A DNA stretch of 64,000 nucleotides from Mucilaginibacter paludis DSM 18603 (GTDB lineage Bacteria > Bacteroidota > Bacteroidia > Sphingobacteriales > Sphingobacteriaceae): assembly GCF_000166195.2 (NCBI RefSeq), contig NZ_CM001403.1, positions 3,924,432 through 3,988,431 on the forward strand. The letters are read 5' to 3'. The position numbers and the translations under genes were made by a program. Below are positions 1 to 64,000 of this stretch, piece by piece. The stretch's first letter is position 1, and each line of letters starts with the position of its first letter. The notes under the pieces are model-generated. The model was not told the DNA's origin and did no database searches. It saw only the letters and a list, made by a program, of their open reading frames with translations.

Positions 1-1
1 C

Positions 2-163
2 CGCCTCTCAGCCACAGATAGAACCGCTTTAACTGATGAACGATACCAAGCTTTAAGTATACCTGAAATCATTTCCGATGTAAAGCGCCATCCCTATATC
101 TATTCCAAATCAGTTTACAAAAGGGCGAAATTGCAATTTGAGAAGATACCGGACATAAATTAG
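2..163 (+). CDS. C-terminal end of an unknown protein (partial)
   Basis: An open frame enters the window from the left and stops with TAG at 161-163, leaving 53 residues that end in FEKIPDIN. It is rich in charged residues and has no motif I recognise. The next gene is on the opposite strand and the two stops face each other about 20 bases apart, so this is the end of a rightward transcript. No function can be given from so short a tail. Confidence 0.5.
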   Translation, partial: RLSATDRTALTDERYQALSIPEIISDVKRHPYIYSKSVYKRAKLQFEKIPDIN

Positions 164-183
164 TATCTTGTGGAATTCAGCAC

Positions 184-1540
184 TTAATATTCTTCGACCA
201 TACTTCTAATTTTTTGATTGTAAGCAATCTCCTTAGCGCGATTTTGTTCACCCGAAATATCTTGAAGGATGGCCATATAGCCCTCTACTATCTTCAATTC
301 GGCTTCAGTGAAAAAGCCAGGATTTGATCTCGCCCAATTTCTTAAAAGATCAATTCCCTGTATCGTTTTGACTTCTCGTTCCCGCAAGGTATAAACTGAC
401 AGTTTTGCAAAATTTAACTGCGTATCTGAATCCCATTCATCTATCCAACGCTTTCCAAGCATTTTCAAAAGCATCGTGTCAAACGTTAGTTTCCTTTCGA
501 CTTTAGCAGATATTGAATGAGGTATTAGGAAGACGTTTCGGACGTTTGCAATAGCTTCTATATTCAATGCAAATTCCTCACCATATCCTTCAATTTCTTT
601 TTGCGTGGATTTAGAAATAAGCAACTCTAAATACACTTTCGCCCGCGAACTACTGGTCCCCATGAAGTCGAGAAGCAATTTCGAAAATATATTGGCTCGG
701 GTTTGTGAAGTCCCAATTTTTAAAATATTTTTAAACAACTGTTCGGGCTTGTTCCACATCCCATCCCGAGTACTACGCAGGAGTAATACATCATCAAAAA
801 AAACAGTTAGTGCAATAGAGAAGCCACTATGATCAGGCCTTTTTAAAAGTTCGCCTAAAACCCCATCCCATAAAGAAGTGTTTTTAGCCGGCAAATCATC
901 AAAGGGCGGCAATAAATACAATGTGGCTAAAGAAGCGATAAATATTTCTTCAGGAACTTCAATCAAAATTTGAGTTGCTGATCTGTTACTTAGTGAGAAA
1001 CCCAAAATGTGCTGTTCAAGTTCTTCAGGAATATCTTTGGTTGTAAGTACAACGCTTTTGATCAAACTAGAAACATTTGACAACTCATGGATTAGGACAT
1101 TATGTTCTGAAGTTTCGAGCTTTTTCCAGTTTGAAATAACATAGCGCCAAAAAGTTGCCTGAAAAACTTTGTTCTCAACGGATAGAAACTTGTGAATAAG
1201 AGCTATTCGGTCTGTACTCGTAATTGCATCGATTTTGTAGGAAAAAAACCACACTGGAATTTCGGCAAGGGACGTGTGATATCCCTTATCGGATATATGG
1301 GCTACCACCCAATCAATAAACGCATGAAGGATGCGAATTAGCGTATTGTTCTCTACTTGCGATTCTTGAAAAGTCATTATAAACCGGTTCGTGTTTATTC
1401 TAACCAATGTTGGCAAATGCTTGAAAAACACGGGCATAAGAACAGCCCAAAGTTCCCACATATCTGGTGCCACACGATCTTCTATCTCGTACATCCAGTC
1501 AAACGTATAAATGGTATGTCCGGTGGAGATTATGATGAAT
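184..1540 (-). pseudogene. Unknown protein, 5' end cut off by IS21 insertion
   Basis: The reading frame runs leftward from inside the IS element to the stop at 184-186. The part that belongs to the host gene is about 450 residues, from around IIISTGHTIYTFDWMYE onward. It is a mostly alpha-helical, soluble-looking sequence with no motif I recognise. Its apparent start lies inside the transposon, so the first residues come from the IS terminus and are not native. Beyond the other IS end a short leftward frame (ATG complement at 4154-4156, 15 codons, MAVKIFILGVVYYGD) could be the original N terminus, but I see no target-site duplication that proves the join. It sits among restriction and recombinase remnants, so a defence role is possible but unsupported. 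Confidence 0.55.
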
Positions 1541-1550
1541 GAGACCACAC

Positions 1551-1619
1551 CATTTCGGCGCAAGCTGACCCACTGTTTCGGGGCAAACCGACCATGGTAT
1601 TTCGGGGCAAACTGACCCA
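1551..1619 (+). repeat. Repeated IstA-binding blocks at the left end of the IS
   Basis: Three copies of the block TTTCGGsGCAAvctGACC lie at about 1553-1570, 1576-1594 and 1600-1619. A fourth, inverted copy is at 4079-4098 near the right end. Multiple terminal repeats bound by the transposase are a known trait of IS21 ends. Confidence 0.7.
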
Positions 1620-1681
1620 CCAAAACGCGTAGCAAATGCTGTAGAAGTAACCATCTTTTGAGGGCAAAAGACCTGTCTAAG

Positions 1682-3235
1682 ATGGCCAATTTGACAATCA
1701 GCATGAGTAAGATTAGAAAGATTTTAAGGATGAACAGTCAGGGTCGCAGCACGCGATTTATAGCTGCCCAGATTGATTCATCCCGGAATACCGTAAGAAA
1801 GTACCTGGCCGCCCTTAAGAAAAGCGGCTTTACCTTTGAAGAAGTTAATAGCCTGAATGATAAGGAGCTGGAAGATCTTTTCGGTAAGACCAGGGAAAAC
1901 AACCAGCCAAGCAGCCGTATGCAATCCATGCTGCGCTGCTTCCCACATGTCGATAAAGAGCTCAAAAAGACCGGTATGAACCGGCAGCTCCTGTGGGAAG
2001 CCTATATCAAAGAGTTTCCCGACGGCTATAAGTACACCCAGTTTTGCACGTATTACAACCAATGGAAGACCAGGGTCAACCCGACCATGCACATGGATCA
2101 CAAGGCCGGAGACAAGCTATACGTTGATTTTGCGGGTGAAAAGATGAGCTATACGGACAAGGAAACCGGTGAAGTTATTGAAGTAGAAGTCTTTGTAGCA
2201 ATCCTTGGGGCCAGCCAGCTCACCTATGTAGAGGCTGTTATGAGCCAGCAAAAGGAAGACTTTATTGCAGCCTGCGAGAATACCCTGCACTTCATCGGGG
2301 GCGTTCCTGCCGCCATTGTGCCGGATAACCTGAAGGCGGCTGTAACCAAAAGCAGCCGCTATGAACCAACCCTTAACGAAACATTTGAAGACTTCGCCGA
2401 TCATTATGGCACTACCATATTACCAGCGCGGGCGTACCGCCCGCGTGACAAAGCATTGGTAGAAGGCGCCGTTAAGATCATTTATACCAAGGTATACGCC
2501 CCTTTAAACAAGCATATCTACCATTCTTTAACAGAACTCAATACGGCGATCTGGCAAGCCCTGGAAGTCCATAACAGCCAGTTGCTCAAGGGGCGCAATT
2601 ACAGCAGGATACTACAGTTTGAAGAGATAGAGCGTGGGACACTGGCACCGCTGCCTGTGTTGCGTTACCAGTTCAAAAAGCACTTCTATGCCAGGGTGAT
2701 CAAGAATGGCCATGTCAATCTCGGCCCTGATAAGCACTATTACAGTGTGCCTTACCGCTTCATCGGCAAGCGGGTTAAGCTATTATACTCCCGCACTATT
2801 GTAGAGATCTACTCCAATTATGAGCGTATCGCTTTGCACCCGCGCGAAAAGAACCCCTACGGGTATACTACCGACAAAGAACATATGGCCAGCGCTCACC
2901 GCTTCAAAAGTGACTGGACGCCAGATATGTTCCTCAATTGGGCGGCCTCCATCCATGAAGATGTCAGGCTATATATCCTTCAAATACTGGAGCGTAAACA
3001 ACACCCCGAACAGGCTTACAAATCCTGCCTGGGGGTACTTGGCTTTGCAAAAAAGGCAGGGAACGACCGGTTAATAATGGCCTGTCAGCGAGGGCTCAGT
3101 TATGGCCTTTATAGCTATAAAACGATACAAACCATATTGGAAAACAAGATGGACAACTATGAGGAAAGCATATTTGCCGATGAGCTACCCATGCCTAACC
3201 ATGATAATATCCGGGGAAAAGACTATTACAAATAA
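1682..3235 (+). CDS. istA: IS21-family transposase IstA
   Basis: This DDE-type transposase cuts and joins the IS ends. The N-terminal 50 residues form a helix-turn-helix (KIRKILRMNSQGRSTRFIAAQIDSS region). The integrase-fold core shows the expected acidic triad: D in YVDFAGE, D in VPDNLK, and E in ALVEGAVK. Length (about 517 residues) is normal for the family. I chose the ATG at 1682. A TTG at 1658 would add eight residues and an ATG at 1703 would remove seven. istB follows 20 bases downstream, the usual IS21 operon order. Confidence 0.93.
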   Translation: MANLTISMSKIRKILRMNSQGRSTRFIAAQIDSSRNTVRKYLAALKKSGFTFEEVNSLNDKELEDLFGKTRENNQPSSRMQSMLRCFPHVDKELKKTGMNRQLLWEAYIKEFPDGYKYTQFCTYYNQWKTRVNPTMHMDHKAGDKLYVDFAGEKMSYTDKETGEVIEVEVFVAILGASQLTYVEAVMSQQKEDFIAACENTLHFIGGVPAAIVPDNLKAAVTKSSRYEPTLNETFEDFADHYGTTILPARAYRPRDKALVEGAVKIIYTKVYAPLNKHIYHSLTELNTAIWQALEVHNSQLLKGRNYSRILQFEEIERGTLAPLPVLRYQFKKHFYARVIKNGHVNLGPDKHYYSVPYRFIGKRVKLLYSRTIVEIYSNYERIALHPREKNPYGYTTDKEHMASAHRFKSDWTPDMFLNWAASIHEDVRLYILQILERKQHPEQAYKSCLGVLGFAKKAGNDRLIMACQRGLSYGLYSYKTIQTILENKMDNYEESIFADELPMPNHDNIRGKDYYK

Positions 3236-3255
3236 CCATTTAAAACAACAATAAC

Positions 3256-4002
3256 ATGAACACAAGCACCTTAGACAAACTGCGGAAGATGAAGTTCTTC
3301 GGCATGTTTCATGCCTTTAAAAGCAGCATGGAAACCGGTAAAACAAACGATTACACGGCAGATGAACTGCTGGCCCACCTGGTAGATGCAGAATGGGACG
3401 ACCGGCAGAACAGGCGTATTGAACGCACAATCCTATATGCCCGGTTCCGCTATAAAGCTTCAATTGAAGATGTTCATTATCATGCCGACCGAAGTATTGA
3501 CCGCAACCAGATCATGCGCCTGGCGGATTGTACGTTTGTTGACCGCTTCGAGAACCTGCTGATCACCGGGAGTACCGGTATCGGTAAAAGCTATATTGCT
3601 TCTGCTGTGGGCTACCAGGCCTGTGTATTGGGCTACAGGGTATTGTACACCAGTACGCCCAAACTATTTGCCAAGCTCAAGATGGCCAAGGCGGATGGCT
3701 CCTACATGAAAGAGCTGGCTAAGATCGAACGCCAGCAACTGCTCATACTCGACGACTTTGGTATCCAGCCTTTTGATGCACAAAGCAGGGCGGCACTAAT
3801 GGAGATCATTGAGGACAGGCATGGTAAGACCTCGCTGATCATTACTTCGCAGCTACCAGTCAGTAAATGGTTTGAAGTGATCGGTGAAAAAACGGTTGCT
3901 GATGCTATCCTGGACCGGATCGTTCATGATGCACACCGTATCGAGCTAAAGGGAGAATCTATGAGAAGAAAACGTAGTGTTGAACCGGAAAACAGCCATT
4001 AA
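3256..4002 (+). CDS. istB: IS21-family helper ATPase IstB
   Basis: This is an AAA+ ATPase related to DnaC/DnaA that assists IstA in target selection and strand transfer. A Walker A motif (GSTGIGKSY) lies near residue 100 and a Walker B motif (LLILDDFG) near residue 170. At 248 residues it is the usual length. It starts 20 bases after istA and ends about 100 bases before the right terminal repeat, so it is complete. Confidence 0.94.
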   Translation: MNTSTLDKLRKMKFFGMFHAFKSSMETGKTNDYTADELLAHLVDAEWDDRQNRRIERTILYARFRYKASIEDVHYHADRSIDRNQIMRLADCTFVDRFENLLITGSTGIGKSYIASAVGYQACVLGYRVLYTSTPKLFAKLKMAKADGSYMKELAKIERQQLLILDDFGIQPFDAQSRAALMEIIEDRHGKTSLIITSQLPVSKWFEVIGEKTVADAILDRIVHDAHRIELKGESMRRKRSVEPENSH

Positions 4003-4313
4003 TGAAATTACCTTTTAAATAACTATTTTTGTACATGCTTTTATAGCATTTGCTGCAACCCAAAAGTCAGCTAACCCCTGGGTCAATTTGGCCCGAAACA
4101 GGGTGGTCACTATCTCCATAATATACAACACCTAAAATAAAGATTTTTACGGCCATTTTTGATAGAAAAACGACTATATTTTAACCATTTGTCACAATTT
4201 ATCGTGATAAAACCAACGATTTTGTTTTTGAAATTGCAAATAATAATATGTTTTTATCTTCATTGCCTTCCATTTTCTTAAGTTTATGCTTTACTAATCC
4301 TCGATAGTATAAT

Positions 4314-7300
4314 ATGACCATTTCCTTTATCTCTCTTGTTGAAAGTATTAATAAAGCGTATCGGCTAATAAAGCCACGTCGTGAAGATTTAGATTTTTTC
4401 AAGGTTAACTTCAGCAAATTACTTGAACGCATTGATGAGAAAGAAAGCGAGGAAAATGTTAAAGGGCATTTAGCAGACTTCTTAAAATCAACTTATTACG
4501 ATCCTAATCATTTAATTGCTACCAAGGGGCGTGCGGATTTGGTTATCCATCTGGAAAAAGATGCCAAATCGCATGTAGGTGTATTGCTTGAAGTTAAAAA
4601 GCCTTCAAATAAACACGATATGGTTACTAAGGATAATCTCAATGCAAAAGCCATGCATGAGCTTATCCTCTATTTTCTTCGCGAGCGCGTCAACCATAAA
4701 AATATTTCCCTTACCCACTTAGTAATAACTAATATCTATGAGTGGTTTGTTTTTGACGCCTCATTGTTTGAACGTGTATTTGCCAAAAATACACAACTAC
4801 AAAAAGCTTATAGAGAATGGGAAGCAGGACAAAAGGTTAGTGTAAAAACAGAGTTGTTTTACAATGAAATCGCCAGGCCTTTTCTCCATGACTTGCAGGA
4901 AGAAATGACATTTACCCACGTTGATATCAGAGAGTACCTGAAATATTTGCAAGGGAATAAAGAAAAGGACGACAACAAACTTATACCCTTATATAAGTTT
5001 TTCTCCCCTGTTAATTTATTGAAATTACCTTTTATAAATGATAGCAACTCATTAGATACCGGTTTTTTTAAAGAGCTATTGCATATTATTGGATTAGAAG
5101 AAGTAAAAGATGGCAGCCGAAAAATAATACAGCGGTTACCGGTTACTAAAAGACAACCAGCCTCCTTAATTGAAAACACCATCAACATGCTGGAAGTTGA
5201 TGAAGTTTTACGAAAGGTCCCGGCTAAGTTTTTAAATGGCAAAACAACAGAGGAACAGCTGTTCAATTTAGGGCTTGAGTTGAGCATCACCTGGGTGAAC
5301 CGAATACTTTTTTTAAAATTATTAGAGGCTCAGTTAATTAAATACCATAACGGTAATGAAAGGTTCAAGTTTCTGAATGTGCAAACAGTCAACGATTATG
5401 ATGAGCTGCATAAACTCTTTTTTCAGGTACTTGCCAGACAATCCGCCAGTCGAACCTCCGCCATTCAACAGAAATATAGTCATATCCCATATTTGAACAG
5501 TTCTTTATTTGAAATTTCTCCATTGGAGGATGTCAGCTTAAAGGTTAATGGCCTGGATGACAATTTAGATATAGATTTATATAGTAATTCAATTCTTACC
5601 CGGAAACGCCTAAAAAGTAAAGATTTAACCGCAATGAACACATTGCATTATTTTTTTGAGTTTTTAGAGGCGTACGATTTTGCTTCTATCGGTAAAGAAG
5701 AAGTCCAGGAAGAAAACAAGACGATTATTAATGCTGCAGTATTAGGTCTGGTATTTGAGAAAATGAATGGCTACCGCGATGGTTCAATATACACCCCGGG
5801 TGCCGTCACTATGTTTTTATGCCAGGAAACCATTCGTAAAGCAGTGGTTCAAAAATTCAACGACGCATATGGGTGGAAATGTGAAGATATAAATGACCTG
5901 AAAAATTATCTGGCTGATCGTAAGAATCGCAAAGATATTTTAGAATTTAACTTACTGATTGAGTCCATTCGTATTGTTGACCCAGCTGTCGGTTCCGGCC
6001 ATTTCCTGGTATCAAGCTTAAATGAATTAATTGCCATCAAAGCGCAATTAGGGATACTGGCGGATAGCGAAGGAAGCCGTCTGAGTGATGTTGATGTTAG
6101 TATAGCCAATGATGAGTTGGTCGTTACCTATCGTAACTCCTCATTTTTTGAATATGCTGTTACAACAACTGTATCCGGCGGTCACATCATTGCGCCGGAA
6201 ATTCAGCGTATTCAGGAAACCTTATTTAATGAAAAACGCAAACTTATAGAGGGGAGTTTGTTTGGGGTTGACATTAACCCTAACTCTGTAAAGATCTGCC
6301 AGTTAAGATTGTGGATAGAACTTTTAAAACACGCCTATTATAAATCAGATGAGAACTACACGCAATTGGAGACATTACCTAATATTGATATTAATATCAA
6401 ACATGGTAATTCATTAATCAGTCGATTTAAGGTTAAAGATGAAATATTTGAAAGAATACCCTCCTTTATAAAAAAGCTCGATAATTATAAAAGCTGGGTA
6501 AAAAAATATAAAGACACCAATGACAAAAACTTCAAGGAAGAGTTAAAAGGCAACATAGAACTTTTCATTAATGAGTTCAAGCGCCAAGATCCCCGAATAA
6601 CAAAATTTGAAAAGCTATTTATTAAGAAGAACGAGGAATATATCTTAAAATATAAAGCTATACAATTGTTCGAGCGGAACGACGATAATAAGCAAGTAGC
6701 TCAACGGGGATTATTGGAAAAAGAAATTGAAGAGCTTTCAAAGAGTATTGAAGCTGCAAAAAACGACATCACTTACCGAAATGCTTTTGAATGGCGGTTT
6801 GAATTTCCGGAGGTCTTAAATGAAAGCGGTGATTTTGAAGGCTTTGAAGTCGTGATAGGGAATCCGCCATATATCCAGTTGCAAAAAATGGGGGAGGATG
6901 CAGATGCTTTGCAAAAAGGCGATTACAATACCTTTACCCGTACCGGTGATATTTATTGTTTGTTCTACGAACAAGCCATTCGTTTACTTAGGCCTAACTA
7001 CTATTTTGGTTTTATAACTTCTAACAAATGGATGCGGGCAAATTATGGAGTTGCGACCCGTAAGTTCTTTTTGGGGGAAACTAATCCACTTTTATTGGTT
7101 GATTTTGGTGGTTACCAGGTGTTTGAATCGGCAACTGTCGACACGAATATGCTCATTTCCCAAAAGGCTGAAAATACCGGCAAAACACAAACATGCTTGC
7201 TAGATAAAAGCCTGGGTAGTTTAGAAAAAATGAGCGATTTTATTAGACAGTCAGTTACCACACAGGGGGGCTTTAAACCAGACGGCGGGTGGGTTATACT

Positions 7301-7511
7301 TTCGCCATTAGAGGCCACCATAAAAAACAAGATTGAAGCGGCAGGAACACCTTTAAAAGATTGGGATATCAATATCTACCGAGGTATATTAACGGGGTAC
7401 AACGATGCCTTTATTATCGACCAGAAAACCAGAGATGCGCTCATAGAGGCTTCGCCTAAAAATGATGAAATTATACGTCCATTTAAGACTGGCAAGGTCA
7501 GCAAAATTTAG
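4314..7511 (+). pseudogene. Type IIG restriction-modification enzyme, 3' truncated
   Basis: This is a single-chain restriction and adenine-methyltransferase enzyme. The N-terminal nuclease of PD-(D/E)XK type shows D75 and E93-V-K95 (GRADLVIH ... LLEVKK). The methyltransferase has motif I (DPAVGSGHFL, near residue 556) and the catalytic motif IV NPPY (near residue 850). After IIRPF, where relatives continue with a GRDIKRY-like segment and a target-recognition domain, the frame becomes TGKVSKI and stops. Those last codons are the antisense of the neighbouring recombinase gene. The DNA-recognition part is therefore missing and the enzyme is probably inactive. The start at 4314 follows an AT-rich leader. 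Confidence 0.87.
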
Positions 7512-8276
7512 TCCGCGGCAATAATAGCTGAACAGGAAATAATTGCGCGAATTGATCAGCTTGTCGTTTTCGAGGTTTAATTCCACTATTTTATTGATCT
7601 GCTCGACACTAATTGCGCGTTTTTTGGTCTTTGGGGCATTATATTTCGAATAGGAAAAATCTTTAAATGGATAGTGGTTTTCCCGGCAGATCTTTTCTTT
7701 CATTGCATTACGCCAAACGGTGCGGAATGTCCGAAAATCGATGCTTCGCGTAGTGATTGCAATATTGTTCTTGATCAGCCAATCTTCAAACCGGCGCAAA
7801 AAATTAACATCAATATCTTCGAAGTTCATGTCTTTTTCTTTCATAAACTTGTTAAGGCGGCTGCGGGTCACAATATGAACGCCGGCATAACCATATCGTT
7901 CCATTGATTTTAAGCGGGCGACCTCGCTGTCAAAAAACTCCAAAAGCATCAATTTAGGGGTTGTTTTAACTGCACCTGTCAGCTTTTCAACAAGGGATTT
8001 AATTTCACTGACCCGTGGTGACCGGTCGTCGGGAACATTGGCAAAATAGAATGTGGCCTTAACCTTAATATTATTAAGCAGCGCATTGATAGATTTATGA
8101 TTGATATGCGAATCCAGCACGCATTGTGACGCCTTATTCCAATTCTCTTTCGTAGAACTAACCTTCGTCGACACCTCGTAGTTGTTCCGATTTTCTGTTA
8201 TCCGAAACATGATCGGATGCTCGCCAGAGGGAAGCGTTTTGTTGATTCTCAACATTAATTTCGTCGTAATTGCCAT
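7481..8276 (-). pseudogene. Tyrosine recombinase/integrase, catalytic end lost
   Basis: This leftward gene begins MAITTKLMLRINKTLPSGEHPIMFRITENRN, the arm-binding N terminus typical of Bacteroidota integrases. A core-binding domain and the start of the catalytic domain (FLFSYYCRGLNFADLASLK) follow. Homology stops there, and the frame runs on to 7389 only by reading the complement of the type IIG gene. The H-x-x-R, H and Tyr of the active site are absent, so it cannot recombine DNA. Normal relatives are about 400 residues; roughly 265 native residues remain. It lies beside the tRNA-Pro fragment, as an island integrase would. Confidence 0.85.
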
Positions 8277-8279
8277 ATT

Positions 8280-8369
8280 AGGTCTAACATTTTGTAAATT
8301 TAACGATTAAAAGGCTCATTCTTAAGGTAAAATGCAACTTTTTAGGTCTAACATAGGTCTAACATTTTA
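8280..8369. repeat. Three AGGTCTAACAT direct repeats upstream of the broken integrase
   Basis: AGGTCTAACAT occurs at 8280-8290, 8344-8354 and 8355-8365, the last two in tandem, between the integrase start and the tRNA fragment. Position and spacing suit arm-type binding sites for that integrase or operators for its promoter. This is inference from position only. Confidence 0.55.
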
Positions 8370-8477
8370 GTCAAAAATAGCAAAAAATAACCTAAAAATA
8401 CATAATCGCAAAAATGAAAAATGGCAATTTTAGCTATGACATGCGGTTTTTAGTTAATGAAAATAGCTGACTTAAAG

Positions 8478-8526
8478 GCATGGGGTGCTGGAGGTCGTGG
8501 GTTCGAATCCCGCCATCCCGACTTAA
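8478..8526 (+). other. tRNA-Pro(GGG) 3' half: attachment site between two islands
   Basis: The bases from CATGGGGTGCTGG to CCATCCCGAC match the second half of a proline tRNA: an anticodon loop ATGGGGT with the 3' strand of its stem, the T arm (GTGGG TTCGAAT CCCGC), and the 3' acceptor strand. The 5' half (D arm, 5' acceptor strand) is not present upstream, so this is not a working tRNA. Such 3' fragments are left by integrases that target tRNA genes. The last 15 bases (8512-8526) recur at 63302-63316. Confidence 0.8.
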
Positions 8527-8544
8527 GCGATACCAATCGAGTCG

Positions 8545-8580
8545 AAAACCCCTTAAATCGTATGATTTAAGGGGTTTTTC
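8545..8580 (+). terminator. Rho-independent terminator after the tRNA fragment
   Basis: AACCCCTTAAATC and GATTTAAGGGGTT form a near-perfect 13-bp stem with a GTAT loop followed by TTTTTC. It is where a tRNA terminator would sit, about 25 bases after the tRNA 3' end. Confidence 0.85.
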
Positions 8581-8620
8581 TTTTTAATCCAACCCAAGTT
8601 ATTCAAGGAAAATCAAGGAA

Positions 8621-8771
8621 AATGAGACCTATTCGGTGACCCATTTTGACTTTTTACCTTAGGTCACCAGAAGCATTGTAAATAATTGAACGTCAATTAA
8701 TTAGGTAATTTAATTTGTCGCGTTTTGAGGCCATTTGAAAGCCCTTTTTCACCTAATCCGGTGACCCATTT
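8621..8771. repeat. Putative integrase arm-type repeats, left end
   Basis: CGGTGACCCATTT occurs twice, at 8634-8646 and 8759-8771, and an inverted TTAGGTCACC lies near 8660. The segment AATGAGACCTATTCGGTGAC (8621-8640) is matched 18 of 20 at 63217-63236 inside the right end. The stretch 8581-8831 holds no gene and seems to be integrase-binding DNA. Confidence 0.55.
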
Positions 8772-8831
8772 CAATAGGTCTCAATAAAGCACGCCAAATC
8801 AATGCTTTTTTAACCATTTAATTAAATTGCT

Positions 8832-10061
8832 ATGAATGCACCAAACAACACATTTGGCGTTGCTTTTTATCTTAAAAAGCAGAAAACCACACAGTTAGGC
8901 AAGTCGCCTATCTATGCCCGTATCACCGTGAACGGCAAGCGTATCGAAATTTCTATTAAACGTTCCATAGAGGAAGAAAATTGGAATCCCTTCAAAGGGG
9001 TAGCCAGGGGCAGCCGCGAGGAGATCGTAAAACTTAACAAATACCTCGACCAATATAAGTCAGGTGTTGTTGAAACCTACCAGGAATTGTTACTGCAAAA
9101 GAAATGGATAACGGCAGAATTATTAAAAGCAAAGGTTACCGGCATGGATCAGGCCGAGTTTACACTTTGTAAACTGATAGAATACCATAATCAGGAACAA
9201 GGCCAAATATTGGAACCCGGGACGATGAAAAATTACTATACTACAGAAAAGTACCTCAAAGAGTTTTTAAAGGTGCGGTTCAAAACCTCAGATAAATACC
9301 TGTCAGAGTTGAGCTATAAATTTATCACCGACTTTGAGTATTATCTGCGAAACCGTAAACCCGAAAAGGGTCAAAAGAAACTGACCACCAATGGCCTGAT
9401 GAAACACCTTGAAAGGTTTTGCAAAATGGTTAATATGGCTGTACGGCTGGAATGGATCGTCCGTAATCCTTTTCATGCCTACCAATTAAAATTTGATAAG
9501 GTGAACAGGGATTACCTAACTAAAGACGAACTGGAGCGGATAGAAAGCAAAGAATTTCACATTGTTCGTTTACAGGTTGTTCAGGACTTATTTGTTTTTA
9601 GCTGCTATACCGGCTTAGCCTACGTCGACGTATATAATCTCACACCTGCTAACCTGGTTAAAGGGCAGGATGGTAATTTATGGATCATGACCAGCAGGCA
9701 AAAGACAAACACAGCCGTCAAAGTCCCTTTACTACCAAAGGCACTGGAAATTATTGACAAATATAAAGGCCACCCGCAGGCCATAGCCGAGGGCAAATTA
9801 CTGCCGGTATTGACCAATCAGAAACTCAACAGCTATTTAAAAGAGATAGCCGATATGTGCGCCATTCTGAAACCATTGACCTTTCATATCGCCCGGCATA
9901 CTTTCGCTACCACGATCACTTTAACCAATGGCGTACCGATAGAATCGGTGAGCAAGATGCTTGGCCACACTAAACTAAGCACCACACAGGTTTATGCCAA
10001 AGTAGTAGAAAGCAAATTAAGCGACGACATGGCAAGACTTACCGAAAGACTACGTAGATAG
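8832..10061 (+). CDS. Tyrosine-recombinase integrase of the ICE
   Basis: The enzyme cuts and rejoins DNA at the tRNA-Pro attachment sites. It is 409 residues with an arm-binding N terminus (residues 1-90), a core-binding SAM-like domain (about 110-200), and a catalytic domain. Active-site residues visible are H352-x-x-R355, H379 and the nucleophile Y388 (TTQVYAKV). At the place of the first arginine the sequence is TGLAYVDV, with Ala263 where many phage enzymes have Arg. Bacteroidota integrases are known to vary here (IntDOT has Ser). It is full length, starts about 310 bases inside the left attachment site and reads into the element. Confidence 0.93.
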   Translation: MNAPNNTFGVAFYLKKQKTTQLGKSPIYARITVNGKRIEISIKRSIEEENWNPFKGVARGSREEIVKLNKYLDQYKSGVVETYQELLLQKKWITAELLKAKVTGMDQAEFTLCKLIEYHNQEQGQILEPGTMKNYYTTEKYLKEFLKVRFKTSDKYLSELSYKFITDFEYYLRNRKPEKGQKKLTTNGLMKHLERFCKMVNMAVRLEWIVRNPFHAYQLKFDKVNRDYLTKDELERIESKEFHIVRLQVVQDLFVFSCYTGLAYVDVYNLTPANLVKGQDGNLWIMTSRQKTNTAVKVPLLPKALEIIDKYKGHPQAIAEGKLLPVLTNQKLNSYLKEIADMCAILKPLTFHIARHTFATTITLTNGVPIESVSKMLGHTKLSTTQVYAKVVESKLSDDMARLTERLRR

Positions 10062-10089
10062 GTAGAAATTTTCTTAATATCTTCGCAGC

Positions 10090-10389
10090 ATGGACAGGAG
10101 GCAGAAAATCATGAAGTTAATTGTTGATGAATTGGCTGAATTTAGCGATTTGCAATATACCTATACTGGCGCAGTAACAGGTCTTGACGCCAATCTTATT
10201 TCAATGGACTTTGTGGTAAGGCAAGGGCCGATCCGGGGTGACTTTAACATCCGTGGGATGATTGATATGCCAGTGCAACTAAAAGCACAGTATGATAACC
10301 GGACGATACTTAACGACCATCCTTTGCTGCAAAGTCAGATCGAAAAAGACCTTCGGCAAATCTCAGATAAAATAAACAGGCTTTTATAA
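10090..10389 (+). CDS. Small conserved hypothetical protein
   Basis: The 99-residue protein begins MDRRQKIMKLIVDELAEFSDLQYTYTG and ends with a helical segment (IEKDLRQISDKINRLL). It is soluble and has no motif I recognise. It starts 28 bases after the integrase and ends before a terminator at 10438, so it is likely cotranscribed with the integrase. A role in integration control can be guessed from position but the sequence does not show one. Confidence 0.7.
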   Translation: MDRRQKIMKLIVDELAEFSDLQYTYTGAVTGLDANLISMDFVVRQGPIRGDFNIRGMIDMPVQLKAQYDNRTILNDHPLLQSQIEKDLRQISDKINRLL

Positions 10390-10437
10390 ATGTACAAGCT
10401 GGATGCAAATAAATACGCCAATCCGACCAACCAGATC

Positions 10438-10466
10438 AAGCCGCTGCATCAAGCGGCTTTTTTTGT
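10438..10466 (+). terminator. Rho-independent terminator of the integrase operon
   Basis: AAGCCGCT and AGCGGCTT form an 8-bp stem around a six-base loop, followed by TTTTTT. It lies about 50 bases after the small gene at 10090-10389. Confidence 0.85.
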
Positions 10467-10510
10467 ACACCTACTTCTAACTAATTATAAATCAACACCC
10501 AACAAACAAT

Positions 10511-10530
10511 CTTTCGGAAGCCATTTAGAC
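10511..10530. repeat. CTTTCGGAAG element, copy 1
   Basis: The 20 bases CTTTCGGAAG + CCATTTAGAC recur with 18 matches at 40611-40630, 30 kb away. Copy 1 precedes the HTH gene and copy 2 precedes the first gene of the transfer region. A shared control site is possible. Confidence 0.5.
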
Positions 10531-10585
10531 CGGGAATTGAAGTAAGCAGATACCCGTTGCTTTGCTGTAAATAAACTATTTCATT

Positions 10586-10861
10586 ATGCCAGCAATCGAA
10601 TTAATCAGCAAAGACGATCTGGAGCAATTCAAAAACGAACTGTTCGCAGAACTCCGAAGAATGGGTATCAGGTCACAAGGCCCTGCTATACAAAATAAAG
10701 AATGGATCAAAAGTTACGAAGTGCGGAAACTGCTTAACATCTCACCCGGCACCCTGCAAAACCTGCGCATCAACGGCACACTTCATTATACTAAAATCGG
10801 TGGCATTCTCTATTATAAGACAGAGGACATTAACAAGCTGCTTGAAAATAACCTGCGGTGA
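10586..10861 (+). CDS. Helix-turn-helix (excisionase-like) protein
   Basis: The 91-residue protein has an N-terminal helix (ISKDDLEQFKNELFAELRRMG) and a MerR-type winged helix in the C-terminal half: WIKSYEVRKLLNISPGTLQNLRINGTL, then a wing (HYTKIGGILYYKTEDINKLLE). Proteins of this size and fold serve as excisionases or small regulators in Bacteroidota conjugative elements. Its place between integrase and mobilisation genes fits. It has its own upstream region carrying the CTTTCGGAAG element. Confidence 0.82.
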   Translation: MPAIELISKDDLEQFKNELFAELRRMGIRSQGPAIQNKEWIKSYEVRKLLNISPGTLQNLRINGTLHYTKIGGILYYKTEDINKLLENNLR

Positions 10862-10888
10862 TCTTATTAGCCTTTAATCCCAACAGCC

Positions 10889-11041
10889 ATGAAGCAAAGC
10901 ACCATTATTAGAAAAACAGCCGGGCAATACAGGCCGCAGATCAGACGCATCAAAGCGCAGCCCCGGCACCAGATCAGGAAACTGCTCCGTTCGTTCGAGC
11001 CTTTGCCCCAGGCAAAAGGCATTGCAAAGGCAGACAAATAA
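10889..11041 (+). CDS. Small basic protein (50 residues)
   Basis: An ATG at 10889 opens a 50-codon frame ending TAA at 11039-11041. The product is strikingly basic (many Arg, Lys and Gln; QIRRIKAQPRHQIRKLLRSF). It lies just upstream of the candidate oriT and the mobilisation genes, so a DNA-binding relaxosome part is conceivable. Coding nature rests only on the open frame and composition. Confidence 0.4.
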   Translation: MKQSTIIRKTAGQYRPQIRRIKAQPRHQIRKLLRSFEPLPQAKGIAKADK

Positions 11042-11107
11042 CAGCCGCCGAAAGGCGCAATATAAAGACACAAAACGAAGTTTTACCAACGACCGTAAGG
11101 GCGCGTT

Positions 11108-11162
11108 CTGAACGCACCTGCGTTCAGCAAAGATGTACGTTTGTCCACAAACGGATCTTTGC
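11108..11162. other. Candidate origin of transfer (oriT)
   Basis: Two inverted repeats lie side by side in the gene-free stretch before the mobilisation genes. One is a perfect CTGAACGCA/TGCGTTCAG (11108-11116, 11119-11127). The other is an imperfect GCAAAGAT-CGTTTGT / ACAAACG-ATCTTTGC (11127-11162). Adjacent inverted repeats directly upstream of a MobC-relaxase pair are the usual setting of oriT. The nick site is not identified. Confidence 0.5.
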
Positions 11163-11228
11163 TGCCTGCCGCAGGGGCTTACCGGGGTTCGGAACTCACC
11201 CCTTTTACGTGCCTGAAATACCTGGATT

Positions 11229-11639
11229 ATGGAAGCAAATAAGACCCTAAAAACCGATGAACGTTTTACCCGCCCGGTCAGGACACGGGTAACCCGGGCC
11301 GTTTATGAACGGCTGGAAAAGCTGATCGAAAAAGGCGACTGCCATAGCATCGGTGAAGTCAGCCGAAAGATTCTTTCAGGGGAGCAGATCAAAGTGTTCC
11401 AGGTTGACGCTTCGCTCAATACGGCAATGGAGGAACTGGCGCTCATACGGAAAGAGTTAAAGGCCATCGGTGTGAATATCAACCAGCTAACCAAAGCCTT
11501 TCATAGCAGCACCAGTGATGATACCAGGGCATTTTATGCGCTGAAAATAGCTAACCGCTATGAAACTGTTGGGGCCAAAGTAGATGAACTATTGGTGATC
11601 GTTTCCCAATTGGCTGAAAAATGGTTGCAAAGATCGTGA
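11229..11639 (+). CDS. MobC-like relaxosome accessory protein
   Basis: The protein of 136 residues is predicted to bind oriT and help the relaxase. The N terminus (RPVRTRVTRAVYERLEKLIEKG) resembles a ribbon-helix-helix DNA-binding segment. The middle carries the family signature ALIRKELKAIGVNINQLTKAF, characteristic of bacterial MobC-type mobilisation proteins. Its 3' end overlaps the relaxase start by 19 bases, so the two are translationally coupled. Confidence 0.87.
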   Translation: MEANKTLKTDERFTRPVRTRVTRAVYERLEKLIEKGDCHSIGEVSRKILSGEQIKVFQVDASLNTAMEELALIRKELKAIGVNINQLTKAFHSSTSDDTRAFYALKIANRYETVGAKVDELLVIVSQLAEKWLQRS

Positions 11640-12883
11640 GCGGCAAGTATATACGGGGCATCCTGCATTATAATGAGAACAAGGTGACCGCAGGACAGGC
11701 GCAGTTGATCATGGCCAGCGGCTTTGCCGGTGAGATCGACCGCATGAGCTTTGATAACAAACTGAAACGTTTTGAAAACTTGATCATGACCAATAGTAAG
11801 GTGGTTACCAATGCCCTGCATATCTCCCTGAACTTTGATGCCAGTGAAAAACTGGACAATGCACGCTTACAGGCTATCGCTAAAACCTATATGGATAAGA
11901 TAGGTTTTGGCGACCAGCCCTTTCTCGTTTACCGGCATACCGACGCGGGGCATAGCCATGTGCATATCGTTACCACCAATATACAGCCGGATGGCAAACG
12001 CATTCCCCTGCACAATATCGGCCTGCTCAAATCCGAACCGGCGCGAAAGCAGATCGAGCAGGAGTTTAACCTCGTCCGCGCGGAAAGCAAAACGTTCAAA
12101 CAGCACGCGGCCGTCAAACCCGCCGACATCGAAAAAGCGGTTTATGGCCATCTTCCGACCAAAAGGGCTATCAGTAATGTGGTGGGTGCAGTGATGAACC
12201 AATATAGCTTCACATCCTTAGCGGAGTTTAACGCTGCTTTAAGGCAGTTTAATGTACAGGCTGACCGTGGCAAAGAGGACACGATGATGTTCCAGAAGAA
12301 AGGGTTGATCTATTCTTTACTGGATAAGAACGGCCAGCCCATCGGCATCCCGATCAAAGCCAGTGCATTTTATAGCAAACCAACTTTAGCGAACCTGGAA
12401 AAGAAGTTTGTAAAGAACGCGGAGAACCGCAAGGAATACCGGGACGATCTGAAAGCGGAAATTGAAAACGTTTTTAAAAACTACCGGCAGATTACCAAAG
12501 CCACTTTTATCAAAGAACTCCAAAGTCAGAACATTCAAGCCATATTCCGGCAGAATGATCAGGGATTAACTTACGGTGTAACGTTCGTGGATAATACCAA
12601 TATGGCTGTATTCAAAGGCAGCGACCTGGGCAAAGCTTATGGTGCAAAAGCGTTGACAGAGCGTTTCGGTCAGGCAGACCAACCGTTGAAACCGGCCACA
12701 CACTTTAAAACTGCCGCGCCAAAACAAACCTATCTGAAAACCGCACCGGCCACCGACTATTTAAAAACGGGTGCATTGGATAAAACGCTGCAAGCCTTGA
12801 TGGGCAAAAATCAGGGTGACGGCACGCCGCTTACCCCACGCCGCAAAAAGCGAAAGAAACAGGAACAGGGGATGCAATTATAA
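11621..12883 (+). CDS. Relaxase (MobA/VirD2-type mobilisation nuclease)
   Basis: It nicks oriT and leads the strand through the channel. The N-terminal relaxase domain begins MVAKIVSGKYIRGILHYNENK, with Tyr20 a candidate nucleophile. The metal-binding histidine motif is GHSHVHIV (H111, H113, H115), as in MOBP-type enzymes. At 420 residues it has the usual length for Bacteroidota relaxases. The C-terminal 100 residues are low-complexity and basic (RRKKRKKQEQ at the end). The coupling protein follows 63 bases downstream. Confidence 0.92.
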   Translation: MVAKIVSGKYIRGILHYNENKVTAGQAQLIMASGFAGEIDRMSFDNKLKRFENLIMTNSKVVTNALHISLNFDASEKLDNARLQAIAKTYMDKIGFGDQPFLVYRHTDAGHSHVHIVTTNIQPDGKRIPLHNIGLLKSEPARKQIEQEFNLVRAESKTFKQHAAVKPADIEKAVYGHLPTKRAISNVVGAVMNQYSFTSLAEFNAALRQFNVQADRGKEDTMMFQKKGLIYSLLDKNGQPIGIPIKASAFYSKPTLANLEKKFVKNAENRKEYRDDLKAEIENVFKNYRQITKATFIKELQSQNIQAIFRQNDQGLTYGVTFVDNTNMAVFKGSDLGKAYGAKALTERFGQADQPLKPATHFKTAAPKQTYLKTAPATDYLKTGALDKTLQALMGKNQGDGTPLTPRRKKRKKQEQGMQL

Positions 12884-12913
12884 GCTAACAGAATTATTAA
12901 CCATTAAAATAAT

Positions 12914-12946
12914 GCCCTCCCTACCGTGGAGGGTTTAAGAGGGGCT
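12914..12946. repeat. G/C-rich palindromic element 1
   Basis: CCCTCCCTACCGTGGAGGG followed by TTTAAGAGGGGCT ends directly before the coupling-protein ATG. It is the first of eight related elements in this ICE, and its GAGGGG may act as a ribosome-binding site. Confidence 0.65.
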
Positions 12947-14989
12947 ATGCAAACTGGAGAGGACATACAAGGCCTACGTAAAATCATTGATTTTACACGC
13001 CTGATCAGCATTTTTATATTGGCCATACATATTTACATTGCCTGCTTTGCAGCATTTCAGCAATGGCACTGGACCGCGACTATCACCACCCGCATTGTAA
13101 CTAATATTGCTAAAACAGGCTTGTTCAATAACATTTGGAAGCCGAAGCTGGCCGCTTTGTTATTTCTTTTCATCTCACTGATTGGTGCCAAAGGCAAAAA
13201 AGAGGAAAAGATCAACAAGCGGGCCATTACCGCCTATATCATCAGTGGTTTGCTCTTATACTTTATCAGCCAGTTGTGCTTTTACCTGTCGGAACCGGCG
13301 ACTGTTATTACCGCCTTATATTTAGGTATCACTGCAATAGGTTATTTGCTGATCTTAACAGGCGGCACACTGTTATCGCGCTTGATCAAAATCGGGATGC
13401 AAAGCGACATTTTTAATACGGAAAACGAAACGTTCCCCCAGGAAGAACGCCTGCTTGAAAATGAATACTCGGTTAACCTGCCAGCCATTTATAACCTGAA
13501 AGGAAAGGCGCGTAAAAGCTGGATCAACTTTATTAACCCGTTTCGCGGCTTGTTAGTGATCGGTACGCCGGGTGCTGGTAAATCTTATTTTGTCATCCGG
13601 CATATCATTACGCAGCATATCAGAAAGGGTTTTACCATGTTCCTTTATGATTTTAAGTATGACGACTTAACCAAAATAGCTTACAACACGCTTTTAAAAT
13701 ACAAAGGTAATTACAAGATCAAACCCAAATTCTATATCATCAATTTTGATGATCTGGCAAGGACGCACCGCTGCAACCCTCTCGACCCGGATAGTATGGA
13801 TGATATTACCGATGCGACCGAAGCGGCAAGAACGATCATGTTAGGCTTAAACCGTGACTGGATCAAAAAACAGGGCGATTTTTTCGTCGAAAGCCCCATT
13901 AACTTTATTACCGCTATTATCTGGTACCTGCGCAAATATAAAGATGGACGTTATTGCACTCTGCCCCATGTAATAGAATTGATGCAGATGGATTATGACC
14001 CCCTGTTTGCTGTATTGCAGGAACAGGAAGAGATCAAGGTGCTGATCAATCCCTTTGTAAGTGCCTTTAAGAATAAGGCAAAGGAACAATTAGAGGGACA
14101 GATCGCCAGTGCCAAAATAGGTTTGGCCCGATTATCATCCCCGCAACTGTATTACGTACTATCCGGCAATGATTTTACGCTGGACATTAACAACCCTGAC
14201 GAACCCAAGATCGTTTGTATTGGGAACAACCCGCAGAAACTGCAGACCTATGGCGCGGTACTATCGCTATATTGCTCAAAAGCCCTCAAGCTGATCAACC
14301 GGAAACGGCAGCAGAAATGCAGTTTAGTGATCGACGAATTTCCGACCATTTATTTTAATAACCCCGATACCATTATCGCTACCGGGCGTTCCAATTTAGT
14401 TGCGACTACTTTTGCGGTCCAGGATTACAGCCAGCTAAAAAAGGACTATGGCCATGATCAGGCCGAGGTAATTATGAATATCACGGGTAACGTGATCTGC
14501 GGGCAGGTCATGGGTGATACGGCTAAATTGTTGTCCGAACGTTTTGGCAAGATCATGCAGGACCGCCATAGTGTTTCCATCAACAGCGAGGACACTTCGA
14601 CCAGCCGGTCAACCCAATTGGATTACGCCATACCCGCCTCAAAGATCGCTTCGCTGTCGTCCGGCCAGTTTGTGGGGATGGTGGCAGATGATCCCGGTAA
14701 TAAAATTGAACTCAAGGTTTTTCACAATGAGATACAGAACGACCATGACGCCATTAAAAAGGAAGAGGAAGCCTACAGGCCGATCCCGGTGATCAAAAAC
14801 ATAACTGCCGAAGAAATTGAAGAAAATTATTTGAAGATCAAAAGGGAAGTCGAAGAACTCGTAACTGCCGAATTAGCCTTATTAAAAGTTAATGATGTTT
14901 CGGAGGAAGCGCAATCAACTAATGAAGTGTCTGAAAGCGGGCAGGAAAACCATGAAGATCAGACAGGCGGGCCGGCCATGTCGATGTAG
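12947..14989 (+). CDS. Type IV coupling protein (VirD4/TraG-like ATPase)
   Basis: It links the relaxosome to the transfer channel and powers DNA export. Three to four hydrophobic helices fill the first 150 residues (FILAIHIYIACFAAF; LAALLFLFISLIG; AYIISGLLLYFIS; ITAIGYLLILTGG). A Walker A motif (GTPGAGKSYF) lies near residue 206, a Walker B motif (CSLVIDEFPTIY) near 460, and a TraM-recognition-like C-terminal ATPase lobe follows. The tail is acidic. I chose the ATG at 12947; a GTG at 12926 would add seven residues coded by a repeat element. Confidence 0.9.
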   Translation: MQTGEDIQGLRKIIDFTRLISIFILAIHIYIACFAAFQQWHWTATITTRIVTNIAKTGLFNNIWKPKLAALLFLFISLIGAKGKKEEKINKRAITAYIISGLLLYFISQLCFYLSEPATVITALYLGITAIGYLLILTGGTLLSRLIKIGMQSDIFNTENETFPQEERLLENEYSVNLPAIYNLKGKARKSWINFINPFRGLLVIGTPGAGKSYFVIRHIITQHIRKGFTMFLYDFKYDDLTKIAYNTLLKYKGNYKIKPKFYIINFDDLARTHRCNPLDPDSMDDITDATEAARTIMLGLNRDWIKKQGDFFVESPINFITAIIWYLRKYKDGRYCTLPHVIELMQMDYDPLFAVLQEQEEIKVLINPFVSAFKNKAKEQLEGQIASAKIGLARLSSPQLYYVLSGNDFTLDINNPDEPKIVCIGNNPQKLQTYGAVLSLYCSKALKLINRKRQQKCSLVIDEFPTIYFNNPDTIIATGRSNLVATTFAVQDYSQLKKDYGHDQAEVIMNITGNVICGQVMGDTAKLLSERFGKIMQDRHSVSINSEDTSTSRSTQLDYAIPASKIASLSSGQFVGMVADDPGNKIELKVFHNEIQNDHDAIKKEEEAYRPIPVIKNITAEEIEENYLKIKREVEELVTAELALLKVNDVSEEAQSTNEVSESGQENHEDQTGGPAMSM

Positions 14990-15103
14990 TGTTTAAATCA
15001 GGATTTATTGTAAATAACTCATTCATAATAGGATGCGAATATAGTAACTATCTGAATCTCATCGTGCATCTGTAATACTGCTGTACATAATTCCATGTTA
15101 ATA

Positions 15104-15132
15104 TTAACTTAATATAATATGGCGTACCTTTG
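15104..15132 (+). promoter_or_regulatory. Promoter of sigma factor gene 1
   Basis: TTAACTTAA (15104-15112) and TACCTTTG (15125-15132) stand 12 bases apart, ten bases before the start codon. The second box matches the Bacteroidota -7 consensus TAnnTTTG. The same pair with nearly the same spacing precedes the second sigma gene (27602-27629). Confidence 0.65.
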
Positions 15133-15141
15133 TTATTGGAT

Positions 15142-15738
15142 ATGCATGTTGTTTCAGACACCGACGATTTATTACTTGCCGCGCTTAGAAAGGGTGATGA
15201 AAAGGCATTTCAGGTGTTGTACGAACGCTACTGGCCCGAAGTCTACACCATGGTTTACCGCAGGCTGGGCGACGAAGAGGCAGCAAAAGATATCGTTCAA
15301 AACATATTTGTAAATCTCTGGACTTCGAGAAAAGAGATTTTTATAGAAAGTTCATTAGCCCCATATCTTAACCGCGCCGCGCGGAATAAGGCCATCACTT
15401 TTTACAAAAAGAACGTGGCAACGCTGATTCGAGACACCGACTTTCAGGATAGCCAGGTTCAATATTCACCCGAATTTACCCTCGAAGCTAAAGAGTTGGA
15501 AACGGTCATTAATGACGAGATCGCCAAAATGCCGGACACCATGCGCAAAACATTTGTGTTAAGCCGTCAGGAAAATAAGTCGATCCGCGAGATCGCTGTA
15601 GAACTTTCCCTCTCCGAACAAACCATCAAGAACAATATTTCGCAGGCACTTGACAGGCTTCGAAAAAAAACTCAAAACTTCTATGCTGAACCTGCGAATC
15701 TTGCAGGCGTCCTTTTGGTTTTATTAACAAAAATTTAA
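15142..15738 (+). CDS. ECF sigma factor, module copy 1
   Basis: An extracytoplasmic-function sigma-70 factor of 198 residues. Region 2 is YERYWPEVYTMVYRRLGDEEAAKDIVQNIFVNLW. Region 4 with its helix-turn-helix is MRKTFVLSRQENKSIREIAVELSLSEQTIKNNI. I place the start at ATG 15142, because the upstream TTG at 15130 overlaps the promoter box. A FecR anti-sigma gene follows 57 bases on and a TonB receptor with a signalling domain comes next. This is the standard trans-envelope signalling arrangement, in which the sigma factor is freed when the receptor binds its ligand. Confidence 0.92.
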   Translation: MHVVSDTDDLLLAALRKGDEKAFQVLYERYWPEVYTMVYRRLGDEEAAKDIVQNIFVNLWTSRKEIFIESSLAPYLNRAARNKAITFYKKNVATLIRDTDFQDSQVQYSPEFTLEAKELETVINDEIAKMPDTMRKTFVLSRQENKSIREIAVELSLSEQTIKNNISQALDRLRKKTQNFYAEPANLAGVLLVLLTKI

Positions 15739-15795
15739 CATACTAATAACTATTCGGTAAAGTACTTTTTGACTTTGGCGAGGATGAGTTAGTAT

Positions 15796-16725
15796 ATGGG
15801 CGACAAAAACAAATCCGCTAAGGATAAGGAAAAATTAGATCAGCAGGCCAATGCCTGGTTTGACCGGGTAGATGACCGGCTGCCTTTCGATGCTTTTGGC
15901 AACTCCGAAAATAAAAGGCGGATCGGTGATGACATATTTACCCGCATCCAGGCAGATATTCAGCATAAAAAAAGCAGGGCCTATTTCTTTATGAAAATAG
16001 CTGCTTCATTGCTTATTGCGGCCATCAGCATAACCACCTATCGTTTAATTAGCGACCAGCACGCAAAAAATGAGCAGTTGGTTTGGCAGGTTTATAGATC
16101 CGGCGCAGGTGAATTTAAAACCGTCACACTGCCGGACAGTTCGGTGATCTATCTAAGGCCTGGAACATCCCTTTATGCTCCGACCGCGTTTACCCAATCA
16201 ACACGTACCGTTAAATTAACCGAGGGCGAAGCCTACTTTACGGTCAAACACGATACCCGTCACCCTTTCGTGGTAGATGCCGCTGGCATCAGTACGCAGG
16301 TATTAGGAACTTCGTTCGTTATTCGCAATTACCGTGCTGCCTCAACTATTCAGGTAAGCCTGATCACAGGCAAGGTCGCTGTAAAACATGAAGCTTCGTT
16401 ACTTGGAATGTTGACACCGCTTCAGGAGATCACGTATAATAAAAAGAATCACAACAGCACATTGGATAAGATCAGTGCCGACTGGATTAATAACTGGAAG
16501 TCGGGCGACTATCTTTTAAATGACGTGCCGATTGAGGAACTAGCAGCGACACTTAAAAATCTGTATGGTGTGAATGTAGTGATGAGATCAGGCAACTTGG
16601 AAAAATTGCGGATAACGACGCAATTCAATAAAAAAGATAACATCCGGGATATTTTGGAACAGTTAAAACTGATCCATGGCCTGAATTACGAGATCAAGGA
16701 TAAGGAGGTCATATTAATGAGATAA
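15796..16725 (+). CDS. FecR-type anti-sigma factor, module copy 1
   Basis: This inner-membrane protein holds the sigma factor and is triggered by the receptor. The cytoplasmic N terminus (residues 1-65) is followed by one membrane helix (about 67-83, IAASLLIAAISITTYRL). The periplasmic FecR domain spans about 105-205 (VTLPDSSVIYLRPGT ... GEAYFTVKHD ... VLGTSFVI). A C-terminal DUF4974-like segment (about 235-308) is thought to contact the receptor. Length 309 is typical. The gap to the receptor gene holds a hairpin. Confidence 0.92.
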   Translation: MGDKNKSAKDKEKLDQQANAWFDRVDDRLPFDAFGNSENKRRIGDDIFTRIQADIQHKKSRAYFFMKIAASLLIAAISITTYRLISDQHAKNEQLVWQVYRSGAGEFKTVTLPDSSVIYLRPGTSLYAPTAFTQSTRTVKLTEGEAYFTVKHDTRHPFVVDAAGISTQVLGTSFVIRNYRAASTIQVSLITGKVAVKHEASLLGMLTPLQEITYNKKNHNSTLDKISADWINNWKSGDYLLNDVPIEELAATLKNLYGVNVVMRSGNLEKLRITTQFNKKDNIRDILEQLKLIHGLNYEIKDKEVILMR

Positions 16726-16747
16726 GTTTAATCCTTACATAGATGAA

Positions 16748-16773
16748 TCAGCACCCGTTTTACCGGATGCTGA
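16748..16773 (+). promoter_or_regulatory. Hairpin in the leader of TonB receptor 1
   Basis: TCAGCA..CCG / CGG.TGCTGA form an interrupted stem with a short loop about 95 bases upstream of the receptor start. It has no U-tract, so it is more likely a processing or translation element than a terminator. The second module has three different hairpins at the same place. Confidence 0.4.
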
Positions 16774-16867
16774 TAAATGTGCAGCCATCATTTTAACAGA
16801 AAATTCCAGCTTCCTTGTATAGAAATGATGATCTGCTTTTGATTTACAAAGTAAACGTGCTAAAAAT

Positions 16868-19800
16868 ATGAAAAAAAAGGTAACCCAAACAGTTACGCCT
16901 TTTAAGAACACCTTAATTCTTATAACATTCGTTATTGTCAGTATTGTTAATGTTTTTTCGCCCGCCTATAGCCAGGCACAGTCGTTAGAAACGAAATACG
17001 ACATCCATTTTTCAAAAGGACAAACACTCGCAAAAGCAATTGAGGAACTACGGACGGTAACAAAGATCAAATTTTCTTATGACCCCGCAGTTACAGGAGC
17101 GTTCGAACTAAATGAACAAAGTTTCAAGCAGGAAACCTTATCAAAAATATTACTTGCTATACTAAAGGGCACTGGCTTAACTTACAAAGGTCAGGGAGCA
17201 ACGGTTGTTATATATAAGGAAGCATCCCCAAACGCATCAGCCGGCGGCGGCCCCGGCACTCTTAAAGGCCGCATTGTTGAATTTGAAACCTCGCAGCCCT
17301 TGCCGGGTGCTACAGTATATCTCGTGGAACTCCAAAAGGGAATGCAGTCCAACGCCGACGGTTATTATAAATTCAGCAACGTTCCTGCCGGGAAGTACAC
17401 GCTTAAAGTCAGCTACATCAGCTATAAAACGGAAAGTGTGCAGGTGGAAGTGAAAACGGATAAAGAGGAAAATTACGACGTGAAAATGCAGGGTTCTAAT
17501 TCCTTGCAGGAAGTTGTTGTAAGTTCAGTCCGAAAAAGCCGCCCCCCTGTTGCGCATACTTCTGAAAGACAGGTGCTGGAAGAAGTCAAACAGTCTTCTC
17601 TTGTTGTTTCAGCCATTTCATCTGAACAGATCAGTAAATCTGCCGATCGTAACGCGGCCGAGGTTGTTCAACGAATTTCGGGCGTGACGACCGTGGATGA
17701 CAAATTTATTATTGTTAGGGGATTAAATCAACGCTACAATCTTACTTATTTAAACGATAACGTAGCCCCCAGTACCGAATTATATAGCAGGGCTTTCGCG
17801 CTCGACCTGATACCAAGCCGCATTATTGACCGAATCATGGTCTATAAGTCCCCCTCACCTGAAAATCAGGGCGATGCAACGGGCGGGGTAGTTAAAATAT
17901 ACACCAAGGATGCCAAAAATGTAAAGCATTTTGACATCGAGGTACAGGGCGGCTGGCGCGAGGGCACCACCTTTAAAAATATGCTTACTTATCAGGGCGG
18001 TAAGTTTGATTTCCTGGGTTTTGATGATGGCACACGCAAATTGCCGTCTATTGTACCAGGTTATGGCAGCCTGCAAAAAACAGCTATCAGCCAGCAGCAG
18101 TACGCTACTGCTTTTTCACCTTATTTATATTTGTCGCAAATGAAAGCGGCTCCCAATACGCAACTGACGGCCAATTATTACGACAGCTTTAAGTTATTCG
18201 GGAAACCACTCAGCTCGCTTACATCTTTTGGATATAAACTCGAAAACCAGCACGCTGATATTTACCGTCAGCAAGGCATCGATGACGGCTTTGCCGGAAT
18301 GCAAGTGAATGATAACATTACTTTGGAAAACAATAACCGGCAAAACGCGCAATTGAATTTACTGCAAAACTTTACTTTTTCGTTGAGAGACAGCAGTAGT
18401 ATCCAGTTCAAAAACTTTTTGCTGCAACAGGGCCAATCTACTGCCATAGAAAAAATATTCTACAGAAGACTTTTCGCCGACGAGCGGTCAACTAATAATA
18501 AGGATATTGTATTATCCTACAATCAACGTTTTTTGTACGCAGGTAATTTAAGCGGAAGACATTATTACAAGAACGGCAGGCACCGTATTGACTGGAACGG
18601 CGGGCTTACGATAAGTAGCCAGCAGTTACCAGACCAGCGGGTGATAAGGTTGCAAGGCCCTGTTGGTAACTTTGCAACAGGCGATCCGGAACTTTACTGG
18701 TATGCAAGGTCACGGACAGGAGATGCGGAAAGTGTAGATAACACCAACCGGATAGCACAGGGTATGATATCGCGTACGTGGACGAACAACAAGGAAAGTG
18801 TCTACAACGGATCCATTGATTATTTATTTCAATATAAACCGTGGTTATCTTTTAAAGCGGGCACCTATCAGCAATGGAAAGAGCGCCATGTTTTCCGGAG
18901 AGTTTATACGGTACAAGAGGGTGATTATACGGGTAATTTTAGCGATTACTATACCGCACCAGGCGGATACGGCACTTATGTAGATCCTGCACTTTATACT
19001 TTCAGACAGCAGGATCTAAGCAGGATCTGGTCGCCCCAGTATCTGCGTGATGACAAGAGCGGATTATTAGTGGTGGATAAAACACAAGGCAGCGATGCTT
19101 ATGTGGCAACAGAGCAAACGAACAGTGGCTACGCCGCTTTTAGTTTTACACCAGCCCATCGGAAATATGAAATATACGGCGGTGTACGTGTAGAATACGA
19201 CAGACAACGCGTTGGGGCAGCGATACAACCAACCGATATAAGCACCGGGATCAATCAGCCGGTATTGGTAGACATCAAAAAGTTGGAAGTATTACCGTCA
19301 CTGAATATAAGCTATCGTCCGGGTAATAGCTGGGTAGTTAGGGCCGCCGTGGGCAAAACACTTAACCGCCCTGAGTTTACAGAAATATCCCCGTTTAGCG
19401 ATCTTGACCTGGAAAACAATACTGCATTAAGGGGTAATCCATACTTACGGCCAGCATCGGCATGGAACTACGATCTGCGGACAGAATTTTATCCACGCGC
19501 GAACCGTCAGGGTGAAACGATCAGTGTTGGCGCTTTTTATAAGGAAATCAATAATCCCATCGAACGTATCAACACCAGTAACCGCATTCTTAACACGCCC
19601 GCAAGTATTTCTTTCCAGAACGCCTCAAAGGCTACGATAAAGGGTGTAGAGATCGAGATCAGGAAAAATCTTGACTTCGTCCCTATCGGCTTTTTTAAAC
19701 GTTTATCTGTTATCGCCAATTTCTCGTTTATCAAAAGCCAGGCTGTGAAAGACAGCGCTTCAATAGCCGCGGAACAGGGAGACAAGCCGGATACCCGCGT

Positions 19801-20251
19801 AGCTGACTACACAGTTAAACGGCCACTACAGGGCCAGGCTCCTTATATCATTAATGCAGGCCTGTATTATGATAACGCAGCGTCCGGAACTAAAATTTCC
19901 GCCATTTATAATGTGGTAGGAACCCGTATTTATGCTGCCGGACAGGGATATGTTCCTAATTCGTTTATCAATGGCTCTGAATACCGGGGAAGTTTATTGG
20001 AACTCCCCCGCCATCTGGTAGATGTGTCGGTTTCGCAGCGTGTAGTAAAAAGTGTTCAGGCCAAGCTGGCAGTACAAAATCTATTGAACCAGTCCATTAT
20101 GATGGCCGAAGATTACAACTATACTTATAAATACGAACCGGAAACCAAGGTTACAGGAACTGATGGAAAGACCGTTACGGAAGGCGACAACATTTCATCC
20201 CGGTATAAGCCCGGTAGGTATTTTATTTTATCGGTTTCTTATTCATTCTAA
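16868..20251 (+). CDS. TonB-dependent transducing receptor, module copy 1
   Basis: This outer-membrane receptor of 1,127 residues imports or senses an unknown ligand. It has a signal peptide (about 1-37), then an STN domain (about 40-118, KGQTLAKAIEELRTVT ... SYDP) that passes the signal to FecR. A carboxypeptidase-regulatory-like beta domain (about 130-210, GTLKGRIVEFETSQPLPGATV) and a plug (about 225-345, QRISGVTTVDDKFIIVRGLN) follow, then a barrel ending in aromatic SVSYSF. No SusD-like partner follows; lipoprotein genes do. Compared with copy 2 the plug is highly conserved and the barrel loops vary. Confidence 0.93.
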   Translation: MKKKVTQTVTPFKNTLILITFVIVSIVNVFSPAYSQAQSLETKYDIHFSKGQTLAKAIEELRTVTKIKFSYDPAVTGAFELNEQSFKQETLSKILLAILKGTGLTYKGQGATVVIYKEASPNASAGGGPGTLKGRIVEFETSQPLPGATVYLVELQKGMQSNADGYYKFSNVPAGKYTLKVSYISYKTESVQVEVKTDKEENYDVKMQGSNSLQEVVVSSVRKSRPPVAHTSERQVLEEVKQSSLVVSAISSEQISKSADRNAAEVVQRISGVTTVDDKFIIVRGLNQRYNLTYLNDNVAPSTELYSRAFALDLIPSRIIDRIMVYKSPSPENQGDATGGVVKIYTKDAKNVKHFDIEVQGGWREGTTFKNMLTYQGGKFDFLGFDDGTRKLPSIVPGYGSLQKTAISQQQYATAFSPYLYLSQMKAAPNTQLTANYYDSFKLFGKPLSSLTSFGYKLENQHADIYRQQGIDDGFAGMQVNDNITLENNNRQNAQLNLLQNFTFSLRDSSSIQFKNFLLQQGQSTAIEKIFYRRLFADERSTNNKDIVLSYNQRFLYAGNLSGRHYYKNGRHRIDWNGGLTISSQQLPDQRVIRLQGPVGNFATGDPELYWYARSRTGDAESVDNTNRIAQGMISRTWTNNKESVYNGSIDYLFQYKPWLSFKAGTYQQWKERHVFRRVYTVQEGDYTGNFSDYYTAPGGYGTYVDPALYTFRQQDLSRIWSPQYLRDDKSGLLVVDKTQGSDAYVATEQTNSGYAAFSFTPAHRKYEIYGGVRVEYDRQRVGAAIQPTDISTGINQPVLVDIKKLEVLPSLNISYRPGNSWVVRAAVGKTLNRPEFTEISPFSDLDLENNTALRGNPYLRPASAWNYDLRTEFYPRANRQGETISVGAFYKEINNPIERINTSNRILNTPASISFQNASKATIKGVEIEIRKNLDFVPIGFFKRLSVIANFSFIKSQAVKDSASIAAEQGDKPDTRVADYTVKRPLQGQAPYIINAGLYYDNAASGTKISAIYNVVGTRIYAAGQGYVPNSFINGSEYRGSLLELPRHLVDVSVSQRVVKSVQAKLAVQNLLNQSIMMAEDYNYTYKYEPETKVTGTDGKTVTEGDNISSRYKPGRYFILSVSYSF

Positions 20252-20262
20252 TATCAAAAGCA

Positions 20263-21822
20263 ATGAAAAAATTTAGAAAATATAGTGTGCTTGTTTTTAC
20301 AGGAACAATGTTATTACTAACAGCGGCGTGTAAAAAATCAGAAAATTTTTACCAAAGCCTGGTAGATTTGCCTGAGATCAGGAAGATCTATGATAATGCC
20401 TATGAGGTAGGAAGCCAGATGATCATTACTGGTCGCCTCAACCCTGACAACGGATTGAAAATAGAGATCGGAGGTATAACAGCAAAGATCACCGGTTTAA
20501 CCAAAGTGGTGGGAGGCGGTACCCAATACGCACCCTATTATGTTGACCAGGCAACATTAACTATTACCAAAGAAATGGGCATCGGCCCCAACCGCCCCGT
20601 TAAGATCACGTCCGCGGGTAATACCATTGACGGGCCGCCCATCGAAATTTTTTCATCTGGTGATTTGGCCGATTCCTTGCAACTGGTTAGTTACAGCACT
20701 TTGCCGACAGGTAGCCTACCATTATATGGAATCAATGGTAAAGGGAGTGTTTACCTCTACGACGGGCCAACTAACAGCATCAAAAAAATAGCAAAGGGCG
20801 GTACTACAGTTCAGGTGGTCACACCAGCCTCCCTGAAAGACACGTATGGAACATTTGCCATTACAGCTTTTAACGCCGGTGGCGTTGATCCCCAGGAAGA
20901 AAACCTTTATTTCTCGGCTGTTACAACAGATGCATCAGCAGATAATGCTGCAAACCTGATCTACCGCTTTTGCAGATACAACATCAAAACGAGTCAATTA
21001 ACCACCCTTAATCGCACACTATTTTTAAAATCGGCCACAAAGCCGCTTATTCCAACTGCCGGATTACTGGAGGGCAATATCTCACAGGTAAACCTCATGG
21101 AACTGACCGGTGTTTACCCCGATAGCAAGGGCAATCTCTACCTTCGGCTGGGAAATATCATTGTCTCTGGAAGTGTTAAAATTGAAAATTCTTACGCCAC
21201 AGCCAGGTTAACAACTAACGGGGAGTTAAAATATTTGTACAAGAGTACAGTACCGCCGGGTATTCGTGCCTCCCAGCAACGGGAATACACCGCATCAATT
21301 ACTTTGGTGCCGGGCGTTGGCATGAGCTATAAACAAGGCCCGATTATGCCGGATGAGAACAGGATGTATAGCCTGGCACTCGGTGACGGGCAAATGAATG
21401 GTTTACCTACCAGGATACTTCAATACGACCTGTTAAATCAGACCACGCTTTACAACTACACAAAACCCAATATCAATTTCACTAAACCTTATATTTCAGG
21501 GTCATTTAATATTCTTACCGCAGTAAGTACCGGCGGATTCTATAATACGCCTACGCTTTTTGGTTTAATGCCCATGCCCGGCGCAAAACTGATGATCTTA
21601 TACTACCAGGAACGGACGCTGCAATTTGATGATAAACGCTTCCCCGCATTCGGTACAATGAATTTTAACGAGCAACGGGGTGACCGCTATGCGCCGGGAG
21701 CTGTAAAAACAAATAATTACAAAATGAATGAAGACGATGTCATGCTCAATTACGACGAAGAGGGTATGATTTATACCACAGCTAACAGTAAAACTTTGAT
21801 CTTAAAAACACAAAAGCAATGA
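20263..21822 (+). CDS. Surface lipoprotein with TIG-like N-terminal domain, copy 1
   Basis: The lipoprotein signal has its cysteine at about residue 23 (LLLTAACKKSENF). Residues 45-125 (MIITGRLNPDNGLKIEIGG ... VKITSAGNTIDGPPIEI) resemble an IPT/TIG or DUF5008-like domain. The remaining 390 residues look like a repeated beta structure (YDGPTNSIKKI; YPDSKGNLYLRLGN), perhaps a propeller. It starts 11 bases after the receptor, and its last four bases overlap the next gene (ATGA). Likely a ligand-binding partner of the receptor. The family name is uncertain. Confidence 0.78.
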   Translation: MKKFRKYSVLVFTGTMLLLTAACKKSENFYQSLVDLPEIRKIYDNAYEVGSQMIITGRLNPDNGLKIEIGGITAKITGLTKVVGGGTQYAPYYVDQATLTITKEMGIGPNRPVKITSAGNTIDGPPIEIFSSGDLADSLQLVSYSTLPTGSLPLYGINGKGSVYLYDGPTNSIKKIAKGGTTVQVVTPASLKDTYGTFAITAFNAGGVDPQEENLYFSAVTTDASADNAANLIYRFCRYNIKTSQLTTLNRTLFLKSATKPLIPTAGLLEGNISQVNLMELTGVYPDSKGNLYLRLGNIIVSGSVKIENSYATARLTTNGELKYLYKSTVPPGIRASQQREYTASITLVPGVGMSYKQGPIMPDENRMYSLALGDGQMNGLPTRILQYDLLNQTTLYNYTKPNINFTKPYISGSFNILTAVSTGGFYNTPTLFGLMPMPGAKLMILYYQERTLQFDDKRFPAFGTMNFNEQRGDRYAPGAVKTNNYKMNEDDVMLNYDEEGMIYTTANSKTLILKTQKQ

Positions 21823-22739
21823 AATTAAAAAATGTCAAAAAGATAAACCGTTTATTCCCGGTCTTGATCGTTATGCTGTTGTGTTCATGTAAAAAACAGG
21901 TCAAAGAGTATTTACCAGGGCCGGAAGCTGCGGGTATCAATTTCTACAATGCTTCAGAAGTGATGAATTCGGCGGCTGATCTGAGAAAAGATAACTACGT
22001 ATTTATAAATGATTCTGTAGCTAACGGAGTGTTTAAGCAATTTCCTAAGTATGCTGATGTATACACTCCATTAAGCGATCTGAGACAGTATCCGTATAAT
22101 CGAACAGGTACCATCTTTAATCAATCCGGCGTCATATCCGACCGCTACCAATATGTATACTACATGCCGATAGCTTTAGGAACTTACAAGTTTATCTACA
22201 GCGGGCCGAATAAGATATTTCTAAAAGATATGAGCGTTACACTAAACGAAAGAGACGAACTGAACGCGTTGTATTTGGTTGAAAGTCCGGAAGCAGATAA
22301 TGCCTACCGCGTAGTCAATGTTCCGGAAGCCTACAAAGGCACACCCGGTAAGGTCAGGATACGCTTTGTACACTTGGGTACCGACAGTAAGGAGTTCGTC
22401 ATTAAACGAGCCGATGCGAATGGACAGGATATAGCTGCCGATCTGCCTAAGAATTTACCTTTCGGTGGTTTCTCCGACTACGTGGAACTGGATACTGCCG
22501 GAACATCCGCTACTTCTAAAAATTTTGTATTTAAAATTTATGATGTCGCTGATCCGTCAAAGCAAGTTTTGTCAACGGCCGTTCCGGCGGAACCGAACGG
22601 TTCTTTCGTAGTGCTTATTCAGGGTTTCCGGCAGACAACTACAAGAAGAATACCAACCGGCTACGCAAATGGCAATACAACATATCAAACCGTAAATATT
22701 TCACCCAATTTTAGGATTAATTTACGCCGGACCTACTGA
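21819..22739 (+). CDS. DUF4397-like lipoprotein, module copy 1
   Basis: The lipoprotein signal reads FPVLIVMLLCSCKKQ, cysteine near residue 25. The middle (GKVRIRFVHLGTDSKEFVI, about 188-206) matches the DUF4397 pattern of Ig-like beta domains seen in Bacteroidota surface proteins. It overlaps the preceding gene by ATGA, indicating translational coupling. The 306-residue frame is intact here, while the copy-2 counterpart is broken by a 10-base deletion. It is probably exposed at the cell surface with the receptor. Confidence 0.8.
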   Translation: MKLKNVKKINRLFPVLIVMLLCSCKKQVKEYLPGPEAAGINFYNASEVMNSAADLRKDNYVFINDSVANGVFKQFPKYADVYTPLSDLRQYPYNRTGTIFNQSGVISDRYQYVYYMPIALGTYKFIYSGPNKIFLKDMSVTLNERDELNALYLVESPEADNAYRVVNVPEAYKGTPGKVRIRFVHLGTDSKEFVIKRADANGQDIAADLPKNLPFGGFSDYVELDTAGTSATSKNFVFKIYDVADPSKQVLSTAVPAEPNGSFVVLIQGFRQTTTRRIPTGYANGNTTYQTVNISPNFRINLRRTY

Positions 22740-22849
22740 TAGGAAAAAAATAGCAAAAAACTAATAATCAACACTTTAATTTAATTAATACTTCGGTAAA
22801 GGCCACGCCTTTGTCTAAAATTCTTGACAACAAAATCCAAAAAAGAAAA

Positions 22850-24214
22850 ATGAAAACAAAAACTATGTTAAAAAACACGGGGCTGGTATTGTTACTGGCG
22901 CTGGGAATGGCAAGCTGTAAAAAAGACAAGAAAACAGAAACTCCCACTCCGGAGCCGGTACCGGTAGTGAGCATCTCGATCGACGACTTGAAGAAATTAA
23001 GTACCGGCGCAACAGTTTCTGTACCCGACGGGAAAAAGATCAGCGGTATCGTTATCTCAGATGCAACTGCCAAAAATATTGATGCGAAAACAGTAGTGAT
23101 CCAGGAAGCTGCGGACAAATCGGGTATCATTATCAACTTTGACGCAGCACAAACTTTTGCAGTTGGCGATGAAGTAGAGATTGATATTTCAAAACAAACC
23201 CTTGCCCAAATTAACGGTGAAATTGTCTTGGATAAGATCCCCTTAACTAAAGCAAAAAAATTAAACAGCGGAAAAACGATTGCTGCCAGAGCGACGACAG
23301 CCGATGAGGTTATTAAAAACGCGGCATCATGGGATGGTACCTTAATTTCGTTATCAAGCGGTTTACTGACCGGCGGAAATGGAAAATACGCGGGTACGCT
23401 TGAATTCACGGATACTAAAGGTAATGTAAGTTCTCTTATAACGTCCGGCGCTACTTTTGAAAATAAAACATATATCTCCGAATTAAAATCATTTACAGGT
23501 ATTGTACGGGTTAACGGGAACGCGATCAGGGTGGATATGCGCGGTGAAGCTGATGCGGTTAAGGCAGATGGCGCTATCGTATACACCTATACAGAAGATT
23601 TTCAAAGCGGTGTAAATACTACGGATTATAAAGCTGCTTCAGGTCAAATTTGGCCGTTAACCACGGGTAACTGGATGAATGCCAATATTTATTACGATTT
23701 CTCGACCCCAAAAACAGGTGATGGAGGATTTCTGACAGCCGGCAGAAAATATATATACCTGTATGGTGATGTAGCAAAATTACATAGGATCATAACCAAA
23801 TTTGGCAACAAGCTATCAGGCGTTAAAAAAATCACCATTAAAATTGCTGGTTCTCTGGATGTCAGCAATAACAATGGCACAACCTTCGACCCGACTACCA
23901 ATTCATACATTGTAAATGTTTTAGGTCTAAAAAGAGAAGCAAATCCTATTTCAAGCTCTGCCTCGGGCGCTTTAATAGATGATGTTACTTTTAATGACCA
24001 GGGAAGCTTCCATACGATTACGATCAAGATTCCAACTGCCGCAGACCTGCTTTCCAAAGGCTGGACTCAGGATCAAATTGATTATTTTATGCAAAATCCG
24101 AACTTCATTTTCAGGGTTTCAACTACAATATCAACAAATATTGGGGGAATGTTTCCGGCTGTCATTGAAAAAATCGATTTCGGTTTCGATGTAAAACCAA
24201 CCTGGGCACCATAA
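22850..24214 (+). CDS. DUF5689-domain lipoprotein, module copy 1
   Basis: The start is the ATG at 22850, followed by a lipoprotein signal (GLVLLLALGMASCKKDKK). Residues 40-210 (ISIDDLKKLSTGATVSVPDGKKISGIVISD ... FAVGDEVEIDI) match the DUF5689 OB-like domain. The rest is a beta-rich C-terminal domain (TEDFQSG onward) that differs from copy 2. A GCCTTTGTC stretch at about 22807-22815, shared with copy 2, may be a promoter box, so this gene could begin a second transcript. Substrate unknown. Confidence 0.83.
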   Translation: MKTKTMLKNTGLVLLLALGMASCKKDKKTETPTPEPVPVVSISIDDLKKLSTGATVSVPDGKKISGIVISDATAKNIDAKTVVIQEAADKSGIIINFDAAQTFAVGDEVEIDISKQTLAQINGEIVLDKIPLTKAKKLNSGKTIAARATTADEVIKNAASWDGTLISLSSGLLTGGNGKYAGTLEFTDTKGNVSSLITSGATFENKTYISELKSFTGIVRVNGNAIRVDMRGEADAVKADGAIVYTYTEDFQSGVNTTDYKAASGQIWPLTTGNWMNANIYYDFSTPKTGDGGFLTAGRKYIYLYGDVAKLHRIITKFGNKLSGVKKITIKIAGSLDVSNNNGTTFDPTTNSYIVNVLGLKREANPISSSASGALIDDVTFNDQGSFHTITIKIPTAADLLSKGWTQDQIDYFMQNPNFIFRVSTTISTNIGGMFPAVIEKIDFGFDVKPTWAP

Positions 24215-24220
24215 TTAAAC

Positions 24221-24534
24221 ATGCAGGGCATCTCAAAATCGAGGCATGTGCATTTGATGGATGCCCTGCTTCAGTTGGAATACCTTTTAGGTAAGGAATG
24301 CGGATGTTTGCAACAGGCAGGTGAATACAGGGCAGAACTGGCAACCATGCATAGTGATTATGAGCGTTTGCTGGGCGAACTGGCGAAAGTCATCACGGAT
24401 TATAGCGTATTGTATGATGAGGTGAAGATCCGGTTCCTGGGCAAAAAGTTGAAAGAACTGAAAAGGAAATTTCGGTGGAGATGCCGGGTTTCCCGGTGCT
24501 GGTGCAAAACATTAGGATAGCTTACGGTACTTAG
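24221..24534 (+). pseudogene. Small helical protein, copy 1, frameshifted at 3' end
   Basis: The protein begins MQGISKSRHVHLMDALLQLE and is a coiled-coil-like helix. Compared with copy 2 (36836-37150) one A is missing in an A-run near 24461-24466. The frame therefore ends in KRKFRWRCRVSRCWCKTLG at 24520 instead of the native EISVEMPGFPVLVQNIR..AYGT, which would stop at 24534. The first 60 bases equal copy 2 and contain a perfect inverted repeat, GCAGGGCATC / GATGCCCTGC (24223-24232, 24260-24269). Function unknown; the gene may still give an altered protein. Confidence 0.65.
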
Positions 24535-24606
24535 CCGATCCTCCTAATATATTGATTGTAATCGAGGGCTGTGCAGCAACGCCTGCCCTTTTTAAAACTC
24601 CTTTTG

Positions 24607-24858
24607 ATGCGAACTTCATATTTGGCCATCTCAATTTTACTGGTACTGGATATAGCGGTTTTGTTAATCGCCAGATGGTTTGACAGGCGGTATTATTTGC
24701 CATTTTTAGAAACGGTCATGAAACAAAAGAAAGAGCCGGTTTGCAACCCAAACCTGATACCCTTGGGTATCATGGCCGCTGGCGGTGGGCTATTGATCTA
24801 TGCCCTGATCGGCTTTGCCTGGGTATGTTTAACGCATAACATAGATAAACCCAATTAA
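24607..24858 (+). CDS. Small membrane protein with two helices, copy 1
   Basis: The protein of about 83 residues starts MRTSYLAISILLVLDIAVLLIARWFDRRYY. One helix lies at residues 5-22 and a second near the C terminus (GIMAAGGGLLIYALIGFAWVCL), with a basic loop between (VMKQKKEP). I prefer ATG 24607 to the GTG at 24571, because the latter region is a GGGC/GCCC hairpin followed by T-rich bases. Copy 2 at 37214-37456 has the same layout. Not recognised. Confidence 0.65.
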   Translation: MRTSYLAISILLVLDIAVLLIARWFDRRYYLPFLETVMKQKKEPVCNPNLIPLGIMAAGGGLLIYALIGFAWVCLTHNIDKPN

Positions 24859-24881
24859 TGCCATTACAATAAAGCTAAACT

Positions 24882-25004
24882 ATGGAAACAGCGACGATGA
24901 TCGGTTTTGGAATGTTGATCGTTTTTTTGATCGGTGTCATTATAGCCATCATCAATGACACCCGGAGGGAAAAACGTTTTTGGGATGATTGGAAAAAAGA
25001 ATAA
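24882..25004 (+). CDS. Very small membrane protein (40 residues), copy 1
   Basis: The ATG at 24882 opens 40 codons: a single hydrophobic helix (IGFGMLIVFLIGVIIAIIN) followed by a charged tail (DTRREKRFWDDWKKE). The copy at 37495-37617 is one residue different at the protein level with silent base changes, which supports coding. It resembles small regulatory membrane proteins, but no family is recognised. It directly precedes the structured RNA. Confidence 0.68.
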   Translation: METATMIGFGMLIVFLIGVIIAIINDTRREKRFWDDWKKE

Positions 25005-25095
25005 CCATTTAAAAACAACAATTATAAATGATAGCCTATGATGTAATTTTACAATTTAAACTAAGAAATTAAAATATTCTGCGTCTACACGCTTC

Positions 25096-25246
25096 CTGTC
25101 TGAGAAAACGACTAAATTTTTGAATAAAAAACAGGAGCAAGTTTACGCCTGCGAAAGTGCGGGCTGGCTTGTTCTGTTTTTTGGGTATTTAGTCGTACCT
25201 CTCAGACGGTTCAGGTCATTCCCGCGCTTTCGCATTTAACTGACCT
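25096..25246 (+). ncRNA. Structured RNA element with 14-bp pseudoknot, copy 1
   Basis: Nested stems: CTGTCTGAGA/TCTCAGACGG (25096-25105, 25200-25209), CGACTAAAT/ATTTAGTCG (25109-25117, 25187-25195), ACAGGAGCAAG/CTTGTTCTGT with one bulge (25131-25141, 25168-25177), and an apical GCCTGC/GCGGGC (25147-25152, 25159-25164). A second hairpin AGGTCA/TGACCT (25213-25218, 25241-25246) has a loop CCCGCGCTTTCGCA (25221-25234). That loop can pair 14 bases with 25150-25163 of the first. The CTTGTTCTGT arm is followed by T6, so the inner stem can act as a terminator. The segment is identical in copy 2. It ends 22 bases before the GNAT start: a cis-regulator or a separate small RNA. Confidence 0.72.
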
Positions 25247-25268
25247 AAACCTTTTATTTGAGAAGCCT

Positions 25269-25847
25269 ATGATATGTGCAAAAAGAACCGATAAACCGCT
25301 GGTAACCGACCTGTTATCCGCCGCCTTTAATGACAATTTAAGCGTTAACTATATCGTCCGGCAGGACGATAAACGCAAACAACGTATCCGTGCGCTGATG
25401 GATTATTCTTTTGAGGTCTGCTATCGCTTTGGTAAGGTCTGGCTGTCCGAAGATCGAAAAGCCTGCGCACTGGTGCTATATCCTCATCAAAGGAAAACTG
25501 ATTTGGAAGCGATTTTGCTGGACTTCAAGCTGATCTTTAAAGCCATCGGTCTAGGCGGCATCAAAAAGGCGCTCGACCGTGAAACAATGATCAAGGCCAA
25601 ACAGCCAAAAGAACCAATGGCCTATTTATGGTTTATCGGCGTCAGTCCGCTTTATCAGCACCAGGGCAGCGGCGGCAGGCTCTTAAAGCAGATCATAGCC
25701 GATGCGGAGCAGCAGGATTTGCCCGTTTACTTTGAAACATCGACCGAACGTAACCTGCCCTGGTACGAACAGCACGGCTTTACCGAATATGAAAAGTTCG
25801 ATTTAAGCTATACGCTGTATTTTCTAAAACATGAAACTGTTAAGTAA
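25269..25847 (+). CDS. GNAT-family acetyltransferase, module copy 1
   Basis: The 192-residue protein has a GNAT fold. The acetyl-CoA-binding motif A is LWFIGVSPLYQHQGSGGRLLKQII (about 117-140), and the C terminus has ETSTERNLPWYEQHGFTEYEKF (motif B). The substrate is unknown; the N-terminal half is specific to this small group. The LuxR gene follows after 11 bases and has a clear AAGGAGG ribosome site, unusual in Bacteroidota. The gene is led by the structured RNA, which may control it. Confidence 0.86.
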   Translation: MICAKRTDKPLVTDLLSAAFNDNLSVNYIVRQDDKRKQRIRALMDYSFEVCYRFGKVWLSEDRKACALVLYPHQRKTDLEAILLDFKLIFKAIGLGGIKKALDRETMIKAKQPKEPMAYLWFIGVSPLYQHQGSGGRLLKQIIADAEQQDLPVYFETSTERNLPWYEQHGFTEYEKFDLSYTLYFLKHETVK

Positions 25848-25858
25848 GGAGGTGCTAT

Positions 25859-26776
25859 ATGTTAGTGTTCGGAACACAGGTGCATATTGTCACCTTTTTA
25901 TTTATTATAGCCGAGGGGCTCATGTTTTTCATCGAGGCGGTTATATACAGTATTTGGCCTGATAAACGGCGAGGCTGGTACCTGGTGCTGTTAACCTTGT
26001 TACTGCTTTATAATGTTACGGGAGGACTTTTTCCCGATCCCAAAATCCCCATCTCTATTTCCTTGCAGGAAATGATCGCCTACGGTACCGGCTTTTTAAT
26101 GGCATACTATTTTCCCTTTTACTTTTACAAAGCCTTTGACCTTAAATCGCTGCGCTGGCACGCCTTGTTCGGGGTGCCTTTATTCCTGATGCTGCCCTAC
26201 CTGCTGTTTTTCGTGATCATGTACGCGATCAACGAGGATTTGGAGAAAGATATTCGCTATGGTGTAATTGCGCCTTTTATTTATTCATTAGTTTTGCTTT
26301 GGGTGATGTTACGCGCCATCCGTAAACATTACAGGGAAAACCGAGACCGAAGTTACTATATCGAAGAACTGGCGGTCTACTGTGCGGTATCGCCCTGGGC
26401 GGCCATGACCGTGCTTTCATGGTTCCAGGTTTCCCAACTAACCGAGGTGCTCTGTACAAATACTGGCTTTTTATTTATTTCTGCCGTGTTTATCCGCAGG
26501 TCGATCTTGCTGCACCGCCTGGAGAAACGCCTTTATTTGGGTCAGGCTCCTTTTCAGAACGATCCGGTAAAAGTGGAAGCAAACTGCAAACGCCACAACC
26601 TGACCCGAAAGGAAACCGAAATTTCCGGCATGGTCTGCCAGGGCATGATCTACCGAGAGATTGCGGACAAGCTGTTCATATCACTGAGAACCGTAGATAA
26701 ACATATTGAGAATATATTCGATAAGGTGGGCGTATCGAACAGGGTTGAACTGGCCCGAAAGTTGAATGGTCTTTAA
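25859..26776 (+). CDS. Membrane-bound LuxR-type transcription regulator, copy 1
   Basis: The protein has 305 residues: six to seven membrane helices in residues 1-215 (VTFLFIIAEGLMFFIEAVIY; WYLVLLTLLLLYNV; GVPLFLMLPYLLFFVIMYAI; APFIYSLVLLWVMLRAI; others). A LuxR-family helix-turn-helix follows at about 240-303 (LTRKETEISGMVCQGMIYREIADKLFISLRTVDKHIENIFDKVGV). It would sense a membrane or small-molecule signal and bind DNA, presumably near its own module. The stretch 26192-26340 is identical to copy 2, unlike the 5' end of the gene, which suggests gene conversion. Confidence 0.88.
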   Translation: MLVFGTQVHIVTFLFIIAEGLMFFIEAVIYSIWPDKRRGWYLVLLTLLLLYNVTGGLFPDPKIPISISLQEMIAYGTGFLMAYYFPFYFYKAFDLKSLRWHALFGVPLFLMLPYLLFFVIMYAINEDLEKDIRYGVIAPFIYSLVLLWVMLRAIRKHYRENRDRSYYIEELAVYCAVSPWAAMTVLSWFQVSQLTEVLCTNTGFLFISAVFIRRSILLHRLEKRLYLGQAPFQNDPVKVEANCKRHNLTRKETEISGMVCQGMIYREIADKLFISLRTVDKHIENIFDKVGVSNRVELARKLNGL

Positions 26777-26871
26777 GTTTAAATACCACTACAGAAAATG
26801 TTAATAGAATATAAAAAAGCAAAAATCACTATAAATGTGATAAGGGAGAAATAACATGTATGATAACATGC

Positions 26872-26896
26872 GGGTAATATGCTACTCATATTACCC
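26872..26896. promoter_or_regulatory. Inverted repeat GGGTAATATG / CATATTACCC
   Basis: A perfect 10-bp inverted repeat with a five-base centre lies in the gap after the LuxR gene. It lacks a T-run, so it is better seen as an operator-like site than a terminator. The rest of 26777-26970 shows nothing else clear. Confidence 0.4.
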
Positions 26897-26970
26897 TTAC
26901 AACTTTGCATCATATTCATGAATAGCATTTTGTTCTTTATTCATAAATAAGATCAGTTAATAGTTAGAAA

Positions 26971-27001
26971 GAAAAGGAGAACTGCAAGGTTCTCCTTTTT
27001 T
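26971..27001. terminator. Terminator between module copy 1 and the leftward gene
   Basis: AAAAGGAGAAC and GTTCTCCTTTT form a strong stem with A-run and T-run flanks, so it can serve both strands. It separates the LuxR gene from the convergent gene at 27008-27340. Confidence 0.8.
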
Positions 27002-27007
27002 GCCTCC

Positions 27008-27340
27008 TTACTTGGTAACTTCCTTGTGCAAGGCTTTGATCTTTTTAGCGTCCTTTTTCAGCTTCTTTACAAATTCATCCAGTTCTTTTTCTTTAAATCC
27101 ACTGATCTTAGCGGTGATAATTTCCTTGAGTTCGGCCAGTGGCAGTAACTGGTTTTTCTTATTATAAAAATTCGCATCGACAAAAAATTGGGCAAGATGT
27201 TCTTTGCTTTTTGCGCGTATTTTATTGAGTTCATCATGGGAACCGGCTCTTTTGCTGATCTCATCAGAAGTTAGTGTATCATAAAAATCATAATGAATAA
27301 TATAGTCGATAATGTCTAAAGTGGTCGCGTGTAATTCCAT
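27008..27340 (-). CDS. Hypothetical helical protein between the module copies
   Basis: The 110-residue leftward protein (MELHATTLDIIDYIIHYDFYDTLTSDEIS...) is alpha-helical with a lysine-rich C terminus (FVKKLKKDAKKIKALHKEVTK). It has no membrane segment or known motif. It is the only gene in the cargo on the minus strand and has no second copy, so it was either present before the duplication or inserted between the modules. Its 5' region (27341-27600) is AT-rich and shared with the divergent sigma gene. Confidence 0.6.
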   Translation of the reverse strand: MELHATTLDIIDYIIHYDFYDTLTSDEISKRAGSHDELNKIRAKSKEHLAQFFVDANFYNKKNQLLPLAELKEIITAKISGFKEKELDEFVKKLKKDAKKIKALHKEVTK

Positions 27341-27601
27341 CGTATTGAATATTAATTTAAGTTTCGGTAATTAGGTTAAAGATAAAAAATTCCATAGTAA
27401 GTTCTTCACAATCAAAACAATTAGCCAAGTACACCTGAATATCAGGTTATTGATAGGTCTTTATGAAAGGGCTCTCTCTTGCAAAATCTTTGTTACAAAG
27501 AATCACCGAATGATAAATAACCATACTTGAAAAGTTAGCCAAAACGATCTAAATACCTGTTCTCTTAAATTCAGCTCTATCCCCATAATATAAAATTAAT
27601 T

Positions 27602-27629
27602 TTAACTTAATGTTCTTTGCCTACCTTTG
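27602..27629 (+). promoter_or_regulatory. Promoter of sigma factor gene 2
   Basis: TTAACTTAA (27602-27610) and TACCTTTG (27622-27629) repeat the promoter layout of the first module with one base less between the boxes, five bases before the start. The shared unusual upstream box suggests common or autogenous control of both sigma genes. Confidence 0.65.
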
Positions 27630-27634
27630 AGCGG

Positions 27635-28243
27635 ATGCAGGTAAAGGAATTACATACGGATGAGAGCCTCATAGCAAGATTGCAAAATGATGATCCCGCT
27701 GTATTCCCGCTTTTATTCACCCTCTATTGGAAAGATTTATACAGGGCTGCCTATAACCGTCTGAGTGATCAATCCGAAGCGGAAGATATGGTTCAGGATA
27801 TTTTCACCGATATATGGGAAAGAAGATACAGCCTGGAGATCAACACCTCTTTAAAAAACTACCTGCATAGTTCGCTCAAATTCCGGATGATCCGGATGCT
27901 TAGTCGCGCCAACCTACACAAAAAAGCATTGGAGCATTTATTGTACCGGATGTCGGAAATGGAAACGACCATACTGGATGTATTGGCAACATCAGATGTG
28001 GAACGTACCTTATCACAAGCGATCAGTTCGTTTCCGGAAAATATGCGCAAGGTATTTACGCTCCGCAGTGAAGATTACACCATCAAAGAAATTGCCGAAG
28101 CTTTGGGACTGGCTGAACAGACCGTAAAAAATAATGTGACGGAATCTTTACGGCGGCTAAAAATGGTACTGCACAAGGAGCATCCCGATGTGACCAATTC
28201 TTTTTATACCCTGTTGGTTGTCGTCCTATTAAAATCCAAGTAA
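27635..28243 (+). CDS. ECF sigma factor, module copy 2
   Basis: The protein has 202 residues from ATG 27635 (MQVKELHTDESL); an upstream TTG at 27617 would place the promoter inside the gene. Region 2 is LYWKDLYRAAYNRLSDQSEAEDMVQDIFTDIWERR. Region 4 is MRKVFTLRSEDYTIKEIAEALGLAEQTVKNNV. It is clearly related to the copy-1 sigma but strongly diverged, so the two probably recognise separate promoters. FecR follows after 114 bases. Confidence 0.92.
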   Translation: MQVKELHTDESLIARLQNDDPAVFPLLFTLYWKDLYRAAYNRLSDQSEAEDMVQDIFTDIWERRYSLEINTSLKNYLHSSLKFRMIRMLSRANLHKKALEHLLYRMSEMETTILDVLATSDVERTLSQAISSFPENMRKVFTLRSEDYTIKEIAEALGLAEQTVKNNVTESLRRLKMVLHKEHPDVTNSFYTLLVVVLLKSK

Positions 28244-28357
28244 TTCCCACGATTGAAATTCATTCGAGCTGTTAACATAAAGTTAACGGTTTAATAACGG
28301 TTTATTGAGGTACCATTTGGCCTGTTATGTCACTTAACCTGTATAAACGCAGAAAAA

Positions 28358-29305
28358 GTGAAACAAAGAATTTTAAAAAGACTGTTGAAGCGCTACCATA
28401 ACGGGACCGCAAACCAGGCGGAACGTTTTATCGTTGACCGCTGGTATGATTCTTTTGCCGATCATGATCAGATACCCGGCTTGGAGGATGACCTGGCAGC
28501 CGGTGAAACAGCACAACGGATCTTTGGCAAGATAAAGTTTCAGAGGCTAACTAAGGCATGGTATTATCGCCCTGGCTATCAGATCGCCGGTTGTTTGGCA
28601 CTCCTATCTGCATCATTGCTTGTACTCTACACCCGCCACGAGGGTAATTCACCTTTGCAACATGCTGTCGTTTACCATACCCTTAAAGGCCAGACCCAAA
28701 AGATCCTGCTGAAAGACAGCACAGCGGTTTGGCTGAATGCCAACTCAACGATGGAGGTATTACCAGAATATGCTAAAGAAACCCGTCAGATAAAACTAAC
28801 CGGGGAAGCTTACTTTGATGTAAAACACGACCAGAGGCATCCATTCATCATAGCCACGCAAGGTATCAAAACACAGGTATTGGGTACATCCTTTAATATT
28901 TCTGCCTACCCGGTTTTAAATCAGCTGGAAGTAACAGTTAGAACAGGAAAAGTAAGCGTGAGCAATCCGCAAGCCTTATTGGCAACCCTGCTGCCGGGCA
29001 AATCGCTGCACTATAATAGGACGAACCACCAAGTAACGGTAACCGACGAAAATCCTGAACTGATGATCGCATGGCGTGATGGCCGGACATTGGTTAACGA
29101 TGCTTCGTTTCGTGAATTGGCAGAGATCTTCAGTAATACCTTAAATGTGAAACTGGTAAGTAAGGATAAAGAAATTAACAACTTACAGTTCCGCTTATCA
29201 CTGGATAGAAAATTATCAGTGGACGACAATCTTAAATTAATCGCAGGTATACACCAATTAAAGTATAGGAGAATTGAAAGTAATGTAATAGAGTTATACA
29301 AATAA
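28358..29305 (+). CDS. FecR-type anti-sigma factor, module copy 2
   Basis: This 315-residue inner-membrane anti-sigma begins with GTG (KQRILKRLLKRYHNGTANQAER), a start supported by family N termini. One helix lies at about 74-92 (YQIAGCLALLSASLLVLYT). The FecR domain (KILLKDSTAVWLNANSTMEVLPEY ... GEAYFDVKHDQRHPFII ... VLGTSFNIS) and the C-terminal DUF4974 region follow. It should partner the copy-2 sigma factor and receptor. Confidence 0.92.
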   Translation: MKQRILKRLLKRYHNGTANQAERFIVDRWYDSFADHDQIPGLEDDLAAGETAQRIFGKIKFQRLTKAWYYRPGYQIAGCLALLSASLLVLYTRHEGNSPLQHAVVYHTLKGQTQKILLKDSTAVWLNANSTMEVLPEYAKETRQIKLTGEAYFDVKHDQRHPFIIATQGIKTQVLGTSFNISAYPVLNQLEVTVRTGKVSVSNPQALLATLLPGKSLHYNRTNHQVTVTDENPELMIAWRDGRTLVNDASFRELAEIFSNTLNVKLVSKDKEINNLQFRLSLDRKLSVDDNLKLIAGIHQLKYRRIESNVIELYK

Positions 29306-29315
29306 CAGGTGTGAT

Positions 29316-29387
29316 CGGGCAAAGGCCCGGAAAAAAACAAGACCTGCTTACGACAGGTCTTGCAAATTGCCTGCTTACGACAGGCAA
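29316..29387 (+). promoter_or_regulatory. Three hairpins in the leader of TonB receptor 2
   Basis: CGGGC/GCCCG (about 29316-29330) is followed by two stems with the same loop CTTACGA: CAAGACCTG/CAGGTCTTG (29338-29362) and TTGCCTG/CAGGCAA (29367-29387). The core CCTGCTTACGACAGG is thus repeated 29 bases apart. This may be a stability or regulator-binding element. The receptor starts 38 bases later. Confidence 0.6.
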
Positions 29388-29425
29388 CAAATAAATAATG
29401 GACAGACCACTAAGTTTTCAAAAAT

Positions 29426-32400
29426 ATGGAAAAATACAGAACGTGTGTACTTACGTTCCCTCTTAATTTTATTTTAAAAAAGACAGGATTTATTCTCTTA
29501 CTACTTTTAGGTATCAGCAGCTCGCCTGCTAAAGCAGCCAATGATGATAAAAAAATAACGATCACATTTAATGCAGGAGAAAAACTTGATCATGCATTAA
29601 AAAGACTGGAGGAAGCTTCCGGTGTAACAATGGCGTATGATCCCAAAGCGACCTCGGTTATTACCGTTAAGGCTAAAACATTTACAAATACCGATTTAAC
29701 GGAAATTCTAAAATTCTTATTGACAAATGCTGGTTTTTCATTTAAAAATGAGAGCGGAAGCATACTGATCTATAAAAGCCCAAACGCATCAGCCGGCGGC
29801 GGCCCCGGCACCCTTAAAGGTCGCGTTGTAGAATTTGAAACCTCGCAGCCCCTGCCTGGGGCGTCAGTATACATTGTTGAACTACAAAAAGGTATGCAGT
29901 CCAATATCGATGGATATTATAGCTTCACCAATATTCCATCTGGTAAATATACGGTTCAGGTATCATATGTCAGCTTCGCAACAGAAAAAGTAATTGTAGA
30001 AGTCAAGCCAGGCAAAGAAGCGACCTATGATATTAAATTGCAGGGATCTAACTCATTAAAAGAGGTAGTGATCAGCAGTGTCAAAAAAAGCCGTGCCCCC
30101 GTTTCACATACCTCTGAACGCCAGGTATTGGAAGAAGTCAAGCAGGCATCAATGGTGGTATCGGCCATTTCCTCTGAACAGATCAGCAAATCTGCCGACA
30201 GAAATGCCGCTGAAGTTATGCAACGCGTATCGGGGGTAACTACTGTAGATGACAAATTTGTCATTGTTCGCGGATTGAATCAAAGGTATAATTTAACATA
30301 TCTTAATGATAACGTAGCGCCAAGTACCGAGTTATATAGCCGGGCTTTCGCGCTCGACCTGATACCAAGCAGGATCATTGATAAAATATTGGTCTTCAAA
30401 TCTCCATCACCCGAAAACCAGGGCGATGCCACAGGCGGCGTGGTCAAGATCTACACCAAGGATGCAAAAAATTTAAAGCATTTCGACATCGAAGTGCAGA
30501 CTGGCTTGCGAGAGGGTACAACCTTTAAAAATGTGCTTACCTATCAGGGCGGAAAATTTGATTTTTTAGGTTTTGACGACGGAACGCGCAAACTACCAAC
30601 TGTAGTACCAGCCTACGGTAGTTTACAAAAAGCTACCATCTCCCAGCAGCAATATGCTAAAGGCTTTTCCCCTTATTTGTATTTGGGGCAAAAACAGGCA
30701 TTACCTACCATTCAGATAACAACAAATTACTATGATAGCTACAAGTTGTTTGGGAAACCGTTGTCGATGCTAACTTCTTTCAGTTACAAACACGAAGATC
30801 AGCAAGCCAATATTTATCGCCAGCAAGGTATAGATGATGCCTTTAAAAGTACCATACCGAATGACGCGATAACCTTCGAAAATAATAACCGGGAGAGCGC
30901 TCAATTAAACCTGCTGCAAAACTTCACTTACAGGCTGCGGGATAGCAGTAACTTACAGTTTAAAAACTTCTTGTTACAACAAGGTGTGTCAACAACCATA
31001 GAAAAAGTATTTCACCGCCGGGCGATGGCTGATCAACGGGCTTTCGATAATAAAGATATCGTTCTTTCCTACAGCCAGCGTTTTTTATATGCAGGTAATG
31101 TCGGCGGAACACACTATTACGGCGGCGGTAAACATCGTTTTGACTGGAATGGTGGCTTAACCTACAGCAGCCAGGAACTTCCGGATCAGCGGGTAATCCG
31201 GTTGCAGGCTCCGCTAACTGCTTTTACAACCGGCGACCCCAACCTTTACTGGTTCGCAAGGGGCAGAAAGGGTGATCCGGAAGATTCCGAAAATCAAAGC
31301 AGGATCAACCAGGGTATGATTTCCCGCACCTGGACGCGCAATAACGAAGGGATTTACAATGCTTCACTGGATTATACTTACAAGTTTAAGCCCTGGCTGT
31401 TCCTTAAAGCTGGAACGTTTCAGCAATGGAAGGAGCGAAAAGTTTTCAGAAGGGTTTATACCGTACACGAAGGTGACTTTACAGGCACTTACAGCGATTA
31501 CATAACGGCACCGGGGGGATATGGCACATACGTTGACCCCGCCCTTACAGCGTTCAAGCAACAAGATCTCAGCAGACTCTGGTCTGCCAATTATCTGCGG
31601 GATGACAAGACCGGCTTATTGGTTGTCGATAATACACAAGGTAGCGACGCTTACACGGCTACTGAACAGAACAACAGCGGTTACGCGCTTATGAGCTTTA
31701 CACCTGCTCACCGGAAATTTGAAGTTTACGGCGGCGTTAGAATTGAATATGATCGTCAGCGGGTAGGCGCGGCGGTTCAACCTACCGATCAGGGTGGAAT
31801 CAATCGTCCAGTGCTGGTCAATATTTCCAAACTGGATATATTGCCATCCGTTAATGCAAGCTATCGTCCGCATGATAATTGGGTGCTCAGGGCCGCTTAC
31901 GGCAAAACGGTTAACCGTCCCGAGTTCACGGAAATCTCTCCGTTTAATGATTACGACCTGGAAAACAATACCAGAAGACAAGGTAATCCCTATTTGCGCC
32001 CGGCAACCGCATCTAATTACGATCTTAGGCTGGAGTTTTATCCCCGTAAGAACCAATATGGGGAAACCATCTCAATTGGCGCTTTTTACAAGACCCTGCA
32101 AAATCCGATTGAACGGATCAACGCCAGTGATCGTATTTTAAATAACCCAGCATTAATTACTTTTCAGAACGCCGCAAGGGCTTCCATTAAAGGGGTAGAA
32201 TTTGAATTGCGAAAAAATCTGGACTTCATTCCGGGTAACTTGTTCAAGCGTTTATCGGTTATCGGCAACCTTACGCTGATCAGAAGCGAAGCCATTAAAG
32301 ACAGCGCCGACGTAGCCAATGAGCAAAAAGATCAACCTGATAAGCGGATAGGTAATTTTATCATCAAACGCCCGCTACAGGGCCAGGCACCCTATATTGT

Positions 32401-32797
32401 AAACGTCGGCTTATACTATGATAACGCATCGACAGGCACGAAAATATCAGGCATTTACAATATCGTGGGCACCCGCATCTACGCGGCGGGAAGAGGGTTT
32501 GCTGCTGACCCAACTTTAAATGGATCTCAATTCCGGGGAAGCCTGATGGAACTGCCGCGGCATGTGGTTGATATTTCGGTAACACAACGTATCGTGAAAA
32601 CCATCCAGGCCAGATTTTCGGTTCAAAACCTATTGAATAAGCCAATCGAAATGGCGGAAGATTACAATTTTACTTCGAAATATGAACCTGTAAAAACCGT
32701 GGTAACTGATGGCGTTACCAAAGTTGAAGGAGACAATATCGCATCAAGATACAATCCGGGCAGGCATTATGTATTGTCATTTTCTTATTCATTTTAA
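29426..32797 (+). CDS. TonB-dependent transducing receptor, module copy 2
   Basis: The receptor has 1,123 residues with the same order as copy 1: signal peptide (to about residue 36, SSPAKAAND), STN domain (about 42-120), carboxypeptidase-regulatory-like domain (from GTLKGRVVEFETSQPLPGAS), plug (QRVSGVTTVDDKFVIVRGLNQRYN) and barrel ending LSFSYSF. The STN and signal regions differ most from copy 1, as expected if each signals to its own FecR. The region from NASAGGGPGTLKGR through the plug is nearly identical. Confidence 0.93.
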   Translation: MEKYRTCVLTFPLNFILKKTGFILLLLLGISSSPAKAANDDKKITITFNAGEKLDHALKRLEEASGVTMAYDPKATSVITVKAKTFTNTDLTEILKFLLTNAGFSFKNESGSILIYKSPNASAGGGPGTLKGRVVEFETSQPLPGASVYIVELQKGMQSNIDGYYSFTNIPSGKYTVQVSYVSFATEKVIVEVKPGKEATYDIKLQGSNSLKEVVISSVKKSRAPVSHTSERQVLEEVKQASMVVSAISSEQISKSADRNAAEVMQRVSGVTTVDDKFVIVRGLNQRYNLTYLNDNVAPSTELYSRAFALDLIPSRIIDKILVFKSPSPENQGDATGGVVKIYTKDAKNLKHFDIEVQTGLREGTTFKNVLTYQGGKFDFLGFDDGTRKLPTVVPAYGSLQKATISQQQYAKGFSPYLYLGQKQALPTIQITTNYYDSYKLFGKPLSMLTSFSYKHEDQQANIYRQQGIDDAFKSTIPNDAITFENNNRESAQLNLLQNFTYRLRDSSNLQFKNFLLQQGVSTTIEKVFHRRAMADQRAFDNKDIVLSYSQRFLYAGNVGGTHYYGGGKHRFDWNGGLTYSSQELPDQRVIRLQAPLTAFTTGDPNLYWFARGRKGDPEDSENQSRINQGMISRTWTRNNEGIYNASLDYTYKFKPWLFLKAGTFQQWKERKVFRRVYTVHEGDFTGTYSDYITAPGGYGTYVDPALTAFKQQDLSRLWSANYLRDDKTGLLVVDNTQGSDAYTATEQNNSGYALMSFTPAHRKFEVYGGVRIEYDRQRVGAAVQPTDQGGINRPVLVNISKLDILPSVNASYRPHDNWVLRAAYGKTVNRPEFTEISPFNDYDLENNTRRQGNPYLRPATASNYDLRLEFYPRKNQYGETISIGAFYKTLQNPIERINASDRILNNPALITFQNAARASIKGVEFELRKNLDFIPGNLFKRLSVIGNLTLIRSEAIKDSADVANEQKDQPDKRIGNFIIKRPLQGQAPYIVNVGLYYDNASTGTKISGIYNIVGTRIYAAGRGFAADPTLNGSQFRGSLMELPRHVVDISVTQRIVKTIQARFSVQNLLNKPIEMAEDYNFTSKYEPVKTVVTDGVTKVEGDNIASRYNPGRHYVLSFSYSF

Positions 32798-32808
32798 TAA
32801 AGCGCACA

Positions 32809-34389
32809 ATGATATATAAATTCAAAAAATCAAGTCAGATCGTACTTATCCTGATGCTTATATCCGCTTTAGCTGCATGTAAGAAATCACAGGATTTTTA
32901 TCAAAAGTTGGTAGACATGCCAGAAGTAGTGAACAACTATAACAAGGCATACGAGGTAGACAGTACAATGGTTATTACCGGAAGACTAAATCCGGAGAAA
33001 GGCCTTAAAATTGAGATCGGCGGTATTGAGGCAAAAATTGTAAGCCTGAAAAAAGTAACCGTTGGGGGAACGCAGTCGGACCCGTATGAAGGCGACCAGG
33101 CGACGATCACCATTACCAGTGCGATGGGAATTGGCGAAAATAGGCCGGTTAAGGTTACTTCTGCCGGTAATACAATTGATTGCCCGTCTATCGAGATCTT
33201 GTCTCCGGGAGTTATTGCTGCTCAATTAAAGCTGCAAAGCCACTTTGTTCCGCAAGCTAATGATGTTGTTTTGTATTGCCTGAACGGCAAAGGGAGCGTT
33301 TATGTTTATTCGAACGCCAGAGGACAGATCGTTAAAATCGATAAATCTGCAAATGTTCAAACGGTAGCCAATACGGCGAACTTTAGTGACGCAGACGGCC
33401 CGTTCGCCATCGCCGGTTTTAATTCGGGTGGAACTGATCCCCAGGAATCCAGTTTGTATTTCTCGGCCCTGACCACGGACGGTTCGGCCAACAGTAGCGC
33501 CAGCTATATCTATCGGCTCTGTAAAATTGACTTAAAAACCAAAACCATCACGACGTTAAATAAAACGCTTTATCCAAAATCAATGGCATTACCGGTTATT
33601 CCCACTGCTCTGCCGTTAGAGGGAACAATAAACCATGTTAACCTGATGGACGTTTCAGGAATTTATCCCGACAGTAAGGGCAATGTCTACCTAAGGCTTG
33701 GTAAAACTATCATCAGTGGAGGTTACGCATTTGCCAATAACTACGCGACTGCATTGTTAAATAGTAACGGTTCAATAAAGTATCTGTTTAAAACAACCCT
33801 TGCGCCTAATTATGATTCTAACCTGCAAACTGAATATAACGCCTCAATCCTTAAAATTCCTGGTACTGGCATTATTTATAATCAGGGTAATATCATGCCG
33901 GACGAACAGCGGATGTATTGTTACGCACTTGCTCCTTCGGGCAATATAAATGCCTTAACCGATATTTTACAGTACGACCTGGAGAACAATGTGACCTTAT
34001 ATAAATACTCAAAATTAAACATGCCGCCTAATAATGATAAACCCTATATAGCTGGGGTGTTCAATACACTAACGGCCGTGTATAATGCCGGTTCATTCGA
34101 TACCCCCGACCTTTTTGGTTTTATGCCTTTACCGGGAGGGCGCATACTAATCTACTACTATCAACAAAGAGCGGCTTCATTTTCCGATCATCGTTTTCCA
34201 GCATTTGGCACAATGGATTTTATAAAAAAACGTGGCGACCGTTATGCGCCAGGTGCCGTTGAAACAGGTAGTTACAAAATGTTCAGCGGTGATTCGGGTC
34301 AGGATCAGTTGCTGAATTATGATGAAGAAGGTATGATTTACAGCACCGCCAACAATAAAACCGTAATCGTAAAAACTGTAGAAAAATGA
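32809..34389 (+). CDS. Surface lipoprotein with TIG-like N-terminal domain, copy 2
   Basis: The 526-residue homologue of 20263-21822 has its lipoprotein cysteine in LISALAACKKSQDF. The N-terminal domain (MVITGRLNPEKGLKIEIGG) and the motif NLMDVSGIYPDSKGNVYLRLGK are kept. It starts 11 bases after the receptor and overlaps the next gene by ATGA, as in copy 1. This tight order suggests the receptor and lipoproteins form one surface complex. Confidence 0.78.
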   Translation: MIYKFKKSSQIVLILMLISALAACKKSQDFYQKLVDMPEVVNNYNKAYEVDSTMVITGRLNPEKGLKIEIGGIEAKIVSLKKVTVGGTQSDPYEGDQATITITSAMGIGENRPVKVTSAGNTIDCPSIEILSPGVIAAQLKLQSHFVPQANDVVLYCLNGKGSVYVYSNARGQIVKIDKSANVQTVANTANFSDADGPFAIAGFNSGGTDPQESSLYFSALTTDGSANSSASYIYRLCKIDLKTKTITTLNKTLYPKSMALPVIPTALPLEGTINHVNLMDVSGIYPDSKGNVYLRLGKTIISGGYAFANNYATALLNSNGSIKYLFKTTLAPNYDSNLQTEYNASILKIPGTGIIYNQGNIMPDEQRMYCYALAPSGNINALTDILQYDLENNVTLYKYSKLNMPPNNDKPYIAGVFNTLTAVYNAGSFDTPDLFGFMPLPGGRILIYYYQQRAASFSDHRFPAFGTMDFIKKRGDRYAPGAVETGSYKMFSGDSGQDQLLNYDEEGMIYSTANNKTVIVKTVEK

Positions 34390-35293
34390 TCAGAAATATT
34401 AAATCGATATTTATTTGCAGCCTTCTGCCAATCTTATTGGTAGTATCCTGCAAAAAAGAGGTAAAAGAAATTTTGCCGGGAAATATAAGCGGAGGCGTAA
34501 ACTTCTACAATGGTTCAGAAGTATTGAACAGCCGCCAATCTTTGCGGAAAAACAACTTGGTATTTATTAACGATAGCGTTCCTAATGGCCCATTTCGCCT
34601 TTTTCCTAAGTATCAGGATAAACCAGCGATTTGCGGCAATACCCATATAATGCCACAGGCACTATATTTCCTAATCCCGGCTTTGTACCTACAGGTTACC
34701 AGTATATGTATTACATGCCCGTTGCTTTGGGTAATTATAAATTCATTTTTTCAGGCACGGACAAAGTATTTCTTAAAGACATACAAACGACTTTAGTTGC
34801 AAGGAATGAGTTACAATCATTTTACCTTGTCGAAAGCCCGGATGCTGTGGATGCTTACCGGATCGTAAAGGTACCGGAAGAATATCAGGGCACTCCCGGA
34901 AAAGTCAGGATCAGGATTGTCCATTTAGGAAGTGATAGTCAAAATTTGATGGTTAAACAGTTGGATGCGACAGGAAATCTCAAAACAGCCGGGCTGCCAC
35001 AAGACCTTGCATTTGGTTCTTTTTCCGGTTATACGGAGATTGACACCGTGGGCGCAGCCAGAAATTCAGGTAACGTCATTCTGAAAATAAGTGAAACGAA
35101 TGCTCCGAACAATGTGATTCTTTCGGCAGCAGTACCAGCCGAACCTAACGGTTCTTTCGTCGTGTTAATTCAAGGCTTTAGGCAGACAACATCAAGACGG
35201 ATACTTACCGGCCATAATGCCGATGGTAGCCCTGTATATGAAACTTTAACTGTTCAGCCCAACTTCCGGGCCAATCTTAGGCGGAGCTATTAA
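34386..35293 (+). pseudogene. DUF4397-like lipoprotein, copy 2, frameshifted
   Basis: The frame begins as an intact lipoprotein (LLPILLVVSCKKEVKEI...) and matches copy 1 up to FRLFPKYQD. About ten bases are then missing relative to copy 1 near 34622-34626. The native sequence continues in another frame (SDLRQYPYNATGTI, through VRIRIVHLGSDSQ and RTTSRR.. to the stop at 35291-35293). The first frame ends at 34796. The broken product would keep only the lipid anchor and about 80 residues. A genuine pseudogene or a sequencing error are the alternatives. Confidence 0.8.
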
Positions 35294-35437
35294 GCCTATG
35301 GATCAATAAAAAAGTAGAAATAAGACATAAATAAAGATGCCGGAGAGGTATGCTTAGGCTATGCCTTTGTCAAAAAAAAGAATAACAATTAAAAACACAT
35401 AAAAACCGGCCGGTAAAAGGGCCATAAAACAAAAACA

Positions 35438-36823
35438 ATGAAAACGAAAATTACTTTTAGAGCCGCCGGGCTGGTTTTATTACTGGCTTTGGGCATGACC
35501 TCGTGTAAAAAGAACAATGGAAACGATAATACCGCGCCGGTTCCGGTAGATAATATCGCTGTCTCCGATCTGAAAAAGTTAAGTACTGCCGCATCGGTAA
35601 CTGTGCCGGATGGCAGAAAGATCAAGGGTATTGTTATTTCGGACGCCTCAGCCAAAAACATCGATGCCAAAAGTATCGTGTTACAGGAAGCGACTGATAA
35701 ACCCGGTATCATCATTAATTTCGATGGCGCGCACAACTTCGCTTTAAACGACGAAGTAGAGGTTACGATCTCGAAACAGCAGTTAAGCCAGGTAAATGGC
35801 GAGATCATACTTGACAAGATCCCGGTTGCTAACGCTAAAAAAACCGGAACGGGAGCCATTACTGCCAAAGTGACTACGGCGGCTGATCTGGTAACCAATC
35901 AAACCGCCTGGAACGGTATGTTAGTGAGCCTGCCTGTTGACGGGTTAACAGGTGGTAATGGAAAGTTTACAGGCAATCTGGTAGTTCAAAAAGGTAACCA
36001 AATATTCGGTTCGAAAGTTCTTTCCGGAGCAACCTTTGAAAACACAGATTACCCGGTTAGCGTAAGTAATATCACTGGTATTTTGCGGATAGACGGAAGC
36101 AATCTTAGGGTAGACATCAGAACTACGGCAGACCTCGCATCCGGCCCGTATTCACGTATCGTAACTGAAGATTTCCAAAACTTGAAAAAAGTTAGCGATG
36201 GGTCAGCCATCGTGGTCCCATCTACAGCTAATGCGCCGTTCACTACGGCTGTAGGACAATGGTTGTCAACCGTCCAATCATTTAATTTCTACCCTGGCGC
36301 GACCTATGATGCAACTTTCACTACACCGACGAGAACTTATCTATATGCATTCAATACCAGTGTAAATACCACAGGTGCAAGTTTGCGATCAAACTTCACA
36401 AACAACCAGGGACTTAAAAAGGTAGCGATCTCGTTTGCTGCAACCTCTGCCGAAAAAGTGGTTACTGTACTTAGTCAAAGAGAATATGCATTTACATTTG
36501 GTACTACAGATTCAGTAAAGATAGCCGTACTGCCCATTTTGCCTGATAACATGCCTTTAATAGATGCTGGCGATAACATGAGCTACGACGCCGTTAAACC
36601 CATTCTGGCACTTTCTCCAGCTTATAATCAAAAAGGCAAGTTCTTTACCTTTGAATATACAATACCGACTAAAGACGAACTGATTGCGAAAGGTGTGAGT
36701 GCTGACAGGGCGACTGCCTTTATAGCTAATCCTCAGTTCCGGATCTACAACGCATCACGGCCATTTACAGGAAGCCCAAATGCCGCCCCGATACTATTTG
36801 ATAAGATCGTATTCTACTATTAA
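35438..36823 (+). CDS. DUF5689-domain lipoprotein, module copy 2
   Basis: The 461-residue homologue of 22850-24214 has lipoprotein signal GLVLLLALGMTSCKKNNG and DUF5689-like residues 38-210 (VSDLKKLSTAASVTVPDGRKIKGIVISD). From about residue 240 the C-terminal domain is unrelated in detail to copy 1, so the two proteins may bind different targets. A GCCTTTGTC stretch near 35363 may be its promoter, matching copy 1. Confidence 0.83.
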   Translation: MKTKITFRAAGLVLLLALGMTSCKKNNGNDNTAPVPVDNIAVSDLKKLSTAASVTVPDGRKIKGIVISDASAKNIDAKSIVLQEATDKPGIIINFDGAHNFALNDEVEVTISKQQLSQVNGEIILDKIPVANAKKTGTGAITAKVTTAADLVTNQTAWNGMLVSLPVDGLTGGNGKFTGNLVVQKGNQIFGSKVLSGATFENTDYPVSVSNITGILRIDGSNLRVDIRTTADLASGPYSRIVTEDFQNLKKVSDGSAIVVPSTANAPFTTAVGQWLSTVQSFNFYPGATYDATFTTPTRTYLYAFNTSVNTTGASLRSNFTNNQGLKKVAISFAATSAEKVVTVLSQREYAFTFGTTDSVKIAVLPILPDNMPLIDAGDNMSYDAVKPILALSPAYNQKGKFFTFEYTIPTKDELIAKGVSADRATAFIANPQFRIYNASRPFTGSPNAAPILFDKIVFYY

Positions 36824-36835
36824 CAACAGGCATTT

Positions 36836-37150
36836 ATGCAGGGCATCTCAAAATCGAGGCATGTGCATTTGATGGATGCCCTGCTTCAGTTGGAACAGCT
36901 TTTAGGTAAAGAATGCGAATGTTTGCAGCAGGCGACGGAATATCGGGTGGAACTGGAAAGTATGCACAGTAACTATGAACGATTGCTGGAAGAATTGGCT
37001 CGGCAAATCACAAATTATGAGGTGATGTACAGCCATGTTAAAATTCAGTTCCTGGGCAAAAAGCTGAAAGAACTGAAAAAAGAAATTTCGGTGGAGATGC
37101 CGGGTTTCCCGGTGCTGGTGCAAAACATCCGCTTAGCTTATGGTACTTAG
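36836..37150 (+). CDS. Small helical protein, copy 2 (intact)
   Basis: The 104-residue coiled-coil-like protein ends EISVEMPGFPVLVQNIRLAYGT, the native C terminus lost from copy 1. The first 60 bases and the last 80 are nearly identical to copy 1 while the middle differs, largely at third codon positions, which supports coding. An inverted repeat (GCAGGGCATC/GATGCCCTGC) spans the first 48 bases. Function unknown. Confidence 0.68.
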   Translation: MQGISKSRHVHLMDALLQLEQLLGKECECLQQATEYRVELESMHSNYERLLEELARQITNYEVMYSHVKIQFLGKKLKELKKEISVEMPGFPVLVQNIRLAYGT

Positions 37151-37213
37151 CCGAAACTTGAATATATAATTGTGATCAAGGGCAGCGCAGCAATGCCTGC
37201 CCTTTTTAAAAGT

Positions 37214-37456
37214 ATGATTATGCAAAGCACCTATATCGCCGTTTCGATTTTACTGGTTCTGGACATCGCGGTTTTACTTCTGGCCCGCTGGTTTGACAGG
37301 CGGTATTACGTACCCTTTTTAGAAATGGTAATGAAACAAAAGAAAGAGCCGATTGACAACCCTAACCTGATACCATTAGGTATAGTTGCCGCAGGTGGCG
37401 GCTTATTCATCTATACCCTGATTGGTTTTGCCTGGGTATGTTTAGGGCATAAATAA
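37214..37456 (+). CDS. Small membrane protein with two helices, copy 2
   Basis: The protein of about 80 residues (MIMQSTYIAVSILLVLDIAVLLLARWFDRRYY) has a second helix GIVAAGGGLFIYTLIGFAWVCLG. ATG 37214 or 37220 could start it. An upstream GTG-like extension crosses a hairpin and is unlikely. It is the homologue of 24607-24858, about 75% identical. Not recognised. Confidence 0.65.
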   Translation: MIMQSTYIAVSILLVLDIAVLLLARWFDRRYYVPFLEMVMKQKKEPIDNPNLIPLGIVAAGGGLFIYTLIGFAWVCLGHK

Positions 37457-37494
37457 GATAAACGCAATTAATGCCGTTACAATAAAGCTAAACT

Positions 37495-37617
37495 ATGGAA
37501 ACTGCAACGATAATCGGTTTTGGAATGTTGATCGTTTTTTTGATCGGTGTCATTATCGCCATCATCAATGACACCCGGAGGGAAAAACGTTTTTGGGATG
37601 ATTGGAAAAAAGAATAG
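37495..37617 (+). CDS. Very small membrane protein (40 residues), copy 2
   Basis: The frame METATIIGFGMLIVF... ends DDWKKE. It has a single hydrophobic helix and a charged tail and differs from copy 1 at one residue (Ile for Met at position 6) with several silent changes. The preserved frame supports a real gene. Confidence 0.68.
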   Translation: METATIIGFGMLIVFLIGVIIAIINDTRREKRFWDDWKKE

Positions 37618-37715
37618 CACTATTAAAAACACAGCAATTATTAATTAAATGCCTATGATGCAATTTTACAATTTAAACTATAACAAAATATACACATTCT
37701 GCGTCTACACGCTTC

Positions 37716-37866
37716 CTGTCTGAGAAAACGACTAAATTTTTGAATAAAAAACAGGAGCAAGTTTACGCCTGCGAAAGTGCGGGCTGGCTTGTTCTGTTTT
37801 TTGGGTATTTAGTCGTACCTCTCAGACGGTTCAGGTCATTCCCGCGCTTTCGCATTTAACTGACCT
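37716..37866 (+). ncRNA. Structured RNA element with 14-bp pseudoknot, copy 2
   Basis: All stems and the pseudoknot of the element at 25096-25246 are present with no base change; add 12,620 to each coordinate. Exact identity spans 37696-37914, including the first codons of the GNAT gene. It again lies between the 40-residue protein and the GNAT gene. Confidence 0.72.
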
Positions 37867-37888
37867 AAACCTTTTATTTGAGAAGCCT

Positions 37889-38467
37889 ATGATATGTGCA
37901 AAAAGAACCGATAAGCTGCTGGTAACCGACCTGTTATCCGCTGCCTTTAATGACAATTTAAGTGTGAACTTTATCGCCCGCCAAGACGAAAAGCGCAAAC
38001 AGCGCATCCATGCGCTGATGGACTATTCTTTTGAGGTCTGCTATCGCTTTGGCATGGTCTGGCTGTCCGAAGATCGAAAAGCCTGCGCATTGGTGCTGTA
38101 TCCTCACCAAAAGAAAACTGATTTATCGGTCATTTGGCTGGACTTGATGCTGATCTTTAAAGCCATCGGTTTAGGTGGCATCAAAAAAGCGTTCGACCGT
38201 GAAGCAAAGATAAAAGCCAAACAGCCAAACGAGCCGATGGTTTATTTATGGTTTATCGGCGTCAGTCCGCTTTATCAGCACCAGGGCACAGGCAGCCGGT
38301 TATTAAAACAGGTCATAGCCGCTGCAAAGCTGCAAAATCTGCCCGTTTTCCTCGAAACATCCACTGAACGCAACCTGCCCTGGTATAAAAAATATGGGTT
38401 TGTTGAATACGACACACTGGAGTTGACCTATACCCTGCATTTCCTGAAACATGAACATATTAAATAA
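37889..38467 (+). CDS. GNAT-family acetyltransferase, module copy 2
   Basis: The 192-residue homologue of 25269-25847 has motif A LWFIGVSPLYQHQGTGSRLLKQVI and C-terminal ETSTERNLPWYKKYGFVEYDTL. The substrate is unknown. The LuxR gene starts 11 bases on with an AAGGAGG ribosome site, the same arrangement as in copy 1. Confidence 0.86.
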   Translation: MICAKRTDKLLVTDLLSAAFNDNLSVNFIARQDEKRKQRIHALMDYSFEVCYRFGMVWLSEDRKACALVLYPHQKKTDLSVIWLDLMLIFKAIGLGGIKKAFDREAKIKAKQPNEPMVYLWFIGVSPLYQHQGTGSRLLKQVIAAAKLQNLPVFLETSTERNLPWYKKYGFVEYDTLELTYTLHFLKHEHIK

Positions 38468-38478
38468 GGAGGCTATAT

Positions 38479-39396
38479 ATGTTGGTTTTTGGAACACAGG
38501 TACATATCGTTACCTTCCTTTTTATGATTGCCGAGGGGATTTTGTTTTTGATCGAATCGGTCATTTATGCCATCGCACCCGATAAAAGGCGTGGCTGGTA
38601 TCTGGTACTGCTGACCCTATTACTGCTTTACAACGTTACCGGGGGATTATTTCCCGATCCCAAGATCAATATCTCCATCTCTTTGCAGGAAATGATCGCC
38701 TACGGTACCGGCTTTTTAATGGCATCCTATTTTCCCTTTTACTTTTACAAAGCCTTTGACCTCAAATCGCTGCGCTGGCATGCGCTGTTTGGGGTGCCTT
38801 TATTCCTAATGCTGCCCTACCTGCTGTTTTTCGTGATCATGTACGCGATCAACGAGGATTTGGAGAAAGATATTCGCTATGGTGTAATTGCGCCTTTTAT
38901 TTATTCATTAGTTTTGCTTTGGGTGATGTTACGCGCCATCCGTAAACATTACAGGGAAAACCGCGACCGAAGTTACTATATCGAAGAACTGGCGGTCTAC
39001 TGCGCAGTATCGCCCTGGGCGGCCATGACCGTGCTTTCATGGTTCCAGGTTTCCCAACTAACCGAGGTGCTCTGTACAAATACTGGCTTTTTATTTATTT
39101 CCGCCATGTTTATCCGCAGATCGATCTTGCTGCACCGCCTGGAGAAACGCCTTTATTGGGGCCAGGCCCCTTTTCAGAACGATCTGGTAAAAGTGGAAGC
39201 AAACTGCAAACGCCACAACCTGACCCGAAAGGAAACCGAAATTTCCGGCATGGTCTGCCAGGGCATGATCTACCGGGACATTGCCGATAAGCTGTTTATC
39301 TCCCCGCGAACGGTAGATAAGCATATCGAAAATATCTTTGAAAAGGTGGGCGTAACCAACCGGGTTGAACTCGCCCGCAAATTAAACGGACTTTAA
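38479..39396 (+). CDS. Membrane-bound LuxR-type transcription regulator, copy 2
   Basis: The 305-residue homologue of 25859-26776 has six to seven membrane helices, then the LuxR helix-turn-helix (MIYRDIADKLFISPRTVDKHIENIFEKVGVTNRVELARKLNGL). The central third is almost identical in DNA to copy 1, while the 5' and 3' parts differ at many silent sites. The recognition helix differs by S to P (SLRTVDKH to SPRTVDKH). The 258-base gap that follows has no clear feature besides the RteC leader. Confidence 0.88.
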   Translation: MLVFGTQVHIVTFLFMIAEGILFLIESVIYAIAPDKRRGWYLVLLTLLLLYNVTGGLFPDPKINISISLQEMIAYGTGFLMASYFPFYFYKAFDLKSLRWHALFGVPLFLMLPYLLFFVIMYAINEDLEKDIRYGVIAPFIYSLVLLWVMLRAIRKHYRENRDRSYYIEELAVYCAVSPWAAMTVLSWFQVSQLTEVLCTNTGFLFISAMFIRRSILLHRLEKRLYWGQAPFQNDLVKVEANCKRHNLTRKETEISGMVCQGMIYRDIADKLFISPRTVDKHIENIFEKVGVTNRVELARKLNGL

Positions 39397-39654
39397 GTTT
39401 CAGTTAATTAAAATGACATGGTTAATCAATAGTTTATATTCGATTAATTACAAATACGTGCCTTTCACATAATAAAATACGTACCATCACTTATTTAAAT
39501 AATACAATTTGCGTAGCACATTTGCCTTCAGCCGGTCGATACGAAACCGGTTAAAGGAGGACAGATATGGAACATTGATACACATTCGCTGCTTTGTTGA
39601 AACTGCCGCTCGGTCGCGGTGGTCAAAGGGCGATTTTACCAAATGTGTTGATCT

Positions 39655-40560
39655 ATGCTACAAGTGTTGGCGAAGCAGGAATACCTGCGTATGGAGGATG
39701 GTTTACAACAGGTTGCCAAAAACCAAACCGATCCTTTCAAACGGATGACCGCGGCCATGCGGTTAATTCGCGACAGTCTGAACGAATTGTCCAAACTGCT
39801 TGAAGAGCATCCTTTTGAGGACAAAAAGGAAGAAGCTCATTTCTTTAAATTCACCAAGCCTCAATTCTACGCGCATTATATTTTCGAGGTGGCGCTGTTC
39901 AATTTGCGTTCAGGGCTGCCGGGCGGAGATGTTGAGCAGTTGCGGGCGCACTACTTGGATGAGCTCCGCTTTATACAGCGGGAACTCCGGCAGCATGCCT
40001 TTCTTTACCAGTATTACCGCCTGGGTGCGGATGATCTGGACGAGCTTTATTTTGTGCGCGGCGTAGAGGTACAAAGCGTACTGATACCCGAAGTGCCGGA
40101 GTTGGATAAAACCTTCTCCACCAGCGGTGATTACCTGTTTGCCAAATTCAAGGCTTTTGAAATGTTGCAGGAGCATATCGCTCACGCCTTGGCCAATATC
40201 GGCAAACCCGAAAGGACGGTCTATCTCCGGCCCGGTGGCAGGCGGCAGCCGCTGAAATGGACAGGCGAACAGATCAACGCGGTAGAATTGGGCTACGGAT
40301 TGTGGGTTTCCGAGCAGCTTAACGGCGGTGAAGCCGCGCTGGCCGATATTATGTACTGGCTCAGCGAGAGCCTGGACGTCGACCTTAGCAAACATACCAC
40401 CCGCTTCGAGGAAATTAAGGAGCGGAAAATCCTGAGCCCGACCCGCTTTTTCGACGGGGTACGGGAATCGGTACGCCGCTATATCGACGACCTGAACGGT
40501 TTGCAGCCCATGAAACGCCGCCGGGCCAAACGGTCAAACACCAGGTCCAAACAATCATAG
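39655..40560 (+). CDS. rteC: RteC-like excision/transfer regulator
   Basis: The 301-residue protein resembles RteC of CTnDOT, which promotes excision gene expression. Matching features are the N-terminal helix bundle (NPFKRMTAAMRLIRDSLNELSKLLEEH-type), the motif FFKFTKPQFYAHYIFEVALFNL near residue 62, ELYFVRGVEVQS near 125, and a C-terminal winged-helix-like region (LKWTGEQINAVELGYGLWVSEQLNGGEAALADIMYWLSESLDVDL). The C-terminal tail is basic (KRRRAKRSNTRSKQS). It stands between the cargo and the transfer genes. The start could also be ATG 39691. Confidence 0.82.
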   Translation: MLQVLAKQEYLRMEDGLQQVAKNQTDPFKRMTAAMRLIRDSLNELSKLLEEHPFEDKKEEAHFFKFTKPQFYAHYIFEVALFNLRSGLPGGDVEQLRAHYLDELRFIQRELRQHAFLYQYYRLGADDLDELYFVRGVEVQSVLIPEVPELDKTFSTSGDYLFAKFKAFEMLQEHIAHALANIGKPERTVYLRPGGRRQPLKWTGEQINAVELGYGLWVSEQLNGGEAALADIMYWLSESLDVDLSKHTTRFEEIKERKILSPTRFFDGVRESVRRYIDDLNGLQPMKRRRAKRSNTRSKQS

Positions 40561-40610
40561 TGGAAAAAGTGATTTTTCAACCGGTTAAAAGACAGTTGGT
40601 TACACGCAAA

Positions 40611-40630
40611 CTTTCGGAAGCGTTTTAGAC
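40611..40630. repeat. CTTTCGGAAG element, copy 2
   Basis: CTTTCGGAAG + CGTTTTAGAC matches 10511-10530 at 18 of 20 bases. It lies between the RteC-like gene and the first gene of the transfer region. Confidence 0.5.
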
Positions 40631-40672
40631 TGCCATTCCGGGGAGGCTGGCCGGGCCAATTTTGCTTTTACA

Positions 40673-40700
40673 AAACCTGCCGCAATGGTGCGGCAGGTTT
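40673..40700 (+). terminator. Hairpin after the RteC-like gene
   Basis: AAACCTGCCGCA and TGCGGCAGGTTT form a perfect 12-bp stem with loop ATGG. It is followed by A-rich bases, with a start codon 13 bases on, so it might terminate or shield the next ribosome site. Confidence 0.65.
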
Positions 40701-40713
40701 AAAAAGCAGATCT

Positions 40714-41358
40714 ATGTTACATCAAATCACTTGGCAAGCTTACCTGCTGTTTATAGCGGCGGCCTTGCTGATCTATTACGCCATCATCTGGCTGACCTTT
40801 TACCGGGGTAAAACGGGCAAATTGCTGAACCGCCGAAACACTTTGAAACCACAGCCGGAAACTGATGAAATACCGGAAGATGACGGTCTGTTAGGCGAAG
40901 CCGCCGAAGAATACGGGGTCAGCACCGCAGGAAGTGACGATCTGTTTTTCGGGCCGAATGAACCGGAGGAAACTGACTTGGAGGAAGATCGAAATTTTGA
41001 AAAGGATGACGATAAGGAAGAACAAAGACCTTCCTTGCCCGGAGAAACTGAAACCAATGCAGACGAACAGGAATTATTGCAGGCCGAACTACCTGACCTG
41101 CTGGAAGATGTGAAGGCCGTATTTCATTATTTCGGCAAACATGAACCCGGAGAACGTGATCGCTTTGTCAATAAAGTAATTGGCGCGATCATGTCTTACA
41201 GGCGACTGGTTGACAGCGAATTGCTCCCGATGATCTTAGCGGATATCTCCGAGCGGGCGCTTTCGGAACTGGAGTTTGATGTCAGTGTGACGGAACTGGC
41301 CGACAAACTGACCAGGAGCCGGGATCATTATAAAGCAACATTTGGCGCTAAACGCTGA
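40714..41358 (+). CDS. Acidic single-helix membrane protein of the transfer region
   Basis: The 214-residue protein has one N-terminal membrane helix (AYLLFIAAALLIYYAIIWLTF), a very acidic disordered middle (residues 45-125), and a helical C-terminal domain (ELLQAELPDLLEDVKAVFHYFGKHEPGERDRFVNKVIGAIMSYRR). Proteins of this build often precede traE in Bacteroidota conjugative elements, but I do not know a name for it. It opens the transfer cluster after the hairpin. Confidence 0.7.
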   Translation: MLHQITWQAYLLFIAAALLIYYAIIWLTFYRGKTGKLLNRRNTLKPQPETDEIPEDDGLLGEAAEEYGVSTAGSDDLFFGPNEPEETDLEEDRNFEKDDDKEEQRPSLPGETETNADEQELLQAELPDLLEDVKAVFHYFGKHEPGERDRFVNKVIGAIMSYRRLVDSELLPMILADISERALSELEFDVSVTELADKLTRSRDHYKATFGAKR

Positions 41359-41444
41359 AGGAACAGTTACTCATTCATTTCTCAAAAATTACATCATGAA
41401 AAGCCCCGCAGGGTTCTTTCATACCCAAAAAAACAGATCATAAC

Positions 41445-41777
41445 ATGAAAAATCACATCCCATATACCCCGAAACAACAGGCTTTATTAAAAACATTAAT
41501 GTTCGCTGTCCTACTGGTAACAATCAATTATTGTTTCGGGCAGGACGGCAACGCGGGCATTACTTCGGCAACCACACAGGTCAAAGGTTACTTTGACAGC
41601 GGCTGTAACCTGATGTATGCCATAGGCGCAGTGGTCGGCATAATAGGTGCAATTAAAGTATTCAATAAGTGGAATGCCGGGGAGCCGGACACCAACAAGG
41701 TAGCCGCTGCATGGTTCGGCTCTTGTATTTTTTTAGTCGTCGTGGCAACCGTACTTAAATCATTCTTTGGACTATAA
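41445..41777 (+). CDS. traE: Conjugative transfer protein TraE (DUF4134)
   Basis: The 110-residue small membrane protein has a signal-like helix (LLKTLMFAVLLVTINYCFG), then MYAIGAVVGIIGAIKVFNKWNAGEPD and FGSCIFLVVVATVLKSFFGL. This matches DUF4134/TraE, thought to be the VirB2-like pilin or channel component. It is followed after 53 bases by traF, with a palindromic element in between. Confidence 0.88.
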   Translation: MKNHIPYTPKQQALLKTLMFAVLLVTINYCFGQDGNAGITSATTQVKGYFDSGCNLMYAIGAVVGIIGAIKVFNKWNAGEPDTNKVAAAWFGSCIFLVVVATVLKSFFGL

Positions 41778-41790
41778 ACAATTAAAAGTA

Positions 41791-41824
41791 GTCTCCCCCT
41801 ACCGGGGGAGATTTAGAGGGGAAC
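41791..41824. repeat. G/C-rich palindromic element 2
   Basis: GTCTCCCCCTACCGGGGGAG followed by ATTTAGAGGGG ends six bases before the traF start. Confidence 0.7.
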
Positions 41825-41830
41825 CAGCTT

Positions 41831-42199
41831 ATGAGCAGCGTATATCAGATCAATAAAGGCATTAATAAAGCGATAGAATTTCGGGGCCTGAAAGCGCAGT
41901 ACATCGGCTACCTGGCCGCTGGCCTGGTCGGCTTGTTGCTGATGTATGCAGTCTTGTATATCAGCGGGGTGAATACCTGGATTTGCCTGATCCTGATCGG
42001 CGGCGCAGGCACGGGCTTAATAACGACCATTTTCCGCTTAAGCCATAAGTACGGACAATACGGGCTACAAAAGAAAAATGCCAAACGCAGCCTGCCGGAC
42101 TACTTGAAATTCCGGTCAAGAAAACTATTTATTCATTTAAAATATACAAGTCCCTCTCCTTTGGGGAGGGATTTAGGGAGGGGCTATGATAAATATTGA
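41831..42199 (+). CDS. traF: Conjugative transfer protein TraF (DUF4133)
   Basis: The 122-residue VirB3-like inner-membrane protein (YQINKGINKAIEFRGLKAQYIGYLAAGLVGLLLMYAVLY, then WICLILIGGAGTGLITTIF) matches DUF4133. Its last residues (PSPLGRDLGRGYDKY) are coded by a palindromic repeat inserted at the gene end, so the natural C terminus probably lay near KLFIHLK. The stop overlaps the traG start by 14 bases. Confidence 0.87.
   Translation: MSSVYQINKGINKAIEFRGLKAQYIGYLAAGLVGLLLMYAVLYISGVNTWICLILIGGAGTGLITTIFRLSHKYGQYGLQKKNAKRSLPDYLKFRSRKLFIHLKYTSPSPLGRDLGRGYDKY
42151..42185. repeat. G/C-rich palindromic element 3, inside the traF end
   Basis: TCCCTCTCCTTTGGGGAGGG followed by ATTTAGGGAGGGGCT is translated as PSPLGRDLGRG at the end of TraF and ends directly before the traG ATG. 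Confidence 0.75.
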
Positions 42200-44642
42200 A
42201 GATATATTGCCGGTATATAAAGTTGAAAATAAAGCTATCCTGTCCAGGCGGGGAGATATTACGATCATCTATAAACTGGGGCTGCCCGATATTTTCACCC
42301 AGTCAGGCCAGGAATACGAAGCCCTGCATCATGCCTGGATCAAAGCGATCAAAGTACTGCCACGCCATAGTATTGTGCATAAACGGGATATTTTTATCAG
42401 GGCGGGTTATCATGGAAAACCGGGCCAATCCGCCAGCTTCTTAGCTGAAGCCAGCGAAGCGTACTTTGAGGGTCGCCCTTACCTGGAGCATACCTGTTAT
42501 ATCCTGCTCACCATACAGCCAGGTAACCGCAAGGCAGCCAGCAGCGGCTATTCAGGTTTAATGCGTAAGTCGCCGGTTCCGGGGCAGGCTCTGAACGAGC
42601 AGCTTTACAGCGACTTTATGGAAAAAGCCGGGGCCTTTGAGCGCATTTTAACCGATAGTGGTTTTATAAGTATGCAGCGCCTGACCGATGATGAACTGGC
42701 CGGAACAAAATCCCAGTCTGGGATCATTGAGCAGTATTGCTTTTTACAAGGTGAAAACGAAAGGCCCGTAATTAAAGATGTTCACCTAAAAGACGAGATC
42801 AGGATCGGCGATAACCATTGCCAGTTATTTACCCTTTCGGATGTAGAGGACCTGCCATCGCTTTGCGGCAGCCGGGTCAACTACGACAAATACAGCACCG
42901 ATAAAACCAAATTCAGTATCGGCTTTGCATCGCCTTTAGGTTTATTACTGGACTGTAACCACATCTATAACCAGTTCATCTTTATCGGTGATGCGCAGAA
43001 AACGCTTAAAGGGTTAGAGAAAAAGCGATTAAGGCTGCAATCCCTGTCTGCTTATTCGCGGGAAAACGCTATTGCAAGGGATGCGACAAGCGACTTTCTG
43101 AACGAAGCCATAGCCGAGCAACGATTGCCTGTTAAGGCCCACTTTAATGTGATGACCTGGACAAGCGACCCGAAGCAGATACAGGAGATCAGGAACAAGG
43201 TAGGTTCCGCAATGGCGCAGATGGATGCGTCGGGTAAGCAGGAAACCGACGGTGCACCTCAGATCTGGTGGGCAGGCTTGCCCGGCAATGCTGCCGACTT
43301 TCCGATGAATGATACGTTTGATACTTTCTTAGAACAGGCTACCTGCTTTTTAAACCTCGAAAGTAACTACCGCAGTGCACAAAGCGGCTTTGGCATCCGT
43401 TTAGGCGACCGGCTATCCGGCAAACCCGTCCGGGCTGACATTTCCGATGAGCCGATGAAGAAAGGCTTTATTACCAACCGTAACAAGATGATCTTAGGCC
43501 CATCAGGTTCGGGTAAATCTTTCTTTACCAATCACATGGTCAATTCCTATTATGAACAAGGTTCGCACATCGTTTTGGTGGATGTAGGCCATAGCTACAA
43601 AGGGCTCTGCGACCTGGTTGGCGGCTATTACTTTACTTACGAGGAAAACAACCCGATCCGCTTTAATCCTTTTTATATCGCTAAGGGCGAGGTACTGGAC
43701 ATTGAGAAAAAGGAAAGTTTGAAAACGTTGCTTTTAGCCTTATGGAAAAAGGAGAACGAGAACTTTGCAAGGTCTGAATATGTGGCGATCTCCAATGCCA
43801 TTACGCTGTATTACCGGCATTTGGCCAAACACCCGAATATCTTTCCCGGCTTTAATTCTTTCTATGATTTCTTAATGGAAGAATATTTAGTGGTGTTGGA
43901 AAACGGCAAGGTCAAGGAAAAGGATTTTGACATCGCGAACCTGCTGTATGTGCTCAATCCCTACTATAAAGGCGGCGAATTTGATTATTTGCTGAACGCA
44001 ACGGAGAACCTTGACCTGCTGAATGAACGCTTCATTGTGTTCGAGTTAGACAATATCAAGAGCCACGAAATTTTGTTCCCGGTGGTGACGATCATCATTA
44101 TGGAGGTATTCATTTCCAAGATGCGAAAGCTGCCGAAGAACGTCCGGAAAGTGATCTTGATAGAGGAAGCGTGGAAAGCTATTGCCAAAGACGGCATGGC
44201 CGAGTACATCAAATATTTGTTCAAAACCGTGCGTAAATTCTTTGGCGAAGCCATTGTCGTAACGCAGGAAGTCGAAGATATTTTAAGCAGCCCGATCATC
44301 AAACAGGCTATCGTTAATAACAGCGATTGCAAGATCCTATTAGACCAAAGCAAGTACCAGAACAAATTTGACGATGTGCAGGAACTGTTGGGCCTCACCG
44401 AAAAAGAAAAGGCACTTATCCTTAGTATGAATAAGGCCAACCACCCTTCCTACAAGTACAAAGAAGTATTTATCAGCCTGGGCGGGCAAAGCTCTAAAGT
44501 GTACCGCACCGAGGTATCACCATCTGAATATTACGCCTATACCACCGAAGCAGCCGAGAAAGCAAAAGTGCTGGAATATGCGGAGCGGTATGGTAGTATG
44601 GGAAAAGGGATTGCCGCGATGGTAAACAAACAATCAAACTAA
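42186..44642 (+). CDS. traG: Conjugation ATPase TraG (VirB4-like)
   Basis: The 818-residue ATPase energises assembly of the transfer channel. The N-terminal CagE/VirB4 domain (residues 1-400) is followed by Walker A (GPSGSGKSFFTNHM, about 438) and Walker B (KVILIEEAWKAI, about 655). The motif VVTQEVEDILSSPIIKQAIVNNSDCKILLDQ follows. Full length for Bacteroides TraG. A small lipoprotein gene follows 11 bases later. Confidence 0.95.
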   Translation: MINIEDILPVYKVENKAILSRRGDITIIYKLGLPDIFTQSGQEYEALHHAWIKAIKVLPRHSIVHKRDIFIRAGYHGKPGQSASFLAEASEAYFEGRPYLEHTCYILLTIQPGNRKAASSGYSGLMRKSPVPGQALNEQLYSDFMEKAGAFERILTDSGFISMQRLTDDELAGTKSQSGIIEQYCFLQGENERPVIKDVHLKDEIRIGDNHCQLFTLSDVEDLPSLCGSRVNYDKYSTDKTKFSIGFASPLGLLLDCNHIYNQFIFIGDAQKTLKGLEKKRLRLQSLSAYSRENAIARDATSDFLNEAIAEQRLPVKAHFNVMTWTSDPKQIQEIRNKVGSAMAQMDASGKQETDGAPQIWWAGLPGNAADFPMNDTFDTFLEQATCFLNLESNYRSAQSGFGIRLGDRLSGKPVRADISDEPMKKGFITNRNKMILGPSGSGKSFFTNHMVNSYYEQGSHIVLVDVGHSYKGLCDLVGGYYFTYEENNPIRFNPFYIAKGEVLDIEKKESLKTLLLALWKKENENFARSEYVAISNAITLYYRHLAKHPNIFPGFNSFYDFLMEEYLVVLENGKVKEKDFDIANLLYVLNPYYKGGEFDYLLNATENLDLLNERFIVFELDNIKSHEILFPVVTIIIMEVFISKMRKLPKNVRKVILIEEAWKAIAKDGMAEYIKYLFKTVRKFFGEAIVVTQEVEDILSSPIIKQAIVNNSDCKILLDQSKYQNKFDDVQELLGLTEKEKALILSMNKANHPSYKYKEVFISLGGQSSKVYRTEVSPSEYYAYTTEAAEKAKVLEYAERYGSMGKGIAAMVNKQSN

Positions 44643-44653
44643 ATAGCAGCAAT

Positions 44654-45034
44654 ATGAAAAACTACATTTTTTTAATGGTCATAGCGGTTTTAGGATTAGC
44701 CGCCTGCCATAGCGGAAACAGCAGCAGTACAAAGGACTTTATACCCGGCACCTATGTCAGCCAGGCCCGCAGCGAGTACAGCATCGCCAACGATACGCTG
44801 GTGATCGAGGCAGGTAAAAATACCGAGAACATTTACCTGATTACCCGCAAGACCGGCTACCGCCGTATTACCGATGGTAAACTCCAGCCTTTGCAGCACC
44901 AGGTTAAACATTGGTCGGGCGAATGGGATGAGCAGAAGCAAATTTTACAGATCATGCAGACCGGTAATTTCCTGCTATTCTATCCCGACAAAGGCAGTTT
45001 GCTCAATGGCAGCACCGAATACGGCAAGTTGTAA
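44654..45034 (+). CDS. Small lipoprotein of the transfer region
   Basis: The 126-residue protein has a lipobox (AVLGLAACHSGNSS, Cys near residue 18) and a small beta domain (FIPGTYVSQARSEYSIANDTLVIEAG ... YRRITDGKLQPL). Homologous small lipoproteins commonly sit between traG and traI in this type of element. The role is not known; location in the envelope suggests a channel accessory. Confidence 0.75.
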   Translation: MKNYIFLMVIAVLGLAACHSGNSSSTKDFIPGTYVSQARSEYSIANDTLVIEAGKNTENIYLITRKTGYRRITDGKLQPLQHQVKHWSGEWDEQKQILQIMQTGNFLLFYPDKGSLLNGSTEYGKL

Positions 45035-45036
45035 TT

Positions 45037-45065
45037 GCCCCTAACCACCTAAAGGGGGATTAAGG
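45037..45065. repeat. G/C-rich palindromic element 4
   Basis: CCCCTAACCACCTAAAGGGGG followed by ATTAAGG stands just after the lipoprotein stop. Confidence 0.65.
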
Positions 45066-45106
45066 AACTGCCTGAATAATTAACAAGCATTTATTAACCA
45101 TTAATG

Positions 45107-45132
45107 TGCCCCCTTTAGGGGGTAAGGGGGCC
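45107..45132. repeat. G/C-rich palindromic element 5
   Basis: GCCCCCTTTAGGGGG followed by TAAGGGGGCC ends six bases before the traI-like start codon. Confidence 0.75.
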
Positions 45133-45137
45133 TTTTT

Positions 45138-45863
45138 ATGAAAAACTCCGAAGTCTTAACCAATCTAGATGATATGAATGCAATAAAAAAATATATGGTG
45201 ATCCTGCCATTATCGGCCATAACGCTGTTTGTGGCCTTACCCAAAGAGGCCAATGCGCAGATCGCAATCGCCGAGGTCATTAAAGCGGCCATCACCAAAG
45301 TGATCAAAGCGATAGACCTGCAAATACAGCGCTTGCAGAATCAAACGATCTGGTTGCAGAATGCGCAAAAAACGCTCGAAAATACTTTATCCAAAACCAA
45401 ATTGGGTGAGATCAGCGACTGGACACAGCAGCAAAAAGACCTGTTCAGCAAATATTACCAGGAATTGCAGGAGATCAAATCGGTCATTGCCATGTACGAG
45501 CGGATCAAAGAAATGACCGAAAAGCAGGCCGCGGTGGTCAATTCCTATCATCATGCCTGGGCATTGTTACAGCAGGATAAACACTTCAGTCCCGATGAAC
45601 TCAATTATATGGCCAAGGTGTACAAGGGGATCTTAGAGGAAAGTGTAAAGAATGTGGATGAACTGTTGTTAGTGGTCAGCTCATTTAAAACGCAAATGAC
45701 CGATGAAAAACGGCTCGAATTGATTAACGCTTCGGCAAATCGCATTGACACCAATTACAGCGACCTGAGGCAATTCAACGCGCAAAACGCCCTGCTCAGT
45801 TTGCAAAGGGCCAAAGATGAGAACGAGGTCATCACATTAAAAAAGTATTATGGTATTCAGTAA
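45138..45863 (+). CDS. traI: Conjugal transfer protein TraI-like
   Basis: The 241-residue exported protein has a signal peptide ending EANAQ, starting at either ATG 45138 or, more naturally, ATG 45174 (MNAIKKYMVILPL). A coiled-coil stretch follows (IQRLQNQTIWLQNAQKTLENTLSKTKLGEISDWTQQQ), as in VirB5-like channel tips. It ends KKYYGIQ, and the next gene starts inside those codons with a 14-base overlap. Confidence 0.78.
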   Translation: MKNSEVLTNLDDMNAIKKYMVILPLSAITLFVALPKEANAQIAIAEVIKAAITKVIKAIDLQIQRLQNQTIWLQNAQKTLENTLSKTKLGEISDWTQQQKDLFSKYYQELQEIKSVIAMYERIKEMTEKQAAVVNSYHHAWALLQQDKHFSPDELNYMAKVYKGILEESVKNVDELLLVVSSFKTQMTDEKRLELINASANRIDTNYSDLRQFNAQNALLSLQRAKDENEVITLKKYYGIQ

Positions 45864-46518
45864 GCTGATCAAGAGCTCCCCCTTCAGGGGGTTGGGGGGC
45901 CTCTGCTTTATGCTTTTTATTTGCTGTTTTCAGCCTGCACAGGCTCAAACATTCTCTGAATGGTGGTTCCAGAAGAAAACGCAGATCAAATACCTGGGCT
46001 TGCAAATAGCGGCATTAGAGCAATACGGCAGTTATGTAAAGCAGGGATACAATATTGCTCATAATGGGTTGAGAGCCATTTCAGGGTTTACCGGGGATGA
46101 AAAGAACCTGCACAGCATCTATTACAATTCACTAAAAACGGTGAACCCGGCGATCAAAGATAATCCGCAGGCCGCTGCCATTGCAGCCTATGCTTCAGCC
46201 ATTCCGTCGCAATTTGACCGGCTAAACACCTTAAACGGTTTGGATGCGGGCAGCCGCAAATACATTGCATCGGTCAAAAACAATCTACTGGCCGAATGTG
46301 ATGCCGACATCACCGAACTGGAATTGGTCATGACTTCCGGCTATGCTGAAATGACGGACGATGAACGGCTGAAGCGGCTTGACCAGATCAGCCAAAGGAT
46401 GAAAGACAAGTACGCCTTTACGATGACTTTTTGCAACCAGGTCAAAACGCTTTTACTACAGCGCAATGAGGATTCACAGAACACGCAAACATTAAGGAGG
46501 TACTATGGAATCAATTAA
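45850..46518 (+). CDS. Exported transfer-region protein, TraI-region paralogue A
   Basis: The 222-residue protein has a signal peptide (FMLFICCFQPAQAQ) followed by an alpha-helical body. It is a paralogue of the next gene; both share GY...A..G, the phrase MTDDERL/MSDDERL, and a similar C terminus. The first residues KSSPFRGLGGL are coded by a palindromic repeat inserted before the hydrophobic core of the signal. Such proteins are often labelled TerB-like, but no metal-binding motif is evident. Both ends overlap neighbours by 14 bases. Confidence 0.75.
   Translation: MVFSKLIKSSPFRGLGGLCFMLFICCFQPAQAQTFSEWWFQKKTQIKYLGLQIAALEQYGSYVKQGYNIAHNGLRAISGFTGDEKNLHSIYYNSLKTVNPAIKDNPQAAAIAAYASAIPSQFDRLNTLNGLDAGSRKYIASVKNNLLAECDADITELELVMTSGYAEMTDDERLKRLDQISQRMKDKYAFTMTFCNQVKTLLLQRNEDSQNTQTLRRYYGIN
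45875..45901. repeat. G/C-rich palindromic element 6, inside a signal peptide
   Basis: GCTCCCCCTTCAGGGGG followed by TTGGGGGGCC is read in frame as SSPFRGLGGL at residues 9-18 of the protein starting at 45850. Confidence 0.8.
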
Positions 46519-47146
46519 GATCAAGCCTGCAGGGCTTATTTGTCTTTGTATTGCTATTTTCTGCTTTGCGCCTCAACCGGCAAAAGCCCAATCCTATGAG
46601 ATCCAGCAATTATTACTGGATGTTGAAAAGCTGTCCCAATTCAAAAGCATCCTTTCCGATATGGAACAGGGTTATGTCATGCTCAGCCAGGGCTACGGCA
46701 CGGTCAAGAACATTGCGCAAGGCAACTTTAGTTTGCATGAGGTCTTTTTAGATGGCCTGATGGCGGTTAACCCGAACATCAAAAAGTATCAGCGGGTAGC
46801 GGATATCATCAGCGCGGAGAGCAGCATCCTTTCGGAATACAAGTCGGCCTATAACCGGGCCAAAGGCAGCGGCAGCTTCAGCGTACAGGAACTGGATTAT
46901 TTGGGCAGTGTCTACAGCAACATCACCGGCCAGGCATTGCGTAATCTCGACGACCTGATGACGGTCATTACCGCATCAAAACTGCGAATGTCAGATGATG
47001 AACGCCTGCGGGAGATCGACCGCATTTATGCCGACACCTCCGATAAACTGTCATTCCTGCGGCATTTCAATAACCAAACCGCTTTGCTCCGCCTGCAACG
47101 GCAAAAGGAACTTAGTGACACACGAACGCTTAAAAACCTACAATAA
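46505..47146 (+). CDS. Exported transfer-region protein, TraI-region paralogue B
   Basis: The 213-residue protein has a signal peptide ending QPAKAQ and a helical body (YEIQQLLLDVEKLSQFKSILSDMEQGYVMLSQGYGTVKNIAQGNF ... MSDDERLREIDRIY). Its start lies within the end of the preceding gene and its stop shares one base with traJ (TAATG), so it is translationally coupled on both sides. It has no palindromic insert in its signal peptide, which shows the native form. Confidence 0.75.
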   Translation: MESIKIKPAGLICLCIAIFCFAPQPAKAQSYEIQQLLLDVEKLSQFKSILSDMEQGYVMLSQGYGTVKNIAQGNFSLHEVFLDGLMAVNPNIKKYQRVADIISAESSILSEYKSAYNRAKGSGSFSVQELDYLGSVYSNITGQALRNLDDLMTVITASKLRMSDDERLREIDRIYADTSDKLSFLRHFNNQTALLRLQRQKELSDTRTLKNLQ

Positions 47147-48372
47147 TGAAATTCAGTAAAGTAATCAAAAGCGCCCCCTTTAGAGGCTTGGGGGGCCTAT
47201 TGTTTCTCCTGCTATTCCCACTTTTGAGCAAAGCGGATGGCCTGGCCGATGACTTGCAGGGAATGCAGCCTGTACTCGACAACGTGTACAGCCAGATGCT
47301 TCCGCTTTGCAGCCAGCTCATCGGCGCGGCCCGCGGTATCGCCGGGTTTGCGGCGCTTTGGTATATCGGCTCACGGGTATGGCGGCAGATCGCCACCGCC
47401 GAACCGCTCGACTTTTATCCTTTGCTCCGGCCATTCGCTTTGGGCATGGCGATACTGGCGTTCCCGGCGGTCATTGGCCTGATGAACGGTGTATTACAGC
47501 CGGTGGTCAGCGCAACGGGCAGCATGGTACAGAACAGCAATGCGGCCATTACCCAACTGCTCAAGCAAAAGGAAGATGCCGTTAAAAATTCATCAGCCTA
47601 CCAAATGTACGTGGGTGATACCGGCAGCGGCGACCAGAGCAAGTGGTATAAGTACACCCACCCGGACGACCCGAACGGCGATAACCAGGGCTTAATCGAT
47701 GGTATCGGCAACGATATTAAATTCTGGATGGACAAACAGAGCTACAATTTCCGCAACAGCATCAAGCAGTGGATGTCGGAGGTTTTAGAGGTGGTTTATG
47801 CCGCGGCTTCGTTGTGTATCAATACCATTCGCGCGTTTTTCCTGATCGTACTGGCCATATTGGGGCCGCTCGTATTCGGCCTGTCCGTCTTTGATGGTTT
47901 CCAGCATAGTTTACACCAATGGCTCGCCCGGTATATCAATATCTTTCTCTGGCTGCCCATCGCCAATATCTTCGGCAGCATTATCGGCAAGGTTCAGGAG
48001 AACATGCTGAAACTGGATATTTCGCAGATCCAAAGCCAGGGGGACACTTTCTTTAGTTCCACCGATACAGCTTACCTCATCTTTCTTTTGATCGGTATTG
48101 TCGGCTATTTCTCAGTGCCGACAGTGGCTAATTTCATCGTCCACGCGCATGGCGGCAACGGTATGTTGCAAAGAGTGAACAATATAGCGACGGGGACAAC
48201 CAGCACGGTGATCAGCACAAGTGCAGCAGTTGGCTCAGCCACAGGTGAGCGAATGGCACAAGGCGCAAAAAACATCGCTAATGCGCCTGGCGACTTTATG
48301 AAAGGCTGGAATAGCGCAGGAGCCGGCGGCAGCAACCACCAGAAAGACCGGCTATCTGGTAAAAGCAGTTAA
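47146..48372 (+). CDS. traJ: Conjugative transfer protein TraJ (VirB6-like)
   Basis: This 408-residue polytopic inner-membrane protein has many hydrophobic segments (IAGFAALWYIGSRVW; GMAILAFPAVIGLMNGV; AFFLIVLAILGPLVFGLSVF; YLIFLLIGIVGYFSVPTV) and matches Bacteroides TraJ throughout. The leader carries KSAPFRGLGGL from a palindromic repeat. The C terminus is low-complexity and soluble. traK follows 48 bases later. Confidence 0.92.
   Translation: MKFSKVIKSAPFRGLGGLLFLLLFPLLSKADGLADDLQGMQPVLDNVYSQMLPLCSQLIGAARGIAGFAALWYIGSRVWRQIATAEPLDFYPLLRPFALGMAILAFPAVIGLMNGVLQPVVSATGSMVQNSNAAITQLLKQKEDAVKNSSAYQMYVGDTGSGDQSKWYKYTHPDDPNGDNQGLIDGIGNDIKFWMDKQSYNFRNSIKQWMSEVLEVVYAAASLCINTIRAFFLIVLAILGPLVFGLSVFDGFQHSLHQWLARYINIFLWLPIANIFGSIIGKVQENMLKLDISQIQSQGDTFFSSTDTAYLIFLLIGIVGYFSVPTVANFIVHAHGGNGMLQRVNNIATGTTSTVISTSAAVGSATGERMAQGAKNIANAPGDFMKGWNSAGAGGSNHQKDRLSGKSS
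47171..47197. repeat. G/C-rich palindromic element 7, inside the traJ signal peptide
   Basis: GCGCCCCCTTTAGAGGC followed by TTGGGGGGCC is read in frame as SAPFRGLGGL near residues 9-18 of TraJ. Confidence 0.8.
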
Positions 48373-48393
48373 CCAATTTATTCACTTTATAAT

Positions 48394-48418
48394 TCCCCCT
48401 TTAGGGGGTTAGGGGGCC
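48394..48418. repeat. G/C-rich palindromic element 8
   Basis: TCCCCCTTTAGGGGG followed by TTAGGGGGCC ends two bases before the traK ATG. Confidence 0.75.
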
Positions 48419-48420
48419 AT

Positions 48421-49035
48421 ATGTTCCAACAACTCAAAAACATCGACACCGCGTTTAAGCATATTAAACTGTTCAGCTATTTCCTGATTGCGGCTTGCGT
48501 GGCTATTTCCTGCTTTGCGGTTTATAAAAGCTACGAAAGTTCGGCCAACGATAAGGCGCATATTTATATCCTGGCCAATGGCAAAGCGCTGGAAGCATTC
48601 GCCGCAGACCGCAAAGATAATATCCCGGTAGAGATCAGGGATCATGTTAAAATGTTTCACCATTACTTTTTTAGTCTTGACCCGGATGATAAACAGATAC
48701 AGGCGGGTATCACACAGGCGCTTTACCTCGCGGACGGCAGCGCCAAAAAAGCTTACGATGATCTGAAAGAGGCCAGTTATTTCAACAACATCGTGAGCGG
48801 CAATATCAGCCAGCAGATCAGGGTGGACAGCGTTCAGGTGGACATTAACCAATATCCCTTTTACTTCAAATGCTTCGCTACCGAAAAGCTGATACGCTCC
48901 ACATCGACGATCAGCCGCAGCCTGGTCACGCAGGGCTATTTACGGAACGTCAACCGCTCGGACAATAACCCGCATGGCTTCCTGATCGAGAAATGGGAAA
49001 CATTGGAAAACAAGGATTTACCTCAAAAGAAATGA
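48421..49035 (+). CDS. traK: Conjugative transfer protein TraK (VirB8-like)
   Basis: The 204-residue bitopic protein has an N-terminal helix (LFSYFLIAACVAISCFAVY) and a periplasmic domain with the TraK pattern (EIRDHVKMFHHYFFSLDPDD ... QYPFYFKCFATEKLIRSTSTISRSLVTQGYLRNV.RSDNNPHGFLIEKWE). It is full length. The stop overlaps the traL start (ATGA). Confidence 0.92.
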   Translation: MFQQLKNIDTAFKHIKLFSYFLIAACVAISCFAVYKSYESSANDKAHIYILANGKALEAFAADRKDNIPVEIRDHVKMFHHYFFSLDPDDKQIQAGITQALYLADGSAKKAYDDLKEASYFNNIVSGNISQQIRVDSVQVDINQYPFYFKCFATEKLIRSTSTISRSLVTQGYLRNVNRSDNNPHGFLIEKWETLENKDLPQKK

Positions 49036-49253
49036 CCATGCAATTATTCAGCAAACAAAAACAAAGGGCAAGGCGGGAACGGCTGTTAAGCCAGGTCGAA
49101 TTATCCATCAGCCGCAAACAAAAGCTAATAGCGGATGAACTCAACCGGAGGACACAGCATTGGAACCGGGCCTCAAAACTCATCCTGTTACTGGTCATCT
49201 GCACGGTATTGGGCGGGTTCAGCCTCTGGTTGCTTATCCAGGCATGTAATTAA
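49032..49253 (+). CDS. traL: Small membrane transfer protein, TraL position
   Basis: The 73-residue protein starts at ATG 49032, overlapping the traK stop; a longer frame from 48993 is only read-through of traK. The basic N terminus (FSKQKQRARRERLL) precedes one membrane helix (LILLLVICTVLGGFSLWLLIQ). Size and place between traK and traM fit TraL. Confidence 0.78.
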   Translation: MTMQLFSKQKQRARRERLLSQVELSISRKQKLIADELNRRTQHWNRASKLILLLVICTVLGGFSLWLLIQACN

Positions 49254-49283
49254 CCAAATGATAAACGCATAAACAAAAAAACA

Positions 49284-50387
49284 ATGAAAGAACAAACGAT
49301 CGAACAGCAACAGCAGCAGGAAAAGCTGAAAAAGTTTCTATTGGTGCTGCCCCTTCTTATCCTGCCTTTTATGACAATGGCCTTTTGGGCATTGGGTGGC
49401 GGCAAGGGCGGCGCGAATGAACAGGCTGCCCATTACAAGGGCATTAATACCGATCTGCCGGAAGCGAAATTCAATAAAGACCAGCCGCAGGATAAATTGA
49501 GCCTGTACGACCAGGCGGCAAGGGACTCGGTTACCGCAACCAGTCATTCTGCCAACCCGGTATTTACGTTAAAGCAAGACAGCAGCCGATCTGTTCTGCA
49601 GGGTCAAAGCACAGCCGATGCCAACGAGGTGAAATTGAGCCAGAAGCTGGCCCAACTGAAACAGGAGATCAACAAAGCGCCGGAACCTATGGTTACAGCC
49701 AATCAGGTAACGGCACCAAAACAGCAGCCGGTAACCAATACCGCAGATGTTGACCGCCTGGAAAACCTCATGAAAAACATGAATACCAAGAACGGCGACG
49801 ATCCCGAAATGAAGCAATTGGAAGGCATGATCGACAAAATTATTCAAATTCAACATCCTGAAATGGTCGCGGCACAGCTACAGCAGCAGGGAAAACAGGC
49901 AAAACCGGCAACCGATAGCCTGTTTAAAGCGATACCCGCCATGATCGACGGTAACCAGAATGTGGCCCAAGGCAGCGCGGTCAAGCTGCGCTTGCAGGAC
50001 ACGGTTACCCTCAAAGGCATTACTCTGCCCAAAGGCTTTAACCTCTACGGCAATTGCGCCATTACCAACCAGCGGTTGTTATTGCAGATCAAAAGCATCC
50101 GGCTCGGCACATCCATTATCCCGGTTGATTTGACCGTCTACTATACGGATGGGATGCCGGGACTGCCTGCGCCGGAAGCCGAATTGGCCGATGCGGGCGG
50201 CAATGGGGCGGCAAACGCCGTGCAGAGCATGGAGTTTCTGCCTTATGATCAGTCCTTAACCACCCAGGTGGCCAGTGCGGGTATCAGCGCCGCCAAAACC
50301 CTGTTCAGCAAAAAGGTAAAAAGAATCAGGGTGAAACTGAAGGACGGAGAGGGAGTGTTACTGCGCAATAACCAGCCGGGGCACTAA
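49284..50387 (+). CDS. traM: Conjugative transfer protein TraM (VirB10-like)
   Basis: The 367-residue protein spans the inner membrane once (FLLVLPLLILPFMTMAFWALGGG) and carries a long linker with a C-terminal beta domain (VKLRLQDTVTLKGITLPKGFNLYGNCAITNQRLLLQIKSIRLG). It matches Bacteroides TraM. TraN would normally follow, but the next gene is of another kind. Confidence 0.92.
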   Translation: MKEQTIEQQQQQEKLKKFLLVLPLLILPFMTMAFWALGGGKGGANEQAAHYKGINTDLPEAKFNKDQPQDKLSLYDQAARDSVTATSHSANPVFTLKQDSSRSVLQGQSTADANEVKLSQKLAQLKQEINKAPEPMVTANQVTAPKQQPVTNTADVDRLENLMKNMNTKNGDDPEMKQLEGMIDKIIQIQHPEMVAAQLQQQGKQAKPATDSLFKAIPAMIDGNQNVAQGSAVKLRLQDTVTLKGITLPKGFNLYGNCAITNQRLLLQIKSIRLGTSIIPVDLTVYYTDGMPGLPAPEAELADAGGNGAANAVQSMEFLPYDQSLTTQVASAGISAAKTLFSKKVKRIRVKLKDGEGVLLRNNQPGH

Positions 50388-50426
50388 TAGTAACTACTGT
50401 TTTTTATCATTTAAATCATAAAGCAC

Positions 50427-51422
50427 ATGAATCTGAACAATCTGGAAGACCTTAAAAAAGAGGTCAAAGACTTAGGCTTTAATCCTAAAGTGGCCGATGA
50501 ACTGGAAAAGAATATGAAGCCCTTACCGGGGCACTTTACCATCAAAGACCAGTTCCCTGGCGACCGGGGTGTAGTGGATATGACCCTGCATTTTCATAAA
50601 TCAGGCCAGTCCGATACGTATAACCTGAATAAATATGAAGTGGCGTCCGGCAAAGTGCCGCCAACCGTAGAGAACCAGCAGTACATGGTACTAACGGAGA
50701 ATAAAGACAACAAAGAAAAACCATTGGTGAGGACGTTTGAAAGCCCGAACGAAGCTATAGACTTCTTTAAGAAACAAAAAGGGAACAGCGAACTGGCATT
50801 GGGTGAAAGCCCCGACAGCAAACAGATCCTCGCCAGTAAGGAGAACGGGAAAGAAAACTATATCAACAAAGATTTCCGTTCGGCTTATTTCCGGCCCGCG
50901 ATCAAGCAGACCTTCTATCTTAAAGACGGACAGGGCTTTAACGCGAGACAGGCCGCCAATATGGTGCAGGACCGCACCGTTTTCCGGGATAACATGATGA
51001 CCCGTGACGGAGAACCCTATAAGGCTTGGGTAAGGCTGGACTTCGATCAAAAGAAAGATGACTGGGGCAACCACAGGTTCAAACAGTTCCATCACCCGAC
51101 TTTCGGTTTCGACCTGGAGAAAACACTAAATGCCTATAAGATCAAAGAACTGGCAGACCCGGCTAAAAAATCAGAGATCATGGATGCCATGCGCCAGGGC
51201 GACCGCGTTCAGGTAACCGCGCTGAACAAGGAGAACAAAGAAGTCAAAGTGATGGCCGAGGCCGTTCCCCGTTACAGCAAGCTGGATTTCTTTAATGACA
51301 GCGGCGTAAGGCAAAAGCGGGAGCAGTTTGAAAAACCGCTCATCAATAACCTTTCACAAGGCCGGGGCCAGGGCAAAGGCAAGGAAAAAGAACTGGAAGA
51401 AAGCCGCGGGATGAAAGTCTGA
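50427..51422 (+). CDS. DUF3945-like protein of the ICE
   Basis: The 331-residue soluble protein has no signal peptide. The C-terminal third (VQVTALNKENKEVKVMAEAVPRYSKLDFFNDSGVRQKREQF) resembles the DUF3945 segment found next to topoisomerase genes on Bacteroidota mobile elements. The N-terminal half contains HFHKSGQSDTYNLNKYEV. The tail is glycine- and charge-rich (GRGQGKGKEKELEE). It occupies the place where traN would stand but is not a TraN. Function unknown. Confidence 0.65.
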   Translation: MNLNNLEDLKKEVKDLGFNPKVADELEKNMKPLPGHFTIKDQFPGDRGVVDMTLHFHKSGQSDTYNLNKYEVASGKVPPTVENQQYMVLTENKDNKEKPLVRTFESPNEAIDFFKKQKGNSELALGESPDSKQILASKENGKENYINKDFRSAYFRPAIKQTFYLKDGQGFNARQAANMVQDRTVFRDNMMTRDGEPYKAWVRLDFDQKKDDWGNHRFKQFHHPTFGFDLEKTLNAYKIKELADPAKKSEIMDAMRQGDRVQVTALNKENKEVKVMAEAVPRYSKLDFFNDSGVRQKREQFEKPLINNLSQGRGQGKGKEKELEESRGMKV

Positions 51423-51483
51423 CCGCTTTAAACAGCCACTAATTAATCCATATAAATATCAGTAATCATTAAAATTAAAAATC

Positions 51484-51663
51484 ATGAAAAACTATCAGGC
51501 ATTGAAAGAACTGATCGCGGCTGCCGAAGCGGATGCCGTAAAATTCTATGAAAAAGGCAACAGCGCAGCCGGAACCAGGCTTCGTAAAGCAATGTTGCAG
51601 GTGAAAGCTCATTCGCAGGAAATCCGCAAGGAAGTAAGTGAAATAAAGCACCAAGCCGAATAA
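51484..51663 (+). CDS. Histone H1-like small DNA-binding protein
   Basis: The 59-residue protein begins MKNYQALKELIAAAEADAVKFYEKGNSAAGTRLRKAM and ends KEVSEIKHQAE. This closely fits the short histone H1-like proteins of Bacteroidota (AEADA.KFY.KGN.AAGTR.RK pattern). These are presumed to bind and compact DNA. It is carried on the ICE just after the DUF3945-like gene and before a terminator. Confidence 0.85.
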   Translation: MKNYQALKELIAAAEADAVKFYEKGNSAAGTRLRKAMLQVKAHSQEIRKEVSEIKHQAE

Positions 51664-51684
51664 GTCATTATCATTACTAATGCA

Positions 51685-51717
51685 AAGCCACTCTTGAAAA
51701 AGGGTGGCTTTTTTTGT
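51685..51717 (+). terminator. Rho-independent terminator after the histone-like gene
   Basis: AAGCCACtCT and AGgGTGGCTT form the stem, followed by TTTTTTT. It lies about 20 bases after the stop at 51663. Confidence 0.85.
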
Positions 51718-52225
51718 ATCAGGTCAGCGGTACAGCCGCTTCATTTCGTTCCTACATTCAGTCGCTTCCCGCCTTTAAACGCACTGGCTCCGTTCCTGCG
51801 CCTGCCCGTTTTCTTTTTACGGCTTCGCTTTTTAAAGTCATCCTTTAAGTGCACTTCTTCGGCCTTTTATTAAACAAATTTCTGATCCGCCGGGCATATC
51901 GTCAAGCCCGAGCCCTGCGGGTTTTGTAAAAAAAATCTTCCTCTCATTTTTTCATTGGATGCCGCTATCGCGGCGGGTGTTGGAGAGCGTATTTTTTTTC
52001 CAAAAGGCTTGCCGTTATGCCCGGCTCTTTCAGGTGAGTTGCTTAATAAAAAGCCAGCGAGCGCTATGCGAGCAGCACTTAAAACAAAACGGATAAAAAG
52101 CAACGCAGTATGAAAGAGCCAAAAAACAAAGCCCCGCCACACAGACAAGTGCCGACCGCCGACCTGTCATCTCAATTAATCAGCAAGTACAGAATATCTA
52201 TTTATACACATAAAAATTAAAAGTC
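51718..52225. other. Gene-poor stretch with unclear content
   Basis: About 500 bases hold no convincing gene. A 92-codon leftward frame (51870-52148, beginning MSVWRGFVFWLFHTALLFIRF) exists but has no clear ribosome site and low support. Short hairpins such as GCGG..CCGC occur. Replication or partition control DNA is possible; I see no iterons. Confidence 0.35.
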
Positions 52226-52843
52226 ATGAAAACTAAAGTAATCGGAAGCGATAAAGCTAAAAATAACAACGAAGTAAAAACCACTATCCGTCCAAGCTTA
52301 ACAGGAAAGGAAGCCAAAAATGAAACCCTTAACGATAATGCCCCTGCCGATGTTCCGCAGAGTGAGGAAAACAATAACACCGAAACTACAGAGGTTAAGA
52401 CCGGTAGCCCCGTTGCAGTGGATAACCAATCCGCTAACCTTGCAGATGCTCCCAAAGCCGAAGAACTGAAAACCGGCGCAGATCCACAACCACAGGTAGA
52501 GCCGACCAAAAAGGAGATCAAAGAGCAGTTGAATTTAAAACCTGTCTTTAACCTGGATGCAACGGTGAAACTGGTAAGTGAGTTAGGAAAGAAAATCACC
52601 CAAAGGGACAAGTTAAAAGCGACTATCGACAACCTCGACACCTTTACCATCGCATCTAACGAGGATGGCGATGTAACAGGCAGTAACAAATTTTACCGTT
52701 GCGAACTGGTGTTACACGACGATGCCGGTAACGAGTTTGTAACCAAGAACGCCTATATCATCGACCATGTAACGCAGTACGTTAACGCCCTTTGCGTAGA
52801 GAAACTGGCGGAGATCGAAGCAGAAATTGTAATCCCTGCTTAA
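52226..52843 (+). CDS. Hypothetical protein with disordered N terminus
   Basis: The 205-residue protein has a low-complexity N-terminal half rich in Asn, Glu, Thr and Pro (residues 1-95). The compact C-terminal domain reads NLKPVFNLDATVKLVSELGKKITQRDKLKATIDNLDTF ... YRCELVLHDDAGNEFVTKN. Similar proteins precede DUF932 genes on Bacteroidota elements. Not recognised by name. A strong hairpin follows at 52856. Confidence 0.7.
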   Translation: MKTKVIGSDKAKNNNEVKTTIRPSLTGKEAKNETLNDNAPADVPQSEENNNTETTEVKTGSPVAVDNQSANLADAPKAEELKTGADPQPQVEPTKKEIKEQLNLKPVFNLDATVKLVSELGKKITQRDKLKATIDNLDTFTIASNEDGDVTGSNKFYRCELVLHDDAGNEFVTKNAYIIDHVTQYVNALCVEKLAEIEAEIVIPA

Positions 52844-52855
52844 TTAATAAATGGG

Positions 52856-52888
52856 AACGCCCCCTGTAAGTGTAGCACAGGGGGCGTT
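52856..52888 (+). terminator. Strong hairpin after the gene at 52226-52843
   Basis: AACGCCCCCTGT and ACAGGGGGCGTT form a perfect 12-bp stem with a nine-base loop. It is followed by ATTTAAG and no clean T-run, so it may stabilise the mRNA end or terminate weakly. Confidence 0.65.
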
Positions 52889-52923
52889 ATTTAAGACATT
52901 TTCTAATCTTAAAATCTACGGCA

Positions 52924-53052
52924 ATGTTAGAGATTTTTATCGAATTGACCAACCAAATATTTTGGGATGGTTACGCCCAACAATTGGCACAGGAAAACCC
53001 CGCAGGGTTTCAAATGGAGTTTAACGATTTTCTTAATTCCTATCAATGCTAA
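52924..53052 (+). CDS. Very small protein (42 residues)
   Basis: ATG 52924 opens 42 codons: MLEIFIELTNQIFWDGYAQQ... to NDFLNSYQC. It is acidic and helical. It is tightly followed (4 bases) by another small gene and then the DUF932 gene, forming an apparent operon. No function known. Confidence 0.6.
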   Translation: MLEIFIELTNQIFWDGYAQQLAQENPAGFQMEFNDFLNSYQC

Positions 53053-53056
53053 AGTT

Positions 53057-53227
53057 ATGCCGAACGACACCGTGTATTTATTCATTCAGGTAGTGGTAAA
53101 TACGAAGCACAGAAACATACATGATGCCATACGGGAATTGCAGGACGATACCCGTGTGCGTGTCAGCAGCAACGCCAACGTGCAGGTACAGCAAATTAAG
53201 ATCGTAGACTTATACACTAAAAATTAA
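53057..53227 (+). CDS. Small protein (56 residues) upstream of the DUF932 gene
   Basis: The start is ATG 53057 (MPNDTVYLFIQVVVNTKHRNIHDAIRELQDD); a longer frame from 52967 overlaps the preceding gene and is unlikely. The product looks like one small beta-alpha domain ending VQQIKIVDLYTKN. It ends four bases before the DUF932 start, so it is cotranscribed. Confidence 0.65.
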   Translation: MPNDTVYLFIQVVVNTKHRNIHDAIRELQDDTRVRVSSNANVQVQQIKIVDLYTKN

Positions 53228-53231
53228 AATC

Positions 53232-54296
53232 ATGGCACACAACATTAATTATAACGAGCAGACACAAAAGCACAGCTTTTTTAGCGTCAAAGAGAAAGCA
53301 TGGCACGGTTTAGGGCAAATTATCAGCGATTACCCGACCAGCGCAGAAGCCATTAAACATGCGGGATTAAACTATACCGTTGAAAAACGCCCCCTGTTTA
53401 CCTATGATACAGAGAACTTTACAGGCGACCCCGCTACGGACATTATTATTCCTGAAATCGAAGTGCCTAATTATTTTGCCACCATCCGCACCGATACCGA
53501 GCAGGTTTTAGGCGTGGTGGGTAATGATTACGAGGTGGTGCAGAATGTGAACGTCTTTGAATTTTTTGACAATATCGTAGGTGGTAAAGATGGTATTTTA
53601 TATGAAACTGCCGGGGCTTTGGGCAACGCGGGAGAGCGTATTTTTATTACAGCAAAGTTGCCTGATTATATAAAGGTCGGCAGGAACGACCTGATCGAGC
53701 AGTATATCTTTTTAACCACTTCGCATGATGGTTTCGGCAGTATCACCGCAGCGTTTACACCCATACGTGTAGTTTGCCAGAATACGCTTAACGCTGCTAT
53801 GCGCAATCATAGCAATTCAATTAAGATACGCCACACCGCCAGCGCAAACGACCGATTAAAACAGGCGCATACGCTGTTAGGCATTACCAACCAATTGGCG
53901 GGCGAGTTGGAGCAGGTGTTTAATAAATGGTCAAGGGTGCGAATTACCGATAACGAGGTAAAAAAGCTGGTACAGGTAGCAATGGCACCCAATAAGGAAG
54001 TATTGCAAAGCCTGCAAAACGGCAGGCAGGACGAATTATCTACTACGTACAATAACATGGTGAGCAGTGTAATGGATTTTGCATTGACCCACCCGACACA
54101 GCAAGAAGCCACCACAAAAGGCACTTTGTACGGGGCGTACAATGCCGTTACCGGCTACTTTCAAAACGTGCGCAATTACAGGGACGATGAAAGTAAATTT
54201 AGGTCCATTATGTACGGCACAGGGCTACAGCGTAGCCAAACCGCATTCGACCTCTGCAATCAGTTTGCCAAACACGGTATCAAAGCATTGAATTAA
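53232..54296 (+). CDS. DUF932-family (phage/plasmid-like) protein
   Basis: The 354-residue protein begins MAHNINYNEQTQKHSFFSVKEKAWHGLGQIISDYPTSAEAI, the hallmark of the DUF932 family. The rest carries LFTYDTENF, VLGVVGNDYEVVQN, SHDGFGSITAAFTPIRVVCQNTLNAAMR and IRHTASANDRL. The family is common on plasmids, phages and ICEs. Its biochemical role is not established. Confidence 0.9.
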   Translation: MAHNINYNEQTQKHSFFSVKEKAWHGLGQIISDYPTSAEAIKHAGLNYTVEKRPLFTYDTENFTGDPATDIIIPEIEVPNYFATIRTDTEQVLGVVGNDYEVVQNVNVFEFFDNIVGGKDGILYETAGALGNAGERIFITAKLPDYIKVGRNDLIEQYIFLTTSHDGFGSITAAFTPIRVVCQNTLNAAMRNHSNSIKIRHTASANDRLKQAHTLLGITNQLAGELEQVFNKWSRVRITDNEVKKLVQVAMAPNKEVLQSLQNGRQDELSTTYNNMVSSVMDFALTHPTQQEATTKGTLYGAYNAVTGYFQNVRNYRDDESKFRSIMYGTGLQRSQTAFDLCNQFAKHGIKALN

Positions 54297-54341
54297 TTAC
54301 ACGGGGCAGCCCTTAAATTTTGCCCCTTAAATTTTACAACC

Positions 54342-54722
54342 ATGAAATTATTAGCAAATTTTGATAATATCGCAAAAGCCAGGCTTTTGCATGATCTTTT
54401 TCCCGATGAAATACCCGCTCTTTTAGATGATATACAGGCGGTTTGTGCTAATTTTAAAGCCAATAAAGAAGCCTATGAAAAAACATGGGACTTCGGTTTG
54501 ATGACTTTTGAGATGTGGCTATCGCTTGCGGAAAAGGCAACAACCGTTATTACTAAGTATCGCACACAAATGTGCAAAAGCAGTAAGGTATTTTCCGAGC
54601 AGTTGTTTCACGCTTATGATTATACGGTGATCTTTGTGAATGACCGCGTAGCGAAATACGCCTTAAAGTTGGATGAAAACAGCAAATTTAGAAAGGCCGT
54701 AGATTTGTTGTTTGACGCTTAA
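54342..54722 (+). CDS. Hypothetical protein after DUF932
   Basis: The 126-residue helical protein (MKLLANFDNIAKARLLHDLFPDEIPALLDDIQAVC...) has no recognised motif. It follows DUF932 by 45 bases and ends before a strong terminator, making it the last gene of the operon. Similar proteins accompany DUF932 on related elements as far as I recall; no function is known. Confidence 0.68.
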   Translation: MKLLANFDNIAKARLLHDLFPDEIPALLDDIQAVCANFKANKEAYEKTWDFGLMTFEMWLSLAEKATTVITKYRTQMCKSSKVFSEQLFHAYDYTVIFVNDRVAKYALKLDENSKFRKAVDLLFDA

Positions 54723-54760
54723 ATGCTCCTAATACTGTTGAAGAGCCTTGTGTTTAAAAA

Positions 54761-54799
54761 GAAGAGCCTTGTGTTTAAAAATACAAGGCTCTTCTTTTT
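54761..54799 (+). terminator. Terminator with duplicated arm
   Basis: GAAGAGCCTTGT and ACAAGGCTCTTC form a perfect 12-bp stem followed by TTTTT. The left arm with its tail (AGAGCCTTGTGTTTAAAAA) is also present once more just upstream, at about 54742-54760, so two alternative stems are possible. Confidence 0.88.
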
Positions 54800-55011
54800 G
54801 AAATTTCTGGCTAAGTGCCTGATAAGTTCTGATATATGAATTTAAAATCTTGTTGCTATATCTTACAGAATCCTGTTTTCGCCTACTGTTTCCTTAAAAG
54901 AGGAGGGCGTTCTTGTTTAGGTCATAAATAATAGTGAAAATTATTAAAGAATGCTTAACAATGATAAAAAGGGGTTAATTTGCACGGTAAATCTTAAACC
55001 TATTACCGCAC

Positions 55012-56823
55012 ATGGAAATTAAAGCTGAAGTAAAATCAATTGAAAAGCTAAAGGATTATTTTTTCGTTGTCCCCGATTATCAAAGGGAATATGTATGGGC
55101 AGGCGATATTCATGTAGCGCGTTTTTTACAGGATATATCAGATGAATTTTCACCCACCGCCCGTAAACAAAGTAATTATTTTATTGGATCAACCATCATT
55201 GTAAAAAGGGAAGACGGGGCCTATGATGTAGTTGACGGGCAACAGCGTCTGACCACTATTGTGATTGCATTGTGTGCTATAAGGGATATTCTTAAAAATT
55301 TGGACGACCTGACAGATGAACTGGACACTGTAAAAAGTGAATTATACAAGGTGGTTAAAGAACTTTTGTATAAATACGACATCTCCACCAAAAAACATAC
55401 ACCCCGCTTATCTCTACAATATGAAGAAAGCAAGGATTATTTAAATAAATTAATCTCTGAAAAGTCATTCACGGATACCAAAACACCCTCTATTAGAAAG
55501 ATGATTGAGGCATACGATACGGTTAGTGAGTATCTTATTGAATTAAAAGGCGATGATCCCGAAACCCTTTTAAATTTCATAAGCTATTTTCTGGCAAACG
55601 TGGAAATGGTAATCATTAGGCCGGATGATTTAGGTAGCGCACTGAAAATATTTGAAACAATAAATGAGCGTGGCGTAGGACTAAACGCGATGGACTTATT
55701 GAAAAACCTACTTTTCAGTCATGCAAAAGAGGATGATTTTGAAGTTATCAAAAATACCTGGCGTGAAATGCTTAAAGGCTTGGATGAAAGTAAAGAAGGT
55801 GATAAACCACTAAGGTTTTTAAGGTATTTTCTAATTGCTCGTTACCATAACGGTGTAATTAGAGAAGATGAAATTTATAAATGGATGATTTCATCTACAG
55901 GTAAGGAAAAAATCAAATATCAAAGCGATCCAATATCTTTTGTTAAGGAGCTGAAAGCTGCGGCTTACACTTATGCAAATTTTGTAAAGGCAACTAATTC
56001 ATGGGATGCCGATAGTACATTTCCTAACATCACCGGGATCGGTTATTTAAGCAAAAAAACCTCAAGGCAGCACCTCGTCCTCTTAATGGCGCTGCCAGAC
56101 AATATTTCCACCGAGATTACCAAACTATTAGCTAAGAATATTGAAAGCTTAGTGTTTTATTATGCGATTAACAGGACATTAACAAAATCCTATGAAGCCT
56201 TATTTGCAAATTGGGCTAATAAACTACGTTTGGTCAAATCATTGGATGATTTAAAAGCATTTTTAAATGATGATTTTAATAAGGAACTAACTGAACAACA
56301 GGCAAAGTTTGATGGTCAATTTTCTAATAAAAGTCAGGGTGATCTAAATCCGCAATATCGGATAAAGTACATTTTAGGCAAGGTAGAGGAGTATATCAGA
56401 CAAAAAGTAAATTTCCCATCGGCGAATTTTTCGTTTTATCAAAGTCAGCAACTGGAGCATATACTTCCACAAACCGGAACTAATATACCAGAACAGGATT
56501 ATCCGCAATCCTATGATTATAGCAATGCAGTTTACCGGCTTGGAAATTTAACATTATTGGAAGCGCCCATCAATCAAAGCCTTAATTACTCAAACGATAT
56601 TTCATCTGATGAATGGTTTGTAGTGAAGCGAACAGCTTATCTAAATTCCAATATTCTGCTCACACGTACCTTTTCGCAGATTCAAATCGGTGAGCAGACT
56701 AAATTTAACGGATTTGCAACGGAAAGATTAAAATCATTCGACAGATGGAATACCCTGGCAATAAATGAGCGACAAGATATTTTAAAACGACTTATTCAGG
56801 ATATCTGGAAGTTATATTTGTAA
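55012..56823 (+). CDS. GmrSD-like DUF262/DUF1524 nuclease
   Basis: This 603-residue protein belongs to the type IV-like GmrSD defence family, which cuts modified phage DNA. The N-terminal DUF262 has PDYQREYVW (21-29) and the DGQQRLTTI motif (75-83), a ParB-like nucleotide-using site. The C-terminal DUF1524 has LEHILPQ (about 480) and YRLGNLTLLEAPINQSLNYSN (about 515-535), the HNH-type site. Both halves are in one chain and look intact. It starts about 210 bases after a terminator, so it has its own promoter, and it opens the defence cluster. Confidence 0.88.
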   Translation: MEIKAEVKSIEKLKDYFFVVPDYQREYVWAGDIHVARFLQDISDEFSPTARKQSNYFIGSTIIVKREDGAYDVVDGQQRLTTIVIALCAIRDILKNLDDLTDELDTVKSELYKVVKELLYKYDISTKKHTPRLSLQYEESKDYLNKLISEKSFTDTKTPSIRKMIEAYDTVSEYLIELKGDDPETLLNFISYFLANVEMVIIRPDDLGSALKIFETINERGVGLNAMDLLKNLLFSHAKEDDFEVIKNTWREMLKGLDESKEGDKPLRFLRYFLIARYHNGVIREDEIYKWMISSTGKEKIKYQSDPISFVKELKAAAYTYANFVKATNSWDADSTFPNITGIGYLSKKTSRQHLVLLMALPDNISTEITKLLAKNIESLVFYYAINRTLTKSYEALFANWANKLRLVKSLDDLKAFLNDDFNKELTEQQAKFDGQFSNKSQGDLNPQYRIKYILGKVEEYIRQKVNFPSANFSFYQSQQLEHILPQTGTNIPEQDYPQSYDYSNAVYRLGNLTLLEAPINQSLNYSNDISSDEWFVVKRTAYLNSNILLTRTFSQIQIGEQTKFNGFATERLKSFDRWNTLAINERQDILKRLIQDIWKLYL

Positions 56824-56862
56824 ATCCCATTATAGCTGCTCCTATAAAAAATCGATTTGATT

Positions 56863-57249
56863 ATGTCGGAAAATGAGATGATTGTTTGTCTATTCGATGA
56901 GTTGGTAAATGCAGAAAGTTATAATTTCCCGCCTAAAGGAAGAATGGACATTACTTATGCATTAGGAGTTTATATTATTTTTAACCAAGCAAGGACTGTA
57001 ATCCATGTTGGCCGCTCCCTATCAGGAAAAAAAGGTATATGCCAGCGGTTAAATGATCATTTGGCTGGAAATTCATCTTTTGTTCGTGAGTTTCTAAATA
57101 GTGATAAAAACAACCTAAGAAATGGTTATACATTTAAGTTCATAGTGGTTGCCGATAACAGGACAAGGGCATTGTTAGAGTATTTCACTATTGGTAAATT
57201 ATGTCCCTTGCATTTGGGTTTAGGTGTAAGCCGTAAACTATCTGTTTAA
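56863..57249 (+). CDS. GIY-YIG-like nuclease domain protein
   Basis: The 128-residue protein (start ATG 56863; a TTG at 56857 is less likely) has a GIY-YIG-like core. GVYIIFNQARTVIHVGRSLSGKKGICQRLNDHLAG corresponds to the two strands and the following Arg helix, and LLEYFTIGKLCPLHLG carries the conserved Glu. The usual first motif GIY is GVY, and the second is IHVG. It lies 39 bases after the GmrSD-like gene and 14 bases before the next. A DNA-cutting partner in defence is likely but unproven. Confidence 0.72.
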   Translation: MSENEMIVCLFDELVNAESYNFPPKGRMDITYALGVYIIFNQARTVIHVGRSLSGKKGICQRLNDHLAGNSSFVREFLNSDKNNLRNGYTFKFIVVADNRTRALLEYFTIGKLCPLHLGLGVSRKLSV

Positions 57250-57263
57250 TATGCGATTAAAAT

Positions 57264-57974
57264 ATGAATGAGAACTTAAACATGCCACTTAGGACGAAAA
57301 TTTTGGAAATGGCCTTAAATATTGAGGACGCCATGACTAATATACTCCTTACATATTTACAAATTGACAAAGAAGGGACTAAGACGATGGGTAATAAAAG
57401 CACAAGTCTTTCTTTTAGGAATAAAATTGACCTGTTATTTGATCTTGACGTGCTCACTAAGGCTGAAAATGAACAGTTTTTATTATTGATGGAATTTAGA
57501 AATCAATTCCTACATAACATTCATTGTGCTTCTTTTCTTTACGCGGCAGAAGCACTGGGTATTGATAAGAGAAATAAACTATTAAAATTTGACGAAGCCG
57601 ATTCCATAACAGACCCTGAAAATACATTAGAAAATGCTTTTACCAATCTATTTATTAACTGTTTGGATATTGTCTTATTAAAATATGAGATACGGCAAAA
57701 GTTCCTTTTTGACAAAAGAAAGATTGTTACCGATTTTGCCGAGTACAGCAAATTTATTTGGGAAAAGGATACGGAACTATTTGGGACAATTATAAATACC
57801 TGTATGCCGGTAGCGGGAGATACTAAGGAAGTTCTTATATTAAAGATGGCAATACATGATATAGTCGAAACGGGCACCGCTTCGCTAAATACCGATGAAA
57901 CCTTTATGAAATTACAAAAGAACCTCAATGAAAGTATGAATAAAGAAAGAGTTAAATATTTCTTCACAAAATAA
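57264..57974 (+). CDS. HEPN-like protein with R-x4-H motif
   Basis: The 236-residue all-helical protein carries FRNQFLHNIH, with R79-N80 and H84. This is the R-[polar]-x3-H arrangement that defines HEPN ribonucleases. The first 60 residues (LEMALNIEDAMTNILLTYLQID) and the following helices fit a HEPN four-helix bundle. The rest is unrecognised. It starts 14 bases after the GIY-YIG gene, probably in the same transcript. A role as an RNA-cutting toxin or effector is inference. Confidence 0.55.
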   Translation: MNENLNMPLRTKILEMALNIEDAMTNILLTYLQIDKEGTKTMGNKSTSLSFRNKIDLLFDLDVLTKAENEQFLLLMEFRNQFLHNIHCASFLYAAEALGIDKRNKLLKFDEADSITDPENTLENAFTNLFINCLDIVLLKYEIRQKFLFDKRKIVTDFAEYSKFIWEKDTELFGTIINTCMPVAGDTKEVLILKMAIHDIVETGTASLNTDETFMKLQKNLNESMNKERVKYFFTK

Positions 57975-58040
57975 GATGAAATTAACAACCGTAATTATTT
58001 TACTGTAACATCATATCTACATCTGAATTAACAATAAGCC

Positions 58041-59768
58041 ATGATTGAGAATCTAACCACCTTATCATATTCACTTTATCATAATAAGGGTGTGTATGCC
58101 CTTTTTTTAGGATCAGGAATATCAAGAAACGCTGGCATCCCAACTGGCTGGGAGATAGTTGTTGATCAAATCAGTCAACTGGCAGCATTAAATAAAGAAT
58201 CAATTAGCGGAACCGCCGAGGATTGGTATAGGGAAAAATACAAAAAAGAGCCGGATTACTCTGAAATTTTAGAAGCCATTACCCATACACAGGAGGAAAG
58301 AGTTAACGCGTTGCGGCCTTATTTCGAGCCCAATAATGAGGAATTTGAAGAAAAGCTTAAACAGCCAACAATAGCACATCGCCAAATTGCTCAATTGGTA
58401 AAAAAGGGCATAATCAAGGTGATCGTTACTACTAATTTTGATCGACTAATTGAAAATGCGCTAAAAGATGAAGGTATTGAACCCGTTGTCATTTCTAATC
58501 CGAATCATATCGATAATGTCCAACCTCTAATTCATAATCCTATAACCGTCATAAAAATTAATGGTGACTACCTTGACACAAAGTTTTTAAATATTAAGAG
58601 TGAGCTATCTTCTTATGATGCTCAAATGGAAAACTTAGTTCGCTATGTGTTTGAAAATTTCGGGTTAATCACAAGTGGCTGGTCAGCGGCCTGGGATGTG
58701 GCAATAGTAGACTTATTAAAGTCGTCGAATAAATTTCGCTATGGTAATTACTTCACTTTTAAGGGTAAGGCTACCAAAGAACTCGAATCATTATCTGCTT
58801 TCAGAAAAGGTGTTTTGTTACAAATAACTGATGCCGATAAGTTTTTTCAAGAATTAAATGAGAATATTGAGGCTCTCGAATCATTACAGCTGCAACATCC
58901 GCTTACAGCAGATTTAGCTTTAGCGAAATTAAAAAAGTTCGTAGCAAAAGATGAATTTCGTATTTCATTGCATGACCTTATTTTAACAGAAGCCAACGAT
59001 TCTTCGATGTATCTAAATCAACTACAATATCCTCAGCCAACATTAGATGCGCTTAAAATCGAACTGGAGGTAGGTATTACTAAAATGAATACGTTAAGCA
59101 TTTTATTGGTAAATGGGATATATTGGGGCAAGAGTCAGCATAGATTTATTTGGACGAAAGCCTTTAGCAAATTTCTATACCCGCCAGACAACGCGAGAAG
59201 TTATTCAATGTGGTCGAATTTTCAAAAATTCCCATTGCTGTATTTGACCTATGTAATTGGACTCTCGGCATTGGTAGCGGGAGATTTTAGCTTGCTGCAT
59301 GATATACTTTTCATGAAAAAATGGTCTAAATACTCCGAAAAAGATGAACCCTTGCTTGAGGATATTTATGCCGAAAAAGTAATTGAAAAGGATTGGTTTA
59401 ACCAAATGAATAAAACAAATCATCATACACCATTTAGTGAATTTTTATTCAATAAACTTAAGCCAATATTCGAGCCACTCATCCCCAATGAAAGCGACTA
59501 TATCAATTATTTTGACTATTTTGAATATACTTTCTCACTCGCTTTTATATCCCAGTCGGGTGATAATTGGACACCGTTGGGGCGATTTGCCTGGAGAATG
59601 AAAAGCATGTACAAAAGGGAAACTATTGTACACAGAAAGATCAAAGAGGCGGAAGAGAAAAAAGATGAGTTTGAATTATCTAATAATACGCTATTTAAAA
59701 ACTACGGGGAGTATTTGTTGATCAATACTAAGCTGATGAATTATTTAGATGGAATCCATTTCAGATAA
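58041..59768 (+). CDS. SIR2-like NAD-binding defence protein
   Basis: The N-terminal SIR2-like domain (residues 15-290) has the NAD-binding loop LFLGSGISRNAGIPTGW (21-37), TTNFDRLIE (130-138, Asn132 and Asp134), KINGDYLD (172-179) and SGWSAAWD. The general base His of the usual K-[LI]-H-G motif is Asn174 here. The C-terminal 280 residues are helical and unrecognised. Defence SIR2 proteins commonly degrade NAD on infection; whether this one can, given Asn174, is open. A 66-base gap upstream may hold a promoter. Three genes follow closely (13, 7 and 31 bases). Confidence 0.85.
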   Translation: MIENLTTLSYSLYHNKGVYALFLGSGISRNAGIPTGWEIVVDQISQLAALNKESISGTAEDWYREKYKKEPDYSEILEAITHTQEERVNALRPYFEPNNEEFEEKLKQPTIAHRQIAQLVKKGIIKVIVTTNFDRLIENALKDEGIEPVVISNPNHIDNVQPLIHNPITVIKINGDYLDTKFLNIKSELSSYDAQMENLVRYVFENFGLITSGWSAAWDVAIVDLLKSSNKFRYGNYFTFKGKATKELESLSAFRKGVLLQITDADKFFQELNENIEALESLQLQHPLTADLALAKLKKFVAKDEFRISLHDLILTEANDSSMYLNQLQYPQPTLDALKIELEVGITKMNTLSILLVNGIYWGKSQHRFIWTKAFSKFLYPPDNARSYSMWSNFQKFPLLYLTYVIGLSALVAGDFSLLHDILFMKKWSKYSEKDEPLLEDIYAEKVIEKDWFNQMNKTNHHTPFSEFLFNKLKPIFEPLIPNESDYINYFDYFEYTFSLAFISQSGDNWTPLGRFAWRMKSMYKRETIVHRKIKEAEEKKDEFELSNNTLFKNYGEYLLINTKLMNYLDGIHFR

Positions 59769-59781
59769 TAAGTTATAATTA

Positions 59782-60450
59782 ATGTTCTATAAATATCAAA
59801 TCATTGCTGGCATTGCGCTGGTTACTACTATTGGTTTAGTAAGAATTATTGTCGCAATACGCGATATAAAAAAAAACATGCTTTTTTTGGATGAATACAG
59901 GGACAACTATATTAAACTAATTAACTCCTATCTGAATAGCAGCGGTTATCGTGTTGCACGACAGTTTGACCCCGAATTATACTCATGGCTCGTTTCTAAA
60001 TCTGCAAAGGCACAGCGAGAGGTGGGCATGTTCGGTGTTGGTGAATTTATTGCACCCTTTCAGATCTATAAAATAAGGAATTACCAATTTATAGTAAACA
60101 CCATACCAAAAATCAGGGATGGCCATCTTCGAGATGAAGAAATTAATTTGGTAGACGATATTTTAACGAGATGTTTAGGTGCTTTTGATGAAATTAAAAT
60201 CGAATTGCAATCTGAATTGAAAAATCCTTTAAAATGGTTTCAATATGGCGTTAAATGGTGTTTAAGTTTACCCATTCGTATTTTATACTGGTTCGGCATA
60301 ATAAGTAACAGCACTGTTGACAAAATTACAGCTAATAGTTTTTTTAAAATTGTTTCTGGGTTGGTTGGATTTATTTCGTTTTTTAGCGCCATTATAACAA
60401 TTGTAACCGGGTGGGATGCCTTCAAGATAATCCTGCATAAACTATTTTAA
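59782..60450 (+). CDS. Membrane protein of the SIR2 operon
   Basis: The 222-residue protein has an N-terminal helix (IIAGIALVTTIGLVRIIVA), a soluble middle (residues 30-150), a hydrophobic stretch near 160-177 (WCLSLPIRILYWFGII), and a C-terminal helix (IVSGLVGFISFFSAIITIVTG). No family is recognised. It begins 13 bases after the SIR2 gene and ends seven before the nuclease gene. It could anchor the complex or act as the membrane effector. Confidence 0.75.
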   Translation: MFYKYQIIAGIALVTTIGLVRIIVAIRDIKKNMLFLDEYRDNYIKLINSYLNSSGYRVARQFDPELYSWLVSKSAKAQREVGMFGVGEFIAPFQIYKIRNYQFIVNTIPKIRDGHLRDEEINLVDDILTRCLGAFDEIKIELQSELKNPLKWFQYGVKWCLSLPIRILYWFGIISNSTVDKITANSFFKIVSGLVGFISFFSAIITIVTGWDAFKIILHKLF

Positions 60451-60457
60451 CTTAAGA

Positions 60458-62212
60458 ATGACTGAAATTGAACTTGAAATCGAACAGCTTAGTCACAAGA
60501 TCAAGAAAGAAGTGGCCCGGTTTGAACTGGAAAGTTTTGCAGGATTTTTCACCTATTTTATTAAACAGCGCCCCGATAAATCGGGGGAGCATATTTTAAA
60601 TAAATATGGTTCCAAGTTAAAAGATTGGCAATATTTAATTGCGTTAAATGCTACCGCGGAAGAGCGTGGTAATGAAGTGTTCAGCTTAGAACATAATGAT
60701 CTTATATCAGGTTGGGCTGATGACTTAAACAAAATAAAAGAATTATATCAGCAACAAAGTTTAGGCGATATTGATACAGCACGCGATTTATTAAATAGAT
60801 TTATACACCAGGCGTCATTTCAGACATTTTTTGATAATGGCGCGCTAAGTTACATGGAGCAGGATATAGACCGGCTAAAGCGTGTCTTTACTCGGTTTGA
60901 CGAAATCATAGAAAAACGATTTGGGGTAACCATCGAAGTTATTATTAAGTGGATAAAATTTGCCGAAGAATTAAGTCAGCATAAAGATCGCGAACTTAAT
61001 GCCTATCAGAATACAAAGGAATTTCAGGCATTCTTAATAAATAGTCATGGCGACAAAACATTTGAGCAAAGAATTTCAAGATTGCCTGTTGCTATACGTG
61101 AAGCATTAGATACATTTCAGTTATGCACTCATGCATCCTTTAAATTTAGAAGAGAGGAGTTTCATGAGCAATTCACAGAGGAACCTATTATTCATTTATT
61201 GGCAATGGTAACGATGTTCCCCGAGTCAGATCCCAAGTTCCTATTTTATGCCCAGGCAAATCCTATTGAACAAAATCCCATTATGTGGTTGCCGAGCAAC
61301 GAGTATTTACATATTTATCAGAAACAGCTCCCCATTGCCTTTGGTAGTTTTCTCTATCAATTTCTACTACAGGAGCCTAAAGTAGCAGATAAGCTTCGCA
61401 AACATAGAGATCATGTCTTAGAAGTAAAAACACTCGAAGTTTTCAAGAAATTATTTGCACAAGCGAAAGAAGCCTTTTTCTATACAAATTACCGCGTAAA
61501 GCACAATACAGAACAGGATATACTTGTTTTATATAAGGATATAGCACTGATTATTGAAGTAAAAGCATCTAAATTTAGAGAACCATATAGAAATTCGGAG
61601 AAAGGATTTGAACGCATACGAGCAGACTTTAAAGACGCTATACAATATGGTTACGATCAATGTTTACGGGTCGAGGATATGTTTTATGGTGAAGAACAAT
61701 TTGATATTATTGAAAACGATAAAGTTGCTCATACAGTTAACCCCAAACGATTTAATTATGTGCATTCTATCATTGTAACATTGGAGCGGTGGGGCCCAGT
61801 TCAAACAGATTTGAATCTTTTATTAAAAAAAGAGCCCGACGAAGAATTTCCCTGGTCAGTTTATATTGATGACCTTGAAACGTTCATCTTAGCCTTAAAA
61901 AAACAATTTAATAATCCGGTGTCTAATTTCATGCAATTTCTGACATCCCGGCGAAAAATACATGGTAGAATGTATGCTACCGACGAAATGGATATATGCG
62001 GTACTTTCCTATCTAATAAAAACCTTTATTTCAAAATTACAGATAATCCGGAGGCATCTATGACATTTTCGCCCGAGAACCAAGAGGTTTTTGATGATTT
62101 GTATTACACAGGTTTAGGGTTTGATGATGAATTTTTTATTGAGATTAAAAAGAAAAGAAGACCAATATCCAAAATCAAAATAGAGGGTTATATGCTTAGT
62201 CGGAAACCTTGA
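60458..62212 (+). CDS. PD-(D/E)XK nuclease-like protein of the SIR2 operon
   Basis: The 584-residue protein has a long helical N-terminal region (1-330). A restriction-nuclease-like core follows: TEQDILVLYKDIALIIEVKASKF, giving D354 and E367-V-K369. A beta-rich C terminus follows (SIIVTLERWGPVQTDLNLLL). The D...ExK arrangement is typical of PD-(D/E)XK enzymes. It probably cuts nucleic acid on infection. The N-terminal region has no recognised motif and could be the sensor or partner surface. Confidence 0.72.
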   Translation: MTEIELEIEQLSHKIKKEVARFELESFAGFFTYFIKQRPDKSGEHILNKYGSKLKDWQYLIALNATAEERGNEVFSLEHNDLISGWADDLNKIKELYQQQSLGDIDTARDLLNRFIHQASFQTFFDNGALSYMEQDIDRLKRVFTRFDEIIEKRFGVTIEVIIKWIKFAEELSQHKDRELNAYQNTKEFQAFLINSHGDKTFEQRISRLPVAIREALDTFQLCTHASFKFRREEFHEQFTEEPIIHLLAMVTMFPESDPKFLFYAQANPIEQNPIMWLPSNEYLHIYQKQLPIAFGSFLYQFLLQEPKVADKLRKHRDHVLEVKTLEVFKKLFAQAKEAFFYTNYRVKHNTEQDILVLYKDIALIIEVKASKFREPYRNSEKGFERIRADFKDAIQYGYDQCLRVEDMFYGEEQFDIIENDKVAHTVNPKRFNYVHSIIVTLERWGPVQTDLNLLLKKEPDEEFPWSVYIDDLETFILALKKQFNNPVSNFMQFLTSRRKIHGRMYATDEMDICGTFLSNKNLYFKITDNPEASMTFSPENQEVFDDLYYTGLGFDDEFFIEIKKKRRPISKIKIEGYMLSRKP

Positions 62213-62243
62213 ACAGATATTCGGCCTATACAATAAAAAAATT

Positions 62244-63026
62244 ATGAAATATGATGTAAGGCCGTTTCTGAAAATTAAAATGCCCGGCCTATTAGATTTG
62301 CTTGGAACACAAAACATAAGCTGGAAAACCATAAATAAAAATTTCGGTAAAAAACTACAAAGAATCAAAGATGAGTTAACATTAACTCAAAAGCCTATAT
62401 TCAAAGAGGCCACATTTTATAGTGTTCTTATGAGTAAGCACTATAAAACAGGCGAAGGTGACGGGATGTTCGACTGGTACAGTACACTTTTCCAATCCTT
62501 ATCATCAAATTTAAATCCTGTTGAGAAAGCATTAATACATCATTCAATATATAACCTCTTAATCGAGCCTGACAAAAATTATTTGAATTTCATAGGTGAA
62601 CTGGCAGTATTAAATGAAATCAAAAAACAGGAGGGTTACGACTTAATAAATATTGAAGAACAAATACAAAAGGAAAACAACACTACTGCTGATTTTTTAA
62701 TTTTAAGGAAGCATGATGATACGAACATTTTGGTCGAAGTTGTCAATCTTCACTTTCAAGAAATAGACATAGACGATCATGAAAGGATCAGACGTCTCAT
62801 TGAATCAAAGTTAAATAATAAAATAAAAATGAAATTCATAAATCCGCTTTATGAATATTTCTTACAGCCAGTGATCTGGGTGAAAGGCGAAAATGACGTT
62901 GAACAACTGTTTAATTTATATGATAAGTCAGGATTGCCGATTAAAAACGTTTTGGCACCTTTTACTTATTTTAGTTATTGGGAAACGTCTGGTAAATATG
63001 AACACCATTTTGATCGGATATATTAA
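62244..63026 (+). CDS. Nuclease-like protein without catalytic Lys, end of SIR2 operon
   Basis: The 260-residue soluble protein has a core (GELAVLNEIKKQEGYDL ... TTADFLILRKHDDTNILVEVVNLHF) that looks like a PD-(D/E)XK fold, with E119, D150 and E165. The Lys expected two residues after E165 is Val167 (EVVN). It may therefore be an inactive relative serving in recognition, or an unrelated fold. It follows the nuclease gene by 31 bases and is the last gene before the right end of the ICE. Downstream, 63027-63216 shows no gene. Confidence 0.6.
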   Translation: MKYDVRPFLKIKMPGLLDLLGTQNISWKTINKNFGKKLQRIKDELTLTQKPIFKEATFYSVLMSKHYKTGEGDGMFDWYSTLFQSLSSNLNPVEKALIHHSIYNLLIEPDKNYLNFIGELAVLNEIKKQEGYDLINIEEQIQKENNTTADFLILRKHDDTNILVEVVNLHFQEIDIDDHERIRRLIESKLNNKIKMKFINPLYEYFLQPVIWVKGENDVEQLFNLYDKSGLPIKNVLAPFTYFSYWETSGKYEHHFDRIY

Positions 63027-63216
63027 TTTATGCTAATAGAATAAGTTGTCGGCTTGCACATAATACCCATAATCATGCGCTATTTTGAGATAAATATTAA
63101 TGCCATTTTTTGGAATTTTCGATGCCAAATCCCTATATTTGTTATACCAAAGTTCATTGACGATCTGTTATAAGTGCCTGTAAATGACCAAACCAAGTTA
63201 AACGAGGTTTAAAAAA

Positions 63217-63236
63217 ATGAGACCCATTCGGTTACC
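63217..63236. repeat. Putative integrase arm-type site, right end
   Basis: AATGAGACCCATTCGGTTAC matches 8621-8640 at 18 of 20 bases in the same orientation, about 65 bases inside the right attachment repeat. A preceding AACCAAGTTA also resembles AACCCAAGTTA near 8590. Confidence 0.55.
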
Positions 63237-63301
63237 ATTGCCAAAATTGCACTTGATAACTTTAACATAATCAACCCTTTAAGGGGTAGGATAATCATCC
63301 T

Positions 63302-63316
63302 GCCATCCCGACTTAA
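63302..63316 (+). other. Right attachment repeat of the ICE
   Basis: GCCATCCCGACTTAA equals 8512-8526. Its first 10-11 bases are the 3' end of tRNA-Pro. A terminator follows at 63319, as expected directly after a tRNA gene, so chromosome resumes here. Confidence 0.75.
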
Positions 63317-63318
63317 CT

Positions 63319-63354
63319 GGACAGAATGGAAATACATCCATTCTGTCCTTTTTT
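63319..63354 (+). terminator. Rho-independent terminator after the right attachment site
   Basis: GGACAGAATGG and CCATTCTGTCC form a perfect 11-bp stem with an eight-base loop, then TTTTTT. It is probably the original terminator of the tRNA-Pro gene. The following 63355-63677 has no gene. Confidence 0.88.
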
Positions 63355-63677
63355 ATTAAGTCTGTTTCAATTATAACTTCACATAAATCTATTTAGGGTT
63401 TGTTTGGAAAGTTTAAGAACCAAATAGCTATACTGAACTTAGGGGCAATTGCAAAAATGCATGCAAAAAGGAGTGTTGATGCCTTTGTTATCTCCCTATA
63501 GATTGCCCTTGTTAATTTATGTTTTCTTTAAGCCAATGATGTTGGCGGTACCTCGTTAATATTCGGCACCGCAAACCAATCTTATCATCTCCAACCGTAA
63601 AAAGTATAAGAGATCAGTAGAAACATATAAACAGGCCAAAGCTCTTAACCACACCTTTGTTTTATAAATATATAGCA

Positions 63678-64000
63678 ATGAAAAAGACAATATTAATAAC
63701 AGGTGCTTCATCCGGGTTTGGTAAAGAGGCCGCTAAATTATTTCACATTAATGGATGGAATGTGATCGCTACGATGCGTTCGCCGGAAAAAGAAGTTGAA
63801 CTGTCCGCGTTGACTGATGTTTTGATCTGCAAATTGGATGTTACTGATCAGCTCAGCATAGAAAGCGCGGTAGCAGCGGGCATTGAGAAATTTGGCCGGA
63901 TAGATGTATTGGTGAACAATGCGGGCTATGGTGCATTGGGTGCGCTGGAGGCCGCAACCGCAGACCAGACCAAACAACAGTTCGATGTCAATTTTTTCGG
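63678..64000 (+). CDS. Short-chain dehydrogenase/reductase (partial, 5' part)
   Basis: The frame starts MKKTILITGASSGFGKEAAKLF and is cut by the window end after 107 residues. The NAD(P)-binding motif TGASSGFG, the D of KLDVTDQ and the NNAGYG motif identify a classical SDR oxidoreductase. The active-site Tyr-Lys lies beyond the window. Substrate unknown. It is the first ordinary chromosomal gene outside the element. Confidence 0.92.
   Translation, partial: MKKTILITGASSGFGKEAAKLFHINGWNVIATMRSPEKEVELSALTDVLICKLDVTDQLSIESAVAAGIEKFGRIDVLVNNAGYGALGALEAATADQTKQQFDVNFF

Follow-up and report, generated by a model that had tools for sequence, protein, structure and literature searches.

An apparently undescribed structured RNA family of Bacteroidota, with a putative four-strand exchange, found before accessory genes and a conjugative transfer region

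The window analysed here, a stretch of 64,000 nucleotides from the genome of Mucilaginibacter paludis DSM 18603, carries the same short sequence twice, and the question it raises is whether that sequence is a structured RNA and, if so, what such an RNA would do in front of the genes that follow it. Read on the plus strand, like every part of the element described below, the first copy holds a series of nested helices: P1 (GTCTGAG, 25098-25104, with CTCAGAC, 25201-25207), P2 (25108-25117 with 25187-25196), P3 (25126-25134 with 25174-25182), P3b (25136-25141 with 25168-25173) and P4 (25147-25152 with 25159-25164), the apical block 25126-25152 comprising the 5' strands of P3 and P3b, the apical loop and the 5' strand of P4. 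The original prediction of nested helices followed by a tail hairpin that forms a pseudoknot with the apex is borne out, as coordinates and complementarity can be read directly: 14 bases of the apex (TGCGAAAGTGCGGG, 25150-25163) are complementary to the tail (CCCGCGCTTTCGCA, 25221-25234), with one G.U pair, in a pseudoknot designated PK1. As RNA, 25098-25251 reaches a minimum free energy of -70.9 kcal/mol, compared with -44.2 +/- 4.1 for 200 dinucleotide shuffles (z -6.4), none of which (0/200) folds as stably.

The second copy (37701-37871, plus strand, with P1 at 37718) is identical to the first, as had been noticed, and the identity extends over a block of 219 bp (25076-25294 = 37696-37914) that includes the start of the GNAT gene, into which it reaches by 26 nt. 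The flanking genes had been said to differ between the copies, which is not simply so: they are paralogues, the GNAT proteins after copies 1 and 2 being 80% identical, and together with the 219 identical bp this indicates a block duplication in which the core is identical. Elsewhere in the same genome lies a third copy (160 bp, 98%), likewise before a GNAT gene, and a blastn search of the element against 100 relatives returns just the 3 copies of the M. paludis genome.

The surroundings of the two copies form a CTnDOT-like conjugative element with an integrase, a relaxase, a coupling protein, two cargo blocks, RNA copy 2, RteC and tra genes. Its tyrosine integrase (8832), relaxase (11621) and coupling protein (12926) are encoded at 8832-14989 on the plus strand. 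Copy 1 precedes a GNAT acetyltransferase gene (25269-25847, plus strand), whose start codon lies 62 nt after P1, and a gene for a LuxR-type regulator with a hydrophobic N-terminal part (25859-26776, plus strand; PF00196); the second cargo block follows, without tra genes. Copy 2 stands at the head of a GNAT-LuxR-RteC-tra region on the plus strand, made up of GNAT, LuxR and RteC genes (37889-40560; RteC itself 39655-40560, PF09357, E 1.3e-66) and of transfer genes (41445-50387), among them DUF4134 (41445), TraG (42186), TraJ (47146) and TraM (49284). The location before a GNAT-LuxR pair was therefore correctly described, but GNAT is just one of many partners of this RNA, and copy 2 adds RteC and tra genes. 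The cargo blocks (15130-24858 and 27617-37456) are tandem paralogues, each followed by RNA-GNAT-LuxR; a scan of the second reveals a sigma factor, FecR and a TonB receptor, and the first is presumably like it, judging by matching ORF sizes. Downstream of the tra genes, at 55012-59768, are a GmrSD-type restriction gene and a SIR2-domain gene, likely to be defence cargo.

That the flagged sequence is a structured RNA is beyond reasonable doubt, and comparison among relatives makes it near certain that it represents a structured RNA family in Bacteroidota. A first clue to covariation came from genome G118, in which P1 is altered at three successive pairs on both strands with pairing kept. A covariance model built from 3 sequences (R1) matches 38/149 Mucilaginibacter genomes at E <= 1. 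A second model built from 40 sequences (R2) has matches in 202/351 family genomes and 95/345 class genomes sampled (E <= 0.1), and in 28/247 phylum genomes (E <= 0.001), 6 of the 28 being outside the class; the three samples overlap and the counts rest on rough model E-values. Genome G000 carries 8 copies, and at one locus two copies lie ~0.9 kb apart on the minus strand (L222:991-1141 and 2025-2173), each preceding a response-regulator-like gene.

The absence of compensatory base changes had been proposed as grounds for giving up the RNA interpretation, and such changes are abundant. Across 101 distinct aligned sequences, 952 cells are changed on both sides and still paired, compared with 251 in shuffles; 95.5% of cells are paired (66.4% shuffled), and the covariation score is 0.746, against at most 0.103 with partners slid. 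Changes on both sides occur in 35/36 pairs, including all pairs of P1 (7/7) and P2 (10/10), and all five helices covary. The alignment was fitted to the covariance model and hence leans towards the structure, a minor concern beside so large an effect. Over all 36 pairs there are 246 G.U cells and 46 A.C cells, an imbalance that identifies the plus strand as the folding strand. Unpaired columns conserved at >= 90% number 6 in the P1/P2 and P2/P3 junctions and 2 in the tail. Alignment A10 leaves out near-duplicates and loci L070, L073, L097, L102, L116, L155, L193, L194, L209, L210, L216, L217, L219 and L223; antisense overlaps (2/93 rows) were removed before counting, and two MAFFT alignments (A2 and A3), in which L014 is misaligned by eye, were not used for models.

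The prediction that the fold corresponds to no recognised riboswitch holds as well. There is no Rfam 15 match in the window at curated score, and none overlapping the element in 24 further loci (10 at E <= 5 and 14 at E <= 1). Sub-threshold matches to BTnc231 near L014 and L173 lie outside the element and are attributed to chance.

The complementarity within the element exceeds the 14 bases first seen. Four strands can be delimited: a leader (strand 1, 25081-25099) that includes a small hairpin, P0 (GCGT/ACGC, 25081-25084/25089-25092), and the stretch CTTCCTGT, which is complementary to strand 2; the 5' side of the apical hairpin (strand 2, ~25133-25152); its 3' side (strand 3, 25155-25182), made up of the 3' strands of P4, P3b and P3 with T6 at its end; and a tail (strand 4, 25208-25251), which contains the PK1 tail strand and, in the GNAT subgroup, a local stem, P5 (25208-25218/25241-25251). 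Strand 2 has its complement in the leader, which lies 5' of P1, and strand 3 in the tail, which lies 3' of it, so the four can pair either as 2:3 or as 1:2 plus 3:4. As far as can be predicted from sequence, the complementarities 1:2, 3:4 and 2:3 are mutually exclusive alternative helices, and their arrangement is the layout expected of an attenuator or riboswitch.

These pairings are specific to the native partners. Model R2 keeps PK1 and P5 unpaired, which makes a test of PK1 independent of the pairing in the model, and no swap of partners between members (0/2000) pairs PK1 apex and tail as well as the native combination. Mean duplex energies are more favourable for native than for partner-swapped strands in 1:2 (-13.9 vs -10.0), 3:4 (-24.4 vs -17.6) and 2:3 (-18.7 vs -14.5), with 0/5000 permutations as good in each case. 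The wrong-strand controls behave otherwise, 4996/5000 swaps being as good for 1:3 and 995/5000 for 2:4; pairing 1:4 is weak (11/5000). When the strands are split, the distal (inner, kissing) and proximal (outer) parts are each natively complementary (0/5000 each), the P1-adjacent parts of leader and tail matching the P3/P3b strands with z of -12.4 and -8.7, and the native signal persists on 66 representatives below 70% identity. Three of the four split-strand controls are null and one, distal tail against the apex 5' strand, is marginal (323/5000 with 101 sequences, 206/5000 with 66). Tested earlier without gaps, leader against apex alone fell short of significance (139/2000), which a narrower test with gaps reaches. 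In nested folding the full minimum free energy averages -64.5, against -50.0 for 1:2 plus 3:4, which puts the scaffold ~14 kcal/mol ahead, and the core from P1 to P1' alone (-50.3) is level with the alternative. Reaching a second state would consequently depend on a trigger, on the kinetics of co-transcriptional folding, or on P1/P2 persisting as pseudoknots.

The element also has a fixed placement before genes. In 81/96 members P1 is followed, 10-200 nt on (median 76 nt), by the start of an ORF on the same strand, and in the other 15/96 there is none in that range; the corresponding controls give 36/96 (mirrored) and 17/96 (upstream). ORFs were defined here by ATG and >= 50 codons rather than taken from annotation, and 5/101 members with short flanks were left out. 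Upstream, the motif TAnnTTTG, the Bacteroidota -7 motif, occurs near -79 in 46/99 members (2/101 with short upstream flanks left out); base shuffles give 3.5, and an upstream control region gives 2. Neither window copy has the strict motif; copy 1 alone carries a looser version, and there at -54 rather than ~-79.

The partner genes are diverse and share no common pathway. Of the 81 downstream proteins, 74 were scanned, and among the matches listed (the best 25 of 36 families, in a tally that gives no count of proteins without a match) there are 6 LuxR-type HTH and 6 sigma region 4 matches, perhaps overlapping sets, 5 RteC, 2 response regulators and 2 of the N6/N4 methylase family, other listed families being matched once each. 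PADLOC finds chiefly DNA methyltransferases among the downstream proteins, 4 of which match its CARF model, and several others, inspected by eye, have N-termini like those of secreted proteins or lipoproteins. Within Mucilaginibacter, an RteC-type gene lies in the flanks of 14/20 sixteen-kilobase-scale loci and a TraG-sized gene in those of 8/20, these cluster names being inferred from the Pfam matches of the window and the downstream-protein scan. In 4/20 of these larger loci the RteC-type gene is divergent, and the RNA stands instead before a small ORF. Small ORFs of ~75-111 codons follow the RNA at L131, L133, L140, L142, L152, L157 and L161-L163, and their products may resemble the RpoA C-terminal domain.

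The element does not track the GNAT family either, as blastn over 80 loci places it in 5 distinct positions, plus L014 by eye, and R2 matches occur in 3/37 GNAT loci. The genomes of GNAT loci L006-L013, L015-L033, L071 and L074-L080 were covered by the genus-wide R1 search and were left out of the locus-level one. In a TetR-linked subgroup (L085, L088, L091, L104, L115), GGAGG, which is unusual for Bacteroidota, and an ORF of 8-10 codons are found just before the RNA. By eye, this short upstream ORF is confined to that subgroup and is not general in the family, and a leader peptide with translation-coupled attenuation was for that reason set aside as a rule.

Of the original interpretation, the structured RNA, the real pseudoknot and the lack of a known family stand, whereas the terminator finds no support across the family. 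The T6 after the inner stem is present in the window, but T6 is found at that place in 3/101 aligned members and T5 in 6/101; since it is not conserved, the reading of inner stem plus T6 as an intrinsic terminator was abandoned. U-runs are instead common in the tail: T5 or longer occurs there in 33/41 members outside the window's family set (4.5 expected; L199, among these 41, belongs to the window's family) and in 17/58 inside it (3.7 expected), L053 and L043 (2/101) being in neither set. Both window copies are without a tail U-run.

Our best reading, which we hold to be probable though by no means assured, is that the element is a cis-acting 5' leader RNA with alternative strand pairing that behaves as a two-state switch; its transcription and switching, the direction of control and the trigger are what we infer. 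Such an RNA would start upstream of P1 and fold into the nested scaffold of P1, P2, P3 and P4, with conserved unpaired bases beside P2. Of the apical hairpin, the leader (1) would mimic the 3' strand and the tail (4) the 5' strand, and 1:2 plus 3:4 could replace all or part of hairpin 2:3 in the manner of an attenuator. In many relatives, 3:4 and the U-run might then act as a terminator whenever 3:4 wins; where the U-run is lacking, as it is in both window copies, strand exchange would more likely alter access to the downstream start codon. The balance might be tipped by something that binds the conserved P1-P2-P3 junctions, whether ligand or protein, or by the timing of transcription and translation. 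In the CTnDOT-like element, control of the GNAT-LuxR-RteC-tra region would fall to copy 2. More tentatively, and with the chances somewhat against it, the family may be a new and very common orphan riboswitch-like class of Bacteroidota, in which four-strand exchange round an aptamer-like P1-P2 core lets one shared signal control accessory genes, transfer operons included.

The same strands could also serve a structure that does not switch on a large scale. P1-P3 would then stay formed, with distal leader and distal tail docked side by side on an opened apex as a static double pseudoknot, a compact fold for binding a protein or ligand. The native pairing of the distal parts and of PK1 is in keeping with this, and the linkers of leader and tail, by an estimate from helix lengths, seem able to span the distance to the apex; yet the proximal complementarity of leader and tail to the P3/P3b strands (z -12.4, -8.7) would be needless in such a fold and would clash with P3b, and we regard it as rather unlikely. 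The steady distance to a same-strand ORF start (81/96, above both controls) argues against a small RNA that acts in trans from a promoter of its own, with a terminator made of 3:4 plus the U-run and incidental neighbours, even though the promoter-like motif carried by roughly half the members, the U-run after the tail and the great diversity of downstream genes would all suit one; we consider it distinctly improbable.

Two further explanations place the function in DNA. During conjugation the structure might act in single strands, as an origin-like hairpin or in the way that Frpo of plasmid F serves as a promoter in ssDNA, and in the genus the element does often lie in or near conjugative-element genes, with one strand that folds strongly. 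Outside the genus, however, members often precede accessory genes with no conjugation genes in the short flanks seen, and about half have an ordinary promoter motif upstream, which makes this a very remote prospect. Still less credible to us is that the element is a mobile repeat or a site of DNA recombination: multiple copies in a genome (8 in G000) and the identical core of duplicated blocks could suggest one, but copies diverge with compensatory changes and the near-identical ones looked at have homologous flanks. One 191-nt member also has 0 matches by blastn in plasmid and phage collections, which says little given how variable the sequence is. A pattern scan of IMG/VR yielded 4 contigs, of which model R2 matches 0/4.

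If a leader RNA of this kind does gate both conjugative transfer and diverse accessory genes, whatever triggers it would be a control signal that Bacteroidota share, and the transfer of these elements would be open to study through one RNA. In so well-sequenced a phylum, a large class of structured RNA that Rfam lacks would in itself be a notable find.

Among known systems, trp-type leader attenuators choose between the alternative pairings 1:2/3:4 and 2:3, and the present RNA resembles them in its four strands, its predicted exclusive pairings, its placement before an ORF and, in many relatives, the U-run after 3:4. It differs in that strands 2 and 3 lie inside a conserved P1-P2 scaffold, and in having neither a general leader peptide nor a common metabolic gene. 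RteR of CTnDOT, a short trans-acting small RNA, is likened here by description and not by sequence: it is an RNA linked to the transfer of an RteC-bearing Bacteroides conjugative transposon, and its shortness and action in trans set it apart.

The family appears to be large and undescribed in Bacteroidota, the portions of the literature consulted (including PMC2864571, PMC8040213, PMC11109978, PMC7266159 and PMC10994844) holding nothing recognisable as this RNA. Among the HMP2 human-microbiome candidate RNAs are Bacteroidetes ones absent from Rfam 14.3 (PMC8040213); because the comparison was made on their description in the text, overlap with the present RNA is possible, and its novelty is probable, not proven. 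The STAXI motif likewise has pseudoknots near DNA-handling and integration genes (PMC2864571), but its pseudoknot is repeated two or three times, and the present RNA has no Rfam match in the window or the 24 further loci scanned. With the orphan riboswitches, as partly set out in PMC7266159, the family has in common conserved junction bases, flanks that resemble expression platforms and diverse associated genes, and it is distinguished from them by its occurrence in Bacteroidota and its ties to conjugative elements and accessory genes.
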